Assembly: GCF_007833795.1 (NCBI RefSeq)
Contig: NZ_CP032703.1
Location: 62,001 to 126,000, forward strand
Length of the DNA stretch: 64,000 nt
Origin: Candidatus Pantoea soli
GTDB lineage: Bacteria > Pseudomonadota > Gammaproteobacteria > Enterobacterales > Enterobacteriaceae
Direction of reading: 5' to 3'
The notes under the pieces are model-generated. The model worked only from the letters and a program-made list of their open reading frames with translations. It was not told the origin of the DNA and did no database searches. Position numbers and translations under genes: made by a program. Of the stretch, positions 1 to 64,000 are shown piece after piece; positions within the stretch are counted from its first letter, which is position 1; every line of letters begins with the position of its first letter.

Positions 1-104
1 ATCTCGTCGGCGTGTTCTTCATGCAGGCAGGCAGCCGCGCACTGGTCGCAGGCGGCAGCACAGCGATAGCAAAGCGCGATGCATTCATTTAAATCAGTAT
101 TCAT
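1..104 (-). CDS. four-helix-bundle copper-binding protein (Csp/DUF326-like), partial
   Basis: The N-terminal 34 residues can be read on the minus strand from an ATG at 104; the rest lies outside the window. The segment is very rich in cysteine arranged as CIALCYRCAAACDQCAAACL, with CxxxC spacings along one face of a predicted helix and His residues after it. This is the pattern of cytosolic copper storage proteins (Csp family, often annotated YhjQ or DUF326), which bind many Cu(I) ions through thiolates inside a four-helix bundle. An AAGGA Shine-Dalgarno site lies about 5 bases before the ATG. With no signal peptide it should be cytosolic. The family call rests only on the Cys pattern of the fragment. 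Confidence 0.75.
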   Translation of the reverse strand, partial: MNTDLNECIALCYRCAAACDQCAAACLHEEHADE

Positions 105-585
105 GAGATTCCTTAGCGCAGGATCATTCCGCACGCTTAATACGTAATTGCAGTAAAACTTAGCTAATCCATGCGATATTTCAAGCAAAAGTCGCAAAAA
201 GGTGCATTTTGCATGCAATAAACCCTTGAAATAAACGCATTTAGAAAAATGTAAGGTTCTGTATATTAATCGCAACCGCTCAGGACGAAATAATTAAAAG
301 TGTACAATTCGGCATGGCTTGTACAAATATAGGGTGGAGTTTTGTGCGAATTAAATAACCTGATAAGGTTTGCGTATGAAAAATTAAATCTTCCCGGCAA
401 GAGTTTTAAGCGAAGCGGAACAGGGAAATGTGCACTATGCAGGCAGGTCAATGATCCGCAGCGGGATGAAAAATGACTCTCCTGGCAGGGCAAAACCGCG
501 CAATTAAGCGAAGCGTTAAAATGCAGCCAGGAGAGTAGCAGGTAAAGGCAGGATGAGACTAAATCAGTAAAATGATTGACCTTTA
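105..585. other. gene-free AT-rich intergenic region
   Basis: This 480-base stretch separates two genes that both point left. It is AT-rich between about 140 and 370, as expected for promoters of the copper-storage-like gene. The only sizeable frame (266-493, minus) has an unusual, Cys- and Pro-rich composition, no Shine-Dalgarno site and no recognisable family, so I do not call it. The right half carries an inverted repeat and two copies of a 10-base motif described separately. Confidence 0.6.
476..536. repeat. 11-bp perfect inverted repeat around an AAGCGAAGCG motif
   Basis: ACTCTCCTGGC at 476-486 is the exact reverse complement of GCCAGGAGAGT at 526-536. The 39-base loop contains AAGCGAAGCG (506-515), a motif present four times in this end of the window. 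The stem lies about 50 bases beyond the stop of the leftward KGG gene, so it could be a 3' structure of that transcript, but it lacks a T tract. Confidence 0.45.
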
Positions 586-789
586 TTATTTACGACGGCT
601 GATTTTTCCTCCTTTTCTGCCCGCCTCAATCGCGCGCTGGGGGTCATTCTTAAAGTTACCGCCGCTCATCTGACCGCCCTTGCGGCCGGCTTCGGCAGCG
701 CGTTCTTTATCAGCAGCGAAGTTGCCTGAACCACCGCGTCGTTGCGTTACTTTTTCTTCCTCTTCAGGTTTCTTCTTTGGGTCCTTCAT
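586..789 (-). CDS. KGG-repeat general stress protein (YciG/Con-10-like)
   Basis: This 67-residue, highly charged and probably disordered protein has two RKGG repeats: GGSGNFAADKERAAEAGRKGGQ at about residues 19-40 and a second NDPQRAIEAGRKGGK near the C-terminus. This is the stress-induced KGG family, represented in E. coli by YciG and in fungi by Con-10, associated with stationary-phase, RpoS-linked stress and desiccation. Compared with YciG it has an N-terminal Lys/Glu-rich extension. In E. coli yciG is followed by yciF and yciE, ferritin-like DUF892 genes; here a DUF892 gene lies 450 bases away but divergent, so the classic operon appears to be split. Confidence 0.9.
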   Translation of the reverse strand: MKDPKKKPEEEEKVTQRRGGSGNFAADKERAAEAGRKGGQMSGGNFKNDPQRAIEAGRKGGKISRRK

Positions 790-1003
790 TCGTTCCTCTC
801 AGTTCATACCAGCATGAAGCAAAAATAAATGTAGCGATGTTTTTATCATAATCAAGCCGGAATTAATCTTAACTTTTTAATTCTGGCGGTGTGTTTGTTT
901 AAGGAAAAGACAATTTTTGCTCGCGGGCAGGGTGAAAGTTTGCATCCGCAGAGTCACCAGGATTTCAGGCTGATAAAGATCGCTATTTATACCGGGAGTT
1001 AAA

Positions 1004-1090
1004 ATGCTGTGGCTGGCCAAACAGGAATTAGCCGCCGTCGCAAATCCTGACACCATTTCTTGCACCGCGCCGGGTGCTTGCTACGTTTAA
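1004..1090 (+). CDS. possible 28-residue leader peptide
   Basis: An ATG at 1004 follows a good GGAGT Shine-Dalgarno site (spacing 6) and opens a 28-codon frame ending in TAA at 1088-1090; the peptide begins MLWLAKQEL and ends ACYV. I do not recognise it. It is followed by the alternative hairpins at 1118-1179 and then by the DUF892 gene, the layout expected of a leader peptide in an attenuator. The only support is the Shine-Dalgarno site and the position. Confidence 0.2.
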   Translation: MLWLAKQELAAVANPDTISCTAPGACYV

Positions 1091-1117
1091 TTAATCTGTG
1101 CGACAGCATTTAATTAA

Positions 1118-1179
1118 CGCTTCGCTTATCTTCATTTAATCGCGGTCTGAATGATAAAAGCGAAGCGGTTTTTTCGCTT
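1118..1179 (+). promoter_or_regulatory. mutually exclusive hairpins (attenuator-like) upstream of the DUF892 gene
   Basis: Arm A (CGCTTCGCTT, 1118-1127) pairs perfectly with arm B (AAGCGAAGCG, 1158-1167), and the A:B stem is followed by GTTTTTT, as in an intrinsic terminator. The first seven bases of B (AAGCGAA, 1158-1164) can instead pair with arm C (TTCGCTT, 1173-1179). The two pairings exclude each other. This is 64 bases before the DUF892 start codon. Confidence 0.4.
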
Positions 1180-1242
1180 CCGTACTGATGCTACACCGCC
1201 TGGAGCGGTACAGCTGCCGTTTCCCTTACTTTGGAGAAAACA

Positions 1243-1743
1243 ATGACCAGGGAATCCGTGTATCTGGACTGGTTGCGCGATGCGCATGCCATGGAAAAAC
1301 ATGCTGAAACGGCCTTTAAAGCCGTGTTGCCGCGACTGGCGGCCTGGCCAGTGATTGAAAGCCGCTTTGAGCACTATCTTAACGCCACGCGCCAACAGCA
1401 GGCACAGGTCAGAGAAATTCTGAAACGCTATGACGCAAGCTGGTCAGTGCTGAAAGAGGCGCTGGGCCGGATGTCGGCAGTTGGCCAGGCGGCCAGTGAC
1501 ATGCTGCGTGATGCCGCGGGCGTGCGCGTGACGGTCAGCAGCTATGTATTTTGTCAGTATAAAGTCGCGACCTACAGCACCCTGCTGGCGGCAGCGGAAC
1601 TGGCTGATGATGCAGCCGGTATGCAGGTGATTCAGGCGGCGTTGCAGCATGAAAGGGACATGTGTGAGTGGCTGCAGCGTCAGCTGCCGGACGCGGCGGA
1701 AGACGAAATTTTACACCTGACCCGGGAAGAGGTGGTCAGTTAA
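1243..1743 (+). CDS. ferritin-like domain protein (DUF892, YciF/YciE family)
   Basis: The 166-residue product matches the YciE/YciF ferritin-like family: an all-helical four-helix bundle with Glu/His residues (MEKHAETAFKA near the N-terminus; a QHERDMCEW segment in the last helix) where the family places its di-metal site. The family is stress-induced and its exact reaction is not settled. A TTG at 1231 in the same frame is unlikely as a start because the GGAG Shine-Dalgarno site at 1233-1236 sits 6 bases before the ATG at 1243. The gene is divergent from a KGG gene, its usual operon partner in E. coli (yciGFE). Confidence 0.85.
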   Translation: MTRESVYLDWLRDAHAMEKHAETAFKAVLPRLAAWPVIESRFEHYLNATRQQQAQVREILKRYDASWSVLKEALGRMSAVGQAASDMLRDAAGVRVTVSSYVFCQYKVATYSTLLAAAELADDAAGMQVIQAALQHERDMCEWLQRQLPDAAEDEILHLTREEVVS

Positions 1744-1817
1744 GCCGCAGGGGGAAGGGCAGCGTGATGGCCTCATACCCAACGACCAGGCCGCCCGCAG
1801 CAGCGGGCAGCCTTGGT

Positions 1818-2786
1818 TTACATATCCAGCAGTAAATGCGCCGAACGGGCGCGTGAGCAGCAGAGCGCGATCGCCTGGTCACTGCTGCTTTTCTCCGCCG
1901 CTGACTGCACGGTATCGCGATGATCCACCTCGCCCTCTATTACCCGCGTCAGGCAGGCACCGCACATGCCCATCTCGCAGGAGAGCGGTACCGCTACATT
2001 CTGCTCCAGCAGTACGCTGGCGATGGTGCGATCGGCCGGAATAGTGAACTGCTGGCCGCTGCGCGCCAGCGTCACACTGAATGTCTCTTCTGTGGACGCC
2101 GGGCCACCGATCGCCGCAGGCTTAAAGGCTTCGGTGTGGAGCTGACTGGCTGGCCAGCCGAGCGCCAGCGCCTGCTGTTGCAGGTGCGTCATAAATCCGG
2201 CCGGTCCGCACAGATAAACCTGCGTACTGCCTGCCGGTTCACGCAGTTCGTCCGGCAGATGACATCGCGGGCTATGTCCCTCATCGCTGTACCAGATCTG
2301 GCAACTGCCGTGACGGAATGGAGCGTTCAGCGCAGACAGAAAGGCGGCATCACCCCGCTGCTTCACGTAATAATGCAGGGCAAACGGTACGCTGCCGGCT
2401 TCCAGCGCCTGCATCATGGCGTACAGCGGCGTAATGCCAATGCCTGCTGCCAGCAAAATTACCTTTCCGGCTGGTGCCAGCGGGAACAGGTTGCGCGGGG
2501 CGGAAATGGTCAGCCGCTGGCCGGGGCGCAGGGTTTCATGCACATAGTGTGAGCCGCCGCGCGACTGCGCATCACGCGCCACACAGATGTGATAATGGTG
2601 GCGTGCGGTGCTGTCGCCGGTCAGCGAGTACTGACGCACCAGCCCGGCGCGCAGGTGCACGTCAATATGTGCGCCGGGCTGCCATGCCGGCAGCAGCCCG
2701 CCGTTTTCCGCCACCAGGCTGACGCTCAGGTTATGCCGGCCCTGGCGGAAAAGGCCATCAACCAGCACGGTGAGGGTTTCGCTCAT
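1818..2786 (-). CDS. PDR/VanB-type ferredoxin reductase, reductase half of a Rieske oxygenase
   Basis: About 322 residues with three parts: an FMN/FAD-binding beta-barrel with the RQYSLTG flavin motif (around residue 50), an NAD-binding domain (LAAGIGITPLYAMMQAL, and the YLCGPAGFM motif near 190) and a C-terminal plant-type [2Fe-2S] ferredoxin with CEMGMCGACLTR and a distal CC pair. This is the phthalate dioxygenase reductase/VanB layout: electrons pass from NAD(P)H through flavin to the cluster and on to a Rieske oxygenase. The oxygenase gene lies just upstream in the same direction. The ATG at 2786 is preferred over the in-frame GTG at 2792 because that GTG touches the GGAGG Shine-Dalgarno site. 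Confidence 0.88.
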   Translation of the reverse strand: MSETLTVLVDGLFRQGRHNLSVSLVAENGGLLPAWQPGAHIDVHLRAGLVRQYSLTGDSTARHHYHICVARDAQSRGGSHYVHETLRPGQRLTISAPRNLFPLAPAGKVILLAAGIGITPLYAMMQALEAGSVPFALHYYVKQRGDAAFLSALNAPFRHGSCQIWYSDEGHSPRCHLPDELREPAGSTQVYLCGPAGFMTHLQQQALALGWPASQLHTEAFKPAAIGGPASTEETFSVTLARSGQQFTIPADRTIASVLLEQNVAVPLSCEMGMCGACLTRVIEGEVDHRDTVQSAAEKSSSDQAIALCCSRARSAHLLLDM

Positions 2787-2795
2787 CATCACCTC

Positions 2796-3827
2796 CTACA
2801 CCAGGAAAAATTCACCAAAGCCCATGCGCTTCAGGCCACGGCGATAGGCGATGGAACTGCGATCGGCAGGGATGTGCGCTTCCAGCGTCAGGTCCAGCGG
2901 CAAACGCTCCGGACGCTGCGTTTCCACCATTAACCGATCCTCCTCAAACACCCGCAGATTAAAGGCATGCACATCTTCAATCGGAACATGCAGATCGAAG
3001 TTGCGGGCAATCGGCGCAAACATGCGGGTTTTACGTGCTGACACCGGTGAGGCGGCATTCATGATCACCAGACGCGCTTCGCCGGGAAAATGGATGGTCA
3101 GCGTGGCGGTAAAGGGCAGGTGCATCTCAAAACGGCGCAGCCATTCGAACCCTTCCGGTGCCTGCTGCGGGCTATCGGCCGCGAAATTACTCACGGTACT
3201 CCAGTAATCCACGGTAAAACCGCTGGCGGTTTCGACCGGGTTGTAGGCCGGCACAACCTGATTGCTGGCATCGGCAAAGGTCGCGGTATGCACCCAGGCA
3301 AAATGCGCGACATCAAGAAAGCCTTCGACCTGGCGCCCGGCAAAGCCGTTGACGTCAAAGCCGGGGCAGTTGATTTGCTGGAATCCTGCGTCGTCCCAGT
3401 GCGGCATCGTTGGCAGAGGCGCAGGCTGTTCTGCGTCCGGGGCCATACAGACCCAAATCAGACCAAAACGTTCTTCAGCCTGATAGCTGATCAGATTGAG
3501 CTTCGCCGGCACCGGCTGCCCCGGGCTGGAAGGAATGCGATTGCAGCGGCCCTCTTCACCAAAACGCAGACCGTGATAGGGACAAATTATCCCTTCTTCG
3601 TCATGAAAGCCCAGCGTCAGCGGCACGCCGCGGTGCGGACAGACATCGCGCGCCACCACAACCTTACCGTGAATGCGGTAAATCACCAGCTGTTCATCCA
3701 GCAGCACGGCTTTTGCCGGCGCGCCGGTGATATCGCAGGCGCGGGCTACCGGATGCCACTGGCGGGCCAGACGCAGCCAGTCATCGGGATCAAACGTGCA
3801 GTGCGCGGGAGGCGTGAGGGTATGCAT
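2796..3827 (-). CDS. Rieske non-heme iron oxygenase, VanA-like (aromatic O-demethylase/hydroxylase alpha subunit)
   Basis: 343 residues. The N-terminal Rieske domain has CPHRG and CPYHG (about residues 63-85), the Cys2His2 ligands of the [2Fe-2S] centre. The catalytic domain has DVAHFAWVH, matching the bridging Asp and the two His ligands of the mononuclear iron. The length and the single-subunit form fit VanA-like monooxygenases that demethylate methoxy-aromatics or similar substrates; the substrate cannot be read from the sequence. The partner reductase follows at once, and a divergent LysR gene probably controls both. The ATG at 3827 has an AGGA site at suitable distance. Confidence 0.88.
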   Translation of the reverse strand: MHTLTPPAHCTFDPDDWLRLARQWHPVARACDITGAPAKAVLLDEQLVIYRIHGKVVVARDVCPHRGVPLTLGFHDEEGIICPYHGLRFGEEGRCNRIPSSPGQPVPAKLNLISYQAEERFGLIWVCMAPDAEQPAPLPTMPHWDDAGFQQINCPGFDVNGFAGRQVEGFLDVAHFAWVHTATFADASNQVVPAYNPVETASGFTVDYWSTVSNFAADSPQQAPEGFEWLRRFEMHLPFTATLTIHFPGEARLVIMNAASPVSARKTRMFAPIARNFDLHVPIEDVHAFNLRVFEEDRLMVETQRPERLPLDLTLEAHIPADRSSIAYRRGLKRMGFGEFFLV

Positions 3828-3965
3828 ACGGGTATCCTGTCAGTGGTTCATGAAACGCCTGCAGTGAAGGCTTTCTGTTTGTCAGGTCATTGTGAATAAT
3901 CTGCACTGTACAAATCCATCAGCAAGAATGCAGGATGGTGTTGCAAAAAAACGTACAGGTGAATC

Positions 3966-4880
3966 ATGAGTCCTTTTTCCCGTTTTGCGCTCTACTTTGC
4001 TGAAGTGGCGCGCAGCGGCAGTTTGCGCAAAGCCGCTGAAAAACTGCACGTCTCCGCGTCTGCCATTAACCGGCAGATCCTGCGGGCCGAAGCACACTTT
4101 GGCACGCCGCTGTTTGAACGTCTGCCTGATGGCCTGCGCATGACCACCGCAGGCGAGTTGCTGTATGACGACGTGATGCGCTGGCAGCGGGAATTCCGTG
4201 TCACGCGCCAGCGTTTCGATGATATTCAGGGACTGAAACGCGGCCACGTCAGCGCCGGGCTGGTGCAGTCGCTGACCAAAGGGCGGATTGCAGATGCCTT
4301 TGCCACGATTGCGCAGGAACATCACTGGCTGCGGCTGGAACTCACGGTGGATAACAGCCACCGCATCAGCCAGATGATCCGCCAGGCCGAAATCGATTTT
4401 GGCCTGATACTCGATCCGGCCGGGCAGAGCGGCCTTGATGTGCTGGCGTTCGCCGAACTGGAGATGGGCGTGGTGATGCCCGCGGCGCATCCGCTGAGCA
4501 GTAAAACCGCGCTGACGCTGAGTGAACTGCATCAGGAGCGGCATATCATGCCCGGCGAGGCGCTGGTCGTACATGAGCGTGTCGCGGCGCTGTATCGCCG
4601 GCAGGGAGTGGCACCGGATAACCTGATTGCCTGCAATGATATCCGGCTGATTCGCAGCCTGATCGCCCAGGGCGCGGGCGTAAGCGTCCTGAGCCTGCTG
4701 GATGTGCTGACTGAGGTACAGGAGCAGCAACTGGCCTTTGTACCACTGAAAAACAGCGTGATGCGACCGCTGACGCTCGCCCTGTGTACGGCGCCGTCAC
4801 GGCAGCTGTCACGGGCGGCGCAGCGGGTTATTCAGCGCATGACGGCAGTGATTGAAAGCATGAACACCGGCATCGTCTAG
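3966..4880 (+). CDS. LysR-family transcriptional regulator of the Rieske oxygenase pair
   Basis: 304 residues with an N-terminal winged helix-turn-helix (FAEVARSGSLRKAAEKLHVS then AINRQILRAE, about residues 10-45) and a C-terminal periplasmic-binding-like effector domain. The recognition helix differs from the usual LysR SQPALS pattern (SASAINRQI). It is transcribed divergently from the oxygenase with 138 bases between the start codons, the standard arrangement for a LysR activator that senses the pathway substrate. The ATG at 3966 has a CAGGTG Shine-Dalgarno site. The regulated gene is inferred from position. Confidence 0.88.
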   Translation: MSPFSRFALYFAEVARSGSLRKAAEKLHVSASAINRQILRAEAHFGTPLFERLPDGLRMTTAGELLYDDVMRWQREFRVTRQRFDDIQGLKRGHVSAGLVQSLTKGRIADAFATIAQEHHWLRLELTVDNSHRISQMIRQAEIDFGLILDPAGQSGLDVLAFAELEMGVVMPAAHPLSSKTALTLSELHQERHIMPGEALVVHERVAALYRRQGVAPDNLIACNDIRLIRSLIAQGAGVSVLSLLDVLTEVQEQQLAFVPLKNSVMRPLTLALCTAPSRQLSRAAQRVIQRMTAVIESMNTGIV

Positions 4881-4901
4881 CGTTTTTCACCCGCAACCGG
4901 T

Positions 4902-5684
4902 TTACACCGCAGCGTAATCGCCGGTGCCATCTGGCCATGGCGTAAGCAGGTCAAAGCCGGTATCAGTCACGGCGACGGTGTGCTCCCATTGTGCCGACAG
5001 AGAACGATCGCGCGTCACCACTGTCCAGCCATCGGACAGCACGCTGGTGCCGGCCTTACCGGCATTGATCATCGGCTCAATGGTAAAGATCATTCCGGCC
5101 TGCAGCGCCAGCCCTTTACCGGCCGTGCCATAATGCAGAATCTGTGGCTCGCCGTGGTAAATTTCGCCCACGCCATGCCCGCAATATTCACGCACCACCG
5201 AAAAGCCGGCTTTCTCCGCCACCTTCTGAATCGCCGCGCCGATGTCTCCCAGCGTGGCGCCCGGTTTGACAACATGGATGCCGGCCAGCATGGCATCGTA
5301 TGTCACTTCCACCAGCCGTTTTGCCCGCACCGACGGCTGGCCGACAAAGTACATGCGGCTGGTATCGCCGTACCAGCCATCTTTGATAACTGCCACGTCA
5401 ATATTGACGATATCGCCGTCTTTGAGGATTTTTTCCCCCGGAATACCGTGACACACCACGTGATTGACCGAGGTGCAGACCGTGCGCGTGTAGCCGTGGT
5501 AGCCAATATTCGCCGGGGTGACGTTGAGTTCGTCAACAATATAGTCATGGCAGCGGCGATCAAGCTCATCCGTGGTGACACCCGGTTTGACATAAGGCGC
5601 GATCATCGCCAGTACCCGGGCCGCAGCCTGGCCCGCGGCGCGCGCCAGTTCAATCTCTTCAGCGGTATGCAGTTTAATAGTCAT
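4902..5684 (-). CDS. map: type I methionine aminopeptidase, probably a second copy
   Basis: 260 residues, close to the 264 of E. coli MetAP. All five metal ligands and the catalytic His can be placed: H79, D96, D107, H170, E203 and E234, in VVCHG, NIDVAV, GDTSRM, GHGVG, IEPM and WEHTV contexts. The enzyme removes the initiator methionine from new proteins in the cytosol. The essential housekeeping map gene is normally alone or next to rpsB; here the gene is translationally coupled (ATGA overlap) to a ParD-like gene, so I infer an accessory paralogue. The C-terminal tail after TGFDLLTPWP is diverged. Confidence 0.9.
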   Translation of the reverse strand: MTIKLHTAEEIELARAAGQAAARVLAMIAPYVKPGVTTDELDRRCHDYIVDELNVTPANIGYHGYTRTVCTSVNHVVCHGIPGEKILKDGDIVNIDVAVIKDGWYGDTSRMYFVGQPSVRAKRLVEVTYDAMLAGIHVVKPGATLGDIGAAIQKVAEKAGFSVVREYCGHGVGEIYHGEPQILHYGTAGKGLALQAGMIFTIEPMINAGKAGTSVLSDGWTVVTRDRSLSAQWEHTVAVTDTGFDLLTPWPDGTGDYAAV

Positions 5685-5926
5685 TGCGCAATTCCCTGCG
5701 GAGTAAAAACAGAATGGTCAAGCAGCTGCGCCAGCTCAGCGCCGCCGTCGCGTTCAACGCGCATTAGCAGGCGCGTCAGCTGCTGGTGATTCAGGTCAGG
5801 ATAGATTTCAGCCAGCATACCGATTTTCATCCAGTGTTCCGCCTGCGCATTCACAGAACGGCTGAGCGCGTTGCTGGCCAGACGCAGATTCTCATGCATC
5901 AAATCAGAAATTTTCACGATACCCAT
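5681..5926 (-). CDS. ParD-like antitoxin-family protein coupled to the second map
   Basis: 81 residues. The N-terminus (VKISDLMHENLRLASNALSRSVNAQAEHWMKIGMLAE) looks like a ribbon-helix-helix DNA-binding segment of ParD/CopG type, followed by a short helical tail. No ParE-type toxin is adjacent: the downstream partner is the aminopeptidase gene, whose start overlaps this stop by 4 bases (ATGA), so the two proteins are made together. An upstream pair of GTATAT half sites may be its operator. It could be an autorepressor recruited from a toxin-antitoxin module. Confidence 0.75.
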   Translation of the reverse strand: MGIVKISDLMHENLRLASNALSRSVNAQAEHWMKIGMLAEIYPDLNHQQLTRLLMRVERDGGAELAQLLDHSVFTPQGIAQ

Positions 5927-5947
5927 ACGGCAGCCTTTATATGAAAC

Positions 5948-5964
5948 GTATATGTTTTGTATAT
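5948..5964. promoter_or_regulatory. paired GTATAT sites upstream of the ParD-like gene
   Basis: GTATAT occurs at 5948-5953 and 5959-5964, 11 bases apart and thus on the same face of the helix, about 22 bases upstream of the ParD-like start codon. Ribbon-helix-helix proteins often bind such short repeats over their own promoter. Binding is inference. Confidence 0.3.
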
Positions 5965-6033
5965 AGGTTACGCCGCAAAGAGCTGACAGGCAACAAAAGA
6001 TGCAGGTGAAATCGCGGACGGGAAGGCACTGCA

Positions 6034-6060
6034 GAAAAAAAGCCCGCAGTGCGGGCTTTT
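6034..6060 (-). terminator. intrinsic terminator after the YgdI/R lipoprotein genes
   Basis: AGCCCGC (6041-6047) pairs with GCGGGCT (6051-6057) around a 3-base loop. On the minus strand the stem is followed by seven T residues (6034-6040), 10 bases after the lipoprotein stop codon. Four T residues on the other side could allow weak function in both directions. Confidence 0.85.
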
Positions 6061-6070
6061 CAGGTCGGAA

Positions 6071-6298
6071 TTAATGCGGGATCTCAGACACTTCTTTGAC
6101 ATCAGCTTTGTTGATCTGCTGTTTGACGCCGTTAGCATCCACATAGCCCAGCAGGCCGGTCTCCGCTTCCTGTGGTTTACCATCGCTGACAATCGTACGG
6201 CCGTCATTCGTGTGAATGGCATAGCTGGTACGGGTGCAACCGGTTAAGGCACTCATGGCAACCAGTGCTGCCAGTGGAATTAAAATAACCTTCTTCAT
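6071..6298 (-). CDS. YgdI/YgdR-family lipoprotein (copy 1)
   Basis: 75 residues: a lipoprotein signal peptide (MKKVILIPLAALVAMSALTGC, lipidation at Cys21) and then the family core THTNDGRTIVSDGKP-type sequence, here AIHTNDGRTIVSDGKPQ followed by TGLLGYVDANGVKQQINKADV. This is very close to E. coli YgdI and YgdR, small SH3-like envelope lipoproteins of unknown role. The residues after Cys are T and R, so no inner-membrane Asp+2 retention signal is present and outer-membrane sorting is expected. A paralogue lies immediately upstream in the same direction. Confidence 0.9.
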   Translation of the reverse strand: MKKVILIPLAALVAMSALTGCTRTSYAIHTNDGRTIVSDGKPQEAETGLLGYVDANGVKQQINKADVKEVSEIPH

Positions 6299-6320
6299 TT
6301 TACTCTCCTTGCTGGATGGA

Positions 6321-6548
6321 TCAGTTATTTAGCTCACTCATATTAGTGATCTGGTCGCGGTTAATTTGCTCAGTTTTACCGGTCTGCGCGTCTTTGTATG
6401 AAACCAGACCGGTGTCGCTATCAACCTGCGGTTTACCATCGGTCACAATCGTGCGGCCGTCAGTGGTTTTGATCGCCTGGTTGGAGGAACAGCCGGTAAC
6501 GGCAAAAAGTGAGCTAAGCAATACGGCGGCGAGAGTCATCTTCTTCAT
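6321..6548 (-). CDS. YgdI/YgdR-family lipoprotein (copy 2)
   Basis: Mature-length paralogue of the next gene, about 75 residues from MKKMTLAAVLLSS, with lipobox VTGC (lipidation Cys) and the core IKTTDGRTIVTDGKPQ, TGLVSYKDAQTGKTEQINRDQI. Three ATG codons in a row precede MKKMT; the frame could also open at 6575, but that would put seven polar residues before the signal peptide, while the GGGA Shine-Dalgarno site fits the ATG cluster. The two genes are 22 bases apart and probably share the terminator at 6034-6060. They look like a tandem duplication that has since diverged. Confidence 0.88.
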   Translation of the reverse strand: MKKMTLAAVLLSSLFAVTGCSSNQAIKTTDGRTIVTDGKPQVDSDTGLVSYKDAQTGKTEQINRDQITNMSELNN

Positions 6549-6706
6549 CATCATTTCCCTGTTTTGTACTGACATCAGAGATAAGCATAGAACATGTTTT
6601 CCTATTCTGGTCTGACCTTAGCTTTTTTGGTCAAAACGTCACCGGGCCGCAGACGTGCAGCATGAAAAAATAGCGGTGTGTTACCGCTTAAAGCAGGGTG
6701 TAAATA

Positions 6707-6976
6707 TCAGTGCGTTTTATTTGTGCTATCCGGGACAGCGACAGAAGGGGGGGCGGAAGGCGTTAAATCCCCGGCATACGCCGCCTGGCTGGCGCTGATT
6801 TCTTTAAGGGCCAGCTGAATGGCCTGGCTTTTTTCGATGTCACGCTCAACCGCTGCCATTTTGCTCAGGTGCGCAAGCAGCAGACGCGTGGTCAGACTGG
6901 CATGCAGTTTCAGCAGCTCAGCCACGGCTTCGCCGATAATGTAATCTTTTAGCGTTTCAGTATGACTTCCAGACAT
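6707..6976 (-). CDS. small YmgB/AriR-family connector-like protein with Pro/Ala tail
   Basis: About 89 residues from MSGSHTETL. The segment YIIGEAVAELLKLHASLTTRLLLAHLSKMAAVERDIEKSQAIQLALKEI aligns by eye with the helical core of the YmgB/AriR/YcgZ family (LGxxVxxLL, then NRKxLxxxLL). After about residue 55 a low-complexity Ala/Pro/Ser tail follows, which is not typical. A GTG 45 bases upstream would add 15 residues without a better ribosome site. It is the last of three related small genes in the same direction. Confidence 0.6.
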   Translation of the reverse strand: MSGSHTETLKDYIIGEAVAELLKLHASLTTRLLLAHLSKMAAVERDIEKSQAIQLALKEISASQAAYAGDLTPSAPPSVAVPDSTNKTH

Positions 6977-7084
6977 ACGCCATCTCGTTGACAGTAAAAT
7001 TAAATAAGCATCAGCGTGCACGGATAATTCAGTGCAGGCTGTTAAACAGTATTACGTGCAAAAACGCACTGATTATGTAAATAC

Positions 7085-7105
7085 GCACGGCAAAGCGTGC
7101 CGTGC
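7085..7105 (-). terminator. hairpin downstream of the ycgZ-like gene
   Basis: GCACGGCA (7085-7092) and TGCCGTGC (7098-7105) form a perfect 8-bp stem around AAGCG, 23 bases past the stop codon at 7128. The following minus-strand bases are only moderately T-rich (GTATTTACAT), so termination may be partial, consistent with read-through to the next small gene. Confidence 0.5.
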
Positions 7106-7127
7106 AGCAGCCTAATTAACGGTAATA

Positions 7128-7367
7128 TTATCTGCCCAGCAGCAGCGGGAATATATTTTCATAATGCTGTTTCATTAATACATCTTCACAATTATCCAGT
7201 CGTGCCAGCAGCGTAATGCACAGCGTTTTACGGTTCAGGATTTTCCCTGAACGCAAAATTTCCTGGACCAGATAGCCCAGCACTTCCAGCTCTTTGCTCT
7301 GCATGGCGGCAGCGAGCATGGCGTCCGGGAGGCCGGTGAAACCCTGGGGTTGATCATATTGTTTCAT
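7128..7367 (-). CDS. ycgZ: YcgZ-like two-component connector protein
   Basis: 79 residues from the second of two adjacent ATGs. The C-terminal half (LGYLVQEILRSGKILNRKTLCITLLARLDNCEDVLMKQHYENIFPLLLG) matches E. coli YcgZ closely (LGEIVTEIL, NLSRKSLCAKLLCRLE, QKHYNALIGLL). In E. coli ycgZ-ymgABC is repressed by BluR, relieved by blue light via the BLUF protein BluF, and its small proteins act through the Rcs phosphorelay on biofilm matrix and acid resistance. No bluF or bluR is visible in this window. Confidence 0.85.
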   Translation of the reverse strand: MKQYDQPQGFTGLPDAMLAAAMQSKELEVLGYLVQEILRSGKILNRKTLCITLLARLDNCEDVLMKQHYENIFPLLLGR

Positions 7368-7442
7368 CATAAACCTGCAAATTAGAGGATTGGACCGGCA
7401 GCGCCCTTTGCGCAAAGGCCACTGCACCTGTTTCAGCGCTGA

Positions 7443-7646
7443 TTAATTCATTTTTTTCGCCAGCAGCTGTATTGCCTTATCACAGGCTTGTTGTATTTCA
7501 GGCTTATCCGATCGTAATCCGGCCCGATACAGGGCACCGATAATTTCCTGGATGGAAAGCTCTTCACCTGGTTTTAATATCTGCGTGATGACTTTGCCCA
7601 ACAAAACATAGATTTCATCCGCATCTTCAAACTCATTTTGCTTCAC
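7443..7646 (-). CDS. AriR/YmgB-like biofilm and acid-resistance connector protein
   Basis: 67 residues from a GTG with a GGGGG Shine-Dalgarno site. The core VLLGKVITQILKPGEELSIQEIIGALYRAGLRSDKPEIQQACDKAIQLLAKKM follows the AriR pattern (LGQAVTNLMLSG, then N-K-IILSLIHSL, then a basic C-terminal helix). It lacks the roughly 30-residue N-terminal arm of E. coli AriR. It is the first gene of the leftward trio; a palindrome (7754-7771) lies about 110 bases upstream of its start. Confidence 0.7.
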   Translation of the reverse strand: MKQNEFEDADEIYVLLGKVITQILKPGEELSIQEIIGALYRAGLRSDKPEIQQACDKAIQLLAKKMN

Positions 7647-7753
7647 TCAACCCCCACCATCAGCGTAATCTGACCCGGCTATATTGCTGATATTTATAAT
7701 TAAACCGTTAATACCCCAGGGTATTTGTGTCATCAGGCTAAAGTGAGTTAATT

Positions 7754-7771
7754 AGGAAACGCATATTTCCT
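7754..7771. promoter_or_regulatory. palindromic operator AGGAAA-N6-TTTCCT (site 3 of 3)
   Basis: AGGAAACGCATATTTCCT is a perfect 6+6 palindrome that extends by TT/AA on each side to 8+8. It lies between the leftward ariR-like gene and the 3' end of the tetR-type gene. Two more sites with the same half sites and N6 spacer flank the promoter of the alpha/beta hydrolase gene near 39.4 kb, suggesting one regulator for both loci. Confidence 0.6.
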
Positions 7772-7786
7772 AATAGGCCATATGAA

Positions 7787-8404
7787 TTACTTCAGAATAT
7801 TGAGGGCCATATTAATGGTTTCTTTGCCATTAGTCACATCCTGAATTTTGCCCACGACGCGCATGCCGAATGCGACACAAAGCAGCAGCCCGGCAGCGGT
7901 ATCGGCATCCAGATGCGCCGCAACAGAACCGTCCTCCTGCCCCTGCCTGATCAGCGAGGTAAGGAAGTTGCGGTTGCGCAGAACGGCTTCGCGCACCAGC
8001 TGGGATAACTCTTCATCCAGCGTCTGTAACTCCACGGTGCTGCCAACCACCAGACAGCCGCGTCTGCCTTCAATTTCGCTGGCGGATTCAAGATAGAACT
8101 GCAGCAATTCGGCAATGCGCGCCAGGCCGGTGGGGAACTGCTGCAGACGTGCGCGCAGATCGGTATTGCGCAGCAGAATGTAACGCTCAAAAACCCGCAG
8201 AAACAGCGAACGCTTATCCTGAAACGCTTTGTAGATACTGCCCGCTGTCAGATTCATGGCTTCACCCAAATCGTTGATCGAGGCAGCGTGAAACCCTTTC
8301 TGACGAAAGACAATCATCGCGTTGTCCAGGGCATCATCAATATTGAAGTTTCGCGGCCGGCCCCGTTCACGCGGCGGTGCGGCGGGAGAAGTGTTCCTGG
8401 TCAT
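7787..8404 (-). CDS. TetR/AcrR-family repressor
   Basis: 205 residues from ATG 8404 (a TTG two codons upstream is less likely). After a basic arm (ERGRPRNFNIDDALDNAMIVFRQKGF) comes the TetR helix-turn-helix HAASINDLGEAMNLTAGSIYKAFQDKRSLF (about residues 40-70), then a helical ligand-binding and dimer domain. The DNA-binding half is typical of TetR repressors that control a divergent oxidoreductase. Here an NmrA-like gene starts 127 bases away on the other strand and is the likely target; a short ACAGTCTGT palindrome lies at 8411-8419 between them. The ligand is unknown. Confidence 0.88.
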   Translation of the reverse strand: MTRNTSPAAPPRERGRPRNFNIDDALDNAMIVFRQKGFHAASINDLGEAMNLTAGSIYKAFQDKRSLFLRVFERYILLRNTDLRARLQQFPTGLARIAELLQFYLESASEIEGRRGCLVVGSTVELQTLDEELSQLVREAVLRNRNFLTSLIRQGQEDGSVAAHLDADTAAGLLLCVAFGMRVVGKIQDVTNGKETINMALNILK

Positions 8405-8531
8405 AACCAAACAGTCTGTAGAGTAACCATTTCCAAATTATCCGGATTCCCCGTGTCGCGGTCAATGCCAGCCGAAACGGCTATAGTTAACGCGGTTATG
8501 CCTTACAGACAACATCCGCACAGGAGAAAAT

Positions 8532-9224
8532 ATGTCGAACGTTTTTATTATCGGCGGAGCCGGACAGATTGGGCGTCGTCTGACGAAAATGCTCGTGGCT
8601 GATGGCCACACGGCGCGTCCGCTGTTCCGTCACGCAGACCAGGAAGCGGCACTGCGGCAAAGCGGCGCAGTGCCGGTGCAGGGGGATTTAACCGCGCTGG
8701 ACAGCAGCCGGCTGGCGGCGCTGATGCAGGGCAGTGATGTGGTGGTCTTTACCGCTGGCGCAGGCGGTAAAGGCGGTGAAGCCATGACCAATGCCGTGGA
8801 CGGCGAAGGGCTGGTCAATGCCATTGCGGCGGCAAAACAGGCAGGTATTCAGCGCTTCGTGCTGGTTTCGGCTTTTCCGGAGGCCGGACGCGGTAAACCG
8901 CTTTCAGACACCTTTGAAAATTACATGCGCGTGAAAAAGCAGGGGGATGTGGCGCTGGCAGCAAGCGGGCTCGACTGGGTCATTGTCAGGCCGGGAACCT
9001 TAACCGATGAGGCGGGCAGCGGCTGGGTGCATGCCGGGCTGGCGATTGCTTATGGCAGCATCCCGCGCGACGATGTTGCCGCCACGCTGGCGGAAGTGAT
9101 TAACCAGCCGGATATCGCCCGGGTCATTTTTGAACTGACCAGCGGCGAGACACCGGTGGCGCTGGCGGTTAGCCAGTTCGCGCCACAGCTAAGCACGACA
9201 GAACGGGACGATCTTTCAGCATAA
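8532..9224 (+). CDS. NAD(P)-binding NmrA-like SDR oxidoreductase
   Basis: 230 residues, an atypical short-chain dehydrogenase fold. The dinucleotide-binding motif is GGAGQIG (residues 8-14) and the following strand ends in FRHADQEAALRQSG. The Tyr-x3-Lys of classical SDRs appears only as an atypical YMRVKK. The family (YwnB/YhfK/NmrA-like) includes redox-sensing proteins and small quinone or flavin reductases. An AGGAGA Shine-Dalgarno site precedes the ATG. It is divergent from the TetR gene and ends at a strong hairpin. Confidence 0.85.
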   Translation: MSNVFIIGGAGQIGRRLTKMLVADGHTARPLFRHADQEAALRQSGAVPVQGDLTALDSSRLAALMQGSDVVVFTAGAGGKGGEAMTNAVDGEGLVNAIAAAKQAGIQRFVLVSAFPEAGRGKPLSDTFENYMRVKKQGDVALAASGLDWVIVRPGTLTDEAGSGWVHAGLAIAYGSIPRDDVAATLAEVINQPDIARVIFELTSGETPVALAVSQFAPQLSTTERDDLSA

Positions 9225-9321
9225 TCCCGGCGGCCGCCGCACCTGAGCGCGCAACGCCGGCGCTGCCATGCGGCGGCGGCAAATCCTCGCTGCTGAGCGG
9301 CTTGTAGTTAATCGCGTGAAC

Positions 9322-9352
9322 GGCGTCAGCGCCGTGCTGCGGCGCTGACGCC
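9322..9352. terminator. 12-bp-stem terminator between convergent genes
   Basis: GGCGTCAGCGCC (9322-9333) and GGCGCTGACGCC (9341-9352) pair perfectly around a 7-base loop. The hairpin lies between the converging NmrA-like and chemoreceptor genes and probably serves both. It has no T tract. Confidence 0.65.
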
Positions 9353-9368
9353 CTGCGGGCTGGCGTAC

Positions 9369-11012
9369 TTAAAAACTCTGCCAGTCTGCGTCATTCACCA
9401 CCGCCAGCGGTGCAGGTCGGGCAGCGGTAACCACACGCGCCGCCGGCACTGCCGGGCTGCGAACCACGGTGTCAGACAGGACAAATTTATCCACCAGCTG
9501 GTTAAGCGTCTCAGCCTGTTCCTGCAGCGATTGAGACGCTGCCGACGCCTGTTCAACCAGCGCGGCGTTCTGCTGCGTCACATCGTCCATCTGATTGACT
9601 GCCTGCTGCACCTGGGTTATGCCCTGGCTCTGCTCTACGGCTGCAGCGGCGATTTCACTCACCAGCTCACTGACCTGATGGATGGCATCGTTCATCACAT
9701 TCATGTTACGCCCGACATCACCGGCCTGGGCCGCGCCGGCTTCCGTCAGACGATGGGCTTCCTCAATCAGCGTTTTGATTTCGCGTGCAGCGGAAGTGGA
9801 TCGCTGTGACAGGTTACGCACTTCACCCGCGACCACGGCAAAACCTTTACCGTGTTCGCCAGCGCGGGCCGCTTCAACCGCCGCGTTCAGCGCCAGGATA
9901 TTGGTCTGGAAGGCAATGCCCTCAATCATCGAAACAATTTCGGTGACTTTGCGTGAGCTGCCGCGAATTTGATCCATCGTTGAGAGCATGGTGCCCAGTG
10001 ACTGACCGCTTTTCTCTGAGAGCGAACTGGCGTTAGCCGCCAGCGCGCTGGCCTGGCGCGTGTTGTCTGCGGTCTGGCGCACGGTTTCACTCAGTTCTGT
10101 CATGCTGGCTGCCGTCTGCTCCAGCGAGGCGGCCTGCTGTTCGGTACGTGACGACAGATCTTCGTTACCGGCAGAGATCTGTACCGACGCGCTGCCCACG
10201 GACTGCGAGGCGCTGCGCACAGAATTCAGCGCGCTGGCCACGCTGCGCATCAGCACGTTAAACGAGTGCGCCATATTGCCCACTTCATCGCGGCGACTTT
10301 CATCGGCGCTCTGCGTCAGATCGAGATTTTCGCTGGCGCGCAGCATGACGTTGCCCACCGCTGACAGGCTGCGGCGAATACGCAGTACGGTTACGGTAGC
10401 GAACAGACCAAAAATAATGACCGTCGCTATCACGCCCGCGATAGTGGTAAGTAGCACGCTGTGGAAAGTGCTGCGGTTAGTGGCGCGCAGTTCCTCACCA
10501 ATGGCGATGTTCAGCGCCAGCTGTTTCTGATAACTGTTGATGGTCTCGCGGATAATGGCACCCACGCCGGACGGCCCTTCAATCATATCCAGGCTTACGG
10601 CGCTCTGATGCGCGCGTGACGCAGTAAGAAACGCGGGCAGGTTATCGGTAATTTTCTGGATATTGCCGAGCGCGGCGTTGGACAGGCGCTCATCTTCCGC
10701 GTTGGAAATGTCGTGCGCCAGGTAGTATTCGGTCAGGGTTTTCAGGCCGGCAATCTGCTGGTTCAGCGCCGCTTCCACCGCGGGCATGCTGCTGTCCTGC
10801 AGCTGGCTCTGGTGTTTGTAGAGCGTCAGCGCCAGCTGATTGCTTCGATCGATGAGCGTGCCCAGATCCTTGATTGAAGGAATGGTGTTGTCCTGCACAT
10901 ATTCAAAGCGATCCTGGAAACCAGACAGCAGCGAAATCGCCAGCACCGCCTGCAGAATAATGGCGGCAAATAGCATAAAAAAGTTCAAAAACAGGCGTTG
11001 CGAGATATTCAT
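9369..11012 (-). CDS. methyl-accepting chemotaxis protein (Tsr/Tar class)
   Basis: 547 residues. Transmembrane helix 1 lies at about 7-30, a four-helix-type periplasmic sensor follows to about 185, and helix 2 spans about 186-210. A HAMP segment (LRIRRSLSAVGNVML) leads to the signalling domain with the highly conserved tip EGIAFQTNILALNAAVEAARAGE. Methylation helices contain Glu/Gln pairs. The protein ends in DWQSF, matching the xWxxF pentapeptide that tethers CheR and CheB, so this is a high-abundance-type receptor. The ligand is unknown: the sensor lacks a clear Tar or Tsr amino-acid pocket signature. An AAGGA site precedes the ATG. Confidence 0.93.
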   Translation of the reverse strand: MNISQRLFLNFFMLFAAIILQAVLAISLLSGFQDRFEYVQDNTIPSIKDLGTLIDRSNQLALTLYKHQSQLQDSSMPAVEAALNQQIAGLKTLTEYYLAHDISNAEDERLSNAALGNIQKITDNLPAFLTASRAHQSAVSLDMIEGPSGVGAIIRETINSYQKQLALNIAIGEELRATNRSTFHSVLLTTIAGVIATVIIFGLFATVTVLRIRRSLSAVGNVMLRASENLDLTQSADESRRDEVGNMAHSFNVLMRSVASALNSVRSASQSVGSASVQISAGNEDLSSRTEQQAASLEQTAASMTELSETVRQTADNTRQASALAANASSLSEKSGQSLGTMLSTMDQIRGSSRKVTEIVSMIEGIAFQTNILALNAAVEAARAGEHGKGFAVVAGEVRNLSQRSTSAAREIKTLIEEAHRLTEAGAAQAGDVGRNMNVMNDAIHQVSELVSEIAAAAVEQSQGITQVQQAVNQMDDVTQQNAALVEQASAASQSLQEQAETLNQLVDKFVLSDTVVRSPAVPAARVVTAARPAPLAVVNDADWQSF

Positions 11013-11160
11013 CTTTAATCCTTAAACTTAAACCGCCCGGCACGTACGGTGCCGGAACCCGGGGCATCTTTAAGGACTATCGGCAGTGTGGGCTTTTTAG
11101 TTAATAAAATTAACGTGAATGTTAACGGAGCGCGGCGCGGGGGGAGGCTGTCTGAGGATG

Positions 11161-11189
11161 AAAAAAGGGCCGCTGTGTGGCGCGGCCCT
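11161..11189 (-). terminator. intrinsic terminator of the treZ-treY-glgX operon
   Basis: GCGGCCCT and AGGGCCGC arms (11182-11189 and 11066+100 to 11173, i.e. 11166-11173) form an 8-bp GC stem with an 8-base loop. On the minus strand it is followed by six T residues. It starts 9 bases after the glgX stop. Confidence 0.88.
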
Positions 11190-11197
11190 GCGTTACG

Positions 11198-13273
11198 TTA
11201 CGGCCTTCTGAACAGCGCCAGGCTGCGTCCTTCCAGCTCAAAATCCTTCTCTTTGGTGATCACCAGACCTTTACTGGCGGTATCAGAGGTGGTCAGTTCC
11301 AGCACCCAGCCGCCTTCGCCAAACTGCGGAATGCGGAACGGCACGTTCCCTTCAAACGGGTTAAACAGCATCAGCACGTCATGCCAGATTCCCTCTTCCG
11401 GTTGCAGGTCCGCGCGGCCAATATAGACGCCAATCGTTGAGCCTTCTTCCCACTGCTGCTCCTGCTGGAAGCCGCCGCCGGCGTTGAACCACTTAATTTC
11501 CATCCCATCGCGCCAGCTTTCGCGGCGCAGCAGCGGCTGTTTCGCACGCAGCGCAATCAGGTGGCGGGTGAATTCACGCAGGGCATCGGCGGAGGCTGGC
11601 AGGTTTTCCCAGTGCAGCCAGGAGATCTCACTGTCCTGACAGTAGCCGTTGTTGTTACCCAGCTGACTGCGGCCAAACTCATCACCGGCCAGCAGCATCG
11701 GCGTGCCGTGTGAAAACAGCAGCGTCGCCAGGAAGTTGCGTTTCTGCCGTTCGCGCACGGCATTAATGCCTTCATCTTCGGTCGGGCCTTCCGCACCGTA
11801 GTTATACGAGCGGTTATCGTTATGCCCGTCGTTGTTGTCCTCGCCGTTCGCCTCGTTATGCTTTTCGTTGTAGGACACCAGATCGTTCAGGGTGAAGCCG
11901 TCATGCGCGGTGATAAAGTTCACGCTGGCCCACGGGCGACGGCCGCGCTGGTCATAGAGATCGCCGGAACCGAGCAGCCGTGCGGCAAAATCGGTGGTGA
12001 CGTTATCGCCTTTCCAGTATTCACGCACCGTGTCACGGTATTTGTCATTCCATTCTGCCCAGCCCGGCGGAAAGCCGCCCACCTGATAGCCGCCCGGACC
12101 GATATCCCAGGGTTCACCAATCAGCTTCAGTTTCGACAGCAGCGGGTCCTGCGTGATGGCGTCAAAGAAGCCGCCGCGCTGGTCAAAGCCCTCAGGCTCA
12201 CGGCCCAGAATGGTGCCGAGGTCAAAGCGGAAGCCGTCAATGTGCATCGATTCCGCCCAGTAGCGCAGCGAATCCGTCACCAGCTGCAGCACGCGCGGGT
12301 GAGAGGTATTCACGGTGTTGCCGGTGCCGGTATCGTTGATGTAATAGCGATGCTGGTCCGGCAGCGTGCGGTAATAGGAGAAGTTATCAATACCTTTGAA
12401 GGAGAGGGTGGGGCCCAGCTCGTTGCCTTCTGCGGTGTGGTTATACACCACGTCCAGAATCACCTCGATACCGGCATCATGGAAGGCGCGCACCATATCG
12501 CGGAAGCCCTGAATGCCGCGCGGACCAAAATAGCGGCTGGCAGGCGCGAAAAAGGCCAGCGAATTATAGCCCCAGAAGTTTTTCAGGTTACGGTCCAGCA
12601 GATGCTGATCGTCCGGGAACCAGTGCACCGGCAGCAGCTCCACCGAGGTCACGCCCAGGCTTTTGATGTAGTCCACGGTCGATTTGTGGCTCATGCCATC
12701 GTAAGTGCCGCGCATCTCGGGCGGAACCAGCGGATTCAGCTGGGTGAACCCCTTCACGTGGGTTTCATAAATCAGCGTTTGTGACCACGGCACCGCCGGA
12801 CGATTGTGATCCTGCCAGTCAAATTCGTTGGGATCGATTACCCGGCATTTTGGCGTAAAGGGCGCGCTGTCTCGGGTATCGAAGGTTAAATCCTTGTCCT
12901 CATGCAGCAAATCGTACGCAAAATGCGCTTCGTTCCAGTTGATATCGCCATGCAGCGCGCGGGCATACGGGTCAATCAGTAATTTATTGGGGTTAAAGCG
13001 ATGGCCGTTTTCCGGGTCAAAAGGCCCGTGCACGCGATAGCCATAGAGCGCGCCAGGCTGCAGGCCCGGCACGTAGCCGTGCCACACCTCATGGGTGTAC
13101 TCCGGTAAATCGAAGCGGGCAATTTCATGCTCACCGCTTTGATCGTACAGGCACAGTTCCACGCGCTCGGCATGCGCTGAGAACAGGGCAAAGTTGACGC
13201 CGTTGCCATCATAGTTGGCGCCGAGCGAGTGGCCCGATCCAGCCGTAATTTCGGAAGGCTTACCGTTTGACAT
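11198..13273 (-). CDS. glgX: glycogen debranching enzyme / isoamylase (GlgX/TreX type)
   Basis: 691 residues, slightly longer than E. coli GlgX (657). An N-terminal CBM48 beta-sandwich (GVNFALFSAHAERVELCLYD) is followed by a GH13 barrel with DVVYNHTAEG, the nucleophile motif DGFRFDLGTILGRE, the acid/base motif LIGEPWDIG and the transition-state Asp in NFITAHDGFTLND. The enzyme cleaves alpha-1,6 branches of glycogen or limit dextrins. It ends an operon with treY and treZ, so it probably serves as TreX, supplying linear malto-oligosaccharides for trehalose synthesis; the naming glgX versus treX is a matter of context. Start at ATG 13273 with a GAGAGGA site. Confidence 0.93.
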   Translation of the reverse strand: MSNGKPSEITAGSGHSLGANYDGNGVNFALFSAHAERVELCLYDQSGEHEIARFDLPEYTHEVWHGYVPGLQPGALYGYRVHGPFDPENGHRFNPNKLLIDPYARALHGDINWNEAHFAYDLLHEDKDLTFDTRDSAPFTPKCRVIDPNEFDWQDHNRPAVPWSQTLIYETHVKGFTQLNPLVPPEMRGTYDGMSHKSTVDYIKSLGVTSVELLPVHWFPDDQHLLDRNLKNFWGYNSLAFFAPASRYFGPRGIQGFRDMVRAFHDAGIEVILDVVYNHTAEGNELGPTLSFKGIDNFSYYRTLPDQHRYYINDTGTGNTVNTSHPRVLQLVTDSLRYWAESMHIDGFRFDLGTILGREPEGFDQRGGFFDAITQDPLLSKLKLIGEPWDIGPGGYQVGGFPPGWAEWNDKYRDTVREYWKGDNVTTDFAARLLGSGDLYDQRGRRPWASVNFITAHDGFTLNDLVSYNEKHNEANGEDNNDGHNDNRSYNYGAEGPTEDEGINAVRERQKRNFLATLLFSHGTPMLLAGDEFGRSQLGNNNGYCQDSEISWLHWENLPASADALREFTRHLIALRAKQPLLRRESWRDGMEIKWFNAGGGFQQEQQWEEGSTIGVYIGRADLQPEEGIWHDVLMLFNPFEGNVPFRIPQFGEGGWVLELTTSDTASKGLVITKEKDFELEGRSLALFRRP

Positions 13274-13332
13274 TCAATCCTCTCCATCCAGTGAACAGAT
13301 ATTCATGCAAAACAACAGGGTAATCGGGCAGG

Positions 13333-15828
13333 TTAGCTGCTGATCAAAATAAGCGGCGCGCTGTAGCTGGCATTTTCCAGCGCGATGCTGTCGGCGATGG
13401 TATAGGTTTCTCCATTCAGAACATTGCGGTACTGGCGATGCGCCAGCGATTCGTTGAGTGCGACAAGGGTATGGCCCCATTGCGCGTCACTGAAAATCAG
13501 GCGCGGCGCGATCACCAGTAGCGCGCTGTCGCTGTCCTGACGGGCAAACGCCACCACTTTTTCCGGATGTTCACCCGTCACGCTGAGCGGCTGGTAATCA
13601 CCAAAGCGGAACAGCTGCGGATGATCGCGGCGCAGATGCAGCACGCGGGCAATGATCTGCTGCTTCAGCCGGCCACTCAGCCAGTCCTGCTGACAGGTGA
13701 AATCCGGCGCTGAGGCCGTGTCCAGCTGCTGCGTCAGTTGCGCAAAATCGGGTTCACGACGGTTATCGGGATCCACCAGACTGAAATCCAGCGCTTCGCA
13801 GCCCTGATAAATATCCGGCACGCCCGGGGCAGTAAGCTTGATGACCGTTTGCGTCAGGCTGTTGACCAGCCCGGCGCGGATAAAAGGTTGCAGCGCGTGG
13901 CTGAAATCATCGAGGAAGGCCCGGTTGTCGGCCGCCAGCAGGTGACGGGCATACGACAGCACCGCCTTTTCATAAGGTTCATTGTTGTCTGCCCAGTCTG
14001 TACGCAGCTTAGCTTCGCGCAGCGCTTTCTCCACAAACGGAATAAAACGTTCGCACAGCGCCGCCAGCGCCTGCGTGTCATCCGGCTGCAGCGTGGCGGG
14101 CCAGACGCCCGCCAGTGCCTGATACAGCATCCACTCTACCGCCGGTTCCGGTGCCGGCTCCCCGTCGGAGGTGTCCAGGCAGGACTGATTCAGCTGCCGC
14201 CAGCGCGTGACATTTTCTGCCCACAGCGCCGGCGCTTCACTCAGGGTATAGAGGCGCGCACGCGCATCCTCACCCCGTTTGGTATCGTGCGTAGAGGTAG
14301 TAGAGAGCGCATCAGGCTGGTGGGTCAGGCGCGTCTGCATCTCTTCATGAAAATGGCTGAGTGAAAACGCATGCGGCAGCGGTTCGGCGCCCACCTCGTT
14401 GATGGCCAGCGCCACGTGATTGCGGAAAAACAGCGTGTCTTCCACCGCTTTCGCCATCAGCGGTCCGGTAAGCTGCTGAAAACGGGTGCGGAACTCGGTG
14501 GCATCGCGCTCGGCCTCTTCGGTGACGGCACCCAGCAGCAGCGCCTGAAGGAAGCTCAGCGCCGCCGGTGACGCACTGTGTTTGACCTGTTCCAGCACCT
14601 GCAGCAGCAGCTCCTCGCCAGCCAGTGGCATCCCGGCAGGCTGACCATAGGTGCGATACACCGGGAAAGCGATCAGCAATTCGCGCAGTGCTACGTGCAG
14701 TTCCGCTTCGCCAACGTGACGGTGCTCCTGCTGCGCAACGCGGGTGGCGATGCCCAGCAAACGGGCAAACTCGCCGGCAAAATTGCGGTCCACCATCAGC
14801 TCACGCGCCGCCCGCAATCCGGTAGCAACATCATTACGCTGACCGGTTATCGCCTCATAGGCCAGATGCAGCATATCAATCTGGCTGTCATCAATCAGCG
14901 CATGGGACAGCGCGGCGATAAATTCATAGCCGGTAGTTCCCGAAATCGGCCACTCCTCTGGCAGCTGTTCACCTTCGGCAAGGATTTTTTCCACCGTGAT
15001 GTAACAGTGTTCGCCCGCTGCCTGACGCAGCTGCTGCAGATAGCCAAGCGGATCGGCCAGGCCATCAACGTGATCCACGCGCAGACCGTCCACGATACCG
15101 GCATGGACCAGTTCCAGAATCAGCCGGTGTGAATCCGCGAAGACCGCCGGATCTTCCACCCGGACGCCCACTAAACCGGTAATTTCAAAGAAGCGGCGGT
15201 AAGAGAGATTGCTGCGCGCGGTGCGCCAGCTGGTCAGCTGCCACGGCTGCCGGGCGTGTAACTGCGCAATCGCGGCCGGATCGCGCAGTGCCAGCACCTC
15301 GCTTTCCCGTCCCTGCCAGCTGGCGGGCGTCAGCGGATATTCGCTGTCGTAGTATGCCAGCACCGGTTTGCCGCTGGTGGCGGAGGCTTTGACGGACAGG
15401 TCGCCCTGTTCCAGCACGCGCTCAAATTCATCGCCGAGGAATGGCAGCGTCAGCTTGCGTGACCAGTCAATATCGAAGTAGCGCGCATACTGGCTGGCTT
15501 CGCCATGCTCAATCACATCATGCCACCAGGCATTTTCCAGTGACGCCGCCATGTGGTTGGGCACAATGTCCAGAACCAGCCCGATACCCGCCTGCTGCAG
15601 CGCTGCGGCAAGGCGGTCGAAACCGGCACGGCCGCCTATCTGCGGGTCGATCTCGTTGGCGTCCGTCACATCGTAACCGTGGGTGGACCCCTGCGTGGCG
15701 GTAAAAATTGGCGACGCATAAAGGTGACTGATGCCCAGCTGTTGCAGATAAGGCACCAGCGCCGCCGCGCGGTCAAATGTCATGCCATTGCGAAACTGAA
15801 TACGGTAAGTCGCGGTTGGAATACTCAT
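13333..15828 (-). CDS. treY: maltooligosyltrehalose synthase
   Basis: 831 residues. GH13_26 features: ATYRIQFRNGMTFDRAAALVPYLQQLGISHLYASPI at the N-terminus, DIVPNHMA (region I), the nucleophile in GLRVDHVDGLADP, the acid in TVEKILAEGEQLP and the THDTKRGEDARARL motif. TreY isomerises the reducing-end alpha-1,4 glucose of a maltodextrin to alpha-1,1, giving maltooligosyltrehalose. The upstream frame could open at 15852, but the ATG at 15828 overlaps the treZ stop as ATGA and gives the family N-terminus MSIPTATYRIQF. It sits between treZ and glgX. Confidence 0.95.
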   Translation of the reverse strand: MSIPTATYRIQFRNGMTFDRAAALVPYLQQLGISHLYASPIFTATQGSTHGYDVTDANEIDPQIGGRAGFDRLAAALQQAGIGLVLDIVPNHMAASLENAWWHDVIEHGEASQYARYFDIDWSRKLTLPFLGDEFERVLEQGDLSVKASATSGKPVLAYYDSEYPLTPASWQGRESEVLALRDPAAIAQLHARQPWQLTSWRTARSNLSYRRFFEITGLVGVRVEDPAVFADSHRLILELVHAGIVDGLRVDHVDGLADPLGYLQQLRQAAGEHCYITVEKILAEGEQLPEEWPISGTTGYEFIAALSHALIDDSQIDMLHLAYEAITGQRNDVATGLRAARELMVDRNFAGEFARLLGIATRVAQQEHRHVGEAELHVALRELLIAFPVYRTYGQPAGMPLAGEELLLQVLEQVKHSASPAALSFLQALLLGAVTEEAERDATEFRTRFQQLTGPLMAKAVEDTLFFRNHVALAINEVGAEPLPHAFSLSHFHEEMQTRLTHQPDALSTTSTHDTKRGEDARARLYTLSEAPALWAENVTRWRQLNQSCLDTSDGEPAPEPAVEWMLYQALAGVWPATLQPDDTQALAALCERFIPFVEKALREAKLRTDWADNNEPYEKAVLSYARHLLAADNRAFLDDFSHALQPFIRAGLVNSLTQTVIKLTAPGVPDIYQGCEALDFSLVDPDNRREPDFAQLTQQLDTASAPDFTCQQDWLSGRLKQQIIARVLHLRRDHPQLFRFGDYQPLSVTGEHPEKVVAFARQDSDSALLVIAPRLIFSDAQWGHTLVALNESLAHRQYRNVLNGETYTIADSIALENASYSAPLILISS

Positions 15829-17609
15829 TGCGCAGCTCCCTGGGCCAGACACACGATAATCGAATGCTGCGGCAACGCACCGCTCTCCTGCGGCCAGGCA
15901 AAAATGGTCTTGCCTGCCATCTCCGGCAGCGGTTGGGTTTGCTCACCAATGTTCAGCGCCATCGACAGTTCGCCCTGCGGGAACTGCCAGCGCACGGCAA
16001 CATAGCCGGGTGCGGTATGCAGCACGCTACCGCAGCCGCCCGGTGCATCGGCCAGCAGCGGGACCAGGTGTTGCTGACGCACTTGCAGCAGCTGACGCGT
16101 CAACGCCAGCCAGGCTTTGCCCTCGTCGCTGTGAGTTTTTGCCCAGTCAAGTTTTGAGCGGGTAAAGGTCTCTTCGGCGTTCGGGTCCGGCACGTTTTCA
16201 TCATGACCGGCATGGCCGGTGAACTCTTTTGCCCGGCCTTCACGCACTGCTTTTGCCAGATCGCCGTGGAAGTCGGTAAAGAACAGGAACGGCTGGGTCT
16301 CGCCATACTCTTCGCCCATAAACAGCAGCGGAATGTGCGGCGACAGCAGCAGGGTAGCCAGCAGCACTTTGGTGCGGTCGCTGCCTGCCAGCGTAATCAG
16401 ACGATCGCCCTGTGCCCGGTTGCCGACCTGATCGTGGTTCTGAATAAAATCCACGAAGGCAACCGGTGGCTGGCCCGCGCTGGGGACTCCCCGCGCTTCA
16501 CCACTCTGCGGGGAGACTTCGCCCTGATAGGCAAAGCCTTCGGTCAGAATGCGGGCAATGCGTTTTTCCGGTGCCTGAGCGAAATCCTGGTAATAGGCAT
16601 GCGTTTCGCCGGTGGCAAACACGTGAATGGCATTATGGAAATCATCGTTCCACTCGCCGCTGAACAGCGGCGTATTCCCGTTTTCATCGCGCGGGTGGAG
16701 GAAAATCACGTTGCGCGAATCCTCAGTGGTGAGGTGAATCGGCCGCTGCGGAATCTCGCGCCGGATGCGTTCAGCAATCTCAATCAGCACGTGCTGTGCG
16801 GAGCTGTCTTCAATCTGATCGATGGCGTCAAAGCGCAGACCATCCAGATTAAACTCCTTCAGCCAGTACAGCGGCGCTTCCATGATATAGCGGCGTGCGG
16901 CGTCCACGTCATAGGCGATGCCCGCACCCCACGGCGTCATCCGCTCTTCATGGAAGAACTGCGGGGCCAGCAAGGGCAGATAGTTGCCTTCCGGCCCGAA
17001 GTGGTTAAGCACAATGTCCAGCACCACGGATAAGTTCAGCGCATGCGCCGCATCGACAAAGGCTTTGAAATCATCCGGCGAACCATAGGCGGAATGCGGC
17101 GCATACAGCAGCACGCCGTCATAACCCCAGCCACGGTTGCCCCCAAACTGCGACACCGGCAGCACCTCAATCATGGTAATACCCAGTTCTGCCAGCGCAG
17201 GCAGGCGGGCGATGGCGGCCTGGAAGGTGCCTTCCGCGGTGAAGGTGCCAATATGCAGCTCATACACCACGCTCTCCTGCCAGGGACGGCCCTGCCAGTG
17301 CGGCTGCTGCCAGTGGTAGTGCTGAGGATCGATCACCAGCGACGGACCGTTTACCTCATCTCGCTGGGCGCGTGCCGCCGGGTCGGGCACGACGGTGCCA
17401 TCGGCCAGCACGTAGTTATACTCTGCGCCGTGCTGCAGCCCATCCAGCGTCAGGCTAAACCAGCCGTCCGCGTCAGATTGCATGGCGTGATCCTGCCCTT
17501 CTGCACGCAGTGTGATGTGCTGCTGACCCGGTGCCCAAAGGCGAAAACGCACGGTGCCGTCCGCAAGGATTTCAGCACCCCAGGATTTTTCCAGTGTTGT
17601 GGATTCCAT
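15825..17609 (-). CDS. treZ: malto-oligosyltrehalose trehalohydrolase
   Basis: 594 residues, first gene of the trehalose operon. An N-terminal CBM48/E-set domain (WGAEILADGTVRFRLWAPGQQHITL) is followed by a GH13_10 barrel: ELHIGTFTAEGTFQAAIARLPALAELGITMIEVLP, DIVLNHFGPEGNY, nucleophile motif DGLRFDAIDQI, acid in LTTEDSRN and FIQNHDQVGNR. TreZ releases free trehalose from the TreY product, so treZ-treY-glgX makes trehalose from glycogen without UDP-glucose. Trehalose protects against osmotic stress and drying. The stop overlaps the treY start by 4 bases. Confidence 0.95.
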   Translation of the reverse strand: MESTTLEKSWGAEILADGTVRFRLWAPGQQHITLRAEGQDHAMQSDADGWFSLTLDGLQHGAEYNYVLADGTVVPDPAARAQRDEVNGPSLVIDPQHYHWQQPHWQGRPWQESVVYELHIGTFTAEGTFQAAIARLPALAELGITMIEVLPVSQFGGNRGWGYDGVLLYAPHSAYGSPDDFKAFVDAAHALNLSVVLDIVLNHFGPEGNYLPLLAPQFFHEERMTPWGAGIAYDVDAARRYIMEAPLYWLKEFNLDGLRFDAIDQIEDSSAQHVLIEIAERIRREIPQRPIHLTTEDSRNVIFLHPRDENGNTPLFSGEWNDDFHNAIHVFATGETHAYYQDFAQAPEKRIARILTEGFAYQGEVSPQSGEARGVPSAGQPPVAFVDFIQNHDQVGNRAQGDRLITLAGSDRTKVLLATLLLSPHIPLLFMGEEYGETQPFLFFTDFHGDLAKAVREGRAKEFTGHAGHDENVPDPNAEETFTRSKLDWAKTHSDEGKAWLALTRQLLQVRQQHLVPLLADAPGGCGSVLHTAPGYVAVRWQFPQGELSMALNIGEQTQPLPEMAGKTIFAWPQESGALPQHSIIVCLAQGAAQ

Positions 17610-17935
17610 TCATTTGCCTCGTTAAGCCCGCATCGGGCAATGGACGACATCAAGCGATTCGCGTTCCTGAAACAGTTACGTGATGAATACTAAAGACTCT
17701 TTGCCCTGGTTATCGATGAATACCCGGATAAACCGCTGAGTACCCTGAAAAATCATAGCCTATATTTCAGAATTTAATTCCCGCTGCGCTTTAAACAGGG
17801 TCAGAAAAGAAATTTTCCGAATTGTTCACCGGCGCATCCTTTTTTTTCCGTCATAGGCTACGGTTATGTTTACGCATTTAAACGGTGCGGGAAACATGCC
17901 ATACGGCACAGCATGTCACACTGAGGAGAATACTG
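17610..17935. other. divergent promoter region between treZ and yjbJ
   Basis: The 326 bases between the two divergent start codons must hold both promoters. I see an AT-rich stretch at about 17755-17880 but no confident -35/-10 pair. Both flanking products belong to stress responses that are RpoS-dependent in E. coli, so shared general-stress control is plausible. No convincing gene lies here. Confidence 0.5.
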
Positions 17936-18145
17936 ATGAACGAAGATCGTATCAGCGGCAACTGGAAGCAATTCAAAGGGAAAGTGAAAGAGAAATGGGG
18001 CCAGCTCACCGACGATGATTTAGACGTGGCGGAAGGCAAACGCGATCAACTGCTGGGTCGCATCCAGGAACGTTATGGTTACGGAAAAGACCAGGCAGAA
18101 AAAGAACTGAAAGACTGGGAAGACAGCAATAAATATCACTGGTAA
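17936..18145 (+). CDS. yjbJ: CsbD-family stress protein YjbJ
   Basis: 69 residues from ATG 17936 (GAGGAGA Shine-Dalgarno site); an in-frame start at 17885 would add a non-family N-terminus. The sequence is nearly collinear with E. coli YjbJ: GNWKQFKGKVKEKWGQLTDDD, EGKRDQLLGRIQERYGYGKDQAEKELKDWE. YjbJ is a small, abundant, RpoS- and osmotically induced CsbD-fold protein with no known biochemical activity. Its position beside the trehalose operon fits an osmotic-stress theme. Confidence 0.95.
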   Translation: MNEDRISGNWKQFKGKVKEKWGQLTDDDLDVAEGKRDQLLGRIQERYGYGKDQAEKELKDWEDSNKYHW

Positions 18146-18155
18146 GTTCTCAGAT

Positions 18156-18180
18156 CCCCGGTACACCTTCTGTACCGGGG
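18156..18180 (+). terminator. yjbJ terminator hairpin
   Basis: CCCCGGTACA (18156-18165) pairs with TGTACCGGGG (18171-18180) around a 5-base loop, 10 bases after the stop codon. It is a strong stem but is followed by CGATTCC rather than a T tract. Confidence 0.6.
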
Positions 18181-18324
18181 CGATTCCCCGCTATTTCCCT
18201 GCAGCCATTCCCGCAACAATAATTCCGTCCGCTGTGGACAACAATTATTTCTGTGCTATATGCCGGTGCCTGAGGCTTTATTTATCTGGCGCTTCAGTCC
18301 CGACAGCTAAATAATCTGCCGGAC

Positions 18325-19605
18325 CTAAAGCGGGCGCTGCGGGTTATCTTTTTTCAGGGTCAGCAGCGCCAGAAAACTCACCAGCGCCGTCACCATGACA
18401 TACCAGGCGGGAATATCGGCGTTACCGGTTTGTTTCATCAGGCCGGTGATGATCAATCCGGCGCAGCCTGAAAATAGCGCATTCGACAGCGAATAGGCCA
18501 GGCCGAGGCCGGTGTAACGCACCCCGGTCGGAAACATTTCTGCCAGCATCGCCGGTCCCGGTCCAGCCAGCATCCCCACCAGCGCACCCGCGATAAAAAC
18601 CGCCGCAGCTTTGATCAGCATGCCGTATTCCGGATTTTGCAGTAGCCTGAGCAGTGGGAATGCCAGCAGAAGCAACAGCAGGGTAGCCAGCAGCATCAGC
18701 GTGCGCCGGCCATAGCGATCACTCAGTATGCCGGCAGGCAGAATCGTGGTGGCAAAGCCCAGATTGGAGATCACAGCGATCAGCAGCGCCTGATTAAAAC
18801 CGGTATGCAGCGCGGCCTGCAGATAAGTGGGCATAATCACCAGATAGGTATAGCCAGCGGCTGACCACACCATCACCCGGCTCATACCCAGCGCAATGGC
18901 GCGCAGCGTGGCGGCGGTGTCAGCCCTCTGCACCACCGCCTTTTTTTCCTGCATAAACTGTGGCGACTCGTCCAGCCCGCTGCGCAGCCAGAGCGCGACC
19001 GCACCCAGCGGCAGCGCCAGCAGGAAAGGAACCCGCCAGCCCCACGCGTGCATCGCTGCTTCACCCAGCAGCACCGGTAACACCGCCACCACGGCAGCCC
19101 CGGCCAGCAGGCCGAGCGCCACCGTCAGCGACTGCCAGGCACCATAAAAGCCGCGTTTACCTGGCGGCGCCGATTCGGTCATCAGCGCCACCGCACCGCC
19201 ATATTCGCCGCCGGCAAACAGCCCCTGCAGAATGCGCAGCAGGGTAACCAGCAGCGGTGCCGCCAGGCCGATGGAGGCATACACCGGAACCAGACCAATG
19301 GCGACGGTGGCCAGCGTCATACAGACCAGTACGCAAATCAGTACCGGTTTGCGGCCATAGCGATCGCCCAGACGGCCAAAGATGACCGCGCCCAGCGGGC
19401 GAAAGAAGAAAGCCACGGCAAAGGCGGCCCAGGTGAAAATCAGGCTGGTAAGCGCGCTTTCGCCCTGCAGTTGAAAAAAGTGTCTGGCGATCAGCGTGGC
19501 CATAAAGCCATAAACGGCAAACTCATACCACTCGATAAAATTACCCACGGCACCGGCAATCAGTACGCGCCGGCGCGTAGCAGTCTGTGTAACGGCAGCA
19601 GTCAT
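18325..19605 (-). CDS. MFS transporter of the metabolite:H+ symporter (MHS) group
   Basis: About 426 residues with 12 predicted helices. MHS signatures are present: GNFIEWYEFAVYGF at the start of helix 1, FFRPLGAVIFGRLGDRYGRKPVL in the loop between helices 2 and 3 and the LLRILQGLFAGGEYGGA segment. The frame is open to 19860, but the extra 85 residues are non-family and overlap the upstream proP-like gene, whereas ATG codons at 19608 and 19605 follow a GGGAAAGG site. The substrate is unknown (organic acids, proline or betaine-like compounds are typical). Its upstream neighbour is a related transporter. Confidence 0.87.
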   Translation of the reverse strand: MTAAVTQTATRRRVLIAGAVGNFIEWYEFAVYGFMATLIARHFFQLQGESALTSLIFTWAAFAVAFFFRPLGAVIFGRLGDRYGRKPVLICVLVCMTLATVAIGLVPVYASIGLAAPLLVTLLRILQGLFAGGEYGGAVALMTESAPPGKRGFYGAWQSLTVALGLLAGAAVVAVLPVLLGEAAMHAWGWRVPFLLALPLGAVALWLRSGLDESPQFMQEKKAVVQRADTAATLRAIALGMSRVMVWSAAGYTYLVIMPTYLQAALHTGFNQALLIAVISNLGFATTILPAGILSDRYGRRTLMLLATLLLLLLAFPLLRLLQNPEYGMLIKAAAVFIAGALVGMLAGPGPAMLAEMFPTGVRYTGLGLAYSLSNALFSGCAGLIITGLMKQTGNADIPAWYVMVTALVSFLALLTLKKDNPQRPL

Positions 19606-19764
19606 CATCCTTTCCCTATCTACAATGCGCCAGCATCCATCCTGCGATGCCGACGCACGGCTGGCAACTGCGGGGTGATTTTGTCTGCTTAAAATCACTG
19701 ACAGCGCATAAATTGGCGCGGTTCTGCGTGGAACAGGACGGGCAAAAGAAGGGTAAAAATAAAA

Positions 19765-19784
19765 CGGCGGCCCGAAGGCCGCCG
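19765..19784 (-). terminator. intrinsic terminator of the proP-like gene
   Basis: CGGCGGCC (19765-19772) and GGCCGCCG (19777-19784) form an 8-bp GC stem; on the minus strand the loop reads TTCG and the stem is followed by TTTTATTTTTA. It is 24 bases beyond the stop codon at 19808, so the two tandem transporters are probably separate transcripts. Confidence 0.9.
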
Positions 19785-19807
19785 CGCGCGTATGAGAGAA
19801 AGCCTGA

Positions 19808-21244
19808 TTACGCCGGTTTTTGCTGAACTTTACGGCGGCGCTGCTTGCGTAATTTATCAATCAGACGATGCGCCTCCGCTTCCGTTGCCACCGCAGGTGA
19901 CGAGCCTTTCAGTGGCTTACGTGCGGTTTCGGTCAGCGTTAATACCGTTACCAGGCCGATAATCCCGGCGCCAATCATATAATAGGCGGGCATCATGGCG
20001 TTGTGCGTGGTGTCCACCAGCCACGCGGTAATCAGAGGCGTGGTGCCGCCAAACAGCGAAACGGATAAATTAAAGCCGATGGCTAATGCGCTGTAACGAA
20101 TATCGGTAACGAACAGTGCCGGTAAGGTGGCCGGCATCGTGCCGCTGAAGCAGGTGTGCAGCAGACCCAGTACCGCCAGCCCTGCAAACACCCAGAACAT
20201 ATTGCCGGAACCAATCAGCATAAAAGCCGGAACGGAGAGGATAATTAACCCCAGCGCGCCAAAACCAATTACCGGTTTACGGCCGATACGGTCGGTAAAA
20301 TGGCCCCACATCAGCGTCAGTGGCATCATAATAAACATAACCACCATCACCAGCAGCAGGCCGGATAATTCACTGAGGCCCAATACGCCGGTTAAATAGC
20401 TGGGCATGTAAGCGGTCAGCATATAATTCGACACGTTAAACAGCAGCACCAGACCAATACATTTCAGCAGGGGTTTGCTCTGCGTGCGCAGCATCTGCCA
20501 CACGCTCAGCGGCGGTTTATTGTGTTCCAGCTCTTCGCGCTTATCCATATGATCTTTAAACGCCGGCGTCTCTTCCAGTTTCAGGCGAATATAGAGACCA
20601 AACAGGCCGAGCGGCGCAGCGAGGAAGAACGGGATACGCCAGCCCCAGTCCATCATGGCTTCATGCGGTAATACCGCGATCATGCCGGTGACCAGACTGG
20701 CCCCCAGCAGGTAACCCGCCAGCGTGCCAAATTCCAGGAAGCTGCCCATAAAGCCACGCCGTTTATCGGTTGAATATTCCGCGATAAAGGTGGCCGCGCC
20801 GCCATATTCTCCGCCGGTGGAAAAGCCCTGCACCAGACGAGCGACTAACAGCAGAATGGGGGCGGCAATACCAATGCTGGCATAGCTGGGAATTAAGCCG
20901 ATACAGAAGGTGCCGATCGACATCATGATCATGGTAAAGGCCAGCACTTTCTGACGGCCGAAGCGGTCACCCAGCGGGCCAAATACCATGCCACCAATCG
21001 GGCGCACTAAGAATGCGGCAGCGAAGGTACCGAAAGAGGCAATAAGCTGCGCCGTGGTGCTGGCATCCGGGAAAAAGACCTGGCCAATAATCACGGCCAG
21101 ATAACTGTATACGCCGAAGTCAAACCACTCCATGGTATTACCCAAAGCGGCAGCGCTGACGGCGCGTTTCAGTAATTTGTTGTCGATGACGGTAATATCG
21201 TCAACGGTGAGGTCAGTGTTATTTGAAATCGATCCTGTGCTCAT
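19808..21244 (-). CDS. proP: ProP-like proline/glycine-betaine:H+ symporter without the long coiled coil
   Basis: 478 residues from ATG 21244 (GGGGAA site). It is closely collinear with E. coli ProP: ITVIDNKLLKRAVSAAALGNTMEWFDFGVYSY, GDRFGRQKVLAFTMIMMSIGTFCIGLIPSYASIGI, VQGFSTGGEYGGA, DIRYSALAIGFNLSVSLFGG and ARKPLKGSSPA. ProP imports osmoprotectants at high osmolality in the inner membrane. E. coli ProP then has a long C-terminal antiparallel coiled coil that tunes the osmotic set point; here only a short basic tail (about 25 residues, LIDKLRKQRRRKVQ) follows. It may be a paralogue without that module. Confidence 0.88.
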   Translation of the reverse strand: MSTGSISNNTDLTVDDITVIDNKLLKRAVSAAALGNTMEWFDFGVYSYLAVIIGQVFFPDASTTAQLIASFGTFAAAFLVRPIGGMVFGPLGDRFGRQKVLAFTMIMMSIGTFCIGLIPSYASIGIAAPILLLVARLVQGFSTGGEYGGAATFIAEYSTDKRRGFMGSFLEFGTLAGYLLGASLVTGMIAVLPHEAMMDWGWRIPFFLAAPLGLFGLYIRLKLEETPAFKDHMDKREELEHNKPPLSVWQMLRTQSKPLLKCIGLVLLFNVSNYMLTAYMPSYLTGVLGLSELSGLLLVMVVMFIMMPLTLMWGHFTDRIGRKPVIGFGALGLIILSVPAFMLIGSGNMFWVFAGLAVLGLLHTCFSGTMPATLPALFVTDIRYSALAIGFNLSVSLFGGTTPLITAWLVDTTHNAMMPAYYMIGAGIIGLVTVLTLTETARKPLKGSSPAVATEAEAHRLIDKLRKQRRRKVQQKPA

Positions 21245-21536
21245 ATATTCCCCATGAGTAAAGTGGAGCGATCTTATAGCTTTCGCAGCCGGCGTTTCAT
21301 GAAAGGAAATGAAAGCTATAAGAGGGCGAAAGGCGGACACCATAAAAAATATTTTATCTTTACGCAAGTTTGTGACATATATCGCTGCAATTAAGCGTAG
21401 CGCTGAAGTATGAACCTGTCAAAATGGTCACCCGGCGAAATAATGGTTTGTGCTGTTCGCCGGTAATGTGCGGGGTATCAGAGTGATAATCTGTGGTGAA
21501 AGGAAGCAGGGCAGGAAAATATACTGTCTCAGGCTG

Positions 21537-22427
21537 TCAGCCTGGCCCTTCACTGCCGGCTGCCAGCAGCGGGACCAGCACGTCACTGATCGGCGTGGCC
21601 ACGCCGTGCTGACGGCCGTAACGCTGAATAACGCCATTGCGGATATCCCACTCCAGCGGCCGGTTGGCCTGGCGGTCGGCCAGAATCGAGGTGCCCAAAT
21701 CCACCGGGGCACGCTGCAAATCGGCCAGAATCTGGTCCGGCACGGAATCAGCCAGGGAGGCGCCGGCGGCACGCGCCACGGCCAGGCACTCCTGTAAATA
21801 GCGCAACGCCAGCTGATGAATATCCTCACGTCTGAATATGCCGGCACGCCGGTTTGCCAGCACCATCAGTCCGGCCACGGCGTTCTGCAGCAGCTTGCGC
21901 CAGGCCACTGACTGGAAATCCGGCTCCAGCGTCACCGTACAGCGGGTACCGCGCAGCGCCGCGACCACGCGCTGTACCTCGGGCAGTGCCGGCAGCGTCA
22001 GGCGCGGCGTGGCACGCAGCCAGACCGACGCATCCGCTTCGCGCTGTGCCGGAAACCACACCACAGCGGGCAGCACCGTGGCACCGTTGACATAGCGCGC
22101 CAGCTGTTGCTGCTGTTCAACGCCATTCTGTAGCGCGCAGACCACGGTTTTTTCATCACACAATGCGGCCAGCCAGGCGGCGCTGTCAGCAACCTGGGTG
22201 GTTTTGACCGCTACAAACACCAGATCAAACGGCGACTGGATGGCCGACGGCTGGTCCAGTACCGGGCCGGGTATCACCACTTCACCCTTATCGTCCCGCA
22301 GTACCAGCCGGGCGTGGGCGGTGCGTCCGCATAAAACCGGGGTGCGGTGCACCTCATGCAGTACGGCGGCAAGCGTGGTACCGATTGCCCCCGGACCCAG
22401 CAGCGCAATGCGCAGTGCCTCAGACAT
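21537..22427 (-). CDS. 2-dehydropantoate 2-reductase-like oxidoreductase (PanE/ApbA family)
   Basis: 296 residues with the NADP-binding motif LLGPGAIGTTLAAVL (about 9-23), VFVAVKTTQ and LQNGVEQ (about 65-105), and the C-terminal helical domain with a Lys in WRKLLQNAVAGLM that corresponds to the catalytic Lys of ketopantoate reductases. The family reduces 2-keto to 2-hydroxy acids; paralogues outside pantothenate synthesis exist, so panE itself is not certain. The gene follows a DMT exporter by 12 bases in the same direction and probably shares its transcript. Confidence 0.85.
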   Translation of the reverse strand: MSEALRIALLGPGAIGTTLAAVLHEVHRTPVLCGRTAHARLVLRDDKGEVVIPGPVLDQPSAIQSPFDLVFVAVKTTQVADSAAWLAALCDEKTVVCALQNGVEQQQQLARYVNGATVLPAVVWFPAQREADASVWLRATPRLTLPALPEVQRVVAALRGTRCTVTLEPDFQSVAWRKLLQNAVAGLMVLANRRAGIFRREDIHQLALRYLQECLAVARAAGASLADSVPDQILADLQRAPVDLGTSILADRQANRPLEWDIRNGVIQRYGRQHGVATPISDVLVPLLAAGSEGPG

Positions 22428-22439
22428 GTCGTCTTCTCC

Positions 22440-23267
22440 TCAGCCAGTGATGCACGTGCCGGCGGCAATCACGGCACAGGCAATGATTTTGCGCAGCGTG
22501 AGCGTTTCACCCAGAAACAGTGCGCCCAGCACCGCAGCAAACAACACGCTGGTTTCACGCAGCGCCGAAACGGCTCCCAGCGGTGCCAGCGTCATGGCAT
22601 AGATGATCATGCCGTAGGCCAGCAGGGAAATCAGACCGCCCGCCGCGGCCATTTGCCATCCAGGCCGGCGGCAAAACAGGCTTTTGCTGTCGCGCAGGAC
22701 AAGGTAAATCGCCGGCATCATCAGCGCCCACAGGGCGCTCATCCAGACGGTATAAGCGACAGCGTGGCCGGACAGCCGCACCCCGATGCCATCCACCACG
22801 CTATAGGCGGCGATAAACGCGCCAGTCGCCAGCGGGTAACGCAGGCCTGAAAACGCCACTTTGCCCCGGCGCACGCCGAGCAGCAGAATGCCGGTGCAGA
22901 TCAGCGTAATGCCACACAGCGTGCCGGCAGAGATGCGTTCCCCCGCGAACAGCGCAGCGGCACAGGTCACCAGCAACGGCGACGTGCCACGGGCAATCGG
23001 GTACGTTTGTCCCAGATCGCCGCTGCGATAGCTGCGTACCAGGCACAAATTGTAACCAACGTGTAGCAGCGCCGAGAGCAACGCATATTTCCAGCTGGCC
23101 AGCTGCGGCGGCGGCACAAAAACGGCAACCAGCAGACAGGTCAGTGCAATCGCCACACACATGATGGTCATCGACCACAAGCGATCGGCCCCGCCACGTA
23201 GCAGGGTGTTCCAGCTGGCATGCAGCAGGGCGGCGAACAGTGTGAGAAACAGAACAGGTATTGGCAT
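22440..23267 (-). CDS. DMT-superfamily (EamA) transporter
   Basis: 275 residues, about ten predicted helices in two EamA repeats: SWNTLLRGGADRLWSM, PIARGTSPLLVTCAAALFAGERIS in the first and APLGAVSALRETSVLFAAVLGALFLGETLT in the second. The paired Pro/Arg-Glu motifs at the ends of each repeat are typical of small-metabolite exporters. The substrate is unknown; linkage to a keto-acid reductase-like gene and a GcvA-like regulator suggests an amino- or hydroxy-acid. ATG at 23267. Confidence 0.85.
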   Translation of the reverse strand: MPIPVLFLTLFAALLHASWNTLLRGGADRLWSMTIMCVAIALTCLLVAVFVPPPQLASWKYALLSALLHVGYNLCLVRSYRSGDLGQTYPIARGTSPLLVTCAAALFAGERISAGTLCGITLICTGILLLGVRRGKVAFSGLRYPLATGAFIAAYSVVDGIGVRLSGHAVAYTVWMSALWALMMPAIYLVLRDSKSLFCRRPGWQMAAAGGLISLLAYGMIIYAMTLAPLGAVSALRETSVLFAAVLGALFLGETLTLRKIIACAVIAAGTCITG

Positions 23268-23343
23268 GAACCGATGCTACCTCTGCGCCTCCCTGAGAGG
23301 AAAGCGACGTTTTCGCATTGCGCTATGAGCATTTATTCATACT

Positions 23344-24249
23344 TCAGCCGTAGAGCTGCTGCGCCTGTCGCGCCGCTGCCTGCAGCCAGAGGCGAAACCG
23401 GGCGATGTGTGGCTGCGTTTCCGTGCCTTTCGGACAGACCAGATAATAGGCGGCGGGCGAGGGGAAAGGCACGCTGAACAGCCTGATCAGGCTACCTTCG
23501 GCCAGCTCCTGTTCCACATGACCGCTGCGTGCCAGCGCCACGCCCTGACCGAGCAGGGCAGCGGCCAGGGTCATATTGGTATCGGCATAGCGGACGCTCG
23601 CCTGCAGCAGGGTAATATCCACCCCTTGCTGCGCAAACCAGCTTTCCCATTTCGGCACCAGATCGGCGCCGTCGCGCATCAGCAGCGGATAGCGCAGTAG
23701 CTCGGCCGGTTCGCCTGGCGTGCCGAAACGCTGCAGCAGTGTCGGGCTGGCAACCGGAAACAGCTGCTCGCGAAAGAGGAACTCGCTGTGCAGCGCCGGA
23801 TAGTGTCCATAACCGAAGCGAATTGCCACATCGGCTTCGTCGCTGGCAAAGGTAATGGCGCTGTCGGTGCTCTCAATCGACACCAGAATGTCCGGGTGCA
23901 GGCGTGCCAGCTCCGGCAGACGCGGCAGCAGCCATTTCAGGGCAAAGGAGTAGGTGGTGTTGACGCGCAGCCGCGTGCGTCCCTTTTGTTCGCGCACTTC
24001 GGCCAGCGTGGTGTGCAAATCGGCAAAAAACTGGCGCACGATAGGGGCCAGCGCCGCGCCGGCCGGCGTAAGACGCAGCGTTTTGCCGCGCTCAAACAGC
24101 GGCACACCCCAGATCGCTTCCAGATGCTTCAGCTGATGGCTGACGGCGCTCTGCGTCACGCATAGCTCTTCGGCCGCTGCGCTAAAGGTGGCGTGGCGGG
24201 TGGCGGCTTCAAAGGCGCGCAATGTGGCGATGGGTGGCAGGTCACGCAT
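23344..24249 (-). CDS. LysR-family regulator, GcvA-like
   Basis: 301 residues from ATG 24249 (GGGAGAA site; the frame opens ten codons earlier). The N-terminal domain LPPIATLRAFEAATRHATFSAAAEELCVTQSAVSHQLKHLEAIWGVPLFERG is characteristic of the GcvA subgroup, and the effector domain has DVAIRFGYGHYPALHSE. The gene lies upstream of and in the same direction as the DMT and PanE-like genes (76 bases apart), so it may control them. The effector is not known. Confidence 0.88.
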   Translation of the reverse strand: MRDLPPIATLRAFEAATRHATFSAAAEELCVTQSAVSHQLKHLEAIWGVPLFERGKTLRLTPAGAALAPIVRQFFADLHTTLAEVREQKGRTRLRVNTTYSFALKWLLPRLPELARLHPDILVSIESTDSAITFASDEADVAIRFGYGHYPALHSEFLFREQLFPVASPTLLQRFGTPGEPAELLRYPLLMRDGADLVPKWESWFAQQGVDITLLQASVRYADTNMTLAAALLGQGVALARSGHVEQELAEGSLIRLFSVPFPSPAAYYLVCPKGTETQPHIARFRLWLQAAARQAQQLYG

Positions 24250-24411
24250 GATGTTCTCCCGGAATGCGTTATCGCGCATCCTACTTTACTGCCTGTGTTG
24301 CCGCCGCGATAGCCTGGCCGCGTGACCGCTAAAAAGACGCCACCGCTCGCGCTGCGCTCGCAACCTGAAACAGATTAACTATGGTTATGTTTCGATAAAC
24401 AGGGAGGAAAC

Positions 24412-25113
24412 ATGCATAAATATCTGATGAGCGGCCTGGCCGCCCTGCTGCTGGCAGGGTGCGGCGCCCATAACAGCGCTTCGCCGGTCAACACGCCAGG
24501 CGCGCCAGTGGCAGGAAAAACAGCGCTGCTGGATAAGGGAGCGGCGGCGCTGCAGTCGCGTCCGCCGATTGACGCCATTAATACCTATCTGGATGGTTTT
24601 CACTACTACTGCGGTAACCGGCAGGGGCAGATGGAAGCACATCACTATGTCACCATCCTGAATGATGACGTGATGCAGGCGGTGATTTATGACGGCAACA
24701 AAAAGGACGCCCGGCTGATGGGGGTGGAGTACATCATCAGCGAACGTCTGTTTAAGCAACTGCCGGCCGGAGAGAAAAAGTACTGGCACAGTCACCGCTA
24801 TGAGGTGAAATCCGGATCGCTGATTGCGCCGGGGCTGCCGCCTGTCGCGGAACATGCCCTGATGAGCAAAATTGTAAACACCTACGGGAAAACCTGGCAT
24901 ACCTGGCATACCGATCGCGATAACACGCTGCCGCTGGGTGAACCCACGCTGATGATGGGCTTCACCGCTGACGGGCAGATGAACCCGGCGCTGCTGACCG
25001 ATCGCGATCGCCGCTTTGGCGTTGATACGCAGAAAATCCGCCAGTCGCGCGACGATATCCCGGCCCACCCGGTGGCGGCGGGCGCGGACAACTGCCAGCG
25101 CGTGCACCGGTAA
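24412..25113 (+). CDS. OBAP/DUF1264-family lipoprotein
   Basis: 233 residues. A lipoprotein signal (LAALLLAGC, lipidation Cys17) is followed by the DUF1264 core: INTYLDGFHYYCGNRQGQMEAHHY, LMGVEYIISERLFKQLP, YWHSHRYEVKSGSLIAPGLP, HTWHTDRD and a C-terminal LMMGFTADGQ. This family also includes plant oil-body-associated proteins. Its biochemical role is unknown. The many His residues (HH, HSH, HTWHT) could bind metal, which is speculation. An AGGGAGG site precedes the ATG and a strong hairpin follows the stop. Confidence 0.88.
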   Translation: MHKYLMSGLAALLLAGCGAHNSASPVNTPGAPVAGKTALLDKGAAALQSRPPIDAINTYLDGFHYYCGNRQGQMEAHHYVTILNDDVMQAVIYDGNKKDARLMGVEYIISERLFKQLPAGEKKYWHSHRYEVKSGSLIAPGLPPVAEHALMSKIVNTYGKTWHTWHTDRDNTLPLGEPTLMMGFTADGQMNPALLTDRDRRFGVDTQKIRQSRDDIPAHPVAAGADNCQRVHR

Positions 25114-25122
25114 ACCCTGATG

Positions 25123-25144
25123 GCCCGGCCAGGTATGGCCGGGC
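25123..25144 (+). terminator. terminator of the DUF1264 gene
   Basis: GCCCGGCCA (25123-25131) and TGGCCGGGC (25136-25144) pair perfectly around GGTA, 9 bases after the stop codon, followed by TGCTTT. Confidence 0.75.
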
Positions 25145-25233
25145 TGCTTTACGCAGCATCAGGCAAACGGCGGGCAAATAGGGTATGGTCATAGACCCAC
25201 GTCTTCAGACCCGTCAGTAAAACAGGGAGCACC

Positions 25234-25866
25234 ATGACGCAAAAACGCTATTTCTACAGCGATGATCTTACGCTCAACACGCAGGTAATCAGTTGCGAAC
25301 CGCAGGACGATGGCCGGTTCCGGGTACTTCTCACCGACACGTTGTTTCATCCGCAGGGGGGCGGACAGCCCTCCGACCAGGGCACGCTTGGCGCGGCGCG
25401 CATGCTGCAGGCGTTGCAGGAAGGCGATGAGATTGCGCATTACACTGACCGCGCACTGCCGTCGGGTGCGGTGACGGTGGTGGTTGAAGCAACGCTGCGC
25501 CAGCTGCATTCCCGCTATCACTCCGCCGGCCATCTGATTGCCTGTGCCGGTGAGCCGTTTGGCTGGCGCGGTTATAAGGCCAATCACCGTCCCGGCGAGG
25601 GGCGCATCGTGTTTCAGCCGCTGGCAGCGTGTCAGCCGGTGACGGCGGAAGCGCTGCAGCAGGCGGTGACGGCGCTGGTGGCGGCCAGCCTGCCGCGCAA
25701 GCTGGCCGAGGAACAGGGCAGGCGCCTGGTGAGCTGGGGGACATTAACCCCCTATGCCTGCGGCGGGACGCACGTTGCGCAGACAGGCGAAGTTGGCGAG
25801 GTCATCATCGGCAAAGTGAAAGAGAAAAAAGGGGAGCTGACCGTGCAGTATGCGCTGAAAGCCTGA
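25234..25866 (+). CDS. AlaX-type alanyl-tRNA editing hydrolase
   Basis: 210 residues, a free-standing copy of the AlaRS editing domain. The N-terminal barrel has TLFHPQGGGQPSDQG and the zinc/active site is complete: H96 and H100 in HSAGH, C177 and H181 in CGGTH. Such enzymes hydrolyse Ser-tRNA(Ala) or Gly-tRNA(Ala). At this length it is closest to AlaX-M/S forms lacking the C-terminal AlaRS domain. The ATG follows a GGGAG site. It is transcribed alone and ends close to the convergent GH15 gene. Confidence 0.9.
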   Translation: MTQKRYFYSDDLTLNTQVISCEPQDDGRFRVLLTDTLFHPQGGGQPSDQGTLGAARMLQALQEGDEIAHYTDRALPSGAVTVVVEATLRQLHSRYHSAGHLIACAGEPFGWRGYKANHRPGEGRIVFQPLAACQPVTAEALQQAVTALVAASLPRKLAEEQGRRLVSWGTLTPYACGGTHVAQTGEVGEVIIGKVKEKKGELTVQYALKA

Positions 25867-25887
25867 TTATCCGCCGGGCGCAGCGAT

Positions 25888-27702
25888 TCAGCCGCGCTCA
25901 GTTAATGCCTGCGCCGCACAAATCAGCGCCAGATGGCTCAGCCCCTGCGGCATATTACCGCGCCACTCATCGGTGCGGACGTCAAACATTTCATTGAAGG
26001 TTTCGACATTGCCGCGCTGGCACAGCTTATGCAGTATCGCCTGCATCGCGCGCTCTGCGTCGGCGCAGTCGCCCATCGCTGCCCGGGCTTCTGCCAGCCA
26101 GAACGAGCAGGCAATAAACGTGCTCTCTTCCTGCTCAACACCGCTGTAGCGATAAAGCATATCGGTGTTATGCCCGAGATGCTGGCGAATGGCCTGATAG
26201 GTGGCCCGCATGCGCGCCGGATTAACGCGGCTGCCGTAAGCGTGTACCAGCGCCAGCGCCGCATCAAGCCGGTCGCCGCTGCCGGGATAAAACAGATAAG
26301 CCTGGTGCTGTTCCGACCAGCAGTGCGTCTCTATCCACTCACTGATACGATCCCGTTCGCGCTGCCAGCGCTGCAGCCAGGTCGGCTCAATGTGGCGCGC
26401 TTCTGCCAGCGCAACCGCCCGATCCAGCGCCAGCCAGCAGGCCATTTTGGAATGCGTATAGTGCTGCTGTTCCGGCAGCTCCCAGATACCGCTGTCTTTC
26501 TGTCGCCATAAATCAGCGCAGTGGTTCGCCAGTTCGCCCAGCATACGGGATGTCGCCAGATCCAGAATGTGGCCGGCCTGGATAAACAGCTCGGCCGTGG
26601 CGAGCATGTCGCCATACATGCTGAGCTGCACCTGATCGCGCGCATTGTTGCCGATGCGCACCGGTCGTGAATCATGATAACCCTGCAGTGGCGGATAATA
26701 TTCTGCGGGTACGGTATTCCCCTCCAGCGTGTAGCAGGCGCGCAGGGCGGTACCGTGACGAATAATGGTTTTCGACAGCCAGGAAAACGCTGCTTTACAG
26801 TCCTCCAGCGCGCCGAGGAAAACAAACGCTTTAATGATCAGGCAGGCGTCGCGTACCCAGGCGTAGCGGTAGTCGTAATTCTTTTCGCCGCCAATGCCCT
26901 CTGGCAGCGACGTGGTCGCCGCTGCGGCCAGCGCCCCGGTTGGGGAGTACCATAAAAACTTCAGCGACAGGGCCGAACGGCGCACGTGTTCGGCGAAGCG
27001 CCCGCGATAGCTCAGGCTGCGTGTCCAGTCGCACCAGGCGGTGTGGCTGGTTTCAATGCGCGTGTCGATGGCATCCAGATCCGGTACGGCCAGCGGCTCG
27101 CGCTCGGTGACCAGCAGCGCCGCCAGCGCGTGACTGCCTGGTGAGGTCCGCAGCGTCGCGTCGATGCGCTCATCATCACGCTGAACAATCTGCCAGGCTT
27201 CGCTGGTGCGCAGCATCGCCATTAAATCGGCAATATGGTAGACATCACCCTGTTCTGTGCTGTCGCGCCATGGCGAACGGGTTTCAGCCTGCGTACCAAA
27301 GCGCAGCGTCAGCCGCAGTTCCACTTCTCCTTCCACGCCTTCAATACGCCGTGCCAGTTCGCTCCACGGCAAACGTCCCGCCAGCGTGCTGTTCAGTGAC
27401 TCTGTCAGCAGCACGCTGCCCTGTTCTGTAATAAAACGGGTTTCAAGCACGTTGCTGTCGTCACGGTACGCGCGTTCGGTATGGTATGGCGAGGTGGGTT
27501 CAATCTGGAAAAAACCGCCGATGGCAGGATCCAGCAGGCGATCAAACAGAGGAGGGGAGTCGAGGTTAGGCGCACACCACCAGTCAATAGCGCCGTCGGG
27601 GGCAATCAGCGCGACCGAGCGCCCTTCGCCGATAGCCGCGTAATCCCCCAGCCGGGCAAACCCCTTTTCGCGCATGGGCGAGTGCAGAATCTGATTGTTC
27701 AT
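25888..27702 (-). CDS. GH15 glucanase / trehalase-like enzyme
   Basis: 604 residues from ATG 27702. The N-terminal beta-sandwich begins YAAIGEGRSVALIAPDGAIDWWCAPNLDSPPLFDRLLDP and the (alpha/alpha)6 barrel contains NYDYRYAWVRDACL, the general-acid motif SGIWELPEQQHYTHSKMACWLALDRA and the general-base region VEQEESTFIACSFWLAEA. This is the GH15 group that includes bacterial glucoamylase-like enzymes and actinobacterial trehalases. With treZ-treY-glgX 8 kb away, trehalose or maltodextrin hydrolysis is an attractive guess. There is no signal peptide, so it should be cytoplasmic. Confidence 0.88.
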   Translation of the reverse strand: MNNQILHSPMREKGFARLGDYAAIGEGRSVALIAPDGAIDWWCAPNLDSPPLFDRLLDPAIGGFFQIEPTSPYHTERAYRDDSNVLETRFITEQGSVLLTESLNSTLAGRLPWSELARRIEGVEGEVELRLTLRFGTQAETRSPWRDSTEQGDVYHIADLMAMLRTSEAWQIVQRDDERIDATLRTSPGSHALAALLVTEREPLAVPDLDAIDTRIETSHTAWCDWTRSLSYRGRFAEHVRRSALSLKFLWYSPTGALAAAATTSLPEGIGGEKNYDYRYAWVRDACLIIKAFVFLGALEDCKAAFSWLSKTIIRHGTALRACYTLEGNTVPAEYYPPLQGYHDSRPVRIGNNARDQVQLSMYGDMLATAELFIQAGHILDLATSRMLGELANHCADLWRQKDSGIWELPEQQHYTHSKMACWLALDRAVALAEARHIEPTWLQRWQRERDRISEWIETHCWSEQHQAYLFYPGSGDRLDAALALVHAYGSRVNPARMRATYQAIRQHLGHNTDMLYRYSGVEQEESTFIACSFWLAEARAAMGDCADAERAMQAILHKLCQRGNVETFNEMFDVRTDEWRGNMPQGLSHLALICAAQALTERG

Positions 27703-27728
27703 GATGCGTCCCTGTGAGCCAGCCTCGC

Positions 27729-27756
27729 TACGTGGCCGCCCGCAGGCAGCCACGTA
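27729..27756 (-). terminator. hairpin between the YghA-like and GH15 genes
   Basis: TACGTGGC (27729-27736) and GCCACGTA (27749-27756) pair around a 12-base loop, between the YghA-like stop and the GH15 start. It has no T tract and is only a candidate. Confidence 0.4.
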
Positions 27757-27783
27757 TCACATCAGGTTAAGCCGTCAGCCACC

Positions 27784-28677
27784 TTACAGGGTGCCGGTAC
27801 CGCCATCCGAGCACCAGACCTGGCCAGAGGTAAAGCTGTTGGTGGTCTCTGCAAAGGTCACATAGAGCGGCGCAATCTCTGCCGGCTGGCCCGGACGGCC
27901 CAGCGGTGCAGTGGCACCAAACTGCTCAACTTTTTCCTGTGGCTGACCACCGCAAACCTGCAGCGGGGTCCAGTACGGGCCAGGTGCCACAGCATTGACG
28001 CGAATCTGCTGTTCGCCCAGCTGTTTGGCCAGCGCTTTGGTAAAGGCCGCAATCGCCGCTTTGGTTTGCGCATAATCCAGCAGAATGGCGCTTGGCTCAT
28101 AGGCCTGCACGGAGCTGGTATTAATAATGGACGAACCAGCAGGCAGATATTCCAGCGCCGCTTTGGTTATCCAGAACATCGCATAAACATTGGTCTTAAA
28201 CGTGGCGTCAAAATCTTCCGTCGATAAGGTACGAATAGATTCATTAAATTGCTGACGGCCGGCGTTATTAACCAGAATATCCAGACCATCTAATTTTTCA
28301 GCCGCTTCTTTGACCAGCTGCTGACAAAAGGACTCAGAGCGAATATCACCCGGAATAGCGACCGCTTTACGCCCTTCCGCTTCAATTAATTTCACCACTT
28401 CTGCCGCATCTGACTCCTCATCCGGCAGATAGTTGATCGCCACATCTGCGCCTTCACGGGCATAGGCAATGGCAACGGCGCGGCCGATACCGGAATCGCC
28501 GCCGGTAATCAGCGCTTTACGGCCGGTCAGGCGGCCGGTGCCGCGATAGCTGGTTTCACCGTGGTCAGGACGTGGTTCCATCTTACTGGCCAATCCAGGA
28601 ATCGGCTGATGCTGTTTATTAAACGGCGGCTTCGGATATTCCTGGGTAATCAGCGTTTTGTTAGTAAATGAAGTCAT
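27784..28677 (-). CDS. YghA-like short-chain dehydrogenase
   Basis: 297 residues. Classical SDR marks: the ALITGGDSGIGRA cofactor motif (about 55-67), NNAGRQQ, the catalytic Ser in INTSSVQAYEP and Tyr-x3-Lys in YAQTKAA. The N-terminal extension QEYPKPPFNKQHQPIPGLASKMEPRPDHGE is the hallmark of the YghA/glucose-dehydrogenase-like stress SDRs (related to Bacillus general-stress proteins such as YdaD and YhxC). Substrate uncertain. An AAGGAG site precedes the ATG at 28677. Confidence 0.9.
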   Translation of the reverse strand: MTSFTNKTLITQEYPKPPFNKQHQPIPGLASKMEPRPDHGETSYRGTGRLTGRKALITGGDSGIGRAVAIAYAREGADVAINYLPDEESDAAEVVKLIEAEGRKAVAIPGDIRSESFCQQLVKEAAEKLDGLDILVNNAGRQQFNESIRTLSTEDFDATFKTNVYAMFWITKAALEYLPAGSSIINTSSVQAYEPSAILLDYAQTKAAIAAFTKALAKQLGEQQIRVNAVAPGPYWTPLQVCGGQPQEKVEQFGATAPLGRPGQPAEIAPLYVTFAETTNSFTSGQVWCSDGGTGTL

Positions 28678-28979
28678 ACTTATCTCCTTGTACAGTGGAA
28701 CGAGTAAATTAAGCCTGGCAGAGATGTGATATTTGTCACGTAAAAAAGTGTGCGCCTGCGTTTTATTTCGCCGGATGTGTTTGCCGTTGCTGAATATTTT
28801 TGGTTACAAAATCACTAACGTAATGATTATTTTACCTGCTTTGCAAGTGGCAGCCGATATAAGCGCATCGGCAGAATGGCAGGGTGAAAAATCCGCTCTA
28901 AGCTCAATGTCATAACCTGAAAAAATACCCGGCCAGTCACGGGTAATAAATGAAGAGCACTGTCGTTAACGAGGCAAAA
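28678..28979. other. divergent promoter region, YghA-like / formate dehydrogenase
   Basis: About 300 bases between divergent start codons, AT-rich between 28780 and 28850. It must carry the promoter of the four-gene formate oxidase operon. I see no confident operator and no FhlA-type or FNR-type box that I would defend. No gene. Confidence 0.4.
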
Positions 28980-31952
28980 ATGAGCGAAGCACAATGCACC
29001 ATTCTTTTTAATGGTGAGCGTCTGAGCGGAAACGCCGATCAGCCTTTGATTGATTTTCTGCAAGCGCAGGGAAAAAAACTGCCTCACGTCTGCTATCACC
29101 CGGCGCTGCCGCCGTTGCAAAGCTGTGATGTCTGCTGGGTGGAGGTTGATGGCGAACAGGTACGCGGCTGCACGTTGCGCACCCGTGAGGGGCTGGAAGT
29201 GGTCAGTCAGAGCGCTGTGTTGCAGGCGGCACAGCAGGAAGGCATGGATCGTATCCTTAACCGGCATGAACTGTATTGCACGGTGTGTGAGCACAATACC
29301 GGTGACTGTACGCTGCACAATACCGTCGCCGATATGCACATCCCGATTCAGTATTATCCTTACGAACGTAAACCTTACCACAAAGATCACAGCAATCCGT
29401 TTTACACCTACGATCCCGACCAGTGCATTTTGTGTGGCCGCTGCGTGGAGGCTTGTCAAAACGTGGAGGTGAATGAAACGCTTTCCATTGACTACAGCGC
29501 CGATCATCCACGCGTGTTATGGGACGGCGGCACGCAGATTGCCGGTTCCAGCTGCGTCAGCTGCGGCCACTGCGTGACGGTGTGCCCCTGCAATGCGCTG
29601 CTGGAGAAAACCATGCAGCCTGACGCCGGGCCCTTTACCCACATGGACGAAGATCTGAAGCGCCCGCTGATCGACTTTGTCAAAAGCATGGAAAACAGCA
29701 TTGGCATGGAGCCCATTACCGGCATTTCCCTGATCGATGATGCGCTGCGTAAAACAGAAATCAAAAAAACCAAAACGGTGTGCACCTATTGCGGCGTGGG
29801 CTGCAGTTTTGAAGTCTGGACACGCGATCGCCACATCCTGAAAATTCAGCCGGTGGCAGAGGCGCCGGTAAACGGCATCTCAACCTGCGTAAAAGGCAAA
29901 TTTGGCTGGGATTTTGTTAACAGCCCGAATCGCGTCACCACACCGTTAATTCGTGAGAATGGTCGCTTTCGCCCGGCCAGCTGGGATGAAGCACTGGCGC
30001 GCGTTGCCGAGGGGCTGAGCGCGGTGGCGCGCCAGCACGGCGGTAATGCCATCGGCTTTATCGGCTCCAGTAAAGCCAGCAATGAAGAAGCCTACCTGAC
30101 GCAGAAAATTGCCCGCCTGATTTTTGGCACCAATAACGTCGATAACTCTTCCCGCTACTGTCAGAACCCCGCGACCGAAGGATTGTTCCGTACGGTAGGC
30201 TACGGCGGGGATGCCGGAACGCTGCGCGATCTGCAGCAGACCGATCTGATCATCACCGTAGGCAGCAATCTGGCGGAAAACCATCCGGTGTTTGCCTCAC
30301 ATATCAAACAGAGCCACAAACATCGCGGGCAGAAGCTGCTGGTGGTGGACCCGCGCCGGCATGAAATGGCCGATCGCGCCGACTGCTTCCTGCGCATCCG
30401 TCCCGGCAGTGACATGGTATGGGCCTCGGCGATGGCAAAATATATGTTCGATCACGGCTATGCTGATGAGGCATTCCTCGCCGAGCGCGTGAATCAGGTA
30501 GAGGCCTATCGTGCCTCGCTGGCGCCGTTTACGCTGGCGTTTGCCAGTGAGCAGACCGGCCTGAGCGTGGCGCAGCTTACCGAGGCAGCAGAGATGATTG
30601 GCCAGGCGGGCAGCGTCTGCCTGCTTTGGGCCATGGGTATTACTCAGCACAGCCACGGTGCCGACACCAGCACCGCGCTGTCTAATCTGCTGCTGGTGAC
30701 CGGAAATTATGGCCGGCCTGGCACCGGCGGTTATCCCATGCGCGGTCACAATAATGTGCAGGGTGCCAGCGACTTTGGCTGTCTCAGCAACGTTTATCCT
30801 GGTTATGAGAAAGTCAGCGATGCGCAGGTACGTGAAAAATGGGCGCGTGCGTGGGGCGTCGATCCCGGGGCGCTGTCCGATGAGCCCGGGCTGGATAACT
30901 TTATGATGATTCAGGAAGCGCATGACCATAAGCTGCGCGCCATGTACATCATCGGCGAAGACACTGCTTTTTCCGACGCGGACGCCACCAAGGTGCATCA
31001 GGCATTCAGCGAGCTCGATTTTATGGTGGTGCAGGATATTTTTATCAGCCATACCGCGCAGTTTGCTGATGTGATTCTGCCTGGCTGCCCAAGCCTGGAA
31101 AAAGAGGGCACGTTCGTGAATACCGAGCGGCGCATCCAGCATTTTTCCGCCGCGCTGCCGCCGCTGGGTGACAGCCGTCCTGACTGGCAGATTCTCACTG
31201 ACCTCGCGGCGCATCTGGGCCATCCGTGGCGCTATCCGAATCCGGGCGCCATCATGGCGGAAGCCGCCAGCATTGCTGAACTGTTTGCTGGGGTCAGCTA
31301 TGAGCAGCTGGTGGGCTGGCAATCGCAGCTGTGGCCGGTGAAAGCCGATGGCAGCAGCACGCCGTTGCTTTATACCGAGGCTTTCGCCTTCCCGGATGGC
31401 AAAGCGCGTTTGTATCCGCTGACGTGGCGGCCGCCAATGGAAGAACCCGACGCCGAATTTGATTTGCTGCTGAATAATGGCCGCATGCTGGAACACTTCC
31501 AGTCCACTAACCAGACCGGGCAGGGCGGCCGGATGAAATCACTGTCGCCTAACTGGTTTGTCGAAATCTCGCCGCAGCTGGCGCAGCAGCGTCAGCTCAG
31601 CGAAGGCGACTGGGTGACGCTGCGATCGCGGCGTGGTGAGTTGCAGGTGCCGGTGGTGGTGACCGATCGGGTTTCCGGCAACGTGCTGTTCATTCCGATC
31701 CACCACGGTAAGCCCGGCGTAAATGGCCTGACCGGCGATCATCACGACCCGGACGTGAACACGCCCGCCTATAAAGAGATTGCGGTCAGCCTGCAGAAGC
31801 TGGCGCGCGCACCGCAACCACACCCGATTCCACTGCACAATTTCCGGCATGGTCAGCGTACGCCGCTGGACCATCTGCCGGTGGAAGTGAAATGGCAGCA
31901 GCCGGAGTACCGTCTGCCCCCTGAACATGTTACGCATCCGGAGAAAAGCTAA
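28980..31952 (+). CDS. NuoG-like molybdo-formate dehydrogenase, ForC/YrhE type
   Basis: 990 residues from ATG 28980 (GAGG site; the ATG at 28950 lacks one). In order: a plant-type [2Fe-2S] domain (C38, C49, C52, C64), a NuoG-type H96-C100-C103-C110 cluster, two [4Fe-4S] ferredoxin clusters (C149/152/155/159 and C192/195/198/202), the catalytic-domain cluster C268/271/275/303, bis-MGD domains and the molydopterin C-terminal domain. The metal ligand is Cys394 in SSRYCQNPATEG, not selenocysteine. It should oxidise formate in the cytoplasm. The next gene encodes a DUF1641 protein, the partner of Bacillus/Staphylococcus ForC enzymes, and a bd oxidase follows, so electrons probably go to quinone. 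Confidence 0.9.
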   Translation: MSEAQCTILFNGERLSGNADQPLIDFLQAQGKKLPHVCYHPALPPLQSCDVCWVEVDGEQVRGCTLRTREGLEVVSQSAVLQAAQQEGMDRILNRHELYCTVCEHNTGDCTLHNTVADMHIPIQYYPYERKPYHKDHSNPFYTYDPDQCILCGRCVEACQNVEVNETLSIDYSADHPRVLWDGGTQIAGSSCVSCGHCVTVCPCNALLEKTMQPDAGPFTHMDEDLKRPLIDFVKSMENSIGMEPITGISLIDDALRKTEIKKTKTVCTYCGVGCSFEVWTRDRHILKIQPVAEAPVNGISTCVKGKFGWDFVNSPNRVTTPLIRENGRFRPASWDEALARVAEGLSAVARQHGGNAIGFIGSSKASNEEAYLTQKIARLIFGTNNVDNSSRYCQNPATEGLFRTVGYGGDAGTLRDLQQTDLIITVGSNLAENHPVFASHIKQSHKHRGQKLLVVDPRRHEMADRADCFLRIRPGSDMVWASAMAKYMFDHGYADEAFLAERVNQVEAYRASLAPFTLAFASEQTGLSVAQLTEAAEMIGQAGSVCLLWAMGITQHSHGADTSTALSNLLLVTGNYGRPGTGGYPMRGHNNVQGASDFGCLSNVYPGYEKVSDAQVREKWARAWGVDPGALSDEPGLDNFMMIQEAHDHKLRAMYIIGEDTAFSDADATKVHQAFSELDFMVVQDIFISHTAQFADVILPGCPSLEKEGTFVNTERRIQHFSAALPPLGDSRPDWQILTDLAAHLGHPWRYPNPGAIMAEAASIAELFAGVSYEQLVGWQSQLWPVKADGSSTPLLYTEAFAFPDGKARLYPLTWRPPMEEPDAEFDLLLNNGRMLEHFQSTNQTGQGGRMKSLSPNWFVEISPQLAQQRQLSEGDWVTLRSRRGELQVPVVVTDRVSGNVLFIPIHHGKPGVNGLTGDHHDPDVNTPAYKEIAVSLQKLARAPQPHPIPLHNFRHGQRTPLDHLPVEVKWQQPEYRLPPEHVTHPEKS

Positions 31953-32437
31953 TGGCCGAACCCATCCACTATCAGCCCACCCCGACGCGCACCGAACCCA
32001 CCGCCCGGGAGGCGCTTAACGATCTGCTGGAAAACCTGCATCAGCATGGTTTTCTGCGCCTGGCCAATGACGTGGTAAAAGCCAATAACGATATCGGCAA
32101 AATCATCGCGGCCGGGCTGAACCGCCCCGGATCGCAGAATGCGGCGCAAAATCTGTCACTGCTGTTTATGACGCTCAGTACCATTCCGCCCGAGCGCTTT
32201 AACCACGTGCTGCTGGCGCTGCGTGATGCCATGCTGGCGATGAAGCCGGCCGCTGACACCACCCAGCAGGAGAAAGCCGCACCGGGACTCAGCGGTGTTA
32301 TGAAACTGCTCAACGACGAAAGCCTGTGGCAGGGCATTCGTCCGCTGCTGGCGGCGCTGGAAACCTTCTCACGTGAAATGCAGCGTGATGAGGAGAAGCC
32401 GATCAGCCGCTACAGCGGTAAGCCGAGCCGTGAATAG
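31952..32437 (+). CDS. DUF1641 protein, ForE-like partner of the formate dehydrogenase
   Basis: 161 residues, mostly helical: REALNDLLENLHQHGFLRLANDVVKANNDIGKIIAAGLNRPGSQNAAQNLSLLF, then a variable Thr/Gln linker, then LSGVMKLLNDESLWQGIRPLLAALETFSREMQ. These two blocks are the DUF1641 pattern (YjgD/YrhD of Bacillus). In Firmicutes such proteins pair with the adjacent formate dehydrogenase and are proposed to pass electrons to the quinone pool. Here the start codon shares one base with the dehydrogenase stop (TAATG), implying fixed stoichiometry. No transmembrane helix is evident. Confidence 0.85.
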   Translation: MAEPIHYQPTPTRTEPTAREALNDLLENLHQHGFLRLANDVVKANNDIGKIIAAGLNRPGSQNAAQNLSLLFMTLSTIPPERFNHVLLALRDAMLAMKPAADTTQQEKAAPGLSGVMKLLNDESLWQGIRPLLAALETFSREMQRDEEKPISRYSGKPSRE

Positions 32438-33797
32438 CGCTGAGTGGGTACTGATGATCGCCCGGGTGCAATTTGCCCTGACCATGGGCATGCACATCAC
32501 CCTGGCGGCGCTGACGCTGGGGCTGGCACCCTTTCTGGTCTGGTTTGAAGCCCGCTGGCTATGGGGAAAAAAACCGGAAGCGCGGCAGGCGCTGCATTTC
32601 TGGATCAAAATTTTCGCGCTGACGGTCGCAATTGGCACCGTATCGGGCGTGGTGATGGAGTTCCAGTTTGGTACGCACTGGTCCGGCTTCGCCAGTAAAG
32701 CCGGTGGCATTGTCGGTCCGCTGATGCTGTATGAAGTGCTGGTGGCGTTTTTTCTCGAATCCGCGCTGACCGGCGTGATGCTGTTTGGTTTCGATCGCGT
32801 CAGGCCGGGCGTGCACTTTGCCGTCACCTGTCTGGTCGCGGTCGGCGCGGTGCTGAGCGCCTTCTGGATTCTGGCGGCAAATTCATGGATGCAGACGCCG
32901 GTACAATTTACCCTTAATGACAGCGGTCAGTTGATTCCGGACAGCGGCTGGAGCCTGCTGGCCGCCCCCTCGTTTGGCTGGCGACTGACGCATATGCTGC
33001 TGGCTTCCTGGATTAGCGTGGCCTTCTGGCTGGGCGGCATTGCCGCCTGGCGGTTACTGCAGCATCCGGGTGAACGCGCCAGCCGCCTGATGCTGAGCGG
33101 GGCGCTGACGGTGTCGCTCTGCGCCGTGCCGCTGCAGGTAGTGACGGGCGATCTGCAGGGTGAAAATACGCTGGCCCATCAGCCGGCCAAACTGGCCGCC
33201 ATTGAGGGCAGCTGGCAGGCGCCCGCTCCCGGCGAGGGCGAACCGCTGCGCCTGTTCGCGATCCCCGATCAGCAACAGCAGCGCAACCATCTTGAAGTGG
33301 CCATTCCGGCCATTGGCTCGCTCTATTTGCGGCACAATCTGACCGGGCACATTCAAAGCCTGCGCGAATTTGCGCCAGATACGCTTCCGCCGGTGCTGCC
33401 GGTGTTTTTTGCCTTTCGTCTGATGGTGGGAATGGGGTTGCTGATGCTGCTGGTCAGCGTACTGGCGAATATCCAGCGCTGGCGCGGGCGGCTCTATCAC
33501 TCGCGGCGTCTGCTGCGGCTGCTGGCGTGCTGCTCACCGCTGGGATTCATTGCGCTGCTCTCAGGCTGGATTGTCACCGAAGTGGGACGACAGCCGTGGA
33601 CCGTGTACGGCGTGCTGCGCACTGCTGACAGTGTTTCTCCGCTGTCGCTGAGCAGCACGGTGATGATTTTTATCGCGATATTGCTGGTGTACGGGCTGGG
33701 TTTTGCCCTTGGTCTCTATTATCTGCTGCGGCATGTGGCGGGGCCGTTGCCGGATGGCGAGGCCGTGGTCGCTGAATCCGTCCAGACCCCTGCCTGA
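32430..33797 (+). CDS. cioA: cytochrome bd-type (CIO-like) quinol oxidase subunit I
   Basis: 455 residues from GTG 32430, which overlaps the upstream stop by 8 bases and gives the normal N-terminus ahead of ARVQFALTMGMH. Haem ligands and key acids align with E. coli CydA: H22 (b595), H188 and M332 (b558), E102 and E110 in YEVLVAFFLE, and the quinol-site GDLQGENTLAHQPAKLAAIEG with K254 and E259. WIVTEVGRQPWTVYGVLRT is present. The Q loop is short, so it belongs to the CIO/short-Q-loop group, often less sensitive to cyanide. It reduces O2 to water with quinol from the inner membrane. Confidence 0.93.
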   Translation: MNSAEWVLMIARVQFALTMGMHITLAALTLGLAPFLVWFEARWLWGKKPEARQALHFWIKIFALTVAIGTVSGVVMEFQFGTHWSGFASKAGGIVGPLMLYEVLVAFFLESALTGVMLFGFDRVRPGVHFAVTCLVAVGAVLSAFWILAANSWMQTPVQFTLNDSGQLIPDSGWSLLAAPSFGWRLTHMLLASWISVAFWLGGIAAWRLLQHPGERASRLMLSGALTVSLCAVPLQVVTGDLQGENTLAHQPAKLAAIEGSWQAPAPGEGEPLRLFAIPDQQQQRNHLEVAIPAIGSLYLRHNLTGHIQSLREFAPDTLPPVLPVFFAFRLMVGMGLLMLLVSVLANIQRWRGRLYHSRRLLRLLACCSPLGFIALLSGWIVTEVGRQPWTVYGVLRTADSVSPLSLSSTVMIFIAILLVYGLGFALGLYYLLRHVAGPLPDGEAVVAESVQTPA

Positions 33798-33807
33798 GGA
33801 CGCTGTC

Positions 33808-34749
33808 ATGATGGCCGATCTCTCTGCTGCGCTGCTGCTGTTCTCTCTGCTGATGTATCTGGCGCTGGATGGCACCGATCTGGGAACCGGCATGCTGTTT
33901 TATTGCTTCGATCAGCCGCAGCAGCGGCAGTGGATGGCTCATACGCTGCTGCCGGTCTGGGATGCCAATGAAACCTGGCTGGTTCTGCTGGCGGGCGGCA
34001 TGCTGGCGCTGTTCCCGCCGCTTTACAGTCTGCTGCTGCACACGCTGATGCTGCCGCTGATGCTGTTTTTGCTGGCGCTTTTTCTGCGGGCGCTGGCGCT
34101 GGCTTACCGGGCGCAGGTGCACACCACCTTTCAGCGCTGGCTGGACCGGCTGATGATCGTAAGTTCGCTGCTGGCCGCGTTTTTACCCGGCTGGATCAGC
34201 GGCGTGATTCTGGTGTCGCGTCCGCCGGTGGGGATTGTGCCGGACCTGTCGCTAACGCCGCTGCTGTGCGGTGTGGGACTGGTGGCGATTGATATTGTCA
34301 TGGGCTGCTGCTGGCTGTGCTGGCGGCTGGGCGAGCCGCTGGTGGAGCGAGCGCGTACGCTGTGTACGCTGTGGTGGACCCTTGCGCTGGCCTGCTTTGT
34401 TGCCGTCCTGCTGCTGGAACCCGCGCTGTGGCAGCAAAGCTGGCAGCGCTGGCCAGGAAAAATTCTGCTCAGCGTGCTGCCGCTGCTGTGGCTGGCCCAG
34501 CTGGTCGCCCTGTGGCGTGAAGCGATGGTCACGCTGTTAATGCTGACGCTGCTCACCATTGGCGTGGTGGTCGGCGCGCTGGCCTGCGGTTTATATCCCT
34601 GGCTGCTGCCCGGCCAGCTGGCCATTCAGCAGCAGGCTGCCTCGCCGGTCACGCAGGGCTTTGTCCTGACCGGGATGGTCATTCTGCTGCCGCTGACGCT
34701 GCTGTATCACAGCTGGTCATTCTGGGTGTTCAAGCGGCATCCGCACTGA
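33808..34749 (+). CDS. cioB: cytochrome bd-type (CIO-like) oxidase subunit II
   Basis: 313 residues, shorter than E. coli CydB (379). The N-terminal signature is intact: LALDGTDLGTGMLFYCFDQPQQRQWMAHTLLPVWDANETWLVLLAGGMLALFPPLYSLLLH. About eight helices follow, ending in a HSWSFWVFKRH tail. Two adjacent ATGs (33808, 33811) follow a GAGGA site 10 bases after the cioA stop. No CydX/CbdX-like small frame follows; the convergent gene ends 4 bases later. It completes the operon formate dehydrogenase-DUF1641-oxidase. Confidence 0.92.
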   Translation: MMADLSAALLLFSLLMYLALDGTDLGTGMLFYCFDQPQQRQWMAHTLLPVWDANETWLVLLAGGMLALFPPLYSLLLHTLMLPLMLFLLALFLRALALAYRAQVHTTFQRWLDRLMIVSSLLAAFLPGWISGVILVSRPPVGIVPDLSLTPLLCGVGLVAIDIVMGCCWLCWRLGEPLVERARTLCTLWWTLALACFVAVLLLEPALWQQSWQRWPGKILLSVLPLLWLAQLVALWREAMVTLLMLTLLTIGVVVGALACGLYPWLLPGQLAIQQQAASPVTQGFVLTGMVILLPLTLLYHSWSFWVFKRHPH

Positions 34750-34753
34750 GCCG

Positions 34754-35905
34754 CTACGGCGACGGCGGAATCGGCAGAAACAGCGTGCCGCTGAAGGGGA
34801 TGGGCAGAAAATCGCGGAACATCGTCTCCAGCGTTTGCTGCGGATCCACGTCGGCAAACAGCGCTGGATAGAGCGTCTTCGCCATGAACTCGGTGACGGC
34901 GATGTGCCACGGACTGAGATAGAAGTTCATCCAGATCGCAGCCGCGTGCCCATTATGCAGCGCCTTCAGCGTGCGTAACCCATTTTGCCGGGCAGTCAGC
35001 TGGCGGAAGCTGGCGATGGTTGCGTCCGGTGCCACCTCCGGCCCCAGTTTGAGTAATCCCTGCGCGTCGTTCCCCGCAAAACCGGTGGCAAAGTAATAGT
35101 CCGGCTGCGCCGCAATCACCGCTTCTTCATTCAGCCGGCCAAATACGCCGTGCTGCGTTGCGCTGGCAATGTTTTTTCCGCCGGCAACGTTCAGCAATTC
35201 GCCGAGACTGCCGTTGATTGCGGTGACACAGCACTCATTGCGCCGGCCCAGATGCAGCTGCAGGAGCACCGACGGCCGCGGACCCTGATAGTGGGCCAGC
35301 CGCTCGCGGATCACCTGCAGGTGGGCATCATAGAAATGATTAAAGGCCTGCGCCCGCGCCTGCTGGTTAAACACTTCGCCAAAAATTTCCACGCTGCGCC
35401 GGGTGTTTTTCAGCAGATGCACGCGTAAATCGACTTTTACCACCGGGATGTGCGCCGCTTTCAGCATACGCACCAGGCGCAGATCGGCATCATCATAGCG
35501 TGCCAGTGACGGCAGAATGACCACGTCCGGGCGCAGCGCCAGCAGCTGTTCCGGATTGATCGCCTCCGGCCCGCCCGTTCCCAGCGCCGGGATTTTCAGC
35601 ATCTGCGGGAAACGGCGGGCAAACAGATTCCATGTCTGGCTGTCGTACTTTTGCAGATCGCGCGGCCAGGCAATGATACGCCGGAACGGATCGTCCGGCT
35701 CCAGTAGCGCCAGGGTATACAGCATCCGGCTTTCACCCAGTACGATACGCTGCGGCTGGTCCGGAATGATCACCTGATTGCCATCGATATCGGTGACGGT
35801 TTTCGCCAGCGCCGCGCCGCTTAAGAGCAGCCACAGCACAGCACAGCAGCGCGGCAGCGGCTTCAGCCACCCACGCGCACGGCGCAATATGGCACTAGAA
35901 TTCAA
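34754..35905 (-). CDS. iron-siderophore ABC transporter substrate-binding protein (TTG start)
   Basis: 383 residues with an N-terminal signal peptide (basic RRARGWLKPLPR, hydrophobic CAVLWLLLSGAALA, cleavage before KTVTD) and the class III periplasmic-binding fold: VTDIDGNQVIIPDQPQRIVLGESRMLYTLALL, PEQLLALRPDVVILPS and FGRLNEEAVIAAQPDYYFA. It would carry a ferric siderophore across the periplasm. A TTG at 35903-35905 with a GGAGG site 6 bases upstream is the best start; it overlaps the end of the receptor gene by 11 bases, so the two are translationally coupled. No permease or ATPase gene follows. Confidence 0.85.
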   Translation of the reverse strand: MNSSAILRRARGWLKPLPRCCAVLWLLLSGAALAKTVTDIDGNQVIIPDQPQRIVLGESRMLYTLALLEPDDPFRRIIAWPRDLQKYDSQTWNLFARRFPQMLKIPALGTGGPEAINPEQLLALRPDVVILPSLARYDDADLRLVRMLKAAHIPVVKVDLRVHLLKNTRRSVEIFGEVFNQQARAQAFNHFYDAHLQVIRERLAHYQGPRPSVLLQLHLGRRNECCVTAINGSLGELLNVAGGKNIASATQHGVFGRLNEEAVIAAQPDYYFATGFAGNDAQGLLKLGPEVAPDATIASFRQLTARQNGLRTLKALHNGHAAAIWMNFYLSPWHIAVTEFMAKTLYPALFADVDPQQTLETMFRDFLPIPFSGTLFLPIPPSP

Positions 35906-38024
35906 CGCTTGCCTCCACCATCAGGTTACGGGTTTCGCCTTCCCGCACGCGCAGGTTGCCGCCGCTGGAAGTGTAGTAGTGCTTGTTGAACAGATTATTC
36001 AGGTTCAGCCGGAGCCGGGTTTTGTTGCCATACAGCGTGTTATTCCAGGCAATAAAGCTATCCGCCACCACGTAATCCGGCAGGGTAAAGCTGTTTTCCG
36101 GATCGCCCGCGCGGCTGCCAACGTAGCGCGCGCCGCCGCCAAGGCGGAAATCGCCCGGAATGCCGGGCACGGAGAGGTTATGGCTCAGATAGAGCGCACC
36201 GGCGTGGCGGGGCGCATTCTGCAGGCGGTTACCGTTGTTAGCGGCATTCACGCCGTCATCAACAATTTCGGCTTTATCGTAGCTGTAGCTGGCGCTGAGA
36301 TCCCAGTCCGGCAGGATTTCCCCATTGAGTTCAAACTCGGCACCGCTGGAGCGCGCTTTATTAATGGCCCGCGTGTTACCGTTGATGTTCAGCGACATAT
36401 CGCGTTCGTCAATACGGTACAGCGCCACGCTGGCGAACAGCTTCGGTGCGATTTGCCATTTGCTGCCCGCTTCCCATGTGGTGCCCTGTTCCGGTTTGCC
36501 GACGTGACCATTGTCATCCACATCCGCAGACGGCGTGAAGGAGCGACTGACGCTGGTATAAAGCGAAATGTCCGGCGTGATCTTGTAGATCAACCCGGCC
36601 TGCGGCAGGAATTTGTTGCCTTCGCTGTCCAGCGTTTGTACCACCGGATTCACGCCTTTTGAAGCGCGCTGCTCATAGTGCTGATAGCGTCCGCCGACCA
36701 CTGCGATCCAGTCATCTGTCAGGCTGATACTGTCTTTGGCATAGAGTGAGCGACTGTGAATGCGGTTGAGCAGGTTGGCGTTTGCACGGTTTTCTGTGCT
36801 GCTGTTGAGCTGCGGCGACAGCCGATCGTACTGTGGGTCAAAGAAAGTGAAAGCGGTATTGGCTTTGCCCTGGTACTGATGCGCACGATACGTCTGATTC
36901 ATTTCATAATCGGTGCCCAGCACCAGATTGTGCGTCATCCCCAGCCACTGCGGTGAACCGGTCACATCCCACGCCAGATAGCGGGTTTTATGGTTAAAGC
37001 CGCGATTGGCGTCAGCCCGGCGCGTGACTACGCCCGTGGTCGGATTAATGGCCGTGACGCGCACTTCATTGTTGTCATACTGCCGCTGATTCCAGCCCAG
37101 CGTCATGCGCGTGCTCCAGACATCGTTAAACTGCCAGTCGTAGTGCGCGTTCAGCGTTTTATTGTGCCCCCAGGCGTGATTGGTTTTGTCATCCAGACGA
37201 TCTTTATAGCCAATATCCAGCGGCTTACCGTTGATAAACGCCGTACCGCGATCGTAGGGAATATCGTACTGATAATCTGCATAACTGATCAGGAAACTGG
37301 CTTTCTCACCAAACCACTGCAGTGACGGCGCGATCAGCGTGTGCTTATCACTGCCGAAACTGCGCCAGTAATCCTGACGCTGTTTTTCCGCAATCAGGCG
37401 AAAAGCCAGACCATTGCCCAGCGGGCCGGTGATGTCCACCGTGCCGGCACTGCCGCCTTCGCTGGCGGCGCGGCCGCTGACCCGGGTATGCCAGCTGTAC
37501 TGCGGCTTTTTGCTCACCACATTGATAACGCCGCCCGGATTCTGAATACCGTAGAGTAATGACGCTGAGCCTTTCAGCACTTCAACCCGTTCAGTGGTGG
37601 CGTCGAAATTGAGCCCCTGACTGCTGCGCACCCCATCGCGGTACACCGAACCATCGGAATTGCTGCCAAAGCCACGGCGCACAAAGCCATCTTCGGTCCC
37701 GGCCAGGGTGTTCCCTTCACTGACGCCGCTCACAAAGCGCATCGCATCGGCCAGACTGGCGGCCTGATAATCATCTAACTGCTGGCGGGTGACCACGCTG
37801 ACCGATTGCACATCATCGACGCGCGCCGTCGGGATTTTGCTGCTGACCGAACTGGTGGCGGCGCTATAGCCGTCAGCATCACGGCTGTCTGCTGCGCTCA
37901 CCGTCAGCGTTTCGTCTGTGTCGGCCGCGACGGCGCTGAAGACGCTGACGCTGTAAAGTGCGGCGATCATCGCCGGACGGTGTCGAAACTTTGCCGTAAA
38001 GGGCTTGTCGTTATGCATTCTCAT
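35895..38024 (-). CDS. TonB-dependent siderophore receptor (FhuA/FoxA-like subgroup)
   Basis: About 709 residues. A signal peptide ends near SVFSAVAA, then a TonB box (DETLTVSA) and a plug domain: IPTARVDDVQSVSVVTRQQLDDYQAASLADAMRFVSGV, RGFGSNSDGSVYRDGVR, ERVEVLKGSASLLYGIQNPGGVINVVSKKP. The beta-barrel ends NLFNKHYYTSSGGNLRVREGETRNLMVEASVEF with the terminal Phe needed for BAM assembly. ATG 38024 is preferred over the TTG before it. The plug is of the hydroxamate siderophore-receptor type. A Fur-like box lies upstream and a binding-protein gene overlaps the 3' end. The exact ligand cannot be named. Confidence 0.9.
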   Translation of the reverse strand: MRMHNDKPFTAKFRHRPAMIAALYSVSVFSAVAADTDETLTVSAADSRDADGYSAATSSVSSKIPTARVDDVQSVSVVTRQQLDDYQAASLADAMRFVSGVSEGNTLAGTEDGFVRRGFGSNSDGSVYRDGVRSSQGLNFDATTERVEVLKGSASLLYGIQNPGGVINVVSKKPQYSWHTRVSGRAASEGGSAGTVDITGPLGNGLAFRLIAEKQRQDYWRSFGSDKHTLIAPSLQWFGEKASFLISYADYQYDIPYDRGTAFINGKPLDIGYKDRLDDKTNHAWGHNKTLNAHYDWQFNDVWSTRMTLGWNQRQYDNNEVRVTAINPTTGVVTRRADANRGFNHKTRYLAWDVTGSPQWLGMTHNLVLGTDYEMNQTYRAHQYQGKANTAFTFFDPQYDRLSPQLNSSTENRANANLLNRIHSRSLYAKDSISLTDDWIAVVGGRYQHYEQRASKGVNPVVQTLDSEGNKFLPQAGLIYKITPDISLYTSVSRSFTPSADVDDNGHVGKPEQGTTWEAGSKWQIAPKLFASVALYRIDERDMSLNINGNTRAINKARSSGAEFELNGEILPDWDLSASYSYDKAEIVDDGVNAANNGNRLQNAPRHAGALYLSHNLSVPGIPGDFRLGGGARYVGSRAGDPENSFTLPDYVVADSFIAWNNTLYGNKTRLRLNLNNLFNKHYYTSSGGNLRVREGETRNLMVEASVEF

Positions 38025-38401
38025 CAAACCTGGTGTCAGGCGGGAGACCGGGCTCCACGCAGAGGCTGGCAGTTAACAGGGCTCTGCGGCGGTTGCCGGC
38101 AGCAGAGCGCAACATCGGTCAGCGCAAAAACGCGACTAAGATGTAATTGAGAATCATTCAAACATGAAAAAATGTAGTAGTAAACGGAAATGATCGCGGG
38201 AATACTACAGCGTTCTGGCGGATAACATAGCGCGGTGGATTTTACATAAAATATTTTTTATCAATAATATATATGGATTATTTTCACAGTAATTTGCGAC
38301 GCAACGCGGAGCATTAACGGAATCCCTGACATAATAAGGGGATTTTTTACTACAGCGGCGCACGTCATTTTGCGCCGTGGAACCGATCAGGGGCGATGCT
38401 G
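38025..38401. other. divergent intergenic region, receptor / RpiR regulator
   Basis: 377 bases, AT-rich from 38160 to 38290, holding the Fur-like box at 38143-38161 and presumably both promoters. No supported gene; a 69-codon minus frame (38205-38414) has no ribosome site and overlaps the regulator start. Confidence 0.45.
38143..38161 (-). promoter_or_regulatory. Fur box of the receptor/binding-protein operon
   Basis: GTAATTGAGAATCATTCAA agrees with the 19-base Fur consensus (GATAATGATAATCATTATC) at 12 positions by eye, with the core GAGAATCATT intact. It lies about 120 bases upstream of the receptor start, so iron repression is expected. Confidence 0.65.
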
Positions 38402-39289
38402 ATGAGCAATACAAGAATTAAACAGCGGGTTGATGTGCTGGGCGACCGCTACCGTGCCCGGGCGGCCTCCCTCTCACCCAGCCTGCAGGCGGTGGCGCGT
38501 TACCTGCATGAGCACCGCGAACAGATTGTTGATGCCACCGCGATGGATATCGCGCAGGCGACCGGCACGTCTGATGCCACGGTGGTACGCACCGTGCAGG
38601 CGCTGGGGTTTGCCGGACTGCGCGATCTGAAAACCACGCTTGCCAGCTGGTTTGGACCGGCGCTGAACGCCGAAGAAAAAATGAGCGCCACCGTCGGCGA
38701 TCTTGCGTGTGATATTCATTCCGGCATCGATTTTGTGCTGGGCGGCCATCAGCGTGCCTGTGAAACGCTGGCTGAACCGCAGAATCGTCAGGCCGTGGCC
38801 GAAGCGGTTTCGCTGCTGATCGCCGCGCGGCAGGTCGCTATTTTTGGCATTAACGCCTCCGGGATTCTGGCTGAATACAGCGCCCGCCTGTTCACCCGCA
38901 TCGGCATTCCCGCTGTGACGCTGAACCGCGCCGGCATCGCGCTGGCGGAACAGCTGATTGCGCTGCAACGCGGCGATGTGCTGATTATGATGGCGCAACA
39001 ATCCGCACACCGCGAAGGGCTGACCACGTTGAAAGAGGCGAAACGGCTGGGTATGCCGGTGATATTGCTGACACATGCGCTGGATTCTGCCTTTGCCCGC
39101 CAGGCTGACGTGGTGATTAACGTGCCGCGCGGCGGGGAGAACGGGCGGATGCCGCTGCATGGGACCGTGCTGGTTTGCCTGGAAATGCTGATCCTTTCCG
39201 TGGCTTCAGCCACCGCCGGGCGCAGCGTCAAAACCCTTAAACGTATTCAGGATTTAAATCGCTCTCTGAAGTCGGCCGCGAAAAAATAG
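38402..39289 (+). CDS. MurR/RpiR-family transcriptional regulator
   Basis: About 295 residues. The N-terminal RpiR helix-turn-helix domain (LSPSLQAVARYLHEHREQIVDATAMDIAQATGTSDATVVRTVQALGFAGLRDLKTTLA) is followed by a SIS sugar-phosphate-binding domain (ARQVAIFGINASGILAEYSARLFTRIG, GDVLIMMAQQSAHREGLTTLKEAKRLGMPVILLTHALDSAFARQADVVINVP). Such proteins repress or activate sugar or sugar-phosphate genes. No sugar catabolic gene is adjacent, so the target is unknown. The ATG at 38402 fits the AGGGG site better than the ATG two codons upstream. Confidence 0.88.
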   Translation: MSNTRIKQRVDVLGDRYRARAASLSPSLQAVARYLHEHREQIVDATAMDIAQATGTSDATVVRTVQALGFAGLRDLKTTLASWFGPALNAEEKMSATVGDLACDIHSGIDFVLGGHQRACETLAEPQNRQAVAEAVSLLIAARQVAIFGINASGILAEYSARLFTRIGIPAVTLNRAGIALAEQLIALQRGDVLIMMAQQSAHREGLTTLKEAKRLGMPVILLTHALDSAFARQADVVINVPRGGENGRMPLHGTVLVCLEMLILSVASATAGRSVKTLKRIQDLNRSLKSAAKK

Positions 39290-39362
39290 CGCCGCTCGCA
39301 CGGTGTCAGTACCGGGCCGACCGCGCGGGCGATAGTGCCGGGCCAGACAACATAAAGATTGG

Positions 39363-39392
39363 TTGCACCCGCCAGCCAATTGCTTTTATATT
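39363..39392 (+). promoter_or_regulatory. sigma-70 promoter of the alpha/beta hydrolase gene
   Basis: TTGCAC (39363-39368) and TATATT (39387-39392) are separated by 18 bases. The predicted transcript start falls inside the palindromic operator that begins two bases after the -10 box. Confidence 0.55.
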
Positions 39393-39393
39393 C

Positions 39394-39411
39394 AGGAAAC
39401 GATCATTTCCT
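39394..39411. promoter_or_regulatory. palindromic operator AGGAAA-N6-TTTCCT (site 1 of 3)
   Basis: AGGAAACGATCATTTCCT sits directly after the -10 box of the hydrolase promoter, the classical place for a repressor. Confidence 0.65.
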
Positions 39412-39474
39412 AAATCGACACGCTGGCTTGCAGCGTTCGCCATCCGCGCCACCGCGGTCAGCTTTTGCCGATTA

Positions 39475-39492
39475 AGGAAACAAACATTTCCT
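39475..39492. promoter_or_regulatory. palindromic operator AGGAAA-N6-TTTCCT (site 2 of 3)
   Basis: AGGAAACAAACATTTCCT has the same half sites and spacer length as the copy 81 bases upstream and ends about 20 bases before the hydrolase start codon. The spacing of roughly eight helical turns would allow two bound dimers on one face. Confidence 0.65.
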
Positions 39493-39511
39493 GTTTAAAA
39501 AGGAGCACACG

Positions 39512-40426
39512 ATGTCTTTGTCTGCTGTAACGCCTGCTGCCCGCTGGTCAGCGCCGGTTGACGCTCTGCCCACCTTTTCTCATGCCTATGCCACGGTAGA
39601 GGGCGTGCGTCTGCACTATGTCAGCGGCGGCAACCCGCAGGCGGAGACGCTGGTGCTGCTGGCCGGTTTCCCGCAAAGCTGGTTTGCATGGCGAAAAGTG
39701 ATGGCGCAGCTGGCCGATCGCTTTTTTATCATCGCGCCGGATTTGCCCGGCCAGGGGGATTCCGACAAGCCGCTGACGGGTTACGACACCGATGCGCTGG
39801 CCGAAAAAGTGCAGGGATTACTGCAGCAGCTTGGCGTCAGCCGCTATTACCTCGCGGCGCATGATGTCGGGGCGTGGGTCGCCTGGCCCTATGCCATGCG
39901 CTATCGCCAGCAGGTGAGGAAACTGGCTTTACTGGATGCCGGCATTCCCGGCGTGACGCTACCGGAAGCGCTGCCCGTTACGCCGGACAACGCCTGGAAA
40001 ACCTGGCATTTTGCGTTTCATCTGCAGCCGGATTTGCCGGAAGGACTGATTGCCGGGCGGGAGGCGCTCTATCTGACGTGGTTCCTGAAGCGTAAAGCGG
40101 TCAGCCCGATGGTGTTTGGTGACGCGGAGATGGCGGAATACCTGCGTCTGCTGCGGCAGGATGGGGCGCTGCGTGCCGGACTGGCTCCCTATCGCGCCAT
40201 CAGCCAGTCCGCTGCGCAGAACCGGGCATGGTTGCAGACGCACGGCAGGTTGTCGCTGCCGCTGCTGGCTATCAGCGCCGATCAGGGATCCATCAGCGAT
40301 ATGGCACAGCCATTGCGTGCGGTTGCCGATTGCGTCAGTGGGATAACGCTGGCGCACTGCGGTCACTTTATCCCCGATGAGCAACCGCAGGCGCTGGCGG
40401 AGGCGCTGGCAGACATTTTTGCCTGA
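39512..40426 (+). CDS. alpha/beta-hydrolase (epoxide hydrolase/haloalkane dehalogenase-like)
   Basis: 304 residues with the alpha/beta-hydrolase core: LVLLAGFPQSWFAWRKVM (oxyanion GFP turn), APDLPGQGDSDKP, the nucleophile elbow AAHDVGAWVA with Asp in place of Ser, and a late LAHCGHFIPDEQP supplying the catalytic His. An Asp nucleophile with a Gly-Phe-Pro oxyanion loop is the pattern of epoxide hydrolases and dehalogenases. It has no signal peptide after the short N-terminal arm. An AAGGAG site precedes the ATG. Two AGGAAA-N6-TTTCCT palindromes bracket its leader, so expression is probably tightly repressed until a signal appears. Confidence 0.88.
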   Translation: MSLSAVTPAARWSAPVDALPTFSHAYATVEGVRLHYVSGGNPQAETLVLLAGFPQSWFAWRKVMAQLADRFFIIAPDLPGQGDSDKPLTGYDTDALAEKVQGLLQQLGVSRYYLAAHDVGAWVAWPYAMRYRQQVRKLALLDAGIPGVTLPEALPVTPDNAWKTWHFAFHLQPDLPEGLIAGREALYLTWFLKRKAVSPMVFGDAEMAEYLRLLRQDGALRAGLAPYRAISQSAAQNRAWLQTHGRLSLPLLAISADQGSISDMAQPLRAVADCVSGITLAHCGHFIPDEQPQALAEALADIFA

Positions 40427-40456
40427 ACCGGCGGGCTGCGATGCTGCGCCGCCGGT
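40427..40456. terminator. hairpin between convergent hydrolase and receptor genes
   Basis: ACCGGCGG (40427-40434) and CCGCCGGT (40449-40456) form an 8-bp stem between two converging genes. It begins right after the hydrolase stop codon and has no T tract. Confidence 0.5.
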
Positions 40457-40463
40457 GAGCGCA

Positions 40464-42644
40464 TCAGAATGACAGCGTGGCTCCCGCATAATAGGCGCGG
40501 CCCGGCTCGTTATAGGTAGACGCGCCGGCATTTTCGCGATAAATGCGTTTATCGAACAGGTTACTGATGCCGGCGTTGAGGCTGAGGTGACGGGTCATGG
40601 CGTAATTGAGGTTCACACCGGCCACGGCATAAGAGCCAATCTCGCGCCGGGACAGCCCGCGACGGCTTTCGAGACTGGTTTCTGCATATTGCCGTGGTTT
40701 CTGACGACCATACTGCGTCCAGTTAACCGTCGCGCTGAGATCGCGGGTTGCCTGCCACTCCAGCTGTGAGTTAAGCGTAAACGCCGGGATAACCGTCAGC
40801 GGATTGCCGGTTTTGCGGTTTTCTGAACGGAACATCCAGGTGCCATTGGTGCGCCAGGTTAATTGCTCGTCGATCAGCGGCACGGTCAGATTGCCTTCCA
40901 GCCCTTCGACAATCGCTTTGCCGCCGTTTTCCCAGCGCAGCAGGTTATAGTCACCGCTGCGGTTCACCGGAGTGGTACCGGAAACAATCTTGTTTTTGTA
41001 ATCGTTGCGGAACCAGGTGATACCGGCGACATAACCGGCGTGGCTATACTCCAGGCCTGCCTCTTTATTGATGCTGATTTCCGGATCGAGATCCTGATTG
41101 CCCAGCAGATAACAGTTTGTCAGCCCCGTCGGGCAGCCGTTGCCGCGCGTGGAGAGAATATAGCCTTTGGTTGACTGATAGAGGTTTGGCGCTTTAAACG
41201 CCCGCGCAATCCCTGCTTTCAGGGTGATATTGTCGCCCAGCGCCTGCGACAGGTTGAGTGAAGGGCTCCAGTTGGCACCAAACGCATCATGATAATCCAC
41301 GCGCAGGCCGGGAATGAGCTCCGTGGAATCCGTAGCGGCAATGTTATCTTCCAGATAAAGCGAACTTAGCGTCGCGCTGTGACGCGCGTTCCGCTGCCCG
41401 CCCTGATTTGACACATCACCAAAATCCACATTCGGGGCGCTGATGGCCTGCACCGACGCCGGATCGTTCAGCGTATCGCGGTTCCATTCTGCCCCCAGCG
41501 TAACGGTCTGTTCAGCCAGCAGCTGCAGCGGAACGTTGATCTCGCCACCGGCGCGATAGCTCTCAAGCCGGCTGGTAGAAAACGTCCGGCTGTTGATCAT
41601 CCCTTCCACGCTGCCGGCAGCGCCTTCACCCAGTCGCGTATTATGCGTTTTTTCATAATTAAAGCTGAGCTTCGAGGTGCCCCAGTCCCAGATGCCGTTA
41701 TGCGTCAGACCATAATTCTGGCGATACAGCCGGTTGGTTTCGCTGCCGTAAAGCGCCTCTACCAGCCCGCCTGCGCTATTGTTGCCGTTGCTGTTTTGCG
41801 TGTCACCGGCATAGATGTTGCCCTGACGGCTGTAGCCGTAGCTGAAATCGACAATCTGAGTCGGCGTGATTTTCCACGACAGCACGCCGTTGATGTCTTT
41901 ATTGCGCACGCCTTCACGTCCGGCGGCATAGGTGCCGTTCTGCGCCGTGTTGATATCCCAGGCATCGGCGTCGGTTTTATTCAGGTTGCCATAGAGACGC
42001 ATGGTCAGCGCCTCGCCGGCCAGCGGCCCGCTCAGATTGAAATTGGTACGGCGCGTGGCCCCCTCTTTGTTGTCTTCCGGCTGGCTGGTAAAAAGCGACA
42101 GCGCGCCATGCCAGTCGTTGGTCGGACGCTTCGTGATGATGTTCACCACGCCGCCCGCCGCACCGGAGCCGTAGCGCGCCGCTGCCGGGCCGCGGATCAC
42201 CTCAATGCGTTCCACCATTTCCACCGGCACCCAGTTGGTATCGCCGCGTGAATCGCGCTCACCGCGCCAGCTGTAACGCACCGCGTTACGCGACGTCGCC
42301 GGCACGCCATCAATCAGTACCAGCGTGTTCTCCGGCCCCATGCCGCGAATGTCAATCTGCCGCTGATTGCCCCGGCTGCCGCTGGCCCCGTTGCCGGTCA
42401 GGTTGACCCCCGGCATTTTGCGGATGATATCGGCCAGATCGTTCACCGGCGGGCTTTTTTTAATGTCATCGGCGGTGATGGTGGAGACGCCCGGCTGTTG
42501 TTTCAGCTCCTGCTCCGCTGTCACGATCATCGCTTCATCATCTGCCAGTTTCTCCGTTGGCTTGGTTGCTAACGCCGGTGAGGTGAGCAGGCTTGCCAGC
42601 ATCAGCGCCATCGGACGCGGTTTGCCACACGCAGTTACATTCAC
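40464..42644 (-). CDS. FepA/PfeA/IroN-type TonB-dependent catecholate siderophore receptor
   Basis: 726 residues from GTG 42644, which has an AGGGAGA site; longer readings of the frame (to 43184) are non-family. A signal peptide ends at SPALA, followed by a plug with EAMIVTAEQELKQQPGVSTITADDIKKSPPVNDLADIIRKMPGVNLTGNGASGSRGNQRQIDIRGMGPENTLVLIDGVPATSRNAVRYSWRGERDSRGDTNWVP, which is typical of FepA-like enterobactin receptors, and a barrel ending GRAYYAGATLSF. Two Cys in the loop GCPTGLTNC also occur in FepA-type receptors. It imports ferric catecholates with TonB energy. A strong Fur box lies upstream. Confidence 0.92.
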   Translation of the reverse strand: MNVTACGKPRPMALMLASLLTSPALATKPTEKLADDEAMIVTAEQELKQQPGVSTITADDIKKSPPVNDLADIIRKMPGVNLTGNGASGSRGNQRQIDIRGMGPENTLVLIDGVPATSRNAVRYSWRGERDSRGDTNWVPVEMVERIEVIRGPAAARYGSGAAGGVVNIITKRPTNDWHGALSLFTSQPEDNKEGATRRTNFNLSGPLAGEALTMRLYGNLNKTDADAWDINTAQNGTYAAGREGVRNKDINGVLSWKITPTQIVDFSYGYSRQGNIYAGDTQNSNGNNSAGGLVEALYGSETNRLYRQNYGLTHNGIWDWGTSKLSFNYEKTHNTRLGEGAAGSVEGMINSRTFSTSRLESYRAGGEINVPLQLLAEQTVTLGAEWNRDTLNDPASVQAISAPNVDFGDVSNQGGQRNARHSATLSSLYLEDNIAATDSTELIPGLRVDYHDAFGANWSPSLNLSQALGDNITLKAGIARAFKAPNLYQSTKGYILSTRGNGCPTGLTNCYLLGNQDLDPEISINKEAGLEYSHAGYVAGITWFRNDYKNKIVSGTTPVNRSGDYNLLRWENGGKAIVEGLEGNLTVPLIDEQLTWRTNGTWMFRSENRKTGNPLTVIPAFTLNSQLEWQATRDLSATVNWTQYGRQKPRQYAETSLESRRGLSRREIGSYAVAGVNLNYAMTRHLSLNAGISNLFDKRIYRENAGASTYNEPGRAYYAGATLSF

Positions 42645-43164
42645 TTGAATCTTCTCCCTGAAGTGTTGCGGATTGTAAGTAAATGCGCATGATAATGATA
42701 ATTGTTCGTATTGTATATAAATCCTGTCGTGCTTTTCCGTCATGCTGCCGTGTACTCCTCTATCCAGCCGGGGCAGCCTCGCCAGGAGCACAGGCAACCC
42801 TTCAGCTGTCAGGCGGAGCAGGGCAACAGCCATTCCGCGTTGCCGCGCGGGCGCAGGGCGGTAACAGCAGGCGGATGATGCCTGACGGCTGGCGCACCGC
42901 GGGCCACGGTGGCAGCGCTGAAATTTGTCTGCCGCTGCAAGCCGGACGCCGCCGTAACAACTGCTTAGCTGCGCTGCGGCAATGGATAGGGGTTTTTCGC
43001 ATTTGTGATCGCCAGCGGTCTTCCTGAGAATGGCCACAGGACGTGATGAGGATGACAAGCCTTCTGCCACGCGACGTTGTGCGCGGCGGACGGGATAACG
43101 ACATCGCCACCTCCGCGCCTTTTCCCGCTGCGGGAAATCTTTCACTATCAGGAGAACGGTTGCA
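42645..43164. other. 520-base GC-rich intergenic region with a Fur box
   Basis: The left 100 bases are AT-rich and hold the receptor promoter and Fur box. The remaining 400 bases are GC-rich like coding DNA, yet every frame has poor composition (Arg, Ser and Cys rich) and no ribosome site. It might be a decayed gene or a long leader of the ABC operon. Confidence 0.45.
42691..42709 (-). promoter_or_regulatory. Fur box of the FepA-like receptor
   Basis: GATAATGATAATTGTTCGT matches the Fur consensus at its first 12 positions without a mismatch and at 14 of 19 overall. It lies about 50 bases upstream of the receptor GTG, over the expected promoter. Confidence 0.85.
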
Positions 43165-44061
43165 GTGAAACTTGCACAAGGCATAACCCTTTTCGCACTG
43201 GCACTCAGTGCTCACACCGCATTTGCCGCTGAACCCGCCGTGCCGACAGACAGCACGCTGCATGTCAGCGCAGACCCGGCGCTGAAAAGCCTGGTGCCGG
43301 CGCAGATAGTGCAGCGCGGCTACCTGGTGGCAGGTACCAACCCGAACACGCCGCCCACCACGTTTTACAAAGAGGACAACAAAACGCTGGCCGGACGTGA
43401 AATCGATATCATGAACGCGGTGGGCGAACGGCTGGGTATCCAGGTGCAGTGGCGGGATACCGGCGGCTTCGACAACATCATCCCCGGCCTGAAAACCGGC
43501 CGCTATGATGTGGCACTCTCCAACATCAATGCGACGTCCGCCCGGGCGAAAATTATCGATTTTGTCAGCTATTACGACGCCAGCCGGCTGGGCATCATTT
43601 CACGCAAAGATGCCGGCTTAGCGCCGTTTACCACCCTGGACGCGATATGCGGGAAAACGGCAGGCGCCGGGGCCGGCACCACGCAGGTGACGCGGCTGGA
43701 AGAGGCGAGCAAAGCCTGTGAAAGCGCCGGGAAAAAACCGATCAATGTAGCCGTATTCCCGGACCGCCCGGCGGGCGTGCAGGCGGTAGTCAGCGGCCGG
43801 GTACCGATGTTTCTTGGTCCGTATGAAGGGTTACTGTGGCAGGCAAAAGTGATTAAGCCGCTGACCCTGAGCGGCGAAATCAGCGTCAAAGACGCGCCGG
43901 TGTCGGTGGCCTTCCCGAAAGATTCCGCGCTGGAGCCTGCGGTACAGGCAGCGCTGAATTCGCTGATCAAAGATGGCAGCTATCAGAAGATCCTCGCCAA
44001 CTGGGGGATCGGTTTTGGTGCGGTCAGTGCCGCAAAACGGAATCAGGAAATCTTTCAATGA
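43165..44061 (+). CDS. polar amino acid ABC transporter substrate-binding protein
   Basis: 298 residues from GTG 43165 (AGGAGAA site, spacing 8). A signal peptide (MKLAQGITLFALALSAHTAFA) is followed by the bacterial extracellular family 3 fold: GYLVAGTNPNTPPTTFYKEDNKTLAGREIDIMNAVGERLGIQVQW, FDNIIPGLKTGRYDVALSNINATSARAKIIDFVSYY, and a C-terminal LIKDGSYQKILANWGI. It captures an amino acid or derivative in the periplasm. The permease start overlaps its stop (ATGA). A reductase of the BisC type follows the transporter, suggesting an oxidised sulfur compound as cargo; that is inference. Confidence 0.92.
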   Translation: MKLAQGITLFALALSAHTAFAAEPAVPTDSTLHVSADPALKSLVPAQIVQRGYLVAGTNPNTPPTTFYKEDNKTLAGREIDIMNAVGERLGIQVQWRDTGGFDNIIPGLKTGRYDVALSNINATSARAKIIDFVSYYDASRLGIISRKDAGLAPFTTLDAICGKTAGAGAGTTQVTRLEEASKACESAGKKPINVAVFPDRPAGVQAVVSGRVPMFLGPYEGLLWQAKVIKPLTLSGEISVKDAPVSVAFPKDSALEPAVQAALNSLIKDGSYQKILANWGIGFGAVSAAKRNQEIFQ

Positions 44062-44981
44062 GTGAGCTGCCTTCCCGCCGTGACGATCTGAAAATCGTCG
44101 CGAAACGCTACTATGGCCGCTGGCTGAGCGCGCTGCTGGTGTTGCTGGGCGTGGTGGCGATCGCCCACTCAATGATGAACAATCCCCGCTTTGAGTGGGG
44201 CGTGATCGCCGAAAACTTTACCGGCCCGTCGATCCTGCAGGGCGTGCTGATGACGCTGCAGCTGACGGCAATCACGGTGGTGCTGGGTTTTGCCTTCGGC
44301 ACGGTACTGGCGCTGATGCGCCTCTCATCGAATCCGGTGCTGGTGGGCGTCAGCTGGGTTTACACCTGGTTTTTCCGCGGGGTGCCCATGCTGGTGCAGC
44401 TGTTCCTCTGGTACAACATCGCGGCGCTTTATCCCACCGTCTCCCTGGCACTGCCGGGGCTGGGGGAGGTGTGGAGCACGCCATCGAACGCGCTTATCAG
44501 CCCGTTCAGCGCGGCGGTTATCGCGCTGGTCATGCATCAGTCAGCCTATGCCGCTGAAATTGTGCGGGCCGGCATTCAGAGCGTGGGTCGCGGCCAGCTG
44601 GAAGCCGCCCGCGCGCTGGGTTATCGCCCGGCGCAGATTTTGCGCCATACCATTCTGCCGCAGGCGATGCGCGCCATCATGCCGCCGGCTGGCAATGAGA
44701 TCATCGGTCAGTTGAAAACCACCGCCGTGGTGTCAGTGATCTCGCTGCAGGACGTGCTGTTCTCCGCGCAAATCATCTATCAGCGCACCTATGAAGTGAT
44801 CCCGCTGCTGCTGGTGGCGACCTTATGGTATCTGCTGATGACTTCGGTGCTTTCGGTGGGGCAGTTTTATGTGGAGCGCTACTTTGGACGCGGCGTCACG
44901 CGGCGCGAAAAGCGCAGCCTGCTGCCCTCTCTGCCGCGCCTGAGCGGCACCCGGACAGCCAGGAGCGTGAGCAATGGCTGA
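44058..44981 (+). CDS. polar amino acid ABC transporter permease
   Basis: 307 residues, longer than usual for the HisM/GlnP class (about 220) because of an N-terminal extension of about 65 residues with an extra hydrophobic segment (WLSALLVLLGVVAIAHSMM). The core has ILQGVLMTLQLTAITVVLGFAFGTVLALMRLS, the EAA loop EAARALGYRPAQILRHTILPQAMRAIMPPAGNEIIGQLKTTAVVSVI, and helices to about 275, then a basic tail. It forms the membrane channel of the importer. ATGA overlap upstream and an 8-base overlap with the ATPase gene. Confidence 0.92.
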   Translation: MSELPSRRDDLKIVAKRYYGRWLSALLVLLGVVAIAHSMMNNPRFEWGVIAENFTGPSILQGVLMTLQLTAITVVLGFAFGTVLALMRLSSNPVLVGVSWVYTWFFRGVPMLVQLFLWYNIAALYPTVSLALPGLGEVWSTPSNALISPFSAAVIALVMHQSAYAAEIVRAGIQSVGRGQLEAARALGYRPAQILRHTILPQAMRAIMPPAGNEIIGQLKTTAVVSVISLQDVLFSAQIIYQRTYEVIPLLLVATLWYLLMTSVLSVGQFYVERYFGRGVTRREKRSLLPSLPRLSGTRTARSVSNG

Positions 44982-45735
44982 AGCGATCGCCTTACGTAAC
45001 CTCACCAAACGCTTTTCCGGCGTCACTATTCTGGATGCGGTAGATCTGGATCTCCCCGCCGGTTCTGTCACGGTGATCCTCGGACCGTCCGGCTCGGGCA
45101 AATCCACGCTGCTGCGCTGTATTAACCATCTGGAAAAACCCGATGGTGGCACTATCCGCATCGGCGGCGAAATCATTGGCTACCGGCAGAAAGGCAAGGC
45201 GCTGCATGAGTTAAGCAGCGGCGAGATCGCCCGGCAGCGGGCAGAGATCGGCATGGTCTTCCAGCAGTTCAATCTGTTTCCGCACCGCACCGTGCTGCAG
45301 AACATCATTGATGCACCGATGCGGGTGAAAAAACAGAGCCGCCAGCAGGCAACCCGCAAAGCGCAGTCGCTGCTGCAGCAGGTGGGGCTGGCGGGCCGCG
45401 AAGCCGAGTGGCCACAGAATCTTTCTGGCGGGCAGCAGCAGCGTGTGGCGATTGCGCGCGCGCTGGCGATGGACCCCGGCGTGATGCTGTTTGATGAACC
45501 CACATCGGCGCTGGACCCGGAGCTGGTAGGTGAAGTGCTGCAGGTGATCAAACAGCTGGCGCACTCCGGTATCACCATGGTGATCGTCACGCACGAGATC
45601 GGCTTTGCGCGCAAAGTGGCGGACAATATTGTCTTCATGGAAGGCGGGAAGATCGTGGCGGCAGGCCCGGCGCAGCAGGTACTGGATGACGCGGAGAACC
45701 ATCGCGTCAGAAACTTCATTGCAACGGTGCTGTAG
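44974..45735 (+). CDS. polar amino acid ABC transporter ATP-binding protein (GlnQ-like)
   Basis: 253 residues with Walker A GPSGSGKST (about 37-45), the Q loop FQQFNLFPH, signature LSGGQQQRVAIARAL, Walker B VMLFDEPTSALDPELVGEVL and the H loop TMVIVTHEIGFA. These place it in the polar amino acid (GlnQ/HisP) ATPase family. An AGGAG site precedes ATG 44974. Its stop codon sits in the loop of a terminator hairpin, so transcription into the following reductase gene may be attenuated. Confidence 0.94.
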   Translation: MAEAIALRNLTKRFSGVTILDAVDLDLPAGSVTVILGPSGSGKSTLLRCINHLEKPDGGTIRIGGEIIGYRQKGKALHELSSGEIARQRAEIGMVFQQFNLFPHRTVLQNIIDAPMRVKKQSRQQATRKAQSLLQQVGLAGREAEWPQNLSGGQQQRVAIARALAMDPGVMLFDEPTSALDPELVGEVLQVIKQLAHSGITMVIVTHEIGFARKVADNIVFMEGGKIVAAGPAQQVLDDAENHRVRNFIATVL

Positions 45736-45748
45736 GCACCGTATTTTT
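45724..45748 (+). terminator. terminator hairpin overlapping the ATPase stop codon
   Basis: ACGGTGC (45724-45730) pairs with GCACCGT (45736-45742), with the TAG stop within the 5-base loop, followed by ATTTTT. A ribosome reading to the stop would melt the hairpin, which could link translation of the ATPase to read-through into the BisC-like gene. Confidence 0.6.
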
Positions 45749-45766
45749 CGTTTTCTCAGGACCACT

Positions 45767-48106
45767 ATGACGCAAAAAGCGGTGATGCACAGCGCGCACT
45801 GGGGGGCTTTTACTGCCCGGCTACAGGGCGATCGGCTGGCGACGCAACCTTTTCAGGGCGATCCCGATCCCAGCCCGCTGCTGCAGAATTTCACCACGGC
45901 GCTGCGCCATCCGGCTCGCGTCACGCAGCCGATGGCACGTCGCGGCTGGCTGGAGCAGGGACCGGGCCCGGATGAGCGGCGCGGAAAGGATGAGTGGGTG
46001 GCGCTAAGCTGGGACGAGGCTTATGCGCGGGTGGCGGATGAACTGCAACGCGTGGGCGATCGCTACGGGCCGGCCGGCATATTTGGCGGCTCTTATGGCT
46101 GGTCCAGCGCCGGGCGGTTTCATCACGCCCAGAGTCAGGTGCACCGTTTTCTGAATACCGTCATGGGCGGCTATGTACGCTCGGTCAACAGCTACAGCTC
46201 CGGCGCCGCCTCGGTGCTGCTGCCGCATATCGTTGGTGACATGAATGAAATTGCGCGCCGCGGCGTCAGCTGGGAGGAGATTGCGCAGCACAGTGACATC
46301 GTGCTGGCGTTTGGCGGGCTGGCGCTGAAAAATGCCCAGGTTGCCAGCGGCGGTCTCAGCGAGCACACGGAGCGCAGCTTCATGCAGCAGGCGGCGCAGC
46401 GCGGCACGCGCTTTATTTCCGTCAGCCCGCTGAAAACCGATCTGCCGGATGAGGCACAGGGAGAATGGCTGGCGCTGCGGCCCGGCACTGACGCCGCACT
46501 GATGCTGGGCATATTGTCAGTGCTGCTGAGCGAAAAACGCACCGACGAGGCGTTTCTGGCGCGGTATACCGTCGGCTGGCCGCAGATGGTGGCCTATCTG
46601 CGCGGTGAAGAGGATGGTACGGTGCGCGATGCAGTCTGGGCAGCCGCGATCTGCGGCGTCAGTGCCGCTGCCATCACCCGACTGGCGCGCCAGCTGCATG
46701 GCCGGCGCGTGCTGATTACGGTGGCACACGCCCTGCAGCGCGCCGGGCATGGCGAACAGCCGGTCTGGCTGGGACTGGTGCTGGCGGCCGCCCTGGGGCA
46801 GCCCGGACTCCCCGGCGGCGGCTATACCTATGCGCTTGGCGCTTTAGGGCACTATGGCAAGCACCACAATCTGGTGAGTTTTCCGGCGTTGCCGCAGGGC
46901 CGTAACGGCATAGACCGCCTGATCCCGGTGGCGCGCATCGCCGATATGCTGCTGCATCCCGGTACGCAATTTGACTACAACGGCCGCCGTTTAACCTATC
47001 CGCACGTTCGCCTGGCATTGTGGGCAGGCGGTAATCCTTTCCATCATCATCAGGATCTGGCGCGACTGCGTCAGGCGTTTTGTCAGCTGGATACGCTGAT
47101 CGTGCATGAGAGCGTCTGGACTGCGACCGCGCGGCATGCCGATATCGTGCTGCCTGCCACGCTGTCGCTGGAGCGGGAGGACATCGGCGCCGCACCGACC
47201 GATCGGCATCTGGTTGCCATGCAGCCGGTGGCTGAACCCTGTGGCGAAGCCCAGGATGATTACACAATCTTTACCATGCTGGCGCGCCGCCTGGGCCGTG
47301 AGCAGGCGTTTACCGAAGGTCGCGATGCACGCGGCTGGCTGCAGCATCTGTATGGGCAGCTGCAGGAGAAGCTGGCGGCGCATGCAGTGACGCTGCCGGA
47401 CTTTGCTACCTTCTGGCAGGCAGGGGTGCTGACGCTGCCGCAGCTGAAGGACGGCGGGCGCCTGATCAATGCCTTCCGCGCCGATCCGATCGCCGCGCCG
47501 CTACCGACGCCGAGCGGCAAAATTGAAATCTACTCCGCGACCATCGCCGGTTTTGCTTATCCCAGCTGTCCGGGGCATCCGGTGTGGCTGACGCCACCGC
47601 AGCAGCCCGATGCCGACCATCCGTTCTGGCTGATTGCAAACCAGCCTGCCACGCGTCTGCACAGCCAGCTGGATTTTGGGGAATACAGCCTGAGCGGTAA
47701 GCGGCAGGGGCGTGAACAGTGCAGCCTGCATCCGGATGATGCCCGGCGGCTGAATATCCGCGACGGCGACATTATCGAGCTATACAACATGCGCGGGCAC
47801 GTGCTGGCCAGCGCGCGCGTGACGCCGCACATCATGCCGGGCGTGGTGCAGTTACCCACCGGCGCCTGGTACGATCCGGTGGATCCGGCGGCGCGGCGTC
47901 CGCTGTGCCGGCACGGTAACCCCAATGTGCTGACGCTGGACAAAGGGACCTCGGCGCTGACGCAGGGATGCAGCGGGCAGCTTACCGTCGTGCAGGTGCG
48001 TAAATATCAGGGCGAACTGACGCCGGTGCAGGCGTTTACGCCGCCGCAGGCGGTTGCCATAACCGGCAGCCCGGCCCCTGCGGCGACGCATGGCGACCCG
48101 TCTTAG
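45767..48106 (+). CDS. bisC: molybdopterin S/N-oxide reductase, BisC-like
   Basis: 779 residues, like E. coli BisC (777). There is no twin-arginine signal, so it is cytoplasmic. Features: HSAHWGAFTARLQGDRL at the N-terminus, SWDEAYARVADELQRVGDRYGPAGIFGGSYGWSSAGRFHHAQSQVHRFLNTVMGGYVRSVNSYSSGAASVLLPHI with Ser as the molybdenum ligand, AHALQRAGHGEQPVW, LALWAGGNPFHHHQD and the C-terminal LHSQLDFGEYS domain. BisC reduces biotin sulfoxide and methionine-S-sulfoxide. The gene follows an amino acid ABC importer by 31 bases, so the oxide may be taken up by that system. The exact substrate remains open (TorZ/BisC relatives are similar). Confidence 0.88.
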   Translation: MTQKAVMHSAHWGAFTARLQGDRLATQPFQGDPDPSPLLQNFTTALRHPARVTQPMARRGWLEQGPGPDERRGKDEWVALSWDEAYARVADELQRVGDRYGPAGIFGGSYGWSSAGRFHHAQSQVHRFLNTVMGGYVRSVNSYSSGAASVLLPHIVGDMNEIARRGVSWEEIAQHSDIVLAFGGLALKNAQVASGGLSEHTERSFMQQAAQRGTRFISVSPLKTDLPDEAQGEWLALRPGTDAALMLGILSVLLSEKRTDEAFLARYTVGWPQMVAYLRGEEDGTVRDAVWAAAICGVSAAAITRLARQLHGRRVLITVAHALQRAGHGEQPVWLGLVLAAALGQPGLPGGGYTYALGALGHYGKHHNLVSFPALPQGRNGIDRLIPVARIADMLLHPGTQFDYNGRRLTYPHVRLALWAGGNPFHHHQDLARLRQAFCQLDTLIVHESVWTATARHADIVLPATLSLEREDIGAAPTDRHLVAMQPVAEPCGEAQDDYTIFTMLARRLGREQAFTEGRDARGWLQHLYGQLQEKLAAHAVTLPDFATFWQAGVLTLPQLKDGGRLINAFRADPIAAPLPTPSGKIEIYSATIAGFAYPSCPGHPVWLTPPQQPDADHPFWLIANQPATRLHSQLDFGEYSLSGKRQGREQCSLHPDDARRLNIRDGDIIELYNMRGHVLASARVTPHIMPGVVQLPTGAWYDPVDPAARRPLCRHGNPNVLTLDKGTSALTQGCSGQLTVVQVRKYQGELTPVQAFTPPQAVAITGSPAPAATHGDPS

Positions 48107-48117
48107 CCGCCCGCTGT

Positions 48118-51100
48118 TCACGCAATGGTTTTGCGGTTGCTCAGCAGGTCTTTCACCGTCCCGGCCACGCGCCTGCCGGCCAGGAAGGCGTGATCGGAGT
48201 TATAGTACTCCCACTCGCTGTAACGACCGGCGAGGTGGATTCCCTGGGCAACCAGCCAGCTGCGAATCCGCGCCACGTTTTCGCTGCGCGCATGGTCATA
48301 CACCACGTAGGCATAGGGCATATCGACAATGCTGGCGGTCAGTATGCGATCGTCCGCGTTGAAGATGCCGCAGCGGATGCAGTCATCAATACAGCGCTGA
48401 ATCAGCGCTTCGCCGGTGCACGGCAGCGGTTGGTCGTCACGCCAGGTGATTTCACAGGTCAGGCCAAAGCCACCGGGCGGATTACAGTGCGGACTGGCAT
48501 TGCCCTGCAAAAAGATGCGGTGAAACAGCGTATCGCCGGGATAGTAAATCCAGTGTTTGTCGCTCAGATTCGCCCGGCCGACGCCCAGATTCACGCAGCA
48601 GACCGAGGTATGCCGCAGTTGTGCCGCCGCCTGCTGAATGGCCTCCGGCGCACGTGCGCCCATCAGCCGCACCAGCTCCGGCAGCGGCAGGGTACTGATC
48701 AGCTGGTCATACTGCAGATGCCGGCCATCGGTCAGGGTGACGCTGTGCGTCTGTGGCTGAATGGCGGTCACGGCAGCGTTGGTTTCCAGCTTACAGCGCA
48801 GATGCGGCAAAAAGCCGTTCATCAGCGCCTGAAAACCGCCGCGCAGCGGATAGCCAAATCGCGCGTTGGGGCCGACCGGTTTTGCCAGCGGAGCCAGCGC
48901 ACCGCTGACAATTTGCGCCAGATCGGGCAGCGGCACGCGTCCCCCCAGCCAGGAAGTTTCCATCGCCTGCAGCGGGGTTTTCCACAGTTTGCGGTTATAG
49001 GGGATAGCAAAATGGCGTGCGATACCTTTGCCCCAGACGCGATAGATAAAGTGCTCGAAATCCTCATCCTGCGGCTGCGGGGCGATCCGATCGGCATCCG
49101 CGACGACGCCATCCGCGCAGCAGTCGCGGCAGGCCTCCTCCGGCGGCACGGCCTCGCTTACGCTCTGCTGGCCATAGCGGGCTTCAATTGCCCCCAGTAC
49201 GCACTCACTCACTACCTCGGCCGGTAAACCATGCAGTGCCGACTGGAACGGATAGCGGGTATACACGCCGTGACTGTAGACCCAGGCTTCGCGCGTCTGC
49301 CAGTGCTGGTTATCACCCAGCAGCATATCGTATAAACCCAGCACGTAAGGATCGCTGGAAAACATGATGTGGCCAGCATAGTCAAAGGTGAAGCCCTGAT
49401 CTTCTATTGAACGGCACCAGCCGCCCGGCGCCGCGTTTTTTTCCAGCACCACCGCGCCTTCGCCGTAGTGATATCCGGCGCTGAGGCCGGTGGGGCCGGC
49501 CCCCAGAATCAGGCATGGAATCGGGCGCAGCGCGACCGCCTGTGCCCGAGCGCCGCTGGCAGGAGTTTCGCTGGCTGCCGGTGCGGGCTGGCGGGTTGCC
49601 GGTAGCCGGCTGATCTGCTGCTGCATCTGCGTCACGGTGCGGTCCCACGAGGTACCGGCAACTATCCCGGCCATCTGCTGCGCCTGCTGGTGACGCCGTT
49701 CTGTGGGCTGCCGCAGCGCGCGTTCGCAGGCCTGAATAAAGGCTTCATGCGTGTCTGCAATCGCCACCACATCCTGATAGTGGCGGGCGACGTCAGCGAT
49801 AGCGGTGCTGACCACCGGCAGCTGCGCCGCCATATACTCCAGCACTTTGGTCGGGCTGATAAAGCGGGTTGAAGCATTGAGGGCAAAGGGCATCAGACAG
49901 ACGTCCCAGCCGGCAAGAAACTGCGGCAGGGCGGCATAAGGCTGCTGGCCGAACCAGTGCAGATTGGCCGCCTGCGGCAGGGTGCTGGCATCAATTTTCA
50001 CCACCGGCCCGACCATCACAATCTGCCAGTCCGGATGACTGGCCGCCAGCTGCGCCACCAGCGACAAATCCATGCGTTCATCAATCACGCCATAATAGCC
50101 AAGCCTGGGCGTCGCCAGCCCCGCCTGCAGCGGATGGACGTTGGTGCGATCCAGCGCCTGAGCAAAGTGTCCGGCATCCACGCTGCTGGGGAAACAGTGC
50201 ACGTTCGCATGACGATGCTTTTTCGCTTCATACAGGCTGCTGCCGCCGGTAAACACCACATCGGCACGGCTCAGCAACGCCGATTCCCGCTGCTGCAGCT
50301 GACGCGGCGCCTGATCAAACGCGGCGAGTTCATCCATACAGTCATAAATGATGGCCGCCGGCTGAAACGCACTCAGCAGCGGCAGTGCCATCGGCGTGTA
50401 GAACCAGACCAGCGGCCGTGCTTCCGGCTCCAGCAGCGCACTCAGCAGCGGCTGCAGCAGGGCAATCTGATCGTCATGAAAACCAGGGGCATGAATTGGC
50501 GTGTGCGGTTCGATTACCGTCACATTGGCGGCAGGGTGCGACTGACGCAGTCCGGCTTCTCCCGCCTGATAAACCGGCTCTTCAATAAACAGCACGCGGT
50601 GATACTGGGCCAGACGGGACATCAGATGTTGCGGCCGCTGATACACGAAACCCCAGCGAAGATGACTGAAAACCACCAGTGTGGATGTGTTCATGTCGGA
50701 CTCCTTTGGCCCTGCGGCCCGGTTAATAGCGCCCTCGAAGCGGGCAAGCTGACGTTGGGATTGCCGCAGCGCGGCGGCACAGGTGTGATTCAGCAGCCGC
50801 ACGCGGTGATCATCCACGTCCCACAAGCCGCTGTGTGGCCAGTGTGCGGGGTCTTCCCACAGCGGCCGGTCAATGATTGGATACAGGCAGATCCCGCGAA
50901 TATCGCAGCCGCTAAGCCGGGCCTGCGCCACCTGCGCGGTGATATGGGCCAGCCAGGCGGCGCGACCGCTGCCCACGTGGCTGGTTTCGGCCAGCAGCAG
51001 CGGCCGCTGATAACGCTGTGCCAGCTGACACAGCATCTGGTGCAGCGGAATGCGCCGCGCATCGTCCAGATGCCACTCCAGCCGCTGACCGCTCAGGGCC

Positions 51101-51846
51101 AGCCACTGATTGCCGTGGTAATAATTGGCGCCCATCAGATCGAGATAGCGCGGTGCGCCCCCCAGTTCCGGTGCCAGCGTGCCGGCGAGCATATCCCAGG
51201 CCTGAAACTGTGCGGCATTCAGCGCAGCGGCGTGCTGCCGCGTGGCTGGCTGAGCATCGTCAGCCACCACGTGAATCAGCGGATCGCAGTGCAGGAAGCG
51301 GGCGCGCGGATCGGCTGCCCGTATGGCGTCACAGCCTGCCAGTGCCGCACGCACCAGCTGACATTTGATCGCATCCGGAGACGCTGCACTTTCGTGGCCG
51401 AACAGTCCGACAGCGATGCCCCAGCTGAGAAAAGAGATCTCATTGATGGGGGAATAGATCGGGGCTTCATCATAGAAATCGCGTAAAAACTGTGCGATGC
51501 GGAAGCAAAAGCCGGCGAAGCGCGGTACAAATTCCGGCGAAAACAGCGTCAGCCCGGCTGGCCAGCCGTAATGGCTCAGCGTCCAGTTAACCTGAATGCC
51601 GAGGCGGCAGGCGGCCGTCATCTGCGCCTCCAGCAGTCTGAACAGCGCCTGCGGATTGGCTTCTGCCCGGCGCCAGCCGACGCTTTCACGCACCACGCGT
51701 ATGGAAAATGCACCCAGTGCAGCATAATCCGCGGCAAACTGACGGTCGTGTCCCGTCAGCTGATTCATGTCCAGCGCGATGCCCGCCGGATTAATATGAT
51801 CGGCGCCTTCATAGCCGGCCTGCCAGAAACTGGAAAACGGCGTCAT
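48118..51846 (-). CDS. three-domain protein: GH1-like glycosidase + glycosyltransferase + FAD oxidoreductase/mutase-like
   Basis: One uninterrupted frame of 1242 codons. Residues 1-360 form a GH clan-A barrel with E136 (SPINEIS) as acid/base, ANYY at 240-243 and E287 (LLLAETS) as nucleophile. Residues 385-760 form a GT-B glycosyltransferase (GFVYQRPQHLMSRLA, IIYDCMDELAAF, GYYGVIDERMDL, FISPTKVLEYMAAQLPVV). Residues 777-1242 are an amine-oxidase/UDP-galactopyranose-mutase-like FAD domain (LILGAGPTGLSAGYHY, PGGWCRS, YPLRGGFQALM, GRYSEWEYYNSDHAFLAGR). A CxxCC group lies at 906-910. ATG 51846 has a CAGGAGA site. A second start at ATG 50694 could yield the last two domains alone. A role in surface polysaccharide is inferred. 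Confidence 0.8.
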   Translation of the reverse strand: MTPFSSFWQAGYEGADHINPAGIALDMNQLTGHDRQFAADYAALGAFSIRVVRESVGWRRAEANPQALFRLLEAQMTAACRLGIQVNWTLSHYGWPAGLTLFSPEFVPRFAGFCFRIAQFLRDFYDEAPIYSPINEISFLSWGIAVGLFGHESAASPDAIKCQLVRAALAGCDAIRAADPRARFLHCDPLIHVVADDAQPATRQHAAALNAAQFQAWDMLAGTLAPELGGAPRYLDLMGANYYHGNQWLALSGQRLEWHLDDARRIPLHQMLCQLAQRYQRPLLLAETSHVGSGRAAWLAHITAQVAQARLSGCDIRGICLYPIIDRPLWEDPAHWPHSGLWDVDDHRVRLLNHTCAAALRQSQRQLARFEGAINRAAGPKESDMNTSTLVVFSHLRWGFVYQRPQHLMSRLAQYHRVLFIEEPVYQAGEAGLRQSHPAANVTVIEPHTPIHAPGFHDDQIALLQPLLSALLEPEARPLVWFYTPMALPLLSAFQPAAIIYDCMDELAAFDQAPRQLQQRESALLSRADVVFTGGSSLYEAKKHRHANVHCFPSSVDAGHFAQALDRTNVHPLQAGLATPRLGYYGVIDERMDLSLVAQLAASHPDWQIVMVGPVVKIDASTLPQAANLHWFGQQPYAALPQFLAGWDVCLMPFALNASTRFISPTKVLEYMAAQLPVVSTAIADVARHYQDVVAIADTHEAFIQACERALRQPTERRHQQAQQMAGIVAGTSWDRTVTQMQQQISRLPATRQPAPAASETPASGARAQAVALRPIPCLILGAGPTGLSAGYHYGEGAVVLEKNAAPGGWCRSIEDQGFTFDYAGHIMFSSDPYVLGLYDMLLGDNQHWQTREAWVYSHGVYTRYPFQSALHGLPAEVVSECVLGAIEARYGQQSVSEAVPPEEACRDCCADGVVADADRIAPQPQDEDFEHFIYRVWGKGIARHFAIPYNRKLWKTPLQAMETSWLGGRVPLPDLAQIVSGALAPLAKPVGPNARFGYPLRGGFQALMNGFLPHLRCKLETNAAVTAIQPQTHSVTLTDGRHLQYDQLISTLPLPELVRLMGARAPEAIQQAAAQLRHTSVCCVNLGVGRANLSDKHWIYYPGDTLFHRIFLQGNASPHCNPPGGFGLTCEITWRDDQPLPCTGEALIQRCIDDCIRCGIFNADDRILTASIVDMPYAYVVYDHARSENVARIRSWLVAQGIHLAGRYSEWEYYNSDHAFLAGRRVAGTVKDLLSNRKTIA
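50692..50710 (-). promoter_or_regulatory. internal ribosome binding site and start inside the fusion gene
   Basis: AAAGGAG followed 6 bases later by ATG (50694) occurs in frame at codon 385, exactly at the boundary of the glycosidase and glycosyltransferase domains. From here an 858-residue protein could be made without the glycosidase. The preceding linker GPKESD has no stop codon. Confidence 0.65.
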
Positions 51847-51865
51847 TGTGCTCTCCTGGTTATTT

Positions 51866-52047
51866 CAGGAAATCAATACGCGCCCCGCAAAATAAACAGC
51901 AGGGCCAGATTAAAACAGGAAATAACACGTTTACGGATGCAGAAATATTCATCCGTTCAAGCCGGGCAGCACCGTGCCACAGCGGGAAATACAGGCGTGT
52001 CGTAAAGATAAGGAAAATATTGCGTTTTTTCAGGAAACTTCAGGAAA
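51866..52047. repeat. four direct CAGGAAA repeats
   Basis: CAGGAAA occurs at 51866-51872, 51916-51922, 52031-52037 and 52041-52047, all in the same orientation. Spacings are 50, 115 and 10 bases; the last pair is one helical turn apart. They lie within 200 bases upstream of the fusion gene and may bind a regulator. Confidence 0.45.
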
Positions 52048-52282
52048 TTATAGTGTGATGATTGCTGAGCGCAAGCTGATGAAGATACGGCAAAAAAATG
52101 CAGCTTCACTTTTTTCGGATAACCCGAGCGCGAAAAAGCGTTAGTGGTTTGAGTTAATTGATAAAAGTTTGTCCTGTGCAGAGAGAAATATTTTTCCCGG
52201 ACGGTTGCCGGTTAATATTATATCGCCTCGCTTATTGCGCTCTGTTTTTTTACGGCCATTTAATTGCTCAGGTTATTATTAT

Positions 52283-52304
52283 CGGGCGCGCGGTTGCGCG
52301 CCCG
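52283..52304 (-). terminator. hairpin at the end of the VOC gene
   Basis: CGGGCGCGC (52283-52291) and GCGCGCCCG (52296-52304) form a perfect 9-bp stem with a 4-base loop, 10 bases after the VOC stop codon. The following minus-strand bases are ATAATAATAA, without a T tract. Confidence 0.65.
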
Positions 52305-52313
52305 GTTATTGGC

Positions 52314-52700
52314 TTAACTTTCATCTGGCAGTAAAAAACAGACGCGCAGACGATGCCCGTCCGGATCGATGGCGCTGAAGGTGTAACCAAAATCCAGGCG
52401 CACCGGCGTCTGAATAATCGTGAGATCGTGCCGCGCTCCCCACTGGCGATACAGCTGGTCCACCTCGTCCTGGCTGTCGGTTTTGAACACCAGCTCGCCG
52501 GTGGCGCTGCCGGGCTGCTGGCCGGCTGCCGGCTCCACCGTATAACGCGACCAGAGACCAAGCTTAAAACCGCCAGGTAAAATAAACAGCGCGAAGGTCG
52601 GGCTCTGTTCGACCGGTTGCAGATCAAATAAGCCGGCATAAAAATCTGCGCTCCGGGGAACATTGTGTACGTAGAGCAGGGTGAGATTAGCGGTAAGCAT
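52314..52700 (-). CDS. VOC-superfamily (glyoxalase/bleomycin-resistance fold) protein
   Basis: 128 residues with two beta-alpha-beta-beta-beta units: NLTLLYVHNVPRSADFYAGLFDLQPVEQSPTFALFILPGGFKLGLW and TGELVFKTDSQDEVDQLYRQW followed by DFGYTFSAIDPDGHRLRVCFL. The second unit ends in the DPDGH motif usual in this family. The substrate is unknown; members isomerise, dioxygenate or bind drugs. The WYL regulator upstream in the same direction is often found with such genes. An AAGGAG site precedes ATG 52700. Confidence 0.88.
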   Translation of the reverse strand: MLTANLTLLYVHNVPRSADFYAGLFDLQPVEQSPTFALFILPGGFKLGLWSRYTVEPAAGQQPGSATGELVFKTDSQDEVDQLYRQWGARHDLTIIQTPVRLDFGYTFSAIDPDGHRLRVCFLLPDES

Positions 52701-52757
52701 AGGGTTTCTCCTTGTGGGTTACCGCTGCAGAATAGGGGCAGGCCGTGACAGATTTTG

Positions 52758-53453
52758 TCAGGAGTCGCCAGGGCGGGGCAGATTGCGGGCGTCCCGCCAG
52801 CGTTTCAGCAGCTGATGGCGCGTGCCGGGGTAGTGCGTATCGCTGACCTGCACCGCGTCAATCCGGTCGATACGAAAGTGGCGGAAATCCTGGCGCAGCT
52901 CGCACCAGCCGGACAGCAGACGCACCTGATCAAAATAGCCAATCACGACTGGCCACAGCGTGCGCGTGGACGAGACCGCGTTGAGATCGGTGTAGTGCAG
53001 CTGGATCTTCAGACGCTGATGAATAGCCTGACGAATCGCCGGCACATGCCGGTCATGCAGCGCGTCACCGCGTGAGGCAATCAGAAACGAGGGGTCATCG
53101 ATCGCGGTTGCCAGCGAACCGGGCACCACGGCCTGGATTTTTGCCAGCGCATTGCGGGCCGCCGCGGTGAGTTCCGCATCGGTATGGCGTCGCACCCAGT
53201 GCAGTCCCAGCACCAGCGCATCAATTTCATGGCGTGAAAACATCAGCGGCGGCAGATGTCCATCCGAGAGCAGCAGATAGCCAAGCCCGGCGCTGCCTTC
53301 AATTTCAACCCCCTGCTGCTGCAGGCAGAGAATGTCGCGGTACAGGGTGCGCACGCTAACCTGTAACTGCTCTGCCAAACGCTGTGCCGTCACCGGATAA
53401 CGGTGACAGCGTAACAGCTGCAACAGGGCAGCCAGCCGCTGGGTTTTCGTCAT
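52758..53453 (-). CDS. YafY-family HTH/WYL regulator
   Basis: About 231 residues from ATG 53453. The N-terminal HTH-11 domain (TKTQRLAALLQLLRCHRYPVTAQRLAEQLQVSVRTLYRDILCLQQQGVEIEGSAGLGYLL) is followed by a WYL domain (LWPVVIGYFDQVRLLSGWCELRQDFRHFRIDRIDAVQ). The usual W-Y-L triplet is replaced by VVIGYF, which is common. Such proteins are ligand-responsive repressors, and the target is probably the adjacent VOC gene 57 bases downstream. Confidence 0.87.
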   Translation of the reverse strand: MTKTQRLAALLQLLRCHRYPVTAQRLAEQLQVSVRTLYRDILCLQQQGVEIEGSAGLGYLLLSDGHLPPLMFSRHEIDALVLGLHWVRRHTDAELTAAARNALAKIQAVVPGSLATAIDDPSFLIASRGDALHDRHVPAIRQAIHQRLKIQLHYTDLNAVSSTRTLWPVVIGYFDQVRLLSGWCELRQDFRHFRIDRIDAVQVSDTHYPGTRHQLLKRWRDARNLPRPGDS

Positions 53454-53511
53454 GAAACGCCTGTCCTCTGCAATCAGCACCTGTCTGCGTGGAAAATCAT
53501 GGCGGTATGCA

Positions 53512-54834
53512 TCAGGTGCGGATGCGCAGCCGCTGACTCAGCGTCGCCAGATCCGCCGGCGAGCGCAGCTGACTGCAATCATACATCAGCTGTTGCAGCG
53601 CTGACGATTCATGGCGCAGCGCCTGCTGTAATTTTGCGGCGACATCGGGTTTATCGGCCAGCGACTGCTGACGGGTACGCGTCTGTTGCAGTGTGTCACC
53701 GGTTTGCAGGGTAAGTGTCAGGCGGTGAAAGCGCCGCGCCGGATTCAGCGCATCCGGGGGCGCAGTCTCATCCGGGGTACGCCGGACGCGCGCGGCCAGC
53801 GGCAAGATCGCCGGATTGAGCGGGCCTTCGGCGAAATCTTCCAGCCGCAGGTCGCCATAGATCAGCATGGCCGCAATCACATACTCCAGACTGAAACGCG
53901 CTTCGATGCCGTTAACCGGTTTGCGCACCGCGGCGGCAATGTCACCGCCCGGCGGAAAGGCGACGCTGATATCACGGATGGACGCAGACAGCGCCGCCGG
54001 CGTATGACCGTCAGCCAGCCAGCGATCGCGCAGCATCCGCGCCGCCTCCGCAGCGCTGTGCGTGCCGGCACAGGTGGGGAAGGGTTTGAACTCTAGGCCC
54101 GGCGCGCTGATGCGCCACGGCTCTCCCCAGTTTTCGAGCAGCCGCGCGGGCTGCGCCTCGCCCTGGCTGCTGGCGGCCAGAAACGCCTCGAGAACCCCGG
54201 TCTGCTGCCCGGAAAAGCCGGCCAGCGTCAGCTGGGCTGCGCTGACCGCCTGCGCAGCGGCCAGGCCGGCGTGTAACGCTTTCACCGCAGACCCGAACTG
54301 CGCGCGCAGACCGCTGGCCTGTGTCGCCGCCATGCCAAGCAGGTTAGCGCATGCCGTTTCATCCAGCTGCATAAAGCGCGCAAGGGCGCCGGCGGCGGCC
54401 AGGGTACCCAGCGTGGCGGTGTTGTGATAGCCCAGCGCATAGTGCTGCTGGCTGACGGCGAGACCAAGCCGGCCCGCCACTTCCACCCCAATAACATAGG
54501 CATCCAAAAACGCCGCCACGTCGCCGCGATGACAGGGCTGCCAGGCGAACAGCGCAGGCAGAATCACCACGCTGGGGTGGCCGCGAAAATCAGCGTGGAA
54601 GTCATCATAATCCAGCGCGTGCGCGGCATAGCCCAGCAGCAGCGCCTGAGTGCGCGGGCTGTCATCAGGGTAGACCTGGCGCAGCGCAGGCAGGCCGCTG
54701 TCCGGAACATGGCCCTGCAGCACCGGCCAGCTGACCGCCAGAAAATCCTGGATGCCTTCACGCGCCGCTTCGCGCGCTGCAGCATCCGGCTCGCGATGCA
54801 GAATAAGATCAGCCAGCGTGGCGGTCAGGGTCAT
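53512..54834 (-). CDS. MmgE/PrpD-family protein (YxeQ-like)
   Basis: 440 residues in the MmgE/PrpD family (2-methylcitrate dehydratase fold): ALLLGYAAHALDYDDFHADFRGHPSVVILPALFA, GYHNTATLGTLAAAGALARFMQLDE, GLEFKPFPTCAGTHSAAEA and VNGIEARFSLEYVIAAMLIYGDL. Family members dehydrate or isomerise small acids. B. subtilis YxeQ belongs to the same family and its gene ends the yxe operon together with a GNAT, an M20 hydrolase and an LLM oxygenase, all of which have counterparts here. The start overlaps the upstream M20 stop (ATGA). Confidence 0.88.
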   Translation of the reverse strand: MTLTATLADLILHREPDAAAREAAREGIQDFLAVSWPVLQGHVPDSGLPALRQVYPDDSPRTQALLLGYAAHALDYDDFHADFRGHPSVVILPALFAWQPCHRGDVAAFLDAYVIGVEVAGRLGLAVSQQHYALGYHNTATLGTLAAAGALARFMQLDETACANLLGMAATQASGLRAQFGSAVKALHAGLAAAQAVSAAQLTLAGFSGQQTGVLEAFLAASSQGEAQPARLLENWGEPWRISAPGLEFKPFPTCAGTHSAAEAARMLRDRWLADGHTPAALSASIRDISVAFPPGGDIAAAVRKPVNGIEARFSLEYVIAAMLIYGDLRLEDFAEGPLNPAILPLAARVRRTPDETAPPDALNPARRFHRLTLTLQTGDTLQQTRTRQQSLADKPDVAAKLQQALRHESSALQQLMYDCSQLRSPADLATLSQRLRIRT

Positions 54835-55982
54835 GGCTGCTCCGCGTGGTGAAGGGCGGCGGTAGCGAGCGCGGCAAGATAGCGCGCCGTGGGCAACAGT
54901 ACGGCGTCATTGATGCGGAAAGCGGGATGATGCAGCGCATAGGGTTCGCCGGTGCCAATCATCAGAAACGCCCCCGGCAGTTGCTGCTGGTAGAAGGCAA
55001 AGTCTTCACCAATCGGACTCGCCGCCACCACCTGCGGCGTAAAACCGCTGGCGGCTGCCTGCTGCAGGGCAAATTCAGCCCAGTGCGCATCGTTCATCAC
55101 CGAAGGCGGGCCGGCATGCCAGTTGAGCGTGACGCGGGCGGCATAGGCCGCGCCGATGCCCTGTACAATTTCATGAAAACGCTGGGTGATACGCGCCCGC
55201 GTTGCTGCGGAAAAGGATCGCACCGTGCCTTCCAGCCAGGCGCTGTCCGGAATAACGTTCCAGGTGCTGCCGCTGTGGATCTGCGTAATCGACACCACGG
55301 CATTCTCTGCAGAAGGCGCGTTACGGCTGATCAGCGTCTGGACGGCAGAGATTAGCTGGGCGGCAATCACAATCGGATCGTTGCCCTCATGCGGCTTAGC
55401 GGCATGGCTGCCGGTGCCGGTGAGGGTAATGTCAAAACGGTCTACCGCAGCGGTCAGCGGGCCGGCTTTGCTGCCAATGACGCCAGCGGGCAGGGAAGGA
55501 TCGTTATGAATACCGAAGATCGCCACGGCATCCTGCAGTGCGCCGGTTGCAATCACCTCCGGTGCGCCGAGGCCGGTTTCTTCCGCGGCCTGAAACACAA
55601 GGCGCACGCGGCCGGGCAGCTGGGCTTCCTGCTGCTTCAGCAGAATCGCCGCGCCCAGTACGGCGGCGCTGTGAAAGTCGTGCCCGCAGGCGTGCATTAC
55701 GCCGGGATGCTCGGAGCGGAAGGCCACGTCTGACTGCTCCTCAATCGGCAGCGCATCAATATCGCCGCGCAGCACGATCAGCGGACCCTGCGACGGTCCG
55801 ACTTCAGCGATCAGGCCGGTCTTCAGCGGGACATCCAGCAGGCGAATCTGATGCTGCATCAGCTGGCGGCGCAGGCGGGCAGTGGTTTCTGTTTCCTGAT
55901 TAGAAAGCTCAGGAAAACGGTGCAGCTCGTGGCGCAAGGCAACCAGATAGTCGCCCAGCGCGCTTTCAGTGAACAGGCTCAT
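54831..55982 (-). CDS. M20-family N-acyl amino acid deacylase (YxeP/HipO-like)
   Basis: 383 residues. Zinc-binding and catalytic motifs of M20D amidohydrolases are present: LIVLRGDIDALPIEEQSDVAF, HACGHDFHSAAVLGAA, FQAAEETGLGAPEVI and SPIGEDFAFYQQQLPGAFLMIGTG. The lid domain holds GTGSHAAKPHEGNDPI. The enzyme removes acetyl groups from N-acetyl amino acids, as YxeP (SndB-like) does with N-acetylcysteine derivatives. It is the middle gene of the GNAT-M20-PrpD operon, 11 bases after the GNAT gene, with a GAGGAA site. Confidence 0.92.
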   Translation of the reverse strand: MSLFTESALGDYLVALRHELHRFPELSNQETETTARLRRQLMQHQIRLLDVPLKTGLIAEVGPSQGPLIVLRGDIDALPIEEQSDVAFRSEHPGVMHACGHDFHSAAVLGAAILLKQQEAQLPGRVRLVFQAAEETGLGAPEVIATGALQDAVAIFGIHNDPSLPAGVIGSKAGPLTAAVDRFDITLTGTGSHAAKPHEGNDPIVIAAQLISAVQTLISRNAPSAENAVVSITQIHSGSTWNVIPDSAWLEGTVRSFSAATRARITQRFHEIVQGIGAAYAARVTLNWHAGPPSVMNDAHWAEFALQQAAASGFTPQVVAASPIGEDFAFYQQQLPGAFLMIGTGEPYALHHPAFRINDAVLLPTARYLAALATAALHHAEQP

Positions 55983-55993
55983 GGCGTGATTCC

Positions 55994-56524
55994 TCAGAGG
56001 GCCGGCTGGTGTGCGCGCCAGGCATCATGTGCAGCGACGTCGAGTATTTTTTTCATGTATTGCGTGATGTGCCCTTTGCCGAGATCGACGGTGTGCATCA
56101 GGGTGAAGCCGCGCCGGCGGTACATATCAATCAGCCAGGGGTGACGGGTAGCGGTGCCCAGCGACACCGCGGGCGCACGCAGTTGATCCCTCAGCAGGGT
56201 CTGCTCCAGCCGTTCCAGTACCTGACGGCCATACTGCTGACCGGCATAGTCCGGGTGAGCACCAAACCAGCCAATGTGCGGCAGGCCAAACGGGCCGGGC
56301 TGCGGGCCCCACGGATAGCGTACGGTCACGGACGACACCATGACACCGCCGGCATACAGCGCATAAACACCGTGGCTTTGCAGATGGCGCAGCGTCTGCG
56401 CGCTATCGGCCGTGGCGGCATCAAAGTGGATACCCAGCGCGCGAACCGGCGCATAGGCGGCGTGCATCAACGCCTGATAGGTCGCAAGCTCATCGGCCTG
56501 TACCTGGCGAAACTCAAGTGACAT
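55994..56524 (-). CDS. GNAT N-acetyltransferase (YxeL-like)
   Basis: 176 residues with the GNAT fold: the acceptor region LEFRQVQADELATYQALMHAAYAPVRALGIHFD, the beta strand GVYALYAGGVMVSSVTVRYP, the pantothenate loop HPDYAGQQYGRQVLERLE (Q/R-x-x-G-x-G/A equivalent) and YRRRGFTLMHTVDLGKGH. It is first in a leftward operon with a deacylase and an MmgE/PrpD protein. In the yxe pathway YxeL acetylates the amino group of S-(2-succino)cysteine before C-S cleavage; this role is inferred from context. ATG 56524 has a GGGGAG site. Confidence 0.87.
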   Translation of the reverse strand: MSLEFRQVQADELATYQALMHAAYAPVRALGIHFDAATADSAQTLRHLQSHGVYALYAGGVMVSSVTVRYPWGPQPGPFGLPHIGWFGAHPDYAGQQYGRQVLERLEQTLLRDQLRAPAVSLGTATRHPWLIDMYRRRGFTLMHTVDLGKGHITQYMKKILDVAAHDAWRAHQPAL

Positions 56525-56731
56525 AGCGCTCCCCGTTCATCCGCACCGTGCGGTTATTTTACTGGCGCGTCTCTTCACGCTGGCTGGCCAGAGTAGCAGG
56601 AATTCGCCGGGTCGACCTATGTGAAAAACAGCTAAGCAAATGCGAATTTGTGTAATTAAAACAACAGGTTTTTCATTGCCTGAACGTGGATTTACCGTAG
56701 TATGCCTGTCTACTTAGCGTGATAACCAGAT

Positions 56732-56744
56732 GGCGATAATCGCC
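56732..56744. promoter_or_regulatory. 13-base palindrome in the divergent GNAT/dehydrogenase promoter region
   Basis: GGCGATAATCGCC is perfectly symmetrical about its central A. It lies 47 bases upstream of the YbdH-like start and 208 bases from the GNAT start, where a shared regulator could act. The regulator is unknown; none is encoded next to it. Confidence 0.4.
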
Positions 56745-56790
56745 TGAACCATAAGCAGTTGTTGCGTTTTTTTCTGAACAGGGTGCCTGC

Positions 56791-57861
56791 GTGTTAACCA
56801 TTCAATCTCCCCGAGCCTACATCCATGCGCCTGGCCTGCGTAAGCGTATTGCAGAGTATGTTGCGCCCTACGCGACCCGCATTCGCATCGTCACCTCCCC
56901 CCGCGCCTGGCAGGCGGTGAACCCGGCGCTGACAGACAGCCTGGCAGCCAGCGGCATACGCTGGGAGGTGGAGTATCTGACGGGAGAATGTAGCGATGTC
57001 GCCATTGAAACGCTGAAAAATAACCTTGAACGGCAGCAGGCGGATTTACTGCTGGGCATCGGCGGTGGCCGCGTGCTGGATACCGCGAAAGCGGTAGGCA
57101 ACCAGCTGCCTGACTTACGGCTGGTTCTGTTCGCCACGCTTGCCGCGACCTGTGCCGCGTGGTCTCCGCTCGCGATTGTGTATGACGAACAGGGCGGCCA
57201 TCTGCGCAGCCAGCCGCTGAGCAAGCTGGCGGATACGGTGCTGGTGGACAGTGACGTGATCGCCCGCAGCGACGTGCGCTATCTCAAAGCCGGTATCGTT
57301 GATGCGCTGGCGAAATATTACGAGTTCTCTCCCTATCTGCATCACAGCCCGGACGATCTGGCGCTGGATCTCAAAGTCCTGACCGCACGGCGGGCACTGG
57401 AGATCTTTCGCCAGCAGGGCGCGGCGGCGGTTGCCGACAACGCGCGGCAGCAGGTGACGCCCGCGCTGGTGAAGGTGATTGACGCCTGTATCGTGCTGGC
57501 CGGCCTGGCCAACAGCGTGCGCGGTGCGCTGCCGACGCCAGGCTTTGCCCACGCTATTCACAATCGCCTGACGCATCAGCCCGAACTGCACCACTGGCTG
57601 CACGGTGAAAAGGTGGGCTACAGCCTGCTGGTACAGTCGCTGGTTGAACATCGCGGGGTGCCGGATGCAGAACTGCTGGCGCTGCTGCGCCAGTATGACA
57701 TGCCGCTGACGCTGGCCCCGCTGTCGGGCGATCGGGCTGACGTCATACGGACGATCGCCGCAGAAATCCGCTTTCCGCCGGCCAGCGCAGAACGCCTGCC
57801 ATTCCGTATCAACGCGGAAACCCTGACGCAGGCGCTGCTGGCGACCGACTATCCCTTTTGA
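56791..57861 (+). CDS. iron-containing alcohol dehydrogenase-family protein, YbdH/HcxA-like
   Basis: 356 residues from a GTG start. The glycerol-dehydrogenase fold shows GIGGGRVLDTAKAVG (nucleotide binding, about 89-104), FATLAATCAAWSPLAIVYDEQGG and the metal-site regions KAGIVDALAKYYEF (Asp), and GFAHAIHNRL and LHHWLHGEKVGYSLLVQ (His residues). ATCAAW-PL is shared with E. coli YbdH (HcxA), which reduces 2-keto acids such as 2-oxobutanoate. It is divergent from the GNAT operon and followed after 31 bases by the flavin monooxygenase, so it may act on the keto-acid released by that enzyme. Confidence 0.85.
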   Translation: MLTIQSPRAYIHAPGLRKRIAEYVAPYATRIRIVTSPRAWQAVNPALTDSLAASGIRWEVEYLTGECSDVAIETLKNNLERQQADLLLGIGGGRVLDTAKAVGNQLPDLRLVLFATLAATCAAWSPLAIVYDEQGGHLRSQPLSKLADTVLVDSDVIARSDVRYLKAGIVDALAKYYEFSPYLHHSPDDLALDLKVLTARRALEIFRQQGAAAVADNARQQVTPALVKVIDACIVLAGLANSVRGALPTPGFAHAIHNRLTHQPELHHWLHGEKVGYSLLVQSLVEHRGVPDAELLALLRQYDMPLTLAPLSGDRADVIRTIAAEIRFPPASAERLPFRINAETLTQALLATDYPF

Positions 57862-57892
57862 TTGTTAACTGACTCTGACCAGGAAAACGCTT

Positions 57893-59194
57893 ATGGCTAC
57901 TTCCCCGACACGCCGTCTCCGCTTAGGTCTTTTTGTACAGCCAGCAGGACAACACGTCAGCGGCTGGCGTCTGACCGAACAGGCAGGCGATCCCACTGAT
58001 ATCGACTGGTTGATTACCATTGCCCGCAAAGCCGAAGCCGGCAAATTCGATCTGTTTTTCGTCGGGGATGCGCTTGCGACCAGCGTTTACCGTCTGCCGT
58101 CAACCATGGCGCGTCTGGAACCGCTGACTCTGCTGGCCGCGCTGGCGGTAAACACCCGCCGCATCGGTCTGGCCGCTACGGCGTCCACCACTTTCAGCGA
58201 TCCCTTTACGCTGGCGCGCAGCTTTTCGTCGCTGGACCACATCAGCCGCGGTCGCGCGGCGTGGAATGTGGTGACCTCCTTTTCAACCGATGTGGCACGG
58301 AACTTCAGCCGCAGCGATATGCCGGACCATGCGACACGCTATGCCCGCGCGCGGGAGTTTCTGGAGGTGACCGCGAAACTGTGGAATGGCTGGCAGGCTG
58401 GCGCGGTGCAGCCGGACAAAGCCACAGGGGCCTACTTTGTTGATGAAAAGATTCAGCCCGTCAATCACCGGGGTGAGCATTTTCAGGTTCAGGGGCCGCT
58501 GAACATCACGCGTTCGCCACAGGTCCGCCCGGTGATTATTGAGGCCGGTTCGTCTGCAGACGGGCAGAAGCTGGCGGCGGAGACCGCTGAAGTCATCTTT
58601 ACGGCGGCGGCCACTCTGGAGGAGGCGCAGGCCTTTTACCGTGCGCAGAAAGATCAGGTGATCGCTGCCGGGCGCGATCCGGATCAGGTGGTGATTATGC
58701 CGGGCGTGATGCCGATTGTGGGGCGGACCCGCGACGAGGCAGAAGCGCTGTGGAAGCAGCTGAACAGCCTGGTGGACATCGATAACGGGCTGCGTCAGCT
58801 GTCGCTGCGTTTTGACAGGGATCTCAGCCAGTATCCACTTGATGGACCGGTACCGGAGGTGCCGCCAGGAGAGGGCAATCAAAGCCGCGTTAAGCTGCTG
58901 ATGGAGATGGCGAAGCGCGACAATCTGACGCTGCGTGAACTGGCCGCGGTTGCCGCCGGCTCGCGCGGGCATCGTGTGATTGTCGGCACGGCGGAAGAGA
59001 TTGCCGATGATTTCGAGCTGTGGCTGAACGAGGGCGGGGCAGACGGTTTCAACATCATGCCAGCGATCATGACAGAACAGCTGGATCTGTTTGTTGAACG
59101 GGTGATCCCGGAACTGCGCCGTCGCGGACGGTTTCGCGACGAGTATGAATTTGCCACCCTGCGCGAAAATCTCGGGCTGACGCCGCTGGCGTAA
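57893..59194 (+). CDS. LLM-class FMN monooxygenase (NtaA/SnaA/DszA type, YxeK-like)
   Basis: 433 residues of the bacterial luciferase-like fold: LRLGLFVQPAGQHVSGWR, ARKAEAGKFDLFFVGD, LTLLAALAVNTRRIGLAATASTTFSDPFTLARSFSSLDHISRGRAAWNVVTSFSTDVARNFS, VIIEAGSSADGQKLAAETAEVIFTAA and SRGHRVIVGTAEEIADDFELWLNEGGADGFNIMPA. This is the NtaA/SnaA/DszA subgroup, which needs FMNH2 from a separate reductase. YxeK of B. subtilis is in this subgroup and cleaves the C-S bond of N-acetyl-S-(2-succino)cysteine. The neighbouring GNAT, M20 and MmgE/PrpD genes support that role. No flavin reductase gene is adjacent. Confidence 0.9.
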   Translation: MATSPTRRLRLGLFVQPAGQHVSGWRLTEQAGDPTDIDWLITIARKAEAGKFDLFFVGDALATSVYRLPSTMARLEPLTLLAALAVNTRRIGLAATASTTFSDPFTLARSFSSLDHISRGRAAWNVVTSFSTDVARNFSRSDMPDHATRYARAREFLEVTAKLWNGWQAGAVQPDKATGAYFVDEKIQPVNHRGEHFQVQGPLNITRSPQVRPVIIEAGSSADGQKLAAETAEVIFTAAATLEEAQAFYRAQKDQVIAAGRDPDQVVIMPGVMPIVGRTRDEAEALWKQLNSLVDIDNGLRQLSLRFDRDLSQYPLDGPVPEVPPGEGNQSRVKLLMEMAKRDNLTLRELAAVAAGSRGHRVIVGTAEEIADDFELWLNEGGADGFNIMPAIMTEQLDLFVERVIPELRRRGRFRDEYEFATLRENLGLTPLA

Positions 59195-59368
59195 GGACTC
59201 TCTGCCATCGCCGCGAAGCGGCTGACGGATGCCTCCTGACGGCCAGGCGTTGCACGCGGCGGATAGTAAAATGTGCCGGGAAGGGCGGGGCAACCTTTTT
59301 CTGACGGGGTATATTCTTCCGGCACGCAGTGGCAGGCAGAATAAGCCGGAGCGACAGCGGAAATATCT

Positions 59369-59402
59369 GATGACCCGTCAGCATTATTGCTGGCCGGTCA
59401 TC
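59369..59402. terminator. imperfect long hairpin after the monooxygenase gene
   Basis: GATGACC (59369-59375) pairs with GGTCATC (59396-59402), with an inner CAGC/GCTG pair (59379-59382 and 59389-59392) around ATTATT. It is 175 bases beyond the monooxygenase stop and has no T tract. Confidence 0.45.
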
Positions 59403-59437
59403 ACGACAAATAATGGGATATTTGACTTAACACATCA

Positions 59438-59458
59438 TGCTGCGCGGAATGCGCAGCA
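59438..59458 (-). terminator. hairpin after the H-NS-like gene
   Basis: TGCTGCGC (59438-59445) and GCGCAGCA (59451-59458) pair perfectly around a 5-base loop, 25 bases past the H-NS-like stop. No T tract follows on the minus strand. Confidence 0.5.
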
Positions 59459-59482
59459 CGGAAAGATAAAAACAGACGTTAA

Positions 59483-59884
59483 TTAAATTAAAAAATCGTC
59501 CATTGAACCACCCGCATCAATAGCGGATTTGATTGGCGAAGGGGTACGACCCTGACCCGTCCAGAATTTCTCGTTACCGTTTTCATCAATAAACTTATAC
59601 TTTGCCGGACGCGGTGCACGTTTTGCTTTCGGCTTAGTTTCGGTCTGGTTTAATTGCGCCAGTTCATTAATATCGATACCGTCATTGCGCAGCATCTCTT
59701 TATATAATGCCAGCTTCTCTTCTTTTTCACGCTGAGCGGCATTATCCGCAGCAGCTTCTTCACGGCGCTCAGCGACCACCACGGCGAACTTTTCCAGCAT
59801 TTCATTTAAGACTGCAACCTCAATATCACGCGCCTGTGCACGCAGTGTACGAAGATTGTTCAATGCCTTAAGTGCATCGCTCAT
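59483..59884 (-). CDS. H-NS-family nucleoid protein (divergent paralogue)
   Basis: 133 residues, near the 137 of E. coli H-NS. The N-terminal oligomerisation coiled coil ([40 protein letters not shown]), a linker with [20 protein letters not shown] and the C-terminal DNA-binding domain [39 protein letters not shown] are all present. The AT-hook-like motif is QGRTP, intact. The core WTGQGRTP is preceded by KF where H-NS and StpA have KT, and the middle region is diverged, so I read it as an extra H-NS-like protein. It silences AT-rich, often acquired, DNA. Confidence 0.9.
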
Positions 59885-60931
59885 GAATAAACCCTTATTA
59901 CTTATTTAACAAATATTGAAAGCGCGCATGATACGGGATTTTCAGCCAAATGGAAATATTCCCCTGACGGCAGATTTGTCCGGAAAATAACAGTCAGACG
60001 AGCAGTATGCGTTATTTACTGGCACGGCCGATGCACGCTGCACCGCGCTGCTGAGATATTAAGCGCTGCGCCCCTTACACAGAATTGCAGGATATTCTGA
60101 TACGCCGACATAAAACGATATAAGGTATCCGGCGGAAAAAAACCTATTAGTGAGCGGATTATCTGCACCAGCAAGCTCAGGTTAAGCAGCGGACGCATAA
60201 TACAAAAATAACATCGCTCAGAATGGCTTACTGCACATTTCTGCCGCCGCAGTCATTGCGTTTGACGTGGCCGGCTGAGCGAACATCCAGCGGATTATTA
60301 AGCCACAAGGCAGGGGGATTAACGGCATTTACGCAGCAGGCAGATCCGGGAAAATAGCGTTTTTTGGCTGTCGCTGAGGCATGACATTATTTACATCACG
60401 ATAGTATCGGGTTATCCGCCGCTGTTTTTCAGAGGGCAGCGGACGGTACAGGGCAAGAGATAACAGGCTGATTTACCGCAAATCTGTTGGCTGCGCCTAC
60501 GCAGCAGGCAGCAATCTGCCATGCGCGTCAAAAGCGTGTGCGAATGATGCGGCGTCAGGCGCCACGCCGTGAGGAAAGCGCCGGCATATTTTCTGTCGGG
60601 CATCCCGCGCCGTCCGGGCAATGCCAATAACCGTGACGCCGGCAAGCAGGCGCAGCGCGGGCAACTAAAACAGGACGCAGTGTTACCGCCGCGTCCGCCA
60701 GCCTAAAGGCGATTACCGGCAGGAAACATTTGCTTGCAATGTTAATCTTAATGCGTATATTTCTCATTTGCTTTCTTAACGGCTCTTGCGGCTGTTCTGC
60801 CGGTGCCAGGAGGGCACAATCGGGGCGCAGGCCGCCGGATTCTCACGCATTACCTCACCTGGGCAGGAGCCCGCAGACAGACCCGGTTCCGGCGTCAGTG
60901 CAAAAATAACGATAAATCACCGAGGAATAGT
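59885..60931. other. about 1 kb with no convincing gene between the H-NS-like and FhuE-like genes
   Basis: The 60016-60198, 60412-60645 and 60555-60767 minus frames lack ribosome sites and known families, and their composition is Cys/Arg/Leu rich, so I do not call them. GC content is mixed. The part next to the H-NS-like gene is AT-rich and presumably its promoter; the part near 60720-60780 is AT-rich and carries a Fur-like box. A small RNA could be hidden in the middle. Confidence 0.5.
60753..60771 (+). promoter_or_regulatory. weak Fur-like box upstream of the FhuE-like gene
   Basis: The reverse complement of GCGTATATTTCTCATTTGC agrees with the Fur consensus at 11 of 19 positions by eye. 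It is 160 bases upstream of the receptor ATG in an AT-rich stretch. Confidence 0.4.
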
Positions 60932-63124
60932 ATGTCTTTTAACGCTCTGCGCGTCAGCGAGGCAGGCTCTGTGCCGCCGCGTACGCTGCGCCTTTCTCTG
61001 CTGGCCATGCTGGTGGCATCGGGTATGGCTCAGGCGGCCGCCACGCCGGAAAACGAATCCACCCTGACTGTCGAAGCCAGCGCGGCCGGCCAGCCGGAGC
61101 AAAACGCCGCGGATTACAGTGTGCCGATCACCCGCGCCGGCACGAAAATGGCGCTTACCGCGCGCGATATTCCGCAGTCCGTCACGCTCATCAGCCAGCA
61201 GCGCATGCAGGATCAGCAGCTGCAGACGCTGAATGACGTACTGCATAACACCACCGGCATTCGCGGTGTTGCCGCCGATATGGACCGCACCAACTACTAT
61301 TCTCGCGGTTTTCTTATCGATAATTACATGACCGATGGTATTCCCACGGCCTTCGCTTCGCGCTGGAATCTGGGCGATGCGCAAACGGACACCGCGCTGT
61401 ATGAACGGATTGAAGTGGTGCGCGGCGCTACCGGATTGCTGACCGGCCCGGGCAACCCCTCTGCCTCCATCAACATGGTGCGCAAGCACGCCGACAGCAA
61501 AACCTTCACCGGCAGCCTGGAAGCCGGTTACGGCAGCTGGAATAAACAGCGCTACGTGGCAGATATTTCTGCACCGCTTACTGCGGAAGGCACAGTGCGC
61601 GGCCGCGTCATTGCCGGATACGAAGATAAAAACAGTTTTATTGAGCGCTACGGCGCCGACAAAAAATTCGTTTACGGCGTTGTGGATGCCGATCTGACCG
61701 CCGCTACGACGCTCTCGGCGGGCTACCAGTTCAGCCAGATCAACACGGATGCGCCGATCTGGGGCGGATCGCCGCGCTGGTACAGCGACGGCAGCCAGAT
61801 TCACGCGCGCCGGGGGTACAACACCGCGCCGGACTGGGCATACAACAACAAAGAATTCAGAAAGCTGTTTGTGAATCTGCAGCATAACTTTGACAACGGC
61901 TGGAACTTTACGCTTAACGGCACGCATGACGAGATGCTGCTGGACAGTAAGCAGCTCTACCTGGACGGCTATTTCGATCGGGCCAGCGGCGTGGGGACCT
62001 CATCGTACGCGGGCTATCCGGTCATTGGCGGCACCGGCTACAACACCGGTAAGCGTAAAGTGGATGCGGTGGATGCCTTCGCCAGCGGCCCCTATGAACT
62101 GCTGGGCCGCCAGCACCAGCTGATGCTCGGTGTGAGCTATAACCGTCAGGATAACCGCTACTACAGCGCCTGGGCCAATATCTCACCCGCAGAGCTGGGT
62201 AACTTCAACGAGTACACCGGTGATTTCCCGGAAACGCGCTGGAATGCGCGCGAGCCGGCTGTGGATACGCAGCGCGTGCGGCAGAAATCGGCGTATCTGG
62301 CGACCCGCGTCACGCTTGCCGATCCGCTGCACCTGATTCTGGGCACACGCTACACCAACTGGCAGCGCCAGACCCTGAATGCAGAAATGGAGCAGAACAA
62401 CACCACGCCCTATGGCGGGGTGATTTGGGACTTCGCAGAAAACTGGTCCGCCTATGCCAGCTACACCTCGGTGTTTCAGCCGCAGGATTATCAGGACGCC
62501 AACGGGGCTTATCTCTCGCCGGTCATCGGTAAAAACTACGAGACCGGCGTCAAATCCGACTGGTTCAACAGCCGCCTGACGACCTCGGTTTCGCTGTTCC
62601 GCGCTGAGCTGAACAACGTTGGCCAGAGTACCGGCCGCATCAATGCCGAAACCGGTAATACCATTTACGTGGGCAAAAAAGGCGTGGTCAGCCGCGGTGT
62701 GGAATTTGAACTCAACGGTGCCATAACCGATAACTGGCAGATGACCTTTGGCGGCACCCACTTTATCGCGGAGGATGCCGACGGCACGCGCTACAATGCC
62801 CAGCTGCCGCGCACGTCGCTTAATCTGTTTACCCGTTACCGCCTGCCGATGCTGGACGCGCTCACTCTCGGCGGCGGCGTAAACTGGCAGTCTAAGACCT
62901 ATACCGATATCGGCGGTCCGGATGGCAACGGCAGCTGGCGCGCGCGCCAGGGCAGCTATGCGCTGGTGGATCTGTTCGCCCGCTATGACGTGAGTAAAAA
63001 CGTTACGCTGCAGGCGAATTTACATAATCTGTTCGACAAAGCCTATGACGAAAACGTCAACAGCAGCGGCATCGTCTACGGCGAACCGCGTAACGTTTCG
63101 GTTAGTGCGACCTGGCATTTCTGA
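60932..63124 (+). CDS. fhuE: FhuE-like TonB receptor for coprogen/rhodotorulate-type ferric siderophores
   Basis: 730 residues from ATG 60932 (GAGGAA site; the frame runs back to 60803 but the extra residues are not a signal sequence), matching E. coli FhuE (729). A signal peptide ends at MAQAAA, then a TonB box (ESTLTVEAS) and a plug with MALTARDIPQSVTLISQQRMQDQQLQTLNDVLHNTTGI, YYSRGFLIDNYMTDGIPTAFASRWNLGDAQTDTALYERIEVVRGATGLLTGPGNPSASINMVRK. The barrel ends NLFDKAYDENVNSSGIVYGEPRNVSVSATWHF with the terminal Phe. It transports fungal-type hydroxamate siderophores in FhuE. A terminator follows. Confidence 0.9.
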   Translation: MSFNALRVSEAGSVPPRTLRLSLLAMLVASGMAQAAATPENESTLTVEASAAGQPEQNAADYSVPITRAGTKMALTARDIPQSVTLISQQRMQDQQLQTLNDVLHNTTGIRGVAADMDRTNYYSRGFLIDNYMTDGIPTAFASRWNLGDAQTDTALYERIEVVRGATGLLTGPGNPSASINMVRKHADSKTFTGSLEAGYGSWNKQRYVADISAPLTAEGTVRGRVIAGYEDKNSFIERYGADKKFVYGVVDADLTAATTLSAGYQFSQINTDAPIWGGSPRWYSDGSQIHARRGYNTAPDWAYNNKEFRKLFVNLQHNFDNGWNFTLNGTHDEMLLDSKQLYLDGYFDRASGVGTSSYAGYPVIGGTGYNTGKRKVDAVDAFASGPYELLGRQHQLMLGVSYNRQDNRYYSAWANISPAELGNFNEYTGDFPETRWNAREPAVDTQRVRQKSAYLATRVTLADPLHLILGTRYTNWQRQTLNAEMEQNNTTPYGGVIWDFAENWSAYASYTSVFQPQDYQDANGAYLSPVIGKNYETGVKSDWFNSRLTTSVSLFRAELNNVGQSTGRINAETGNTIYVGKKGVVSRGVEFELNGAITDNWQMTFGGTHFIAEDADGTRYNAQLPRTSLNLFTRYRLPMLDALTLGGGVNWQSKTYTDIGGPDGNGSWRARQGSYALVDLFARYDVSKNVTLQANLHNLFDKAYDENVNSSGIVYGEPRNVSVSATWHF

Positions 63125-63148
63125 TCCACCCGCACAGAAATAAGCATT

Positions 63149-63168
63149 CCCTCCCCGCCCGGGGAGGG
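63149..63168 (+). terminator. terminator of the FhuE-like gene
   Basis: CCCTCCCC (63149-63156) and GGGGAGGG (63161-63168) form an 8-bp stem around GCCC, 24 bases after the stop codon, followed by TTAGGG. Very GC-rich; the T tract is short. Confidence 0.65.
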
Positions 63169-63207
63169 TTAGGGTAAGCGTTACCCTTTATCCATTCCGG
63201 AACCTCT

Positions 63208-64000
63208 ATGTCTGCACTGCCAAACTACACGGCGCAGCGCGCCCGGTTTCTCGCTGCGGTGGCGCGCTTGCATGGCGCGCTCACGTCTTATCCCCATCCC
63301 CTGACTGGCCCGCAGGGCGAAGCGCTGTTTACCGATGTCGCGGTGATAGGCGATCCCCACGCTGAACGCATCATGCTGGTGATTTCCGGTACCCACGGCG
63401 TGGAAGGGTATTACGGTTCCGACAGCCAGATCGCCTGGCTTGACACCATGGATGATCGTCTGCTGCCCGCCGGTACCGCGCTGGTGATGCTGCATCTGCT
63501 TAATCCGTGGGGCGCTGCGCATTTGCGCCGCGTGAATGAGGACAATATCGATATCAACCGCAACTTCATCGATTTCCGTCAGCCCGTGCCCGCCACGCCG
63601 GCGTATGCGCAGTGGCACGCGCTCTACCATGGCGATCGCGCTGAAGCCGACCGGCTGCTGACCGCGGCGCTGCAAAATAGCGGCTGGCCTGCGATCAAGC
63701 GCGTGGTGGAAGCCGGTCAGTATCAGTATGCAGACGGCATTTTCTTCGGCGGCAGGCAGCCGGGCTGGTCGCATCAGACGCTGCAGCGCATCATTGCCGC
63801 ACATTTATCCCATGCCACCACCGTTCTCAGCTTTGATCTGCATACCGGTGCCGGGGCGTGGGGCCATCCGATGCTGCTGGCCATTGCGGAAAAGCCGGTG
63901 CCGGCCCATCAGTGGGGTAAACGTCTCTATGACCAGTGGCTGACGCTGCTGTTTACCGGTGCCGGACGTGACAGTGACACCGGCGTAACGGCCACGGCAA
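63208..64000 (+). CDS. DUF2817 M14-like metallocarboxypeptidase, partial at window end
   Basis: 264 codons are visible from ATG 63208 with no stop before the window ends. The zinc-site pattern of M14-type peptidases is seen: IMLVISGTHGVEGYYGSDSQI (His and Glu ligands, about residues 57-70), NEDNIDINRNFIDF (Asn-Arg pair) and FDLHTGAGAWG (third His, about 200). DUF2817 proteins are predicted carboxypeptidase-like or deacylase enzymes with no established substrate. CCGGAA is the only ribosome-site candidate. It follows the FhuE-like receptor by 83 bases across a terminator. Confidence 0.85.
   Translation, partial: MSALPNYTAQRARFLAAVARLHGALTSYPHPLTGPQGEALFTDVAVIGDPHAERIMLVISGTHGVEGYYGSDSQIAWLDTMDDRLLPAGTALVMLHLLNPWGAAHLRRVNEDNIDINRNFIDFRQPVPATPAYAQWHALYHGDRAEADRLLTAALQNSGWPAIKRVVEAGQYQYADGIFFGGRQPGWSHQTLQRIIAAHLSHATTVLSFDLHTGAGAWGHPMLLAIAEKPVPAHQWGKRLYDQWLTLLFTGAGRDSDTGVTATA

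Follow-up and report, generated by a model that had tools for sequence, protein, structure and literature searches.

A forC–forE–cioA–cioB operon of Pantoea that may carry electrons from formate to oxygen

Results

Four genes, forC, forE, cioA and cioB, occupy 28980..34749 of the plus strand in the ORF list of the window, the 64,000-nucleotide stretch of Candidatus Pantoea soli DNA that was analysed. The first two overlap by 1 nt (TAATG), forE and cioA overlap by 8 nt (GTGAATAG, 32430..32437, plus strand), and cioB follows cioA after a 10-nt gap, so that the ORF coordinates agree with the overlaps, gap and shared direction given in a preliminary description of this DNA. That the genes form a single operon, as the same description held, is borne out by their packing and by the recurrence of their order in other genomes. 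The register of the forE/cioA overlap is kept in 20/20 enterobacterial linked loci (a count that does not include L126), and the overlap probably reflects translational coupling. The gene after cioB is convergent and ends at 34754.

The divergent intergenic region between an SDR gene and forC (28678..28979, assigned to neither strand) was aligned across seven Pantoea upstream regions and contains a conserved block that includes a CRP-like palindrome (28725-28739). This block is closer to the SDR gene than to forC, and therefore no regulator is claimed for the operon. Sigma-70-like promoter sites showed no excess over shuffles (2 found against a shuffle mean of 2.8), and the 13 terminator-like sites exceeded the shuffles (mean 6.5, sd 2.3), although 12 of them were inside genes; promoter and regulator calls were dropped on these grounds.

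The first gene, forC (28980..31952, plus strand), encodes a ForC-type formate dehydrogenase of 990 residues. Its Pfam domains (Fer2_4, NuoG-type 4Fe-4S, Molybdop_Fe4S4, Molybdopterin and Molydop_binding) and conserved cysteines describe a Mo-bis-PGD subunit with a NuoG-like N-terminal Fe-S extension, and the protein matches NCBIfam TIGR01591 at 787 bits (cut-off 666) and YjgC/ForC1 (PDB 8rqz, 9gzq) at 1214.7 bits, against at most 543 bits for any other PDB protein. The molybdenum site carries the CQ/RGH signature (Cys394-Gln395, Arg588-Gly-His590), and both the four active-site residues (C, Q, R, H) and the 18 cysteines checked in the Fe-S motifs are identical in 39/39 aligned rows. Signature, domains and YjgC/ForC1 match uphold the earlier assignment to a NuoG-like, ForC-type enzyme; the Fe-S cluster content is assigned by analogy, from likeness to ForC (PMC8808070). 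A sequence check detected no transmembrane segments in ForC or ForE. Four Pantoea genomes, of which three bear cio, have a broken or truncated forC gene.

The forE gene (31952..32437, plus strand) encodes a protein of 161 residues that is predicted to be helical; a weak structure model (pLDDT 51.7) is likewise all-helical. On its own the window protein has no PF07849 (DUF1641) match at E<=1, and a PF07849 search of its own genome returned no matches. It is assigned as a ForE/DUF1641-type partner because its relatives match this family and their profile matches ForE1: in alignment A1, which holds window ForE and 32 of the 67 relatives found (33 members), 18/33 members match PF07849 at E<=1 (best 1.6e-4), and the A1 profile matches B. 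subtilis ForE1 (PDB 8rqz chain A) with an E of 3.4e-9 over profile positions 20-144. The DUF1641 partner proposed earlier thus stands by way of its family, although not by a direct match of the window protein. In every locus examined, in the Pantoea and non-Pantoea sets, forC is upstream of forE. A Burkholderia DUF1641 gene without forC exists.

The last two genes, cioA (32430..33797, plus strand; GTG start within forE) and cioB (33808..34749, plus strand), encode subunits I (455 aa) and II (313 aa) of a CIO-type cytochrome bd, which match PF01654 at 472 bits and PF02322 at 207 bits, respectively. CioA has a short Q loop, with about nine residues opposite E. coli CydA 299-371, and its haem-ligand and quinol-site residues are identical in 27/27 rows, at positions that we take to correspond to E. 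coli H19, E99, E107, H186, K252, E257, R391, M393 and E445. In CioB a W and a D are conserved in 26/26 rows and two upstream D in 25/26, with one gap. Pfam matches, Q-loop alignment and conserved residues together confirm both subunits of a short-Q-loop oxidase, as had been claimed. An apparent insertion in Phytobacter CioB was rejected, since that stretch of the database record consists of masked or unknown bases. No DUF2474/CydX-like small-subunit gene was seen among the ORFs examined 3' of cioB, where three plus-strand ORFs of 28-47 aa look hydrophilic by eye; such a gene is not presented as a universal feature of CIO-type cytochrome bd.

Within a sample of 60 Pantoea genomes (window included) forE was found in 32; cioA follows it in 17 of these, including the window and one locus whose contig ends inside cioA, and is absent in 15, where a downstream span of 3.0-6.0 kb was examined for cioAB. 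Rahnella, Phytobacter and a P. ananatis plasmid share the four-gene order, as do two genomes from a gammaproteobacterial family further removed. The order is thus not unique to this genome, a possibility that had been set against the operon, and because it recurs across these lineages it is not a product of chance. Searches for forE covered samples of genomes, short of all phyla. Of eight non-Pantoea loci whose downstream sequence is long enough, six (L105, L106, L107, L127, L128 and L129) have ForCE without Cio, and the same is true of Halomonas KO116. Since ForCE is without Cio in several lineages, gammaproteobacteria other than Pantoea included, Cio is not required for ForCE.

The start codon (ATG/GTG/TTG) of the forE/cioA overlap is missing in 15/15 cio-less Pantoea loci. 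Thirteen of these form one clade on the ForC tree and the other two (L082 and L084) are unplaced, so the codon may have been lost in about a single event. Most simply, the P. agglomerans group lost cioAB and retained forCE, and the two halves of the operon are thus separable. Judged from their distance matrices, ForC and CioA share a history (r 0.94 over 18 loci, with 0/10,000 permutations as high), an agreement that may be that of shared species history alone. The linked CioAs do not form a strict clade: a Chimaeribacter CioA that has no ForCE is placed among them (AU p 0.0185; 0.194 for the same test on an earlier tree). Trees and counts were made without formate dehydrogenase rows L074, L075, L078, L082, L084 and L090 and CioA rows L054 and L074 (coverage 80% or less, or internal stop); CioB rows L074 and L022 were excluded, the second CioA tree omitted L001, and L086, at a contig end, was included in the tree with no cio label.

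The genome also encodes FdhD (maturation), a Sec-containing FdnG/FdoG-type enzyme (U-H at the active site, SRRKFFK signal), two further CydA homologues and a single PFL, whose gene adjoins a FocA-type channel gene. The further formate dehydrogenase and CydA homologues imply a shared quinone pool, and this, together with the 15 Pantoea loci that lack cioAB and ForCE without Cio elsewhere, is at odds with the earlier view of the operon as self-contained. The operon had also been said to look acquired, by comparison with E. coli. It is true that forC-forE DNA has no match in an E. coli collection at the search sensitivity applied, but Pantoea, not E. coli, is the host, and within that genus the operon is of long standing; recent acquisition was rejected, as GC shows no sign of it (59.9% for the operon vs 58.9% for the window) and the gene order is old.

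Discussion

From the gene identities, conserved cofactor residues, gene order and overlap described above, we infer an electron path, a quinone type, a direction and a physiological role. The four genes probably encode a short, aerobic chain that respires formate already inside the cell, and homology makes a formate-quinone-oxygen chain, as suggested in the preliminary description, the simplest reading. ForC would oxidise formate, of which PFL would be the source, to CO2 at its Mo-bis-PGD centre; electrons would pass along the N-terminal Fe-S chain of ForC to a quinone held on the cytoplasmic face, where ForC and ForE meet; and the co-produced CIO-type cytochrome bd would then use the quinol to reduce O2. 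Compared with B. subtilis, the host presumably has ubiquinone as well as menaquinone. The predicted proton balance for each formate, HCOO- + 3 H+(in) + 1/2 O2 -> CO2 + H2O + 2 H+(out), would have the operon clear cytosolic formate, draw cytosolic acid and build a modest proton-motive force, and stress or stationary phase is its likely setting. Formate inhibits haem-copper oxidases, whereas bd enzymes tolerate such ligands, and this is a likely reason for the pairing with a bd oxidase. A physical formate oxidase, in which ForCE would dock on the cytoplasmic face of CioAB and pass quinol locally from the ForC-ForE site to the CIO site, is quite improbable; if true, such a soluble-to-membrane formate:O2 supercomplex would protect cells under stress from formic or other weak acids, conditions in which haem-copper oxidases are poisoned by formate.

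ForCE and CioAB might instead each be stress-induced and serve the general quinone pool, with any oxidase usable and the operon a matter of shared regulation only. Stress genes (general stress protein, ferritin-like proteins, manganese catalase, SDR and alpha-amylase) adjoin two of the four annotated stand-alone CioAB regions examined, on Enterobacter and Chimaeribacter plasmids, and two of the four linked annotated plasmid regions examined (P. ananatis and Rahnella) have stress genes nearby, whereas the other two stand-alone regions (Klebsiella and Shigella records) and the other two linked regions (P. dispersa and Pantoea sp. Nvir) have no annotated stress protein adjoining cioAB. In addition, B. 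subtilis forCE1 belongs to the SigB general stress regulon (PMC8808070, in excerpt), the P. agglomerans group is without cioAB, and the genome that holds the operon encodes other oxidases. However, the overlap kept in all 20 enterobacterial linked loci speaks for co-translation, something that shared regulation by itself would not call for, and the gene order is old, being present in Rahnella, Phytobacter and the two genomes of another family; we regard this explanation as somewhat unlikely.

That ForC is not mainly a formate dehydrogenase, its Gln for His marking another substrate or CO2 reduction and Cio serving only ROS, NO or cyanide tolerance, is very unlikely: Cys-Gln does stand where Cys/Sec-His is usual, and the genome already has the U-H enzyme of the FdnG/FdoG type, but B. 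subtilis ForCE1 and ForCE2 share CQ/RGH and have a formate kcat of 96 and 56 per second with benzyl viologen as acceptor (excerpts of PMC8808070), and CO2 reduction beside an oxygen reductase would make little sense.

The component enzymes of the proposed formate-to-oxygen chain are of known kinds; for their joining in one ForCE-bd operon no description was found in the open-licence PMC literature, judged by titles and abstract openings. The available portions of papers on B. megaterium and Deinococcus describe no joint operon (PMC6208408, PMC1978522), the word 'formate' is absent from the text of the CIO paper (PMC5322542), and its single mention in the available text of the LPP-1 plasmid paper is for a hydrogenase locus (PMC3505739). 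A P. stewartii transcriptome was set aside, the accessible text placing the genes called 'formate dehydrogenase' and 'cytochrome d oxidase', as separate hits, in two regulons with distant locus tags (PMC4689408). The accessible part of the ForCE paper does not settle how the soluble ForCE pair reaches the membrane (PMC8808070); an operon in which ForCE is joined to a quinol oxidase allows its electron sink and role to be tested directly, with cio-minus sister strains as natural controls, and would provide a compact genetic module for O2-dependent formate removal.

Comparison with known systems

The ForCE pair resembles the B. subtilis pairs ForCE1 (YjgCD) and ForCE2 (YrhED), whose structural reference is PDB 8rqz/8rr0/9gzq, in the domain plan of ForC, in CQ/RGH, in a ForE-type partner directly downstream and in having no transmembrane segments found. 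B. subtilis ForCE oxidises formate, and a menaquinone analogue is reduced only with ForE (Arias-Cartin et al., PMC8808070, in excerpt); the forCE1 and forCE2 operons described there consist of catalytic and partner genes, unlike the present operon, which includes cioAB. Pantoea ForE also differs from ForE1 in being recognisable only through a profile. CioAB is like CIO-type cytochrome bd (Degli Esposti et al., excerpts of PMC5322542) in its short Q loop and in keeping the haem-ligand and quinol-site residues. Two stand-alone CioAB relatives (the Klebsiella and Shigella records) differ in having DUF2474 after cioB, none being seen here.

FdoGHI and FdnGHI, of E. coli and Salmonella, are membrane-anchored selenoenzymes with genes apart from the oxidase genes, and FdoGHI acts on the periplasmic side, unlike the proposed ForCE chain, which would handle cytosolic formate. 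The likeness is in the route, which leads from formate through quinone to O2 and in E. coli runs via cytochrome bd-I (PMC7005000, PMC10470504, both in excerpt). PGRP-induced H2O2 production in E. coli, which is increased by formate, depends on each of FDH-O, ubiquinone and cytochrome bd-I (PMC7005000).

The formate dehydrogenase and cioAB genes of P. putida carry distant locus numbers, unlike those joined here. Its formate dehydrogenases PP_0256/PP_4596 are presumably of a different (YdeP-like) type. Formate induces cioAB in P. putida and formate tolerance relies on these two enzymes (excerpts of PMC10308882), so that the operon finds a parallel there in dehydrogenase-linked formate tolerance beside a formate-responsive cioAB.

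The formate dehydrogenase and its partner

The preliminary description had placed four co-directional genes in the window, and an ORF check bore out both their positions and their junctions: forC (28980–31952), forE (31952–32437), cioA (32430–33797, GTG start) and cioB (33808–34749), all on the plus strand. An alternative in-frame ATG lies 30 nt 5' of the chosen forC start, which was put at 28980 because most relatives' alignments begin at that methionine. Domain searches agreed with the identities given there, a NuoG-like formate dehydrogenase and the two subunits of a cytochrome bd, the dehydrogenase being of the molybdenum type. The top solved-structure relative of ForC is YjgC/ForC1 (1214.7 bits, the next other protein scoring 543 bits), and all 39 aligned ForC rows keep the Cys-Gln plus Arg-Gly-His signature and 18 Fe-S cysteines. 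According to a B. subtilis study, this signature defines the ForC subfamily, and ForCE oxidises formate, reduces menadione with a quinone activity that depends on ForE, and binds menaquinone despite having no predicted transmembrane segment (PMC8808070). A hydropathy scan likewise found no transmembrane segments in the window ForC and ForE. ForCE1 is a hetero-octamer, and lipids at the ForC–ForE interface may aid it in meeting the membrane (2026 review; PMC13397495).

The DUF1641 label initially given to the forE product stands by way of its relatives but not for the protein alone, which has no such match in a domain search; a PF07849 search of its own genome was also empty. Several of the 67 relatives returned by a protein search carry the source names 'DUF1641 domain-containing protein' or 'YjgD, DUF1641 family'. 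When 32 of the 67 were aligned with the window protein, PF07849 was matched at E<=1 by 18 of the 33 sequences, and the resulting profile reaches B. subtilis ForE1 in PDB 8rqz (E 3.4e-9, positions 20–144), so that the small gene product is, as judged by sequence, a divergent ForE. Elsewhere, Burkholderia pyrrocinia (locus L120) has a DUF1641 gene without forC, ∼5 kb away from hydrogenase-4/formate-hydrogenlyase genes, and another sits inside a [NiFe]-hydrogenase operon of Parageobacillus thermoglucosidasius (PMC12976888). These hydrogenase-linked settings raise the possibility that DUF1641 serves soluble redox enzymes generally as a partner for docking to quinone.

The oxidase

Alignment to E. 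coli CydA shows that the window CioA has no long Q loop. Nine checked haem/quinol residues, located through that alignment by E. coli residue numbers, are identical in 27/27 CioA rows, and the W-D pair of CioB is kept in 26/26. No DUF2474-like gene was seen 3' of cioB, where the adjoining gene, which is convergent, has its end at 34754 and the small plus-strand ORFs are hydrophilic as judged by eye. Plasmids in E. coli, Salmonella and Shigella records carry stand-alone cioAB relatives of ∼48 per cent identity (L112, matches H24–H40); in L112 (IncHI1B), the one examined, cioAB is followed by a DUF2474 gene.

Distribution and history

Counting the window genome in each, forE was found in 3/394 genomes of the order sample (one weak and with stops), 3/299 of the phylum sample, 5/369 of the class sample and 32/60 of the genus sample; a second gammaproteobacterial family gave 5/59. 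Among the Pantoea carriers cioA follows in 17 of 32 (window included, and L054 counted as linked though its contig stops within cioA) and is absent within 3.0–6.0 kb downstream in 15. Further linked loci are the named records of Rahnella aquatilis, P. ananatis TZ39 and Phytobacter massiliensis and two of the five from the second family (L085 and L126). The forC-forE pair stands without cio in L105–L107 and in Halomonas KO116, where an annotated fdhD adjoins it; FdhD-like genes were read from translations in L105 and L106. A 5,281-base contig with forC-forE (L086) has no cioA in its remaining 1.9 kb, and no forC-forE DNA match was found in E. coli genomes. A separate set of 17 loci (10 with cioA, 7 without) overlaps the genus sample and was hence not added.

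Several loci appear damaged. Four Pantoea genomes carry a forC that is broken or cut short: the reading frame shifts in L074, L075 and L084 (in L074 and L075 at one and the same residue, ∼651), and in L078 the first 200 residues are unmatched, with no N in that stretch. The cioA and cioB frames of L074 are broken too, as is the cioB frame of L075; all reflect decay or sequence error. Another genus of the family holds a possible decayed remnant (L006, genome G198), a forE-like stretch that is matched weakly and interrupted by four stops.

All 13 cio-less Pantoea that were placed in the ForC tree fall into a single clade (SH-aLRT 100) nested within cio-bearing rows, so the simplest history there is loss of cioAB and retention of forCE. 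A larger tree calls for three or more changes of cio state, two forced by well-supported branches. The distance matrices of ForC and CioA are closely correlated (r 0.94, 18 loci, 0/10,000 permutations as high), which demonstrates a common inheritance but says nothing of function. CioAs from linked loci do not make up a strict clade, as one from Chimaeribacter, which stands alone, lies in their midst (AU p 0.0185 for the strict clade; 0.194 in an earlier tree); Chimaeribacter may have lost forCE, or two joins may have occurred.

The cioA start (ATG or GTG) overlaps the forE stop by 8 nt in all 20 enterobacterial linked loci (the window, 16 other sampled Pantoea, Rahnella, P. ananatis and Phytobacter); L085 has a 13-nt gap instead. 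At this position the 15 cio-less Pantoea loci read GGG, TGG, GCG, GGC or AAA, as would be expected if the overlap codon serves cioA translation, although 13 of the 15 form one clade and the start losses therefore represent few events, not fifteen.

Host replicon

The replicon carrying the window at positions 62001–126000 (C2, 556,856 bases) is likely a large LPP-1-type plasmid, because close cioA relatives sit mainly on Pantoea plasmids of 329–742 kb. A copy on plasmid CP060162.1 (match H3), labelled Acinetobacter venetianus, is as identical to the window as that of P. eucrina, with mislabelling, contamination or transfer all possible. The window genome also encodes a Sec-containing FdnG/FdoG-type enzyme, FdhD, one PFL with a FocA-type channel match ∼170 nt away, and three CydA homologues in all. 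A second molybdopterin oxidoreductase (45605–48106, plus strand; PF00384 at 45917–47287), following an apparent polar amino-acid ABC transporter, reads like a BisC/TorA-type reductase, a candidate picked out by eye.

A proposed formate-to-oxygen chain or shared regulation

There is reason to think that the operon lies in a stress gene region, as suggested by an SDR gene and a GH15 enzyme whose N-domain is trehalase-like nearby (25888–28677, minus strand) and by genes that read in translation as treY/treZ-like, probably for trehalose synthesis (13333–17609, minus strand). Stress genes are annotated close by in 2/4 stand-alone and 2/4 linked annotated plasmid regions and not in the others, and B. 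subtilis forCE1 is SigB-dependent (PMC8808070). A stress role is backed in part by these observations, which also favour mere co-regulation, whereby ForCE and CioAB would be neighbours in a stress regulon with no dedicated chain. Between the SDR gene and forC, seven Pantoea upstream sequences share a strongly conserved block (28710–28741) containing a CRP-like palindrome, TGTGATATTTGTCAC, at 28725–28739, with small changes in three. In Pantoea sp. Nvir a gene annotated as ClcA borders the forCE-cio cluster (L113, 11306–12700), and a gene that reads as ClC-like lies directly upstream of forC in the distant gammaproteobacterium L085 (11900–13240), hinting at acid stress.

Co-regulation alone is the unlikelier account, and a chain from cytosolic formate through quinone to oxygen is the best reading and a probable one; since the counted loci are not independent, the chain is a little less likely, and co-regulation a little more, than the counts would imply. 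The simplest route for the chain would run from ForC to ForE-bound quinone, CioAB and oxygen. The quinone may be ubiquinone, given that ForCE is also present in Halomonas, for which only ubiquinone is known. Haem-copper oxidases are inhibited by formate and bd enzymes are tolerant.

The literature searched yielded no prior description of a combined ForCE-cioAB operon. The combination is genuine and conserved, joining two known modules, and does not amount to a new enzyme class. Compared with FdoGHI, whose feature is a redox loop, the proposed chain would give up that loop by feeding electrons from the cytoplasmic side, where it would act on intracellular formate and use up cytosolic protons.
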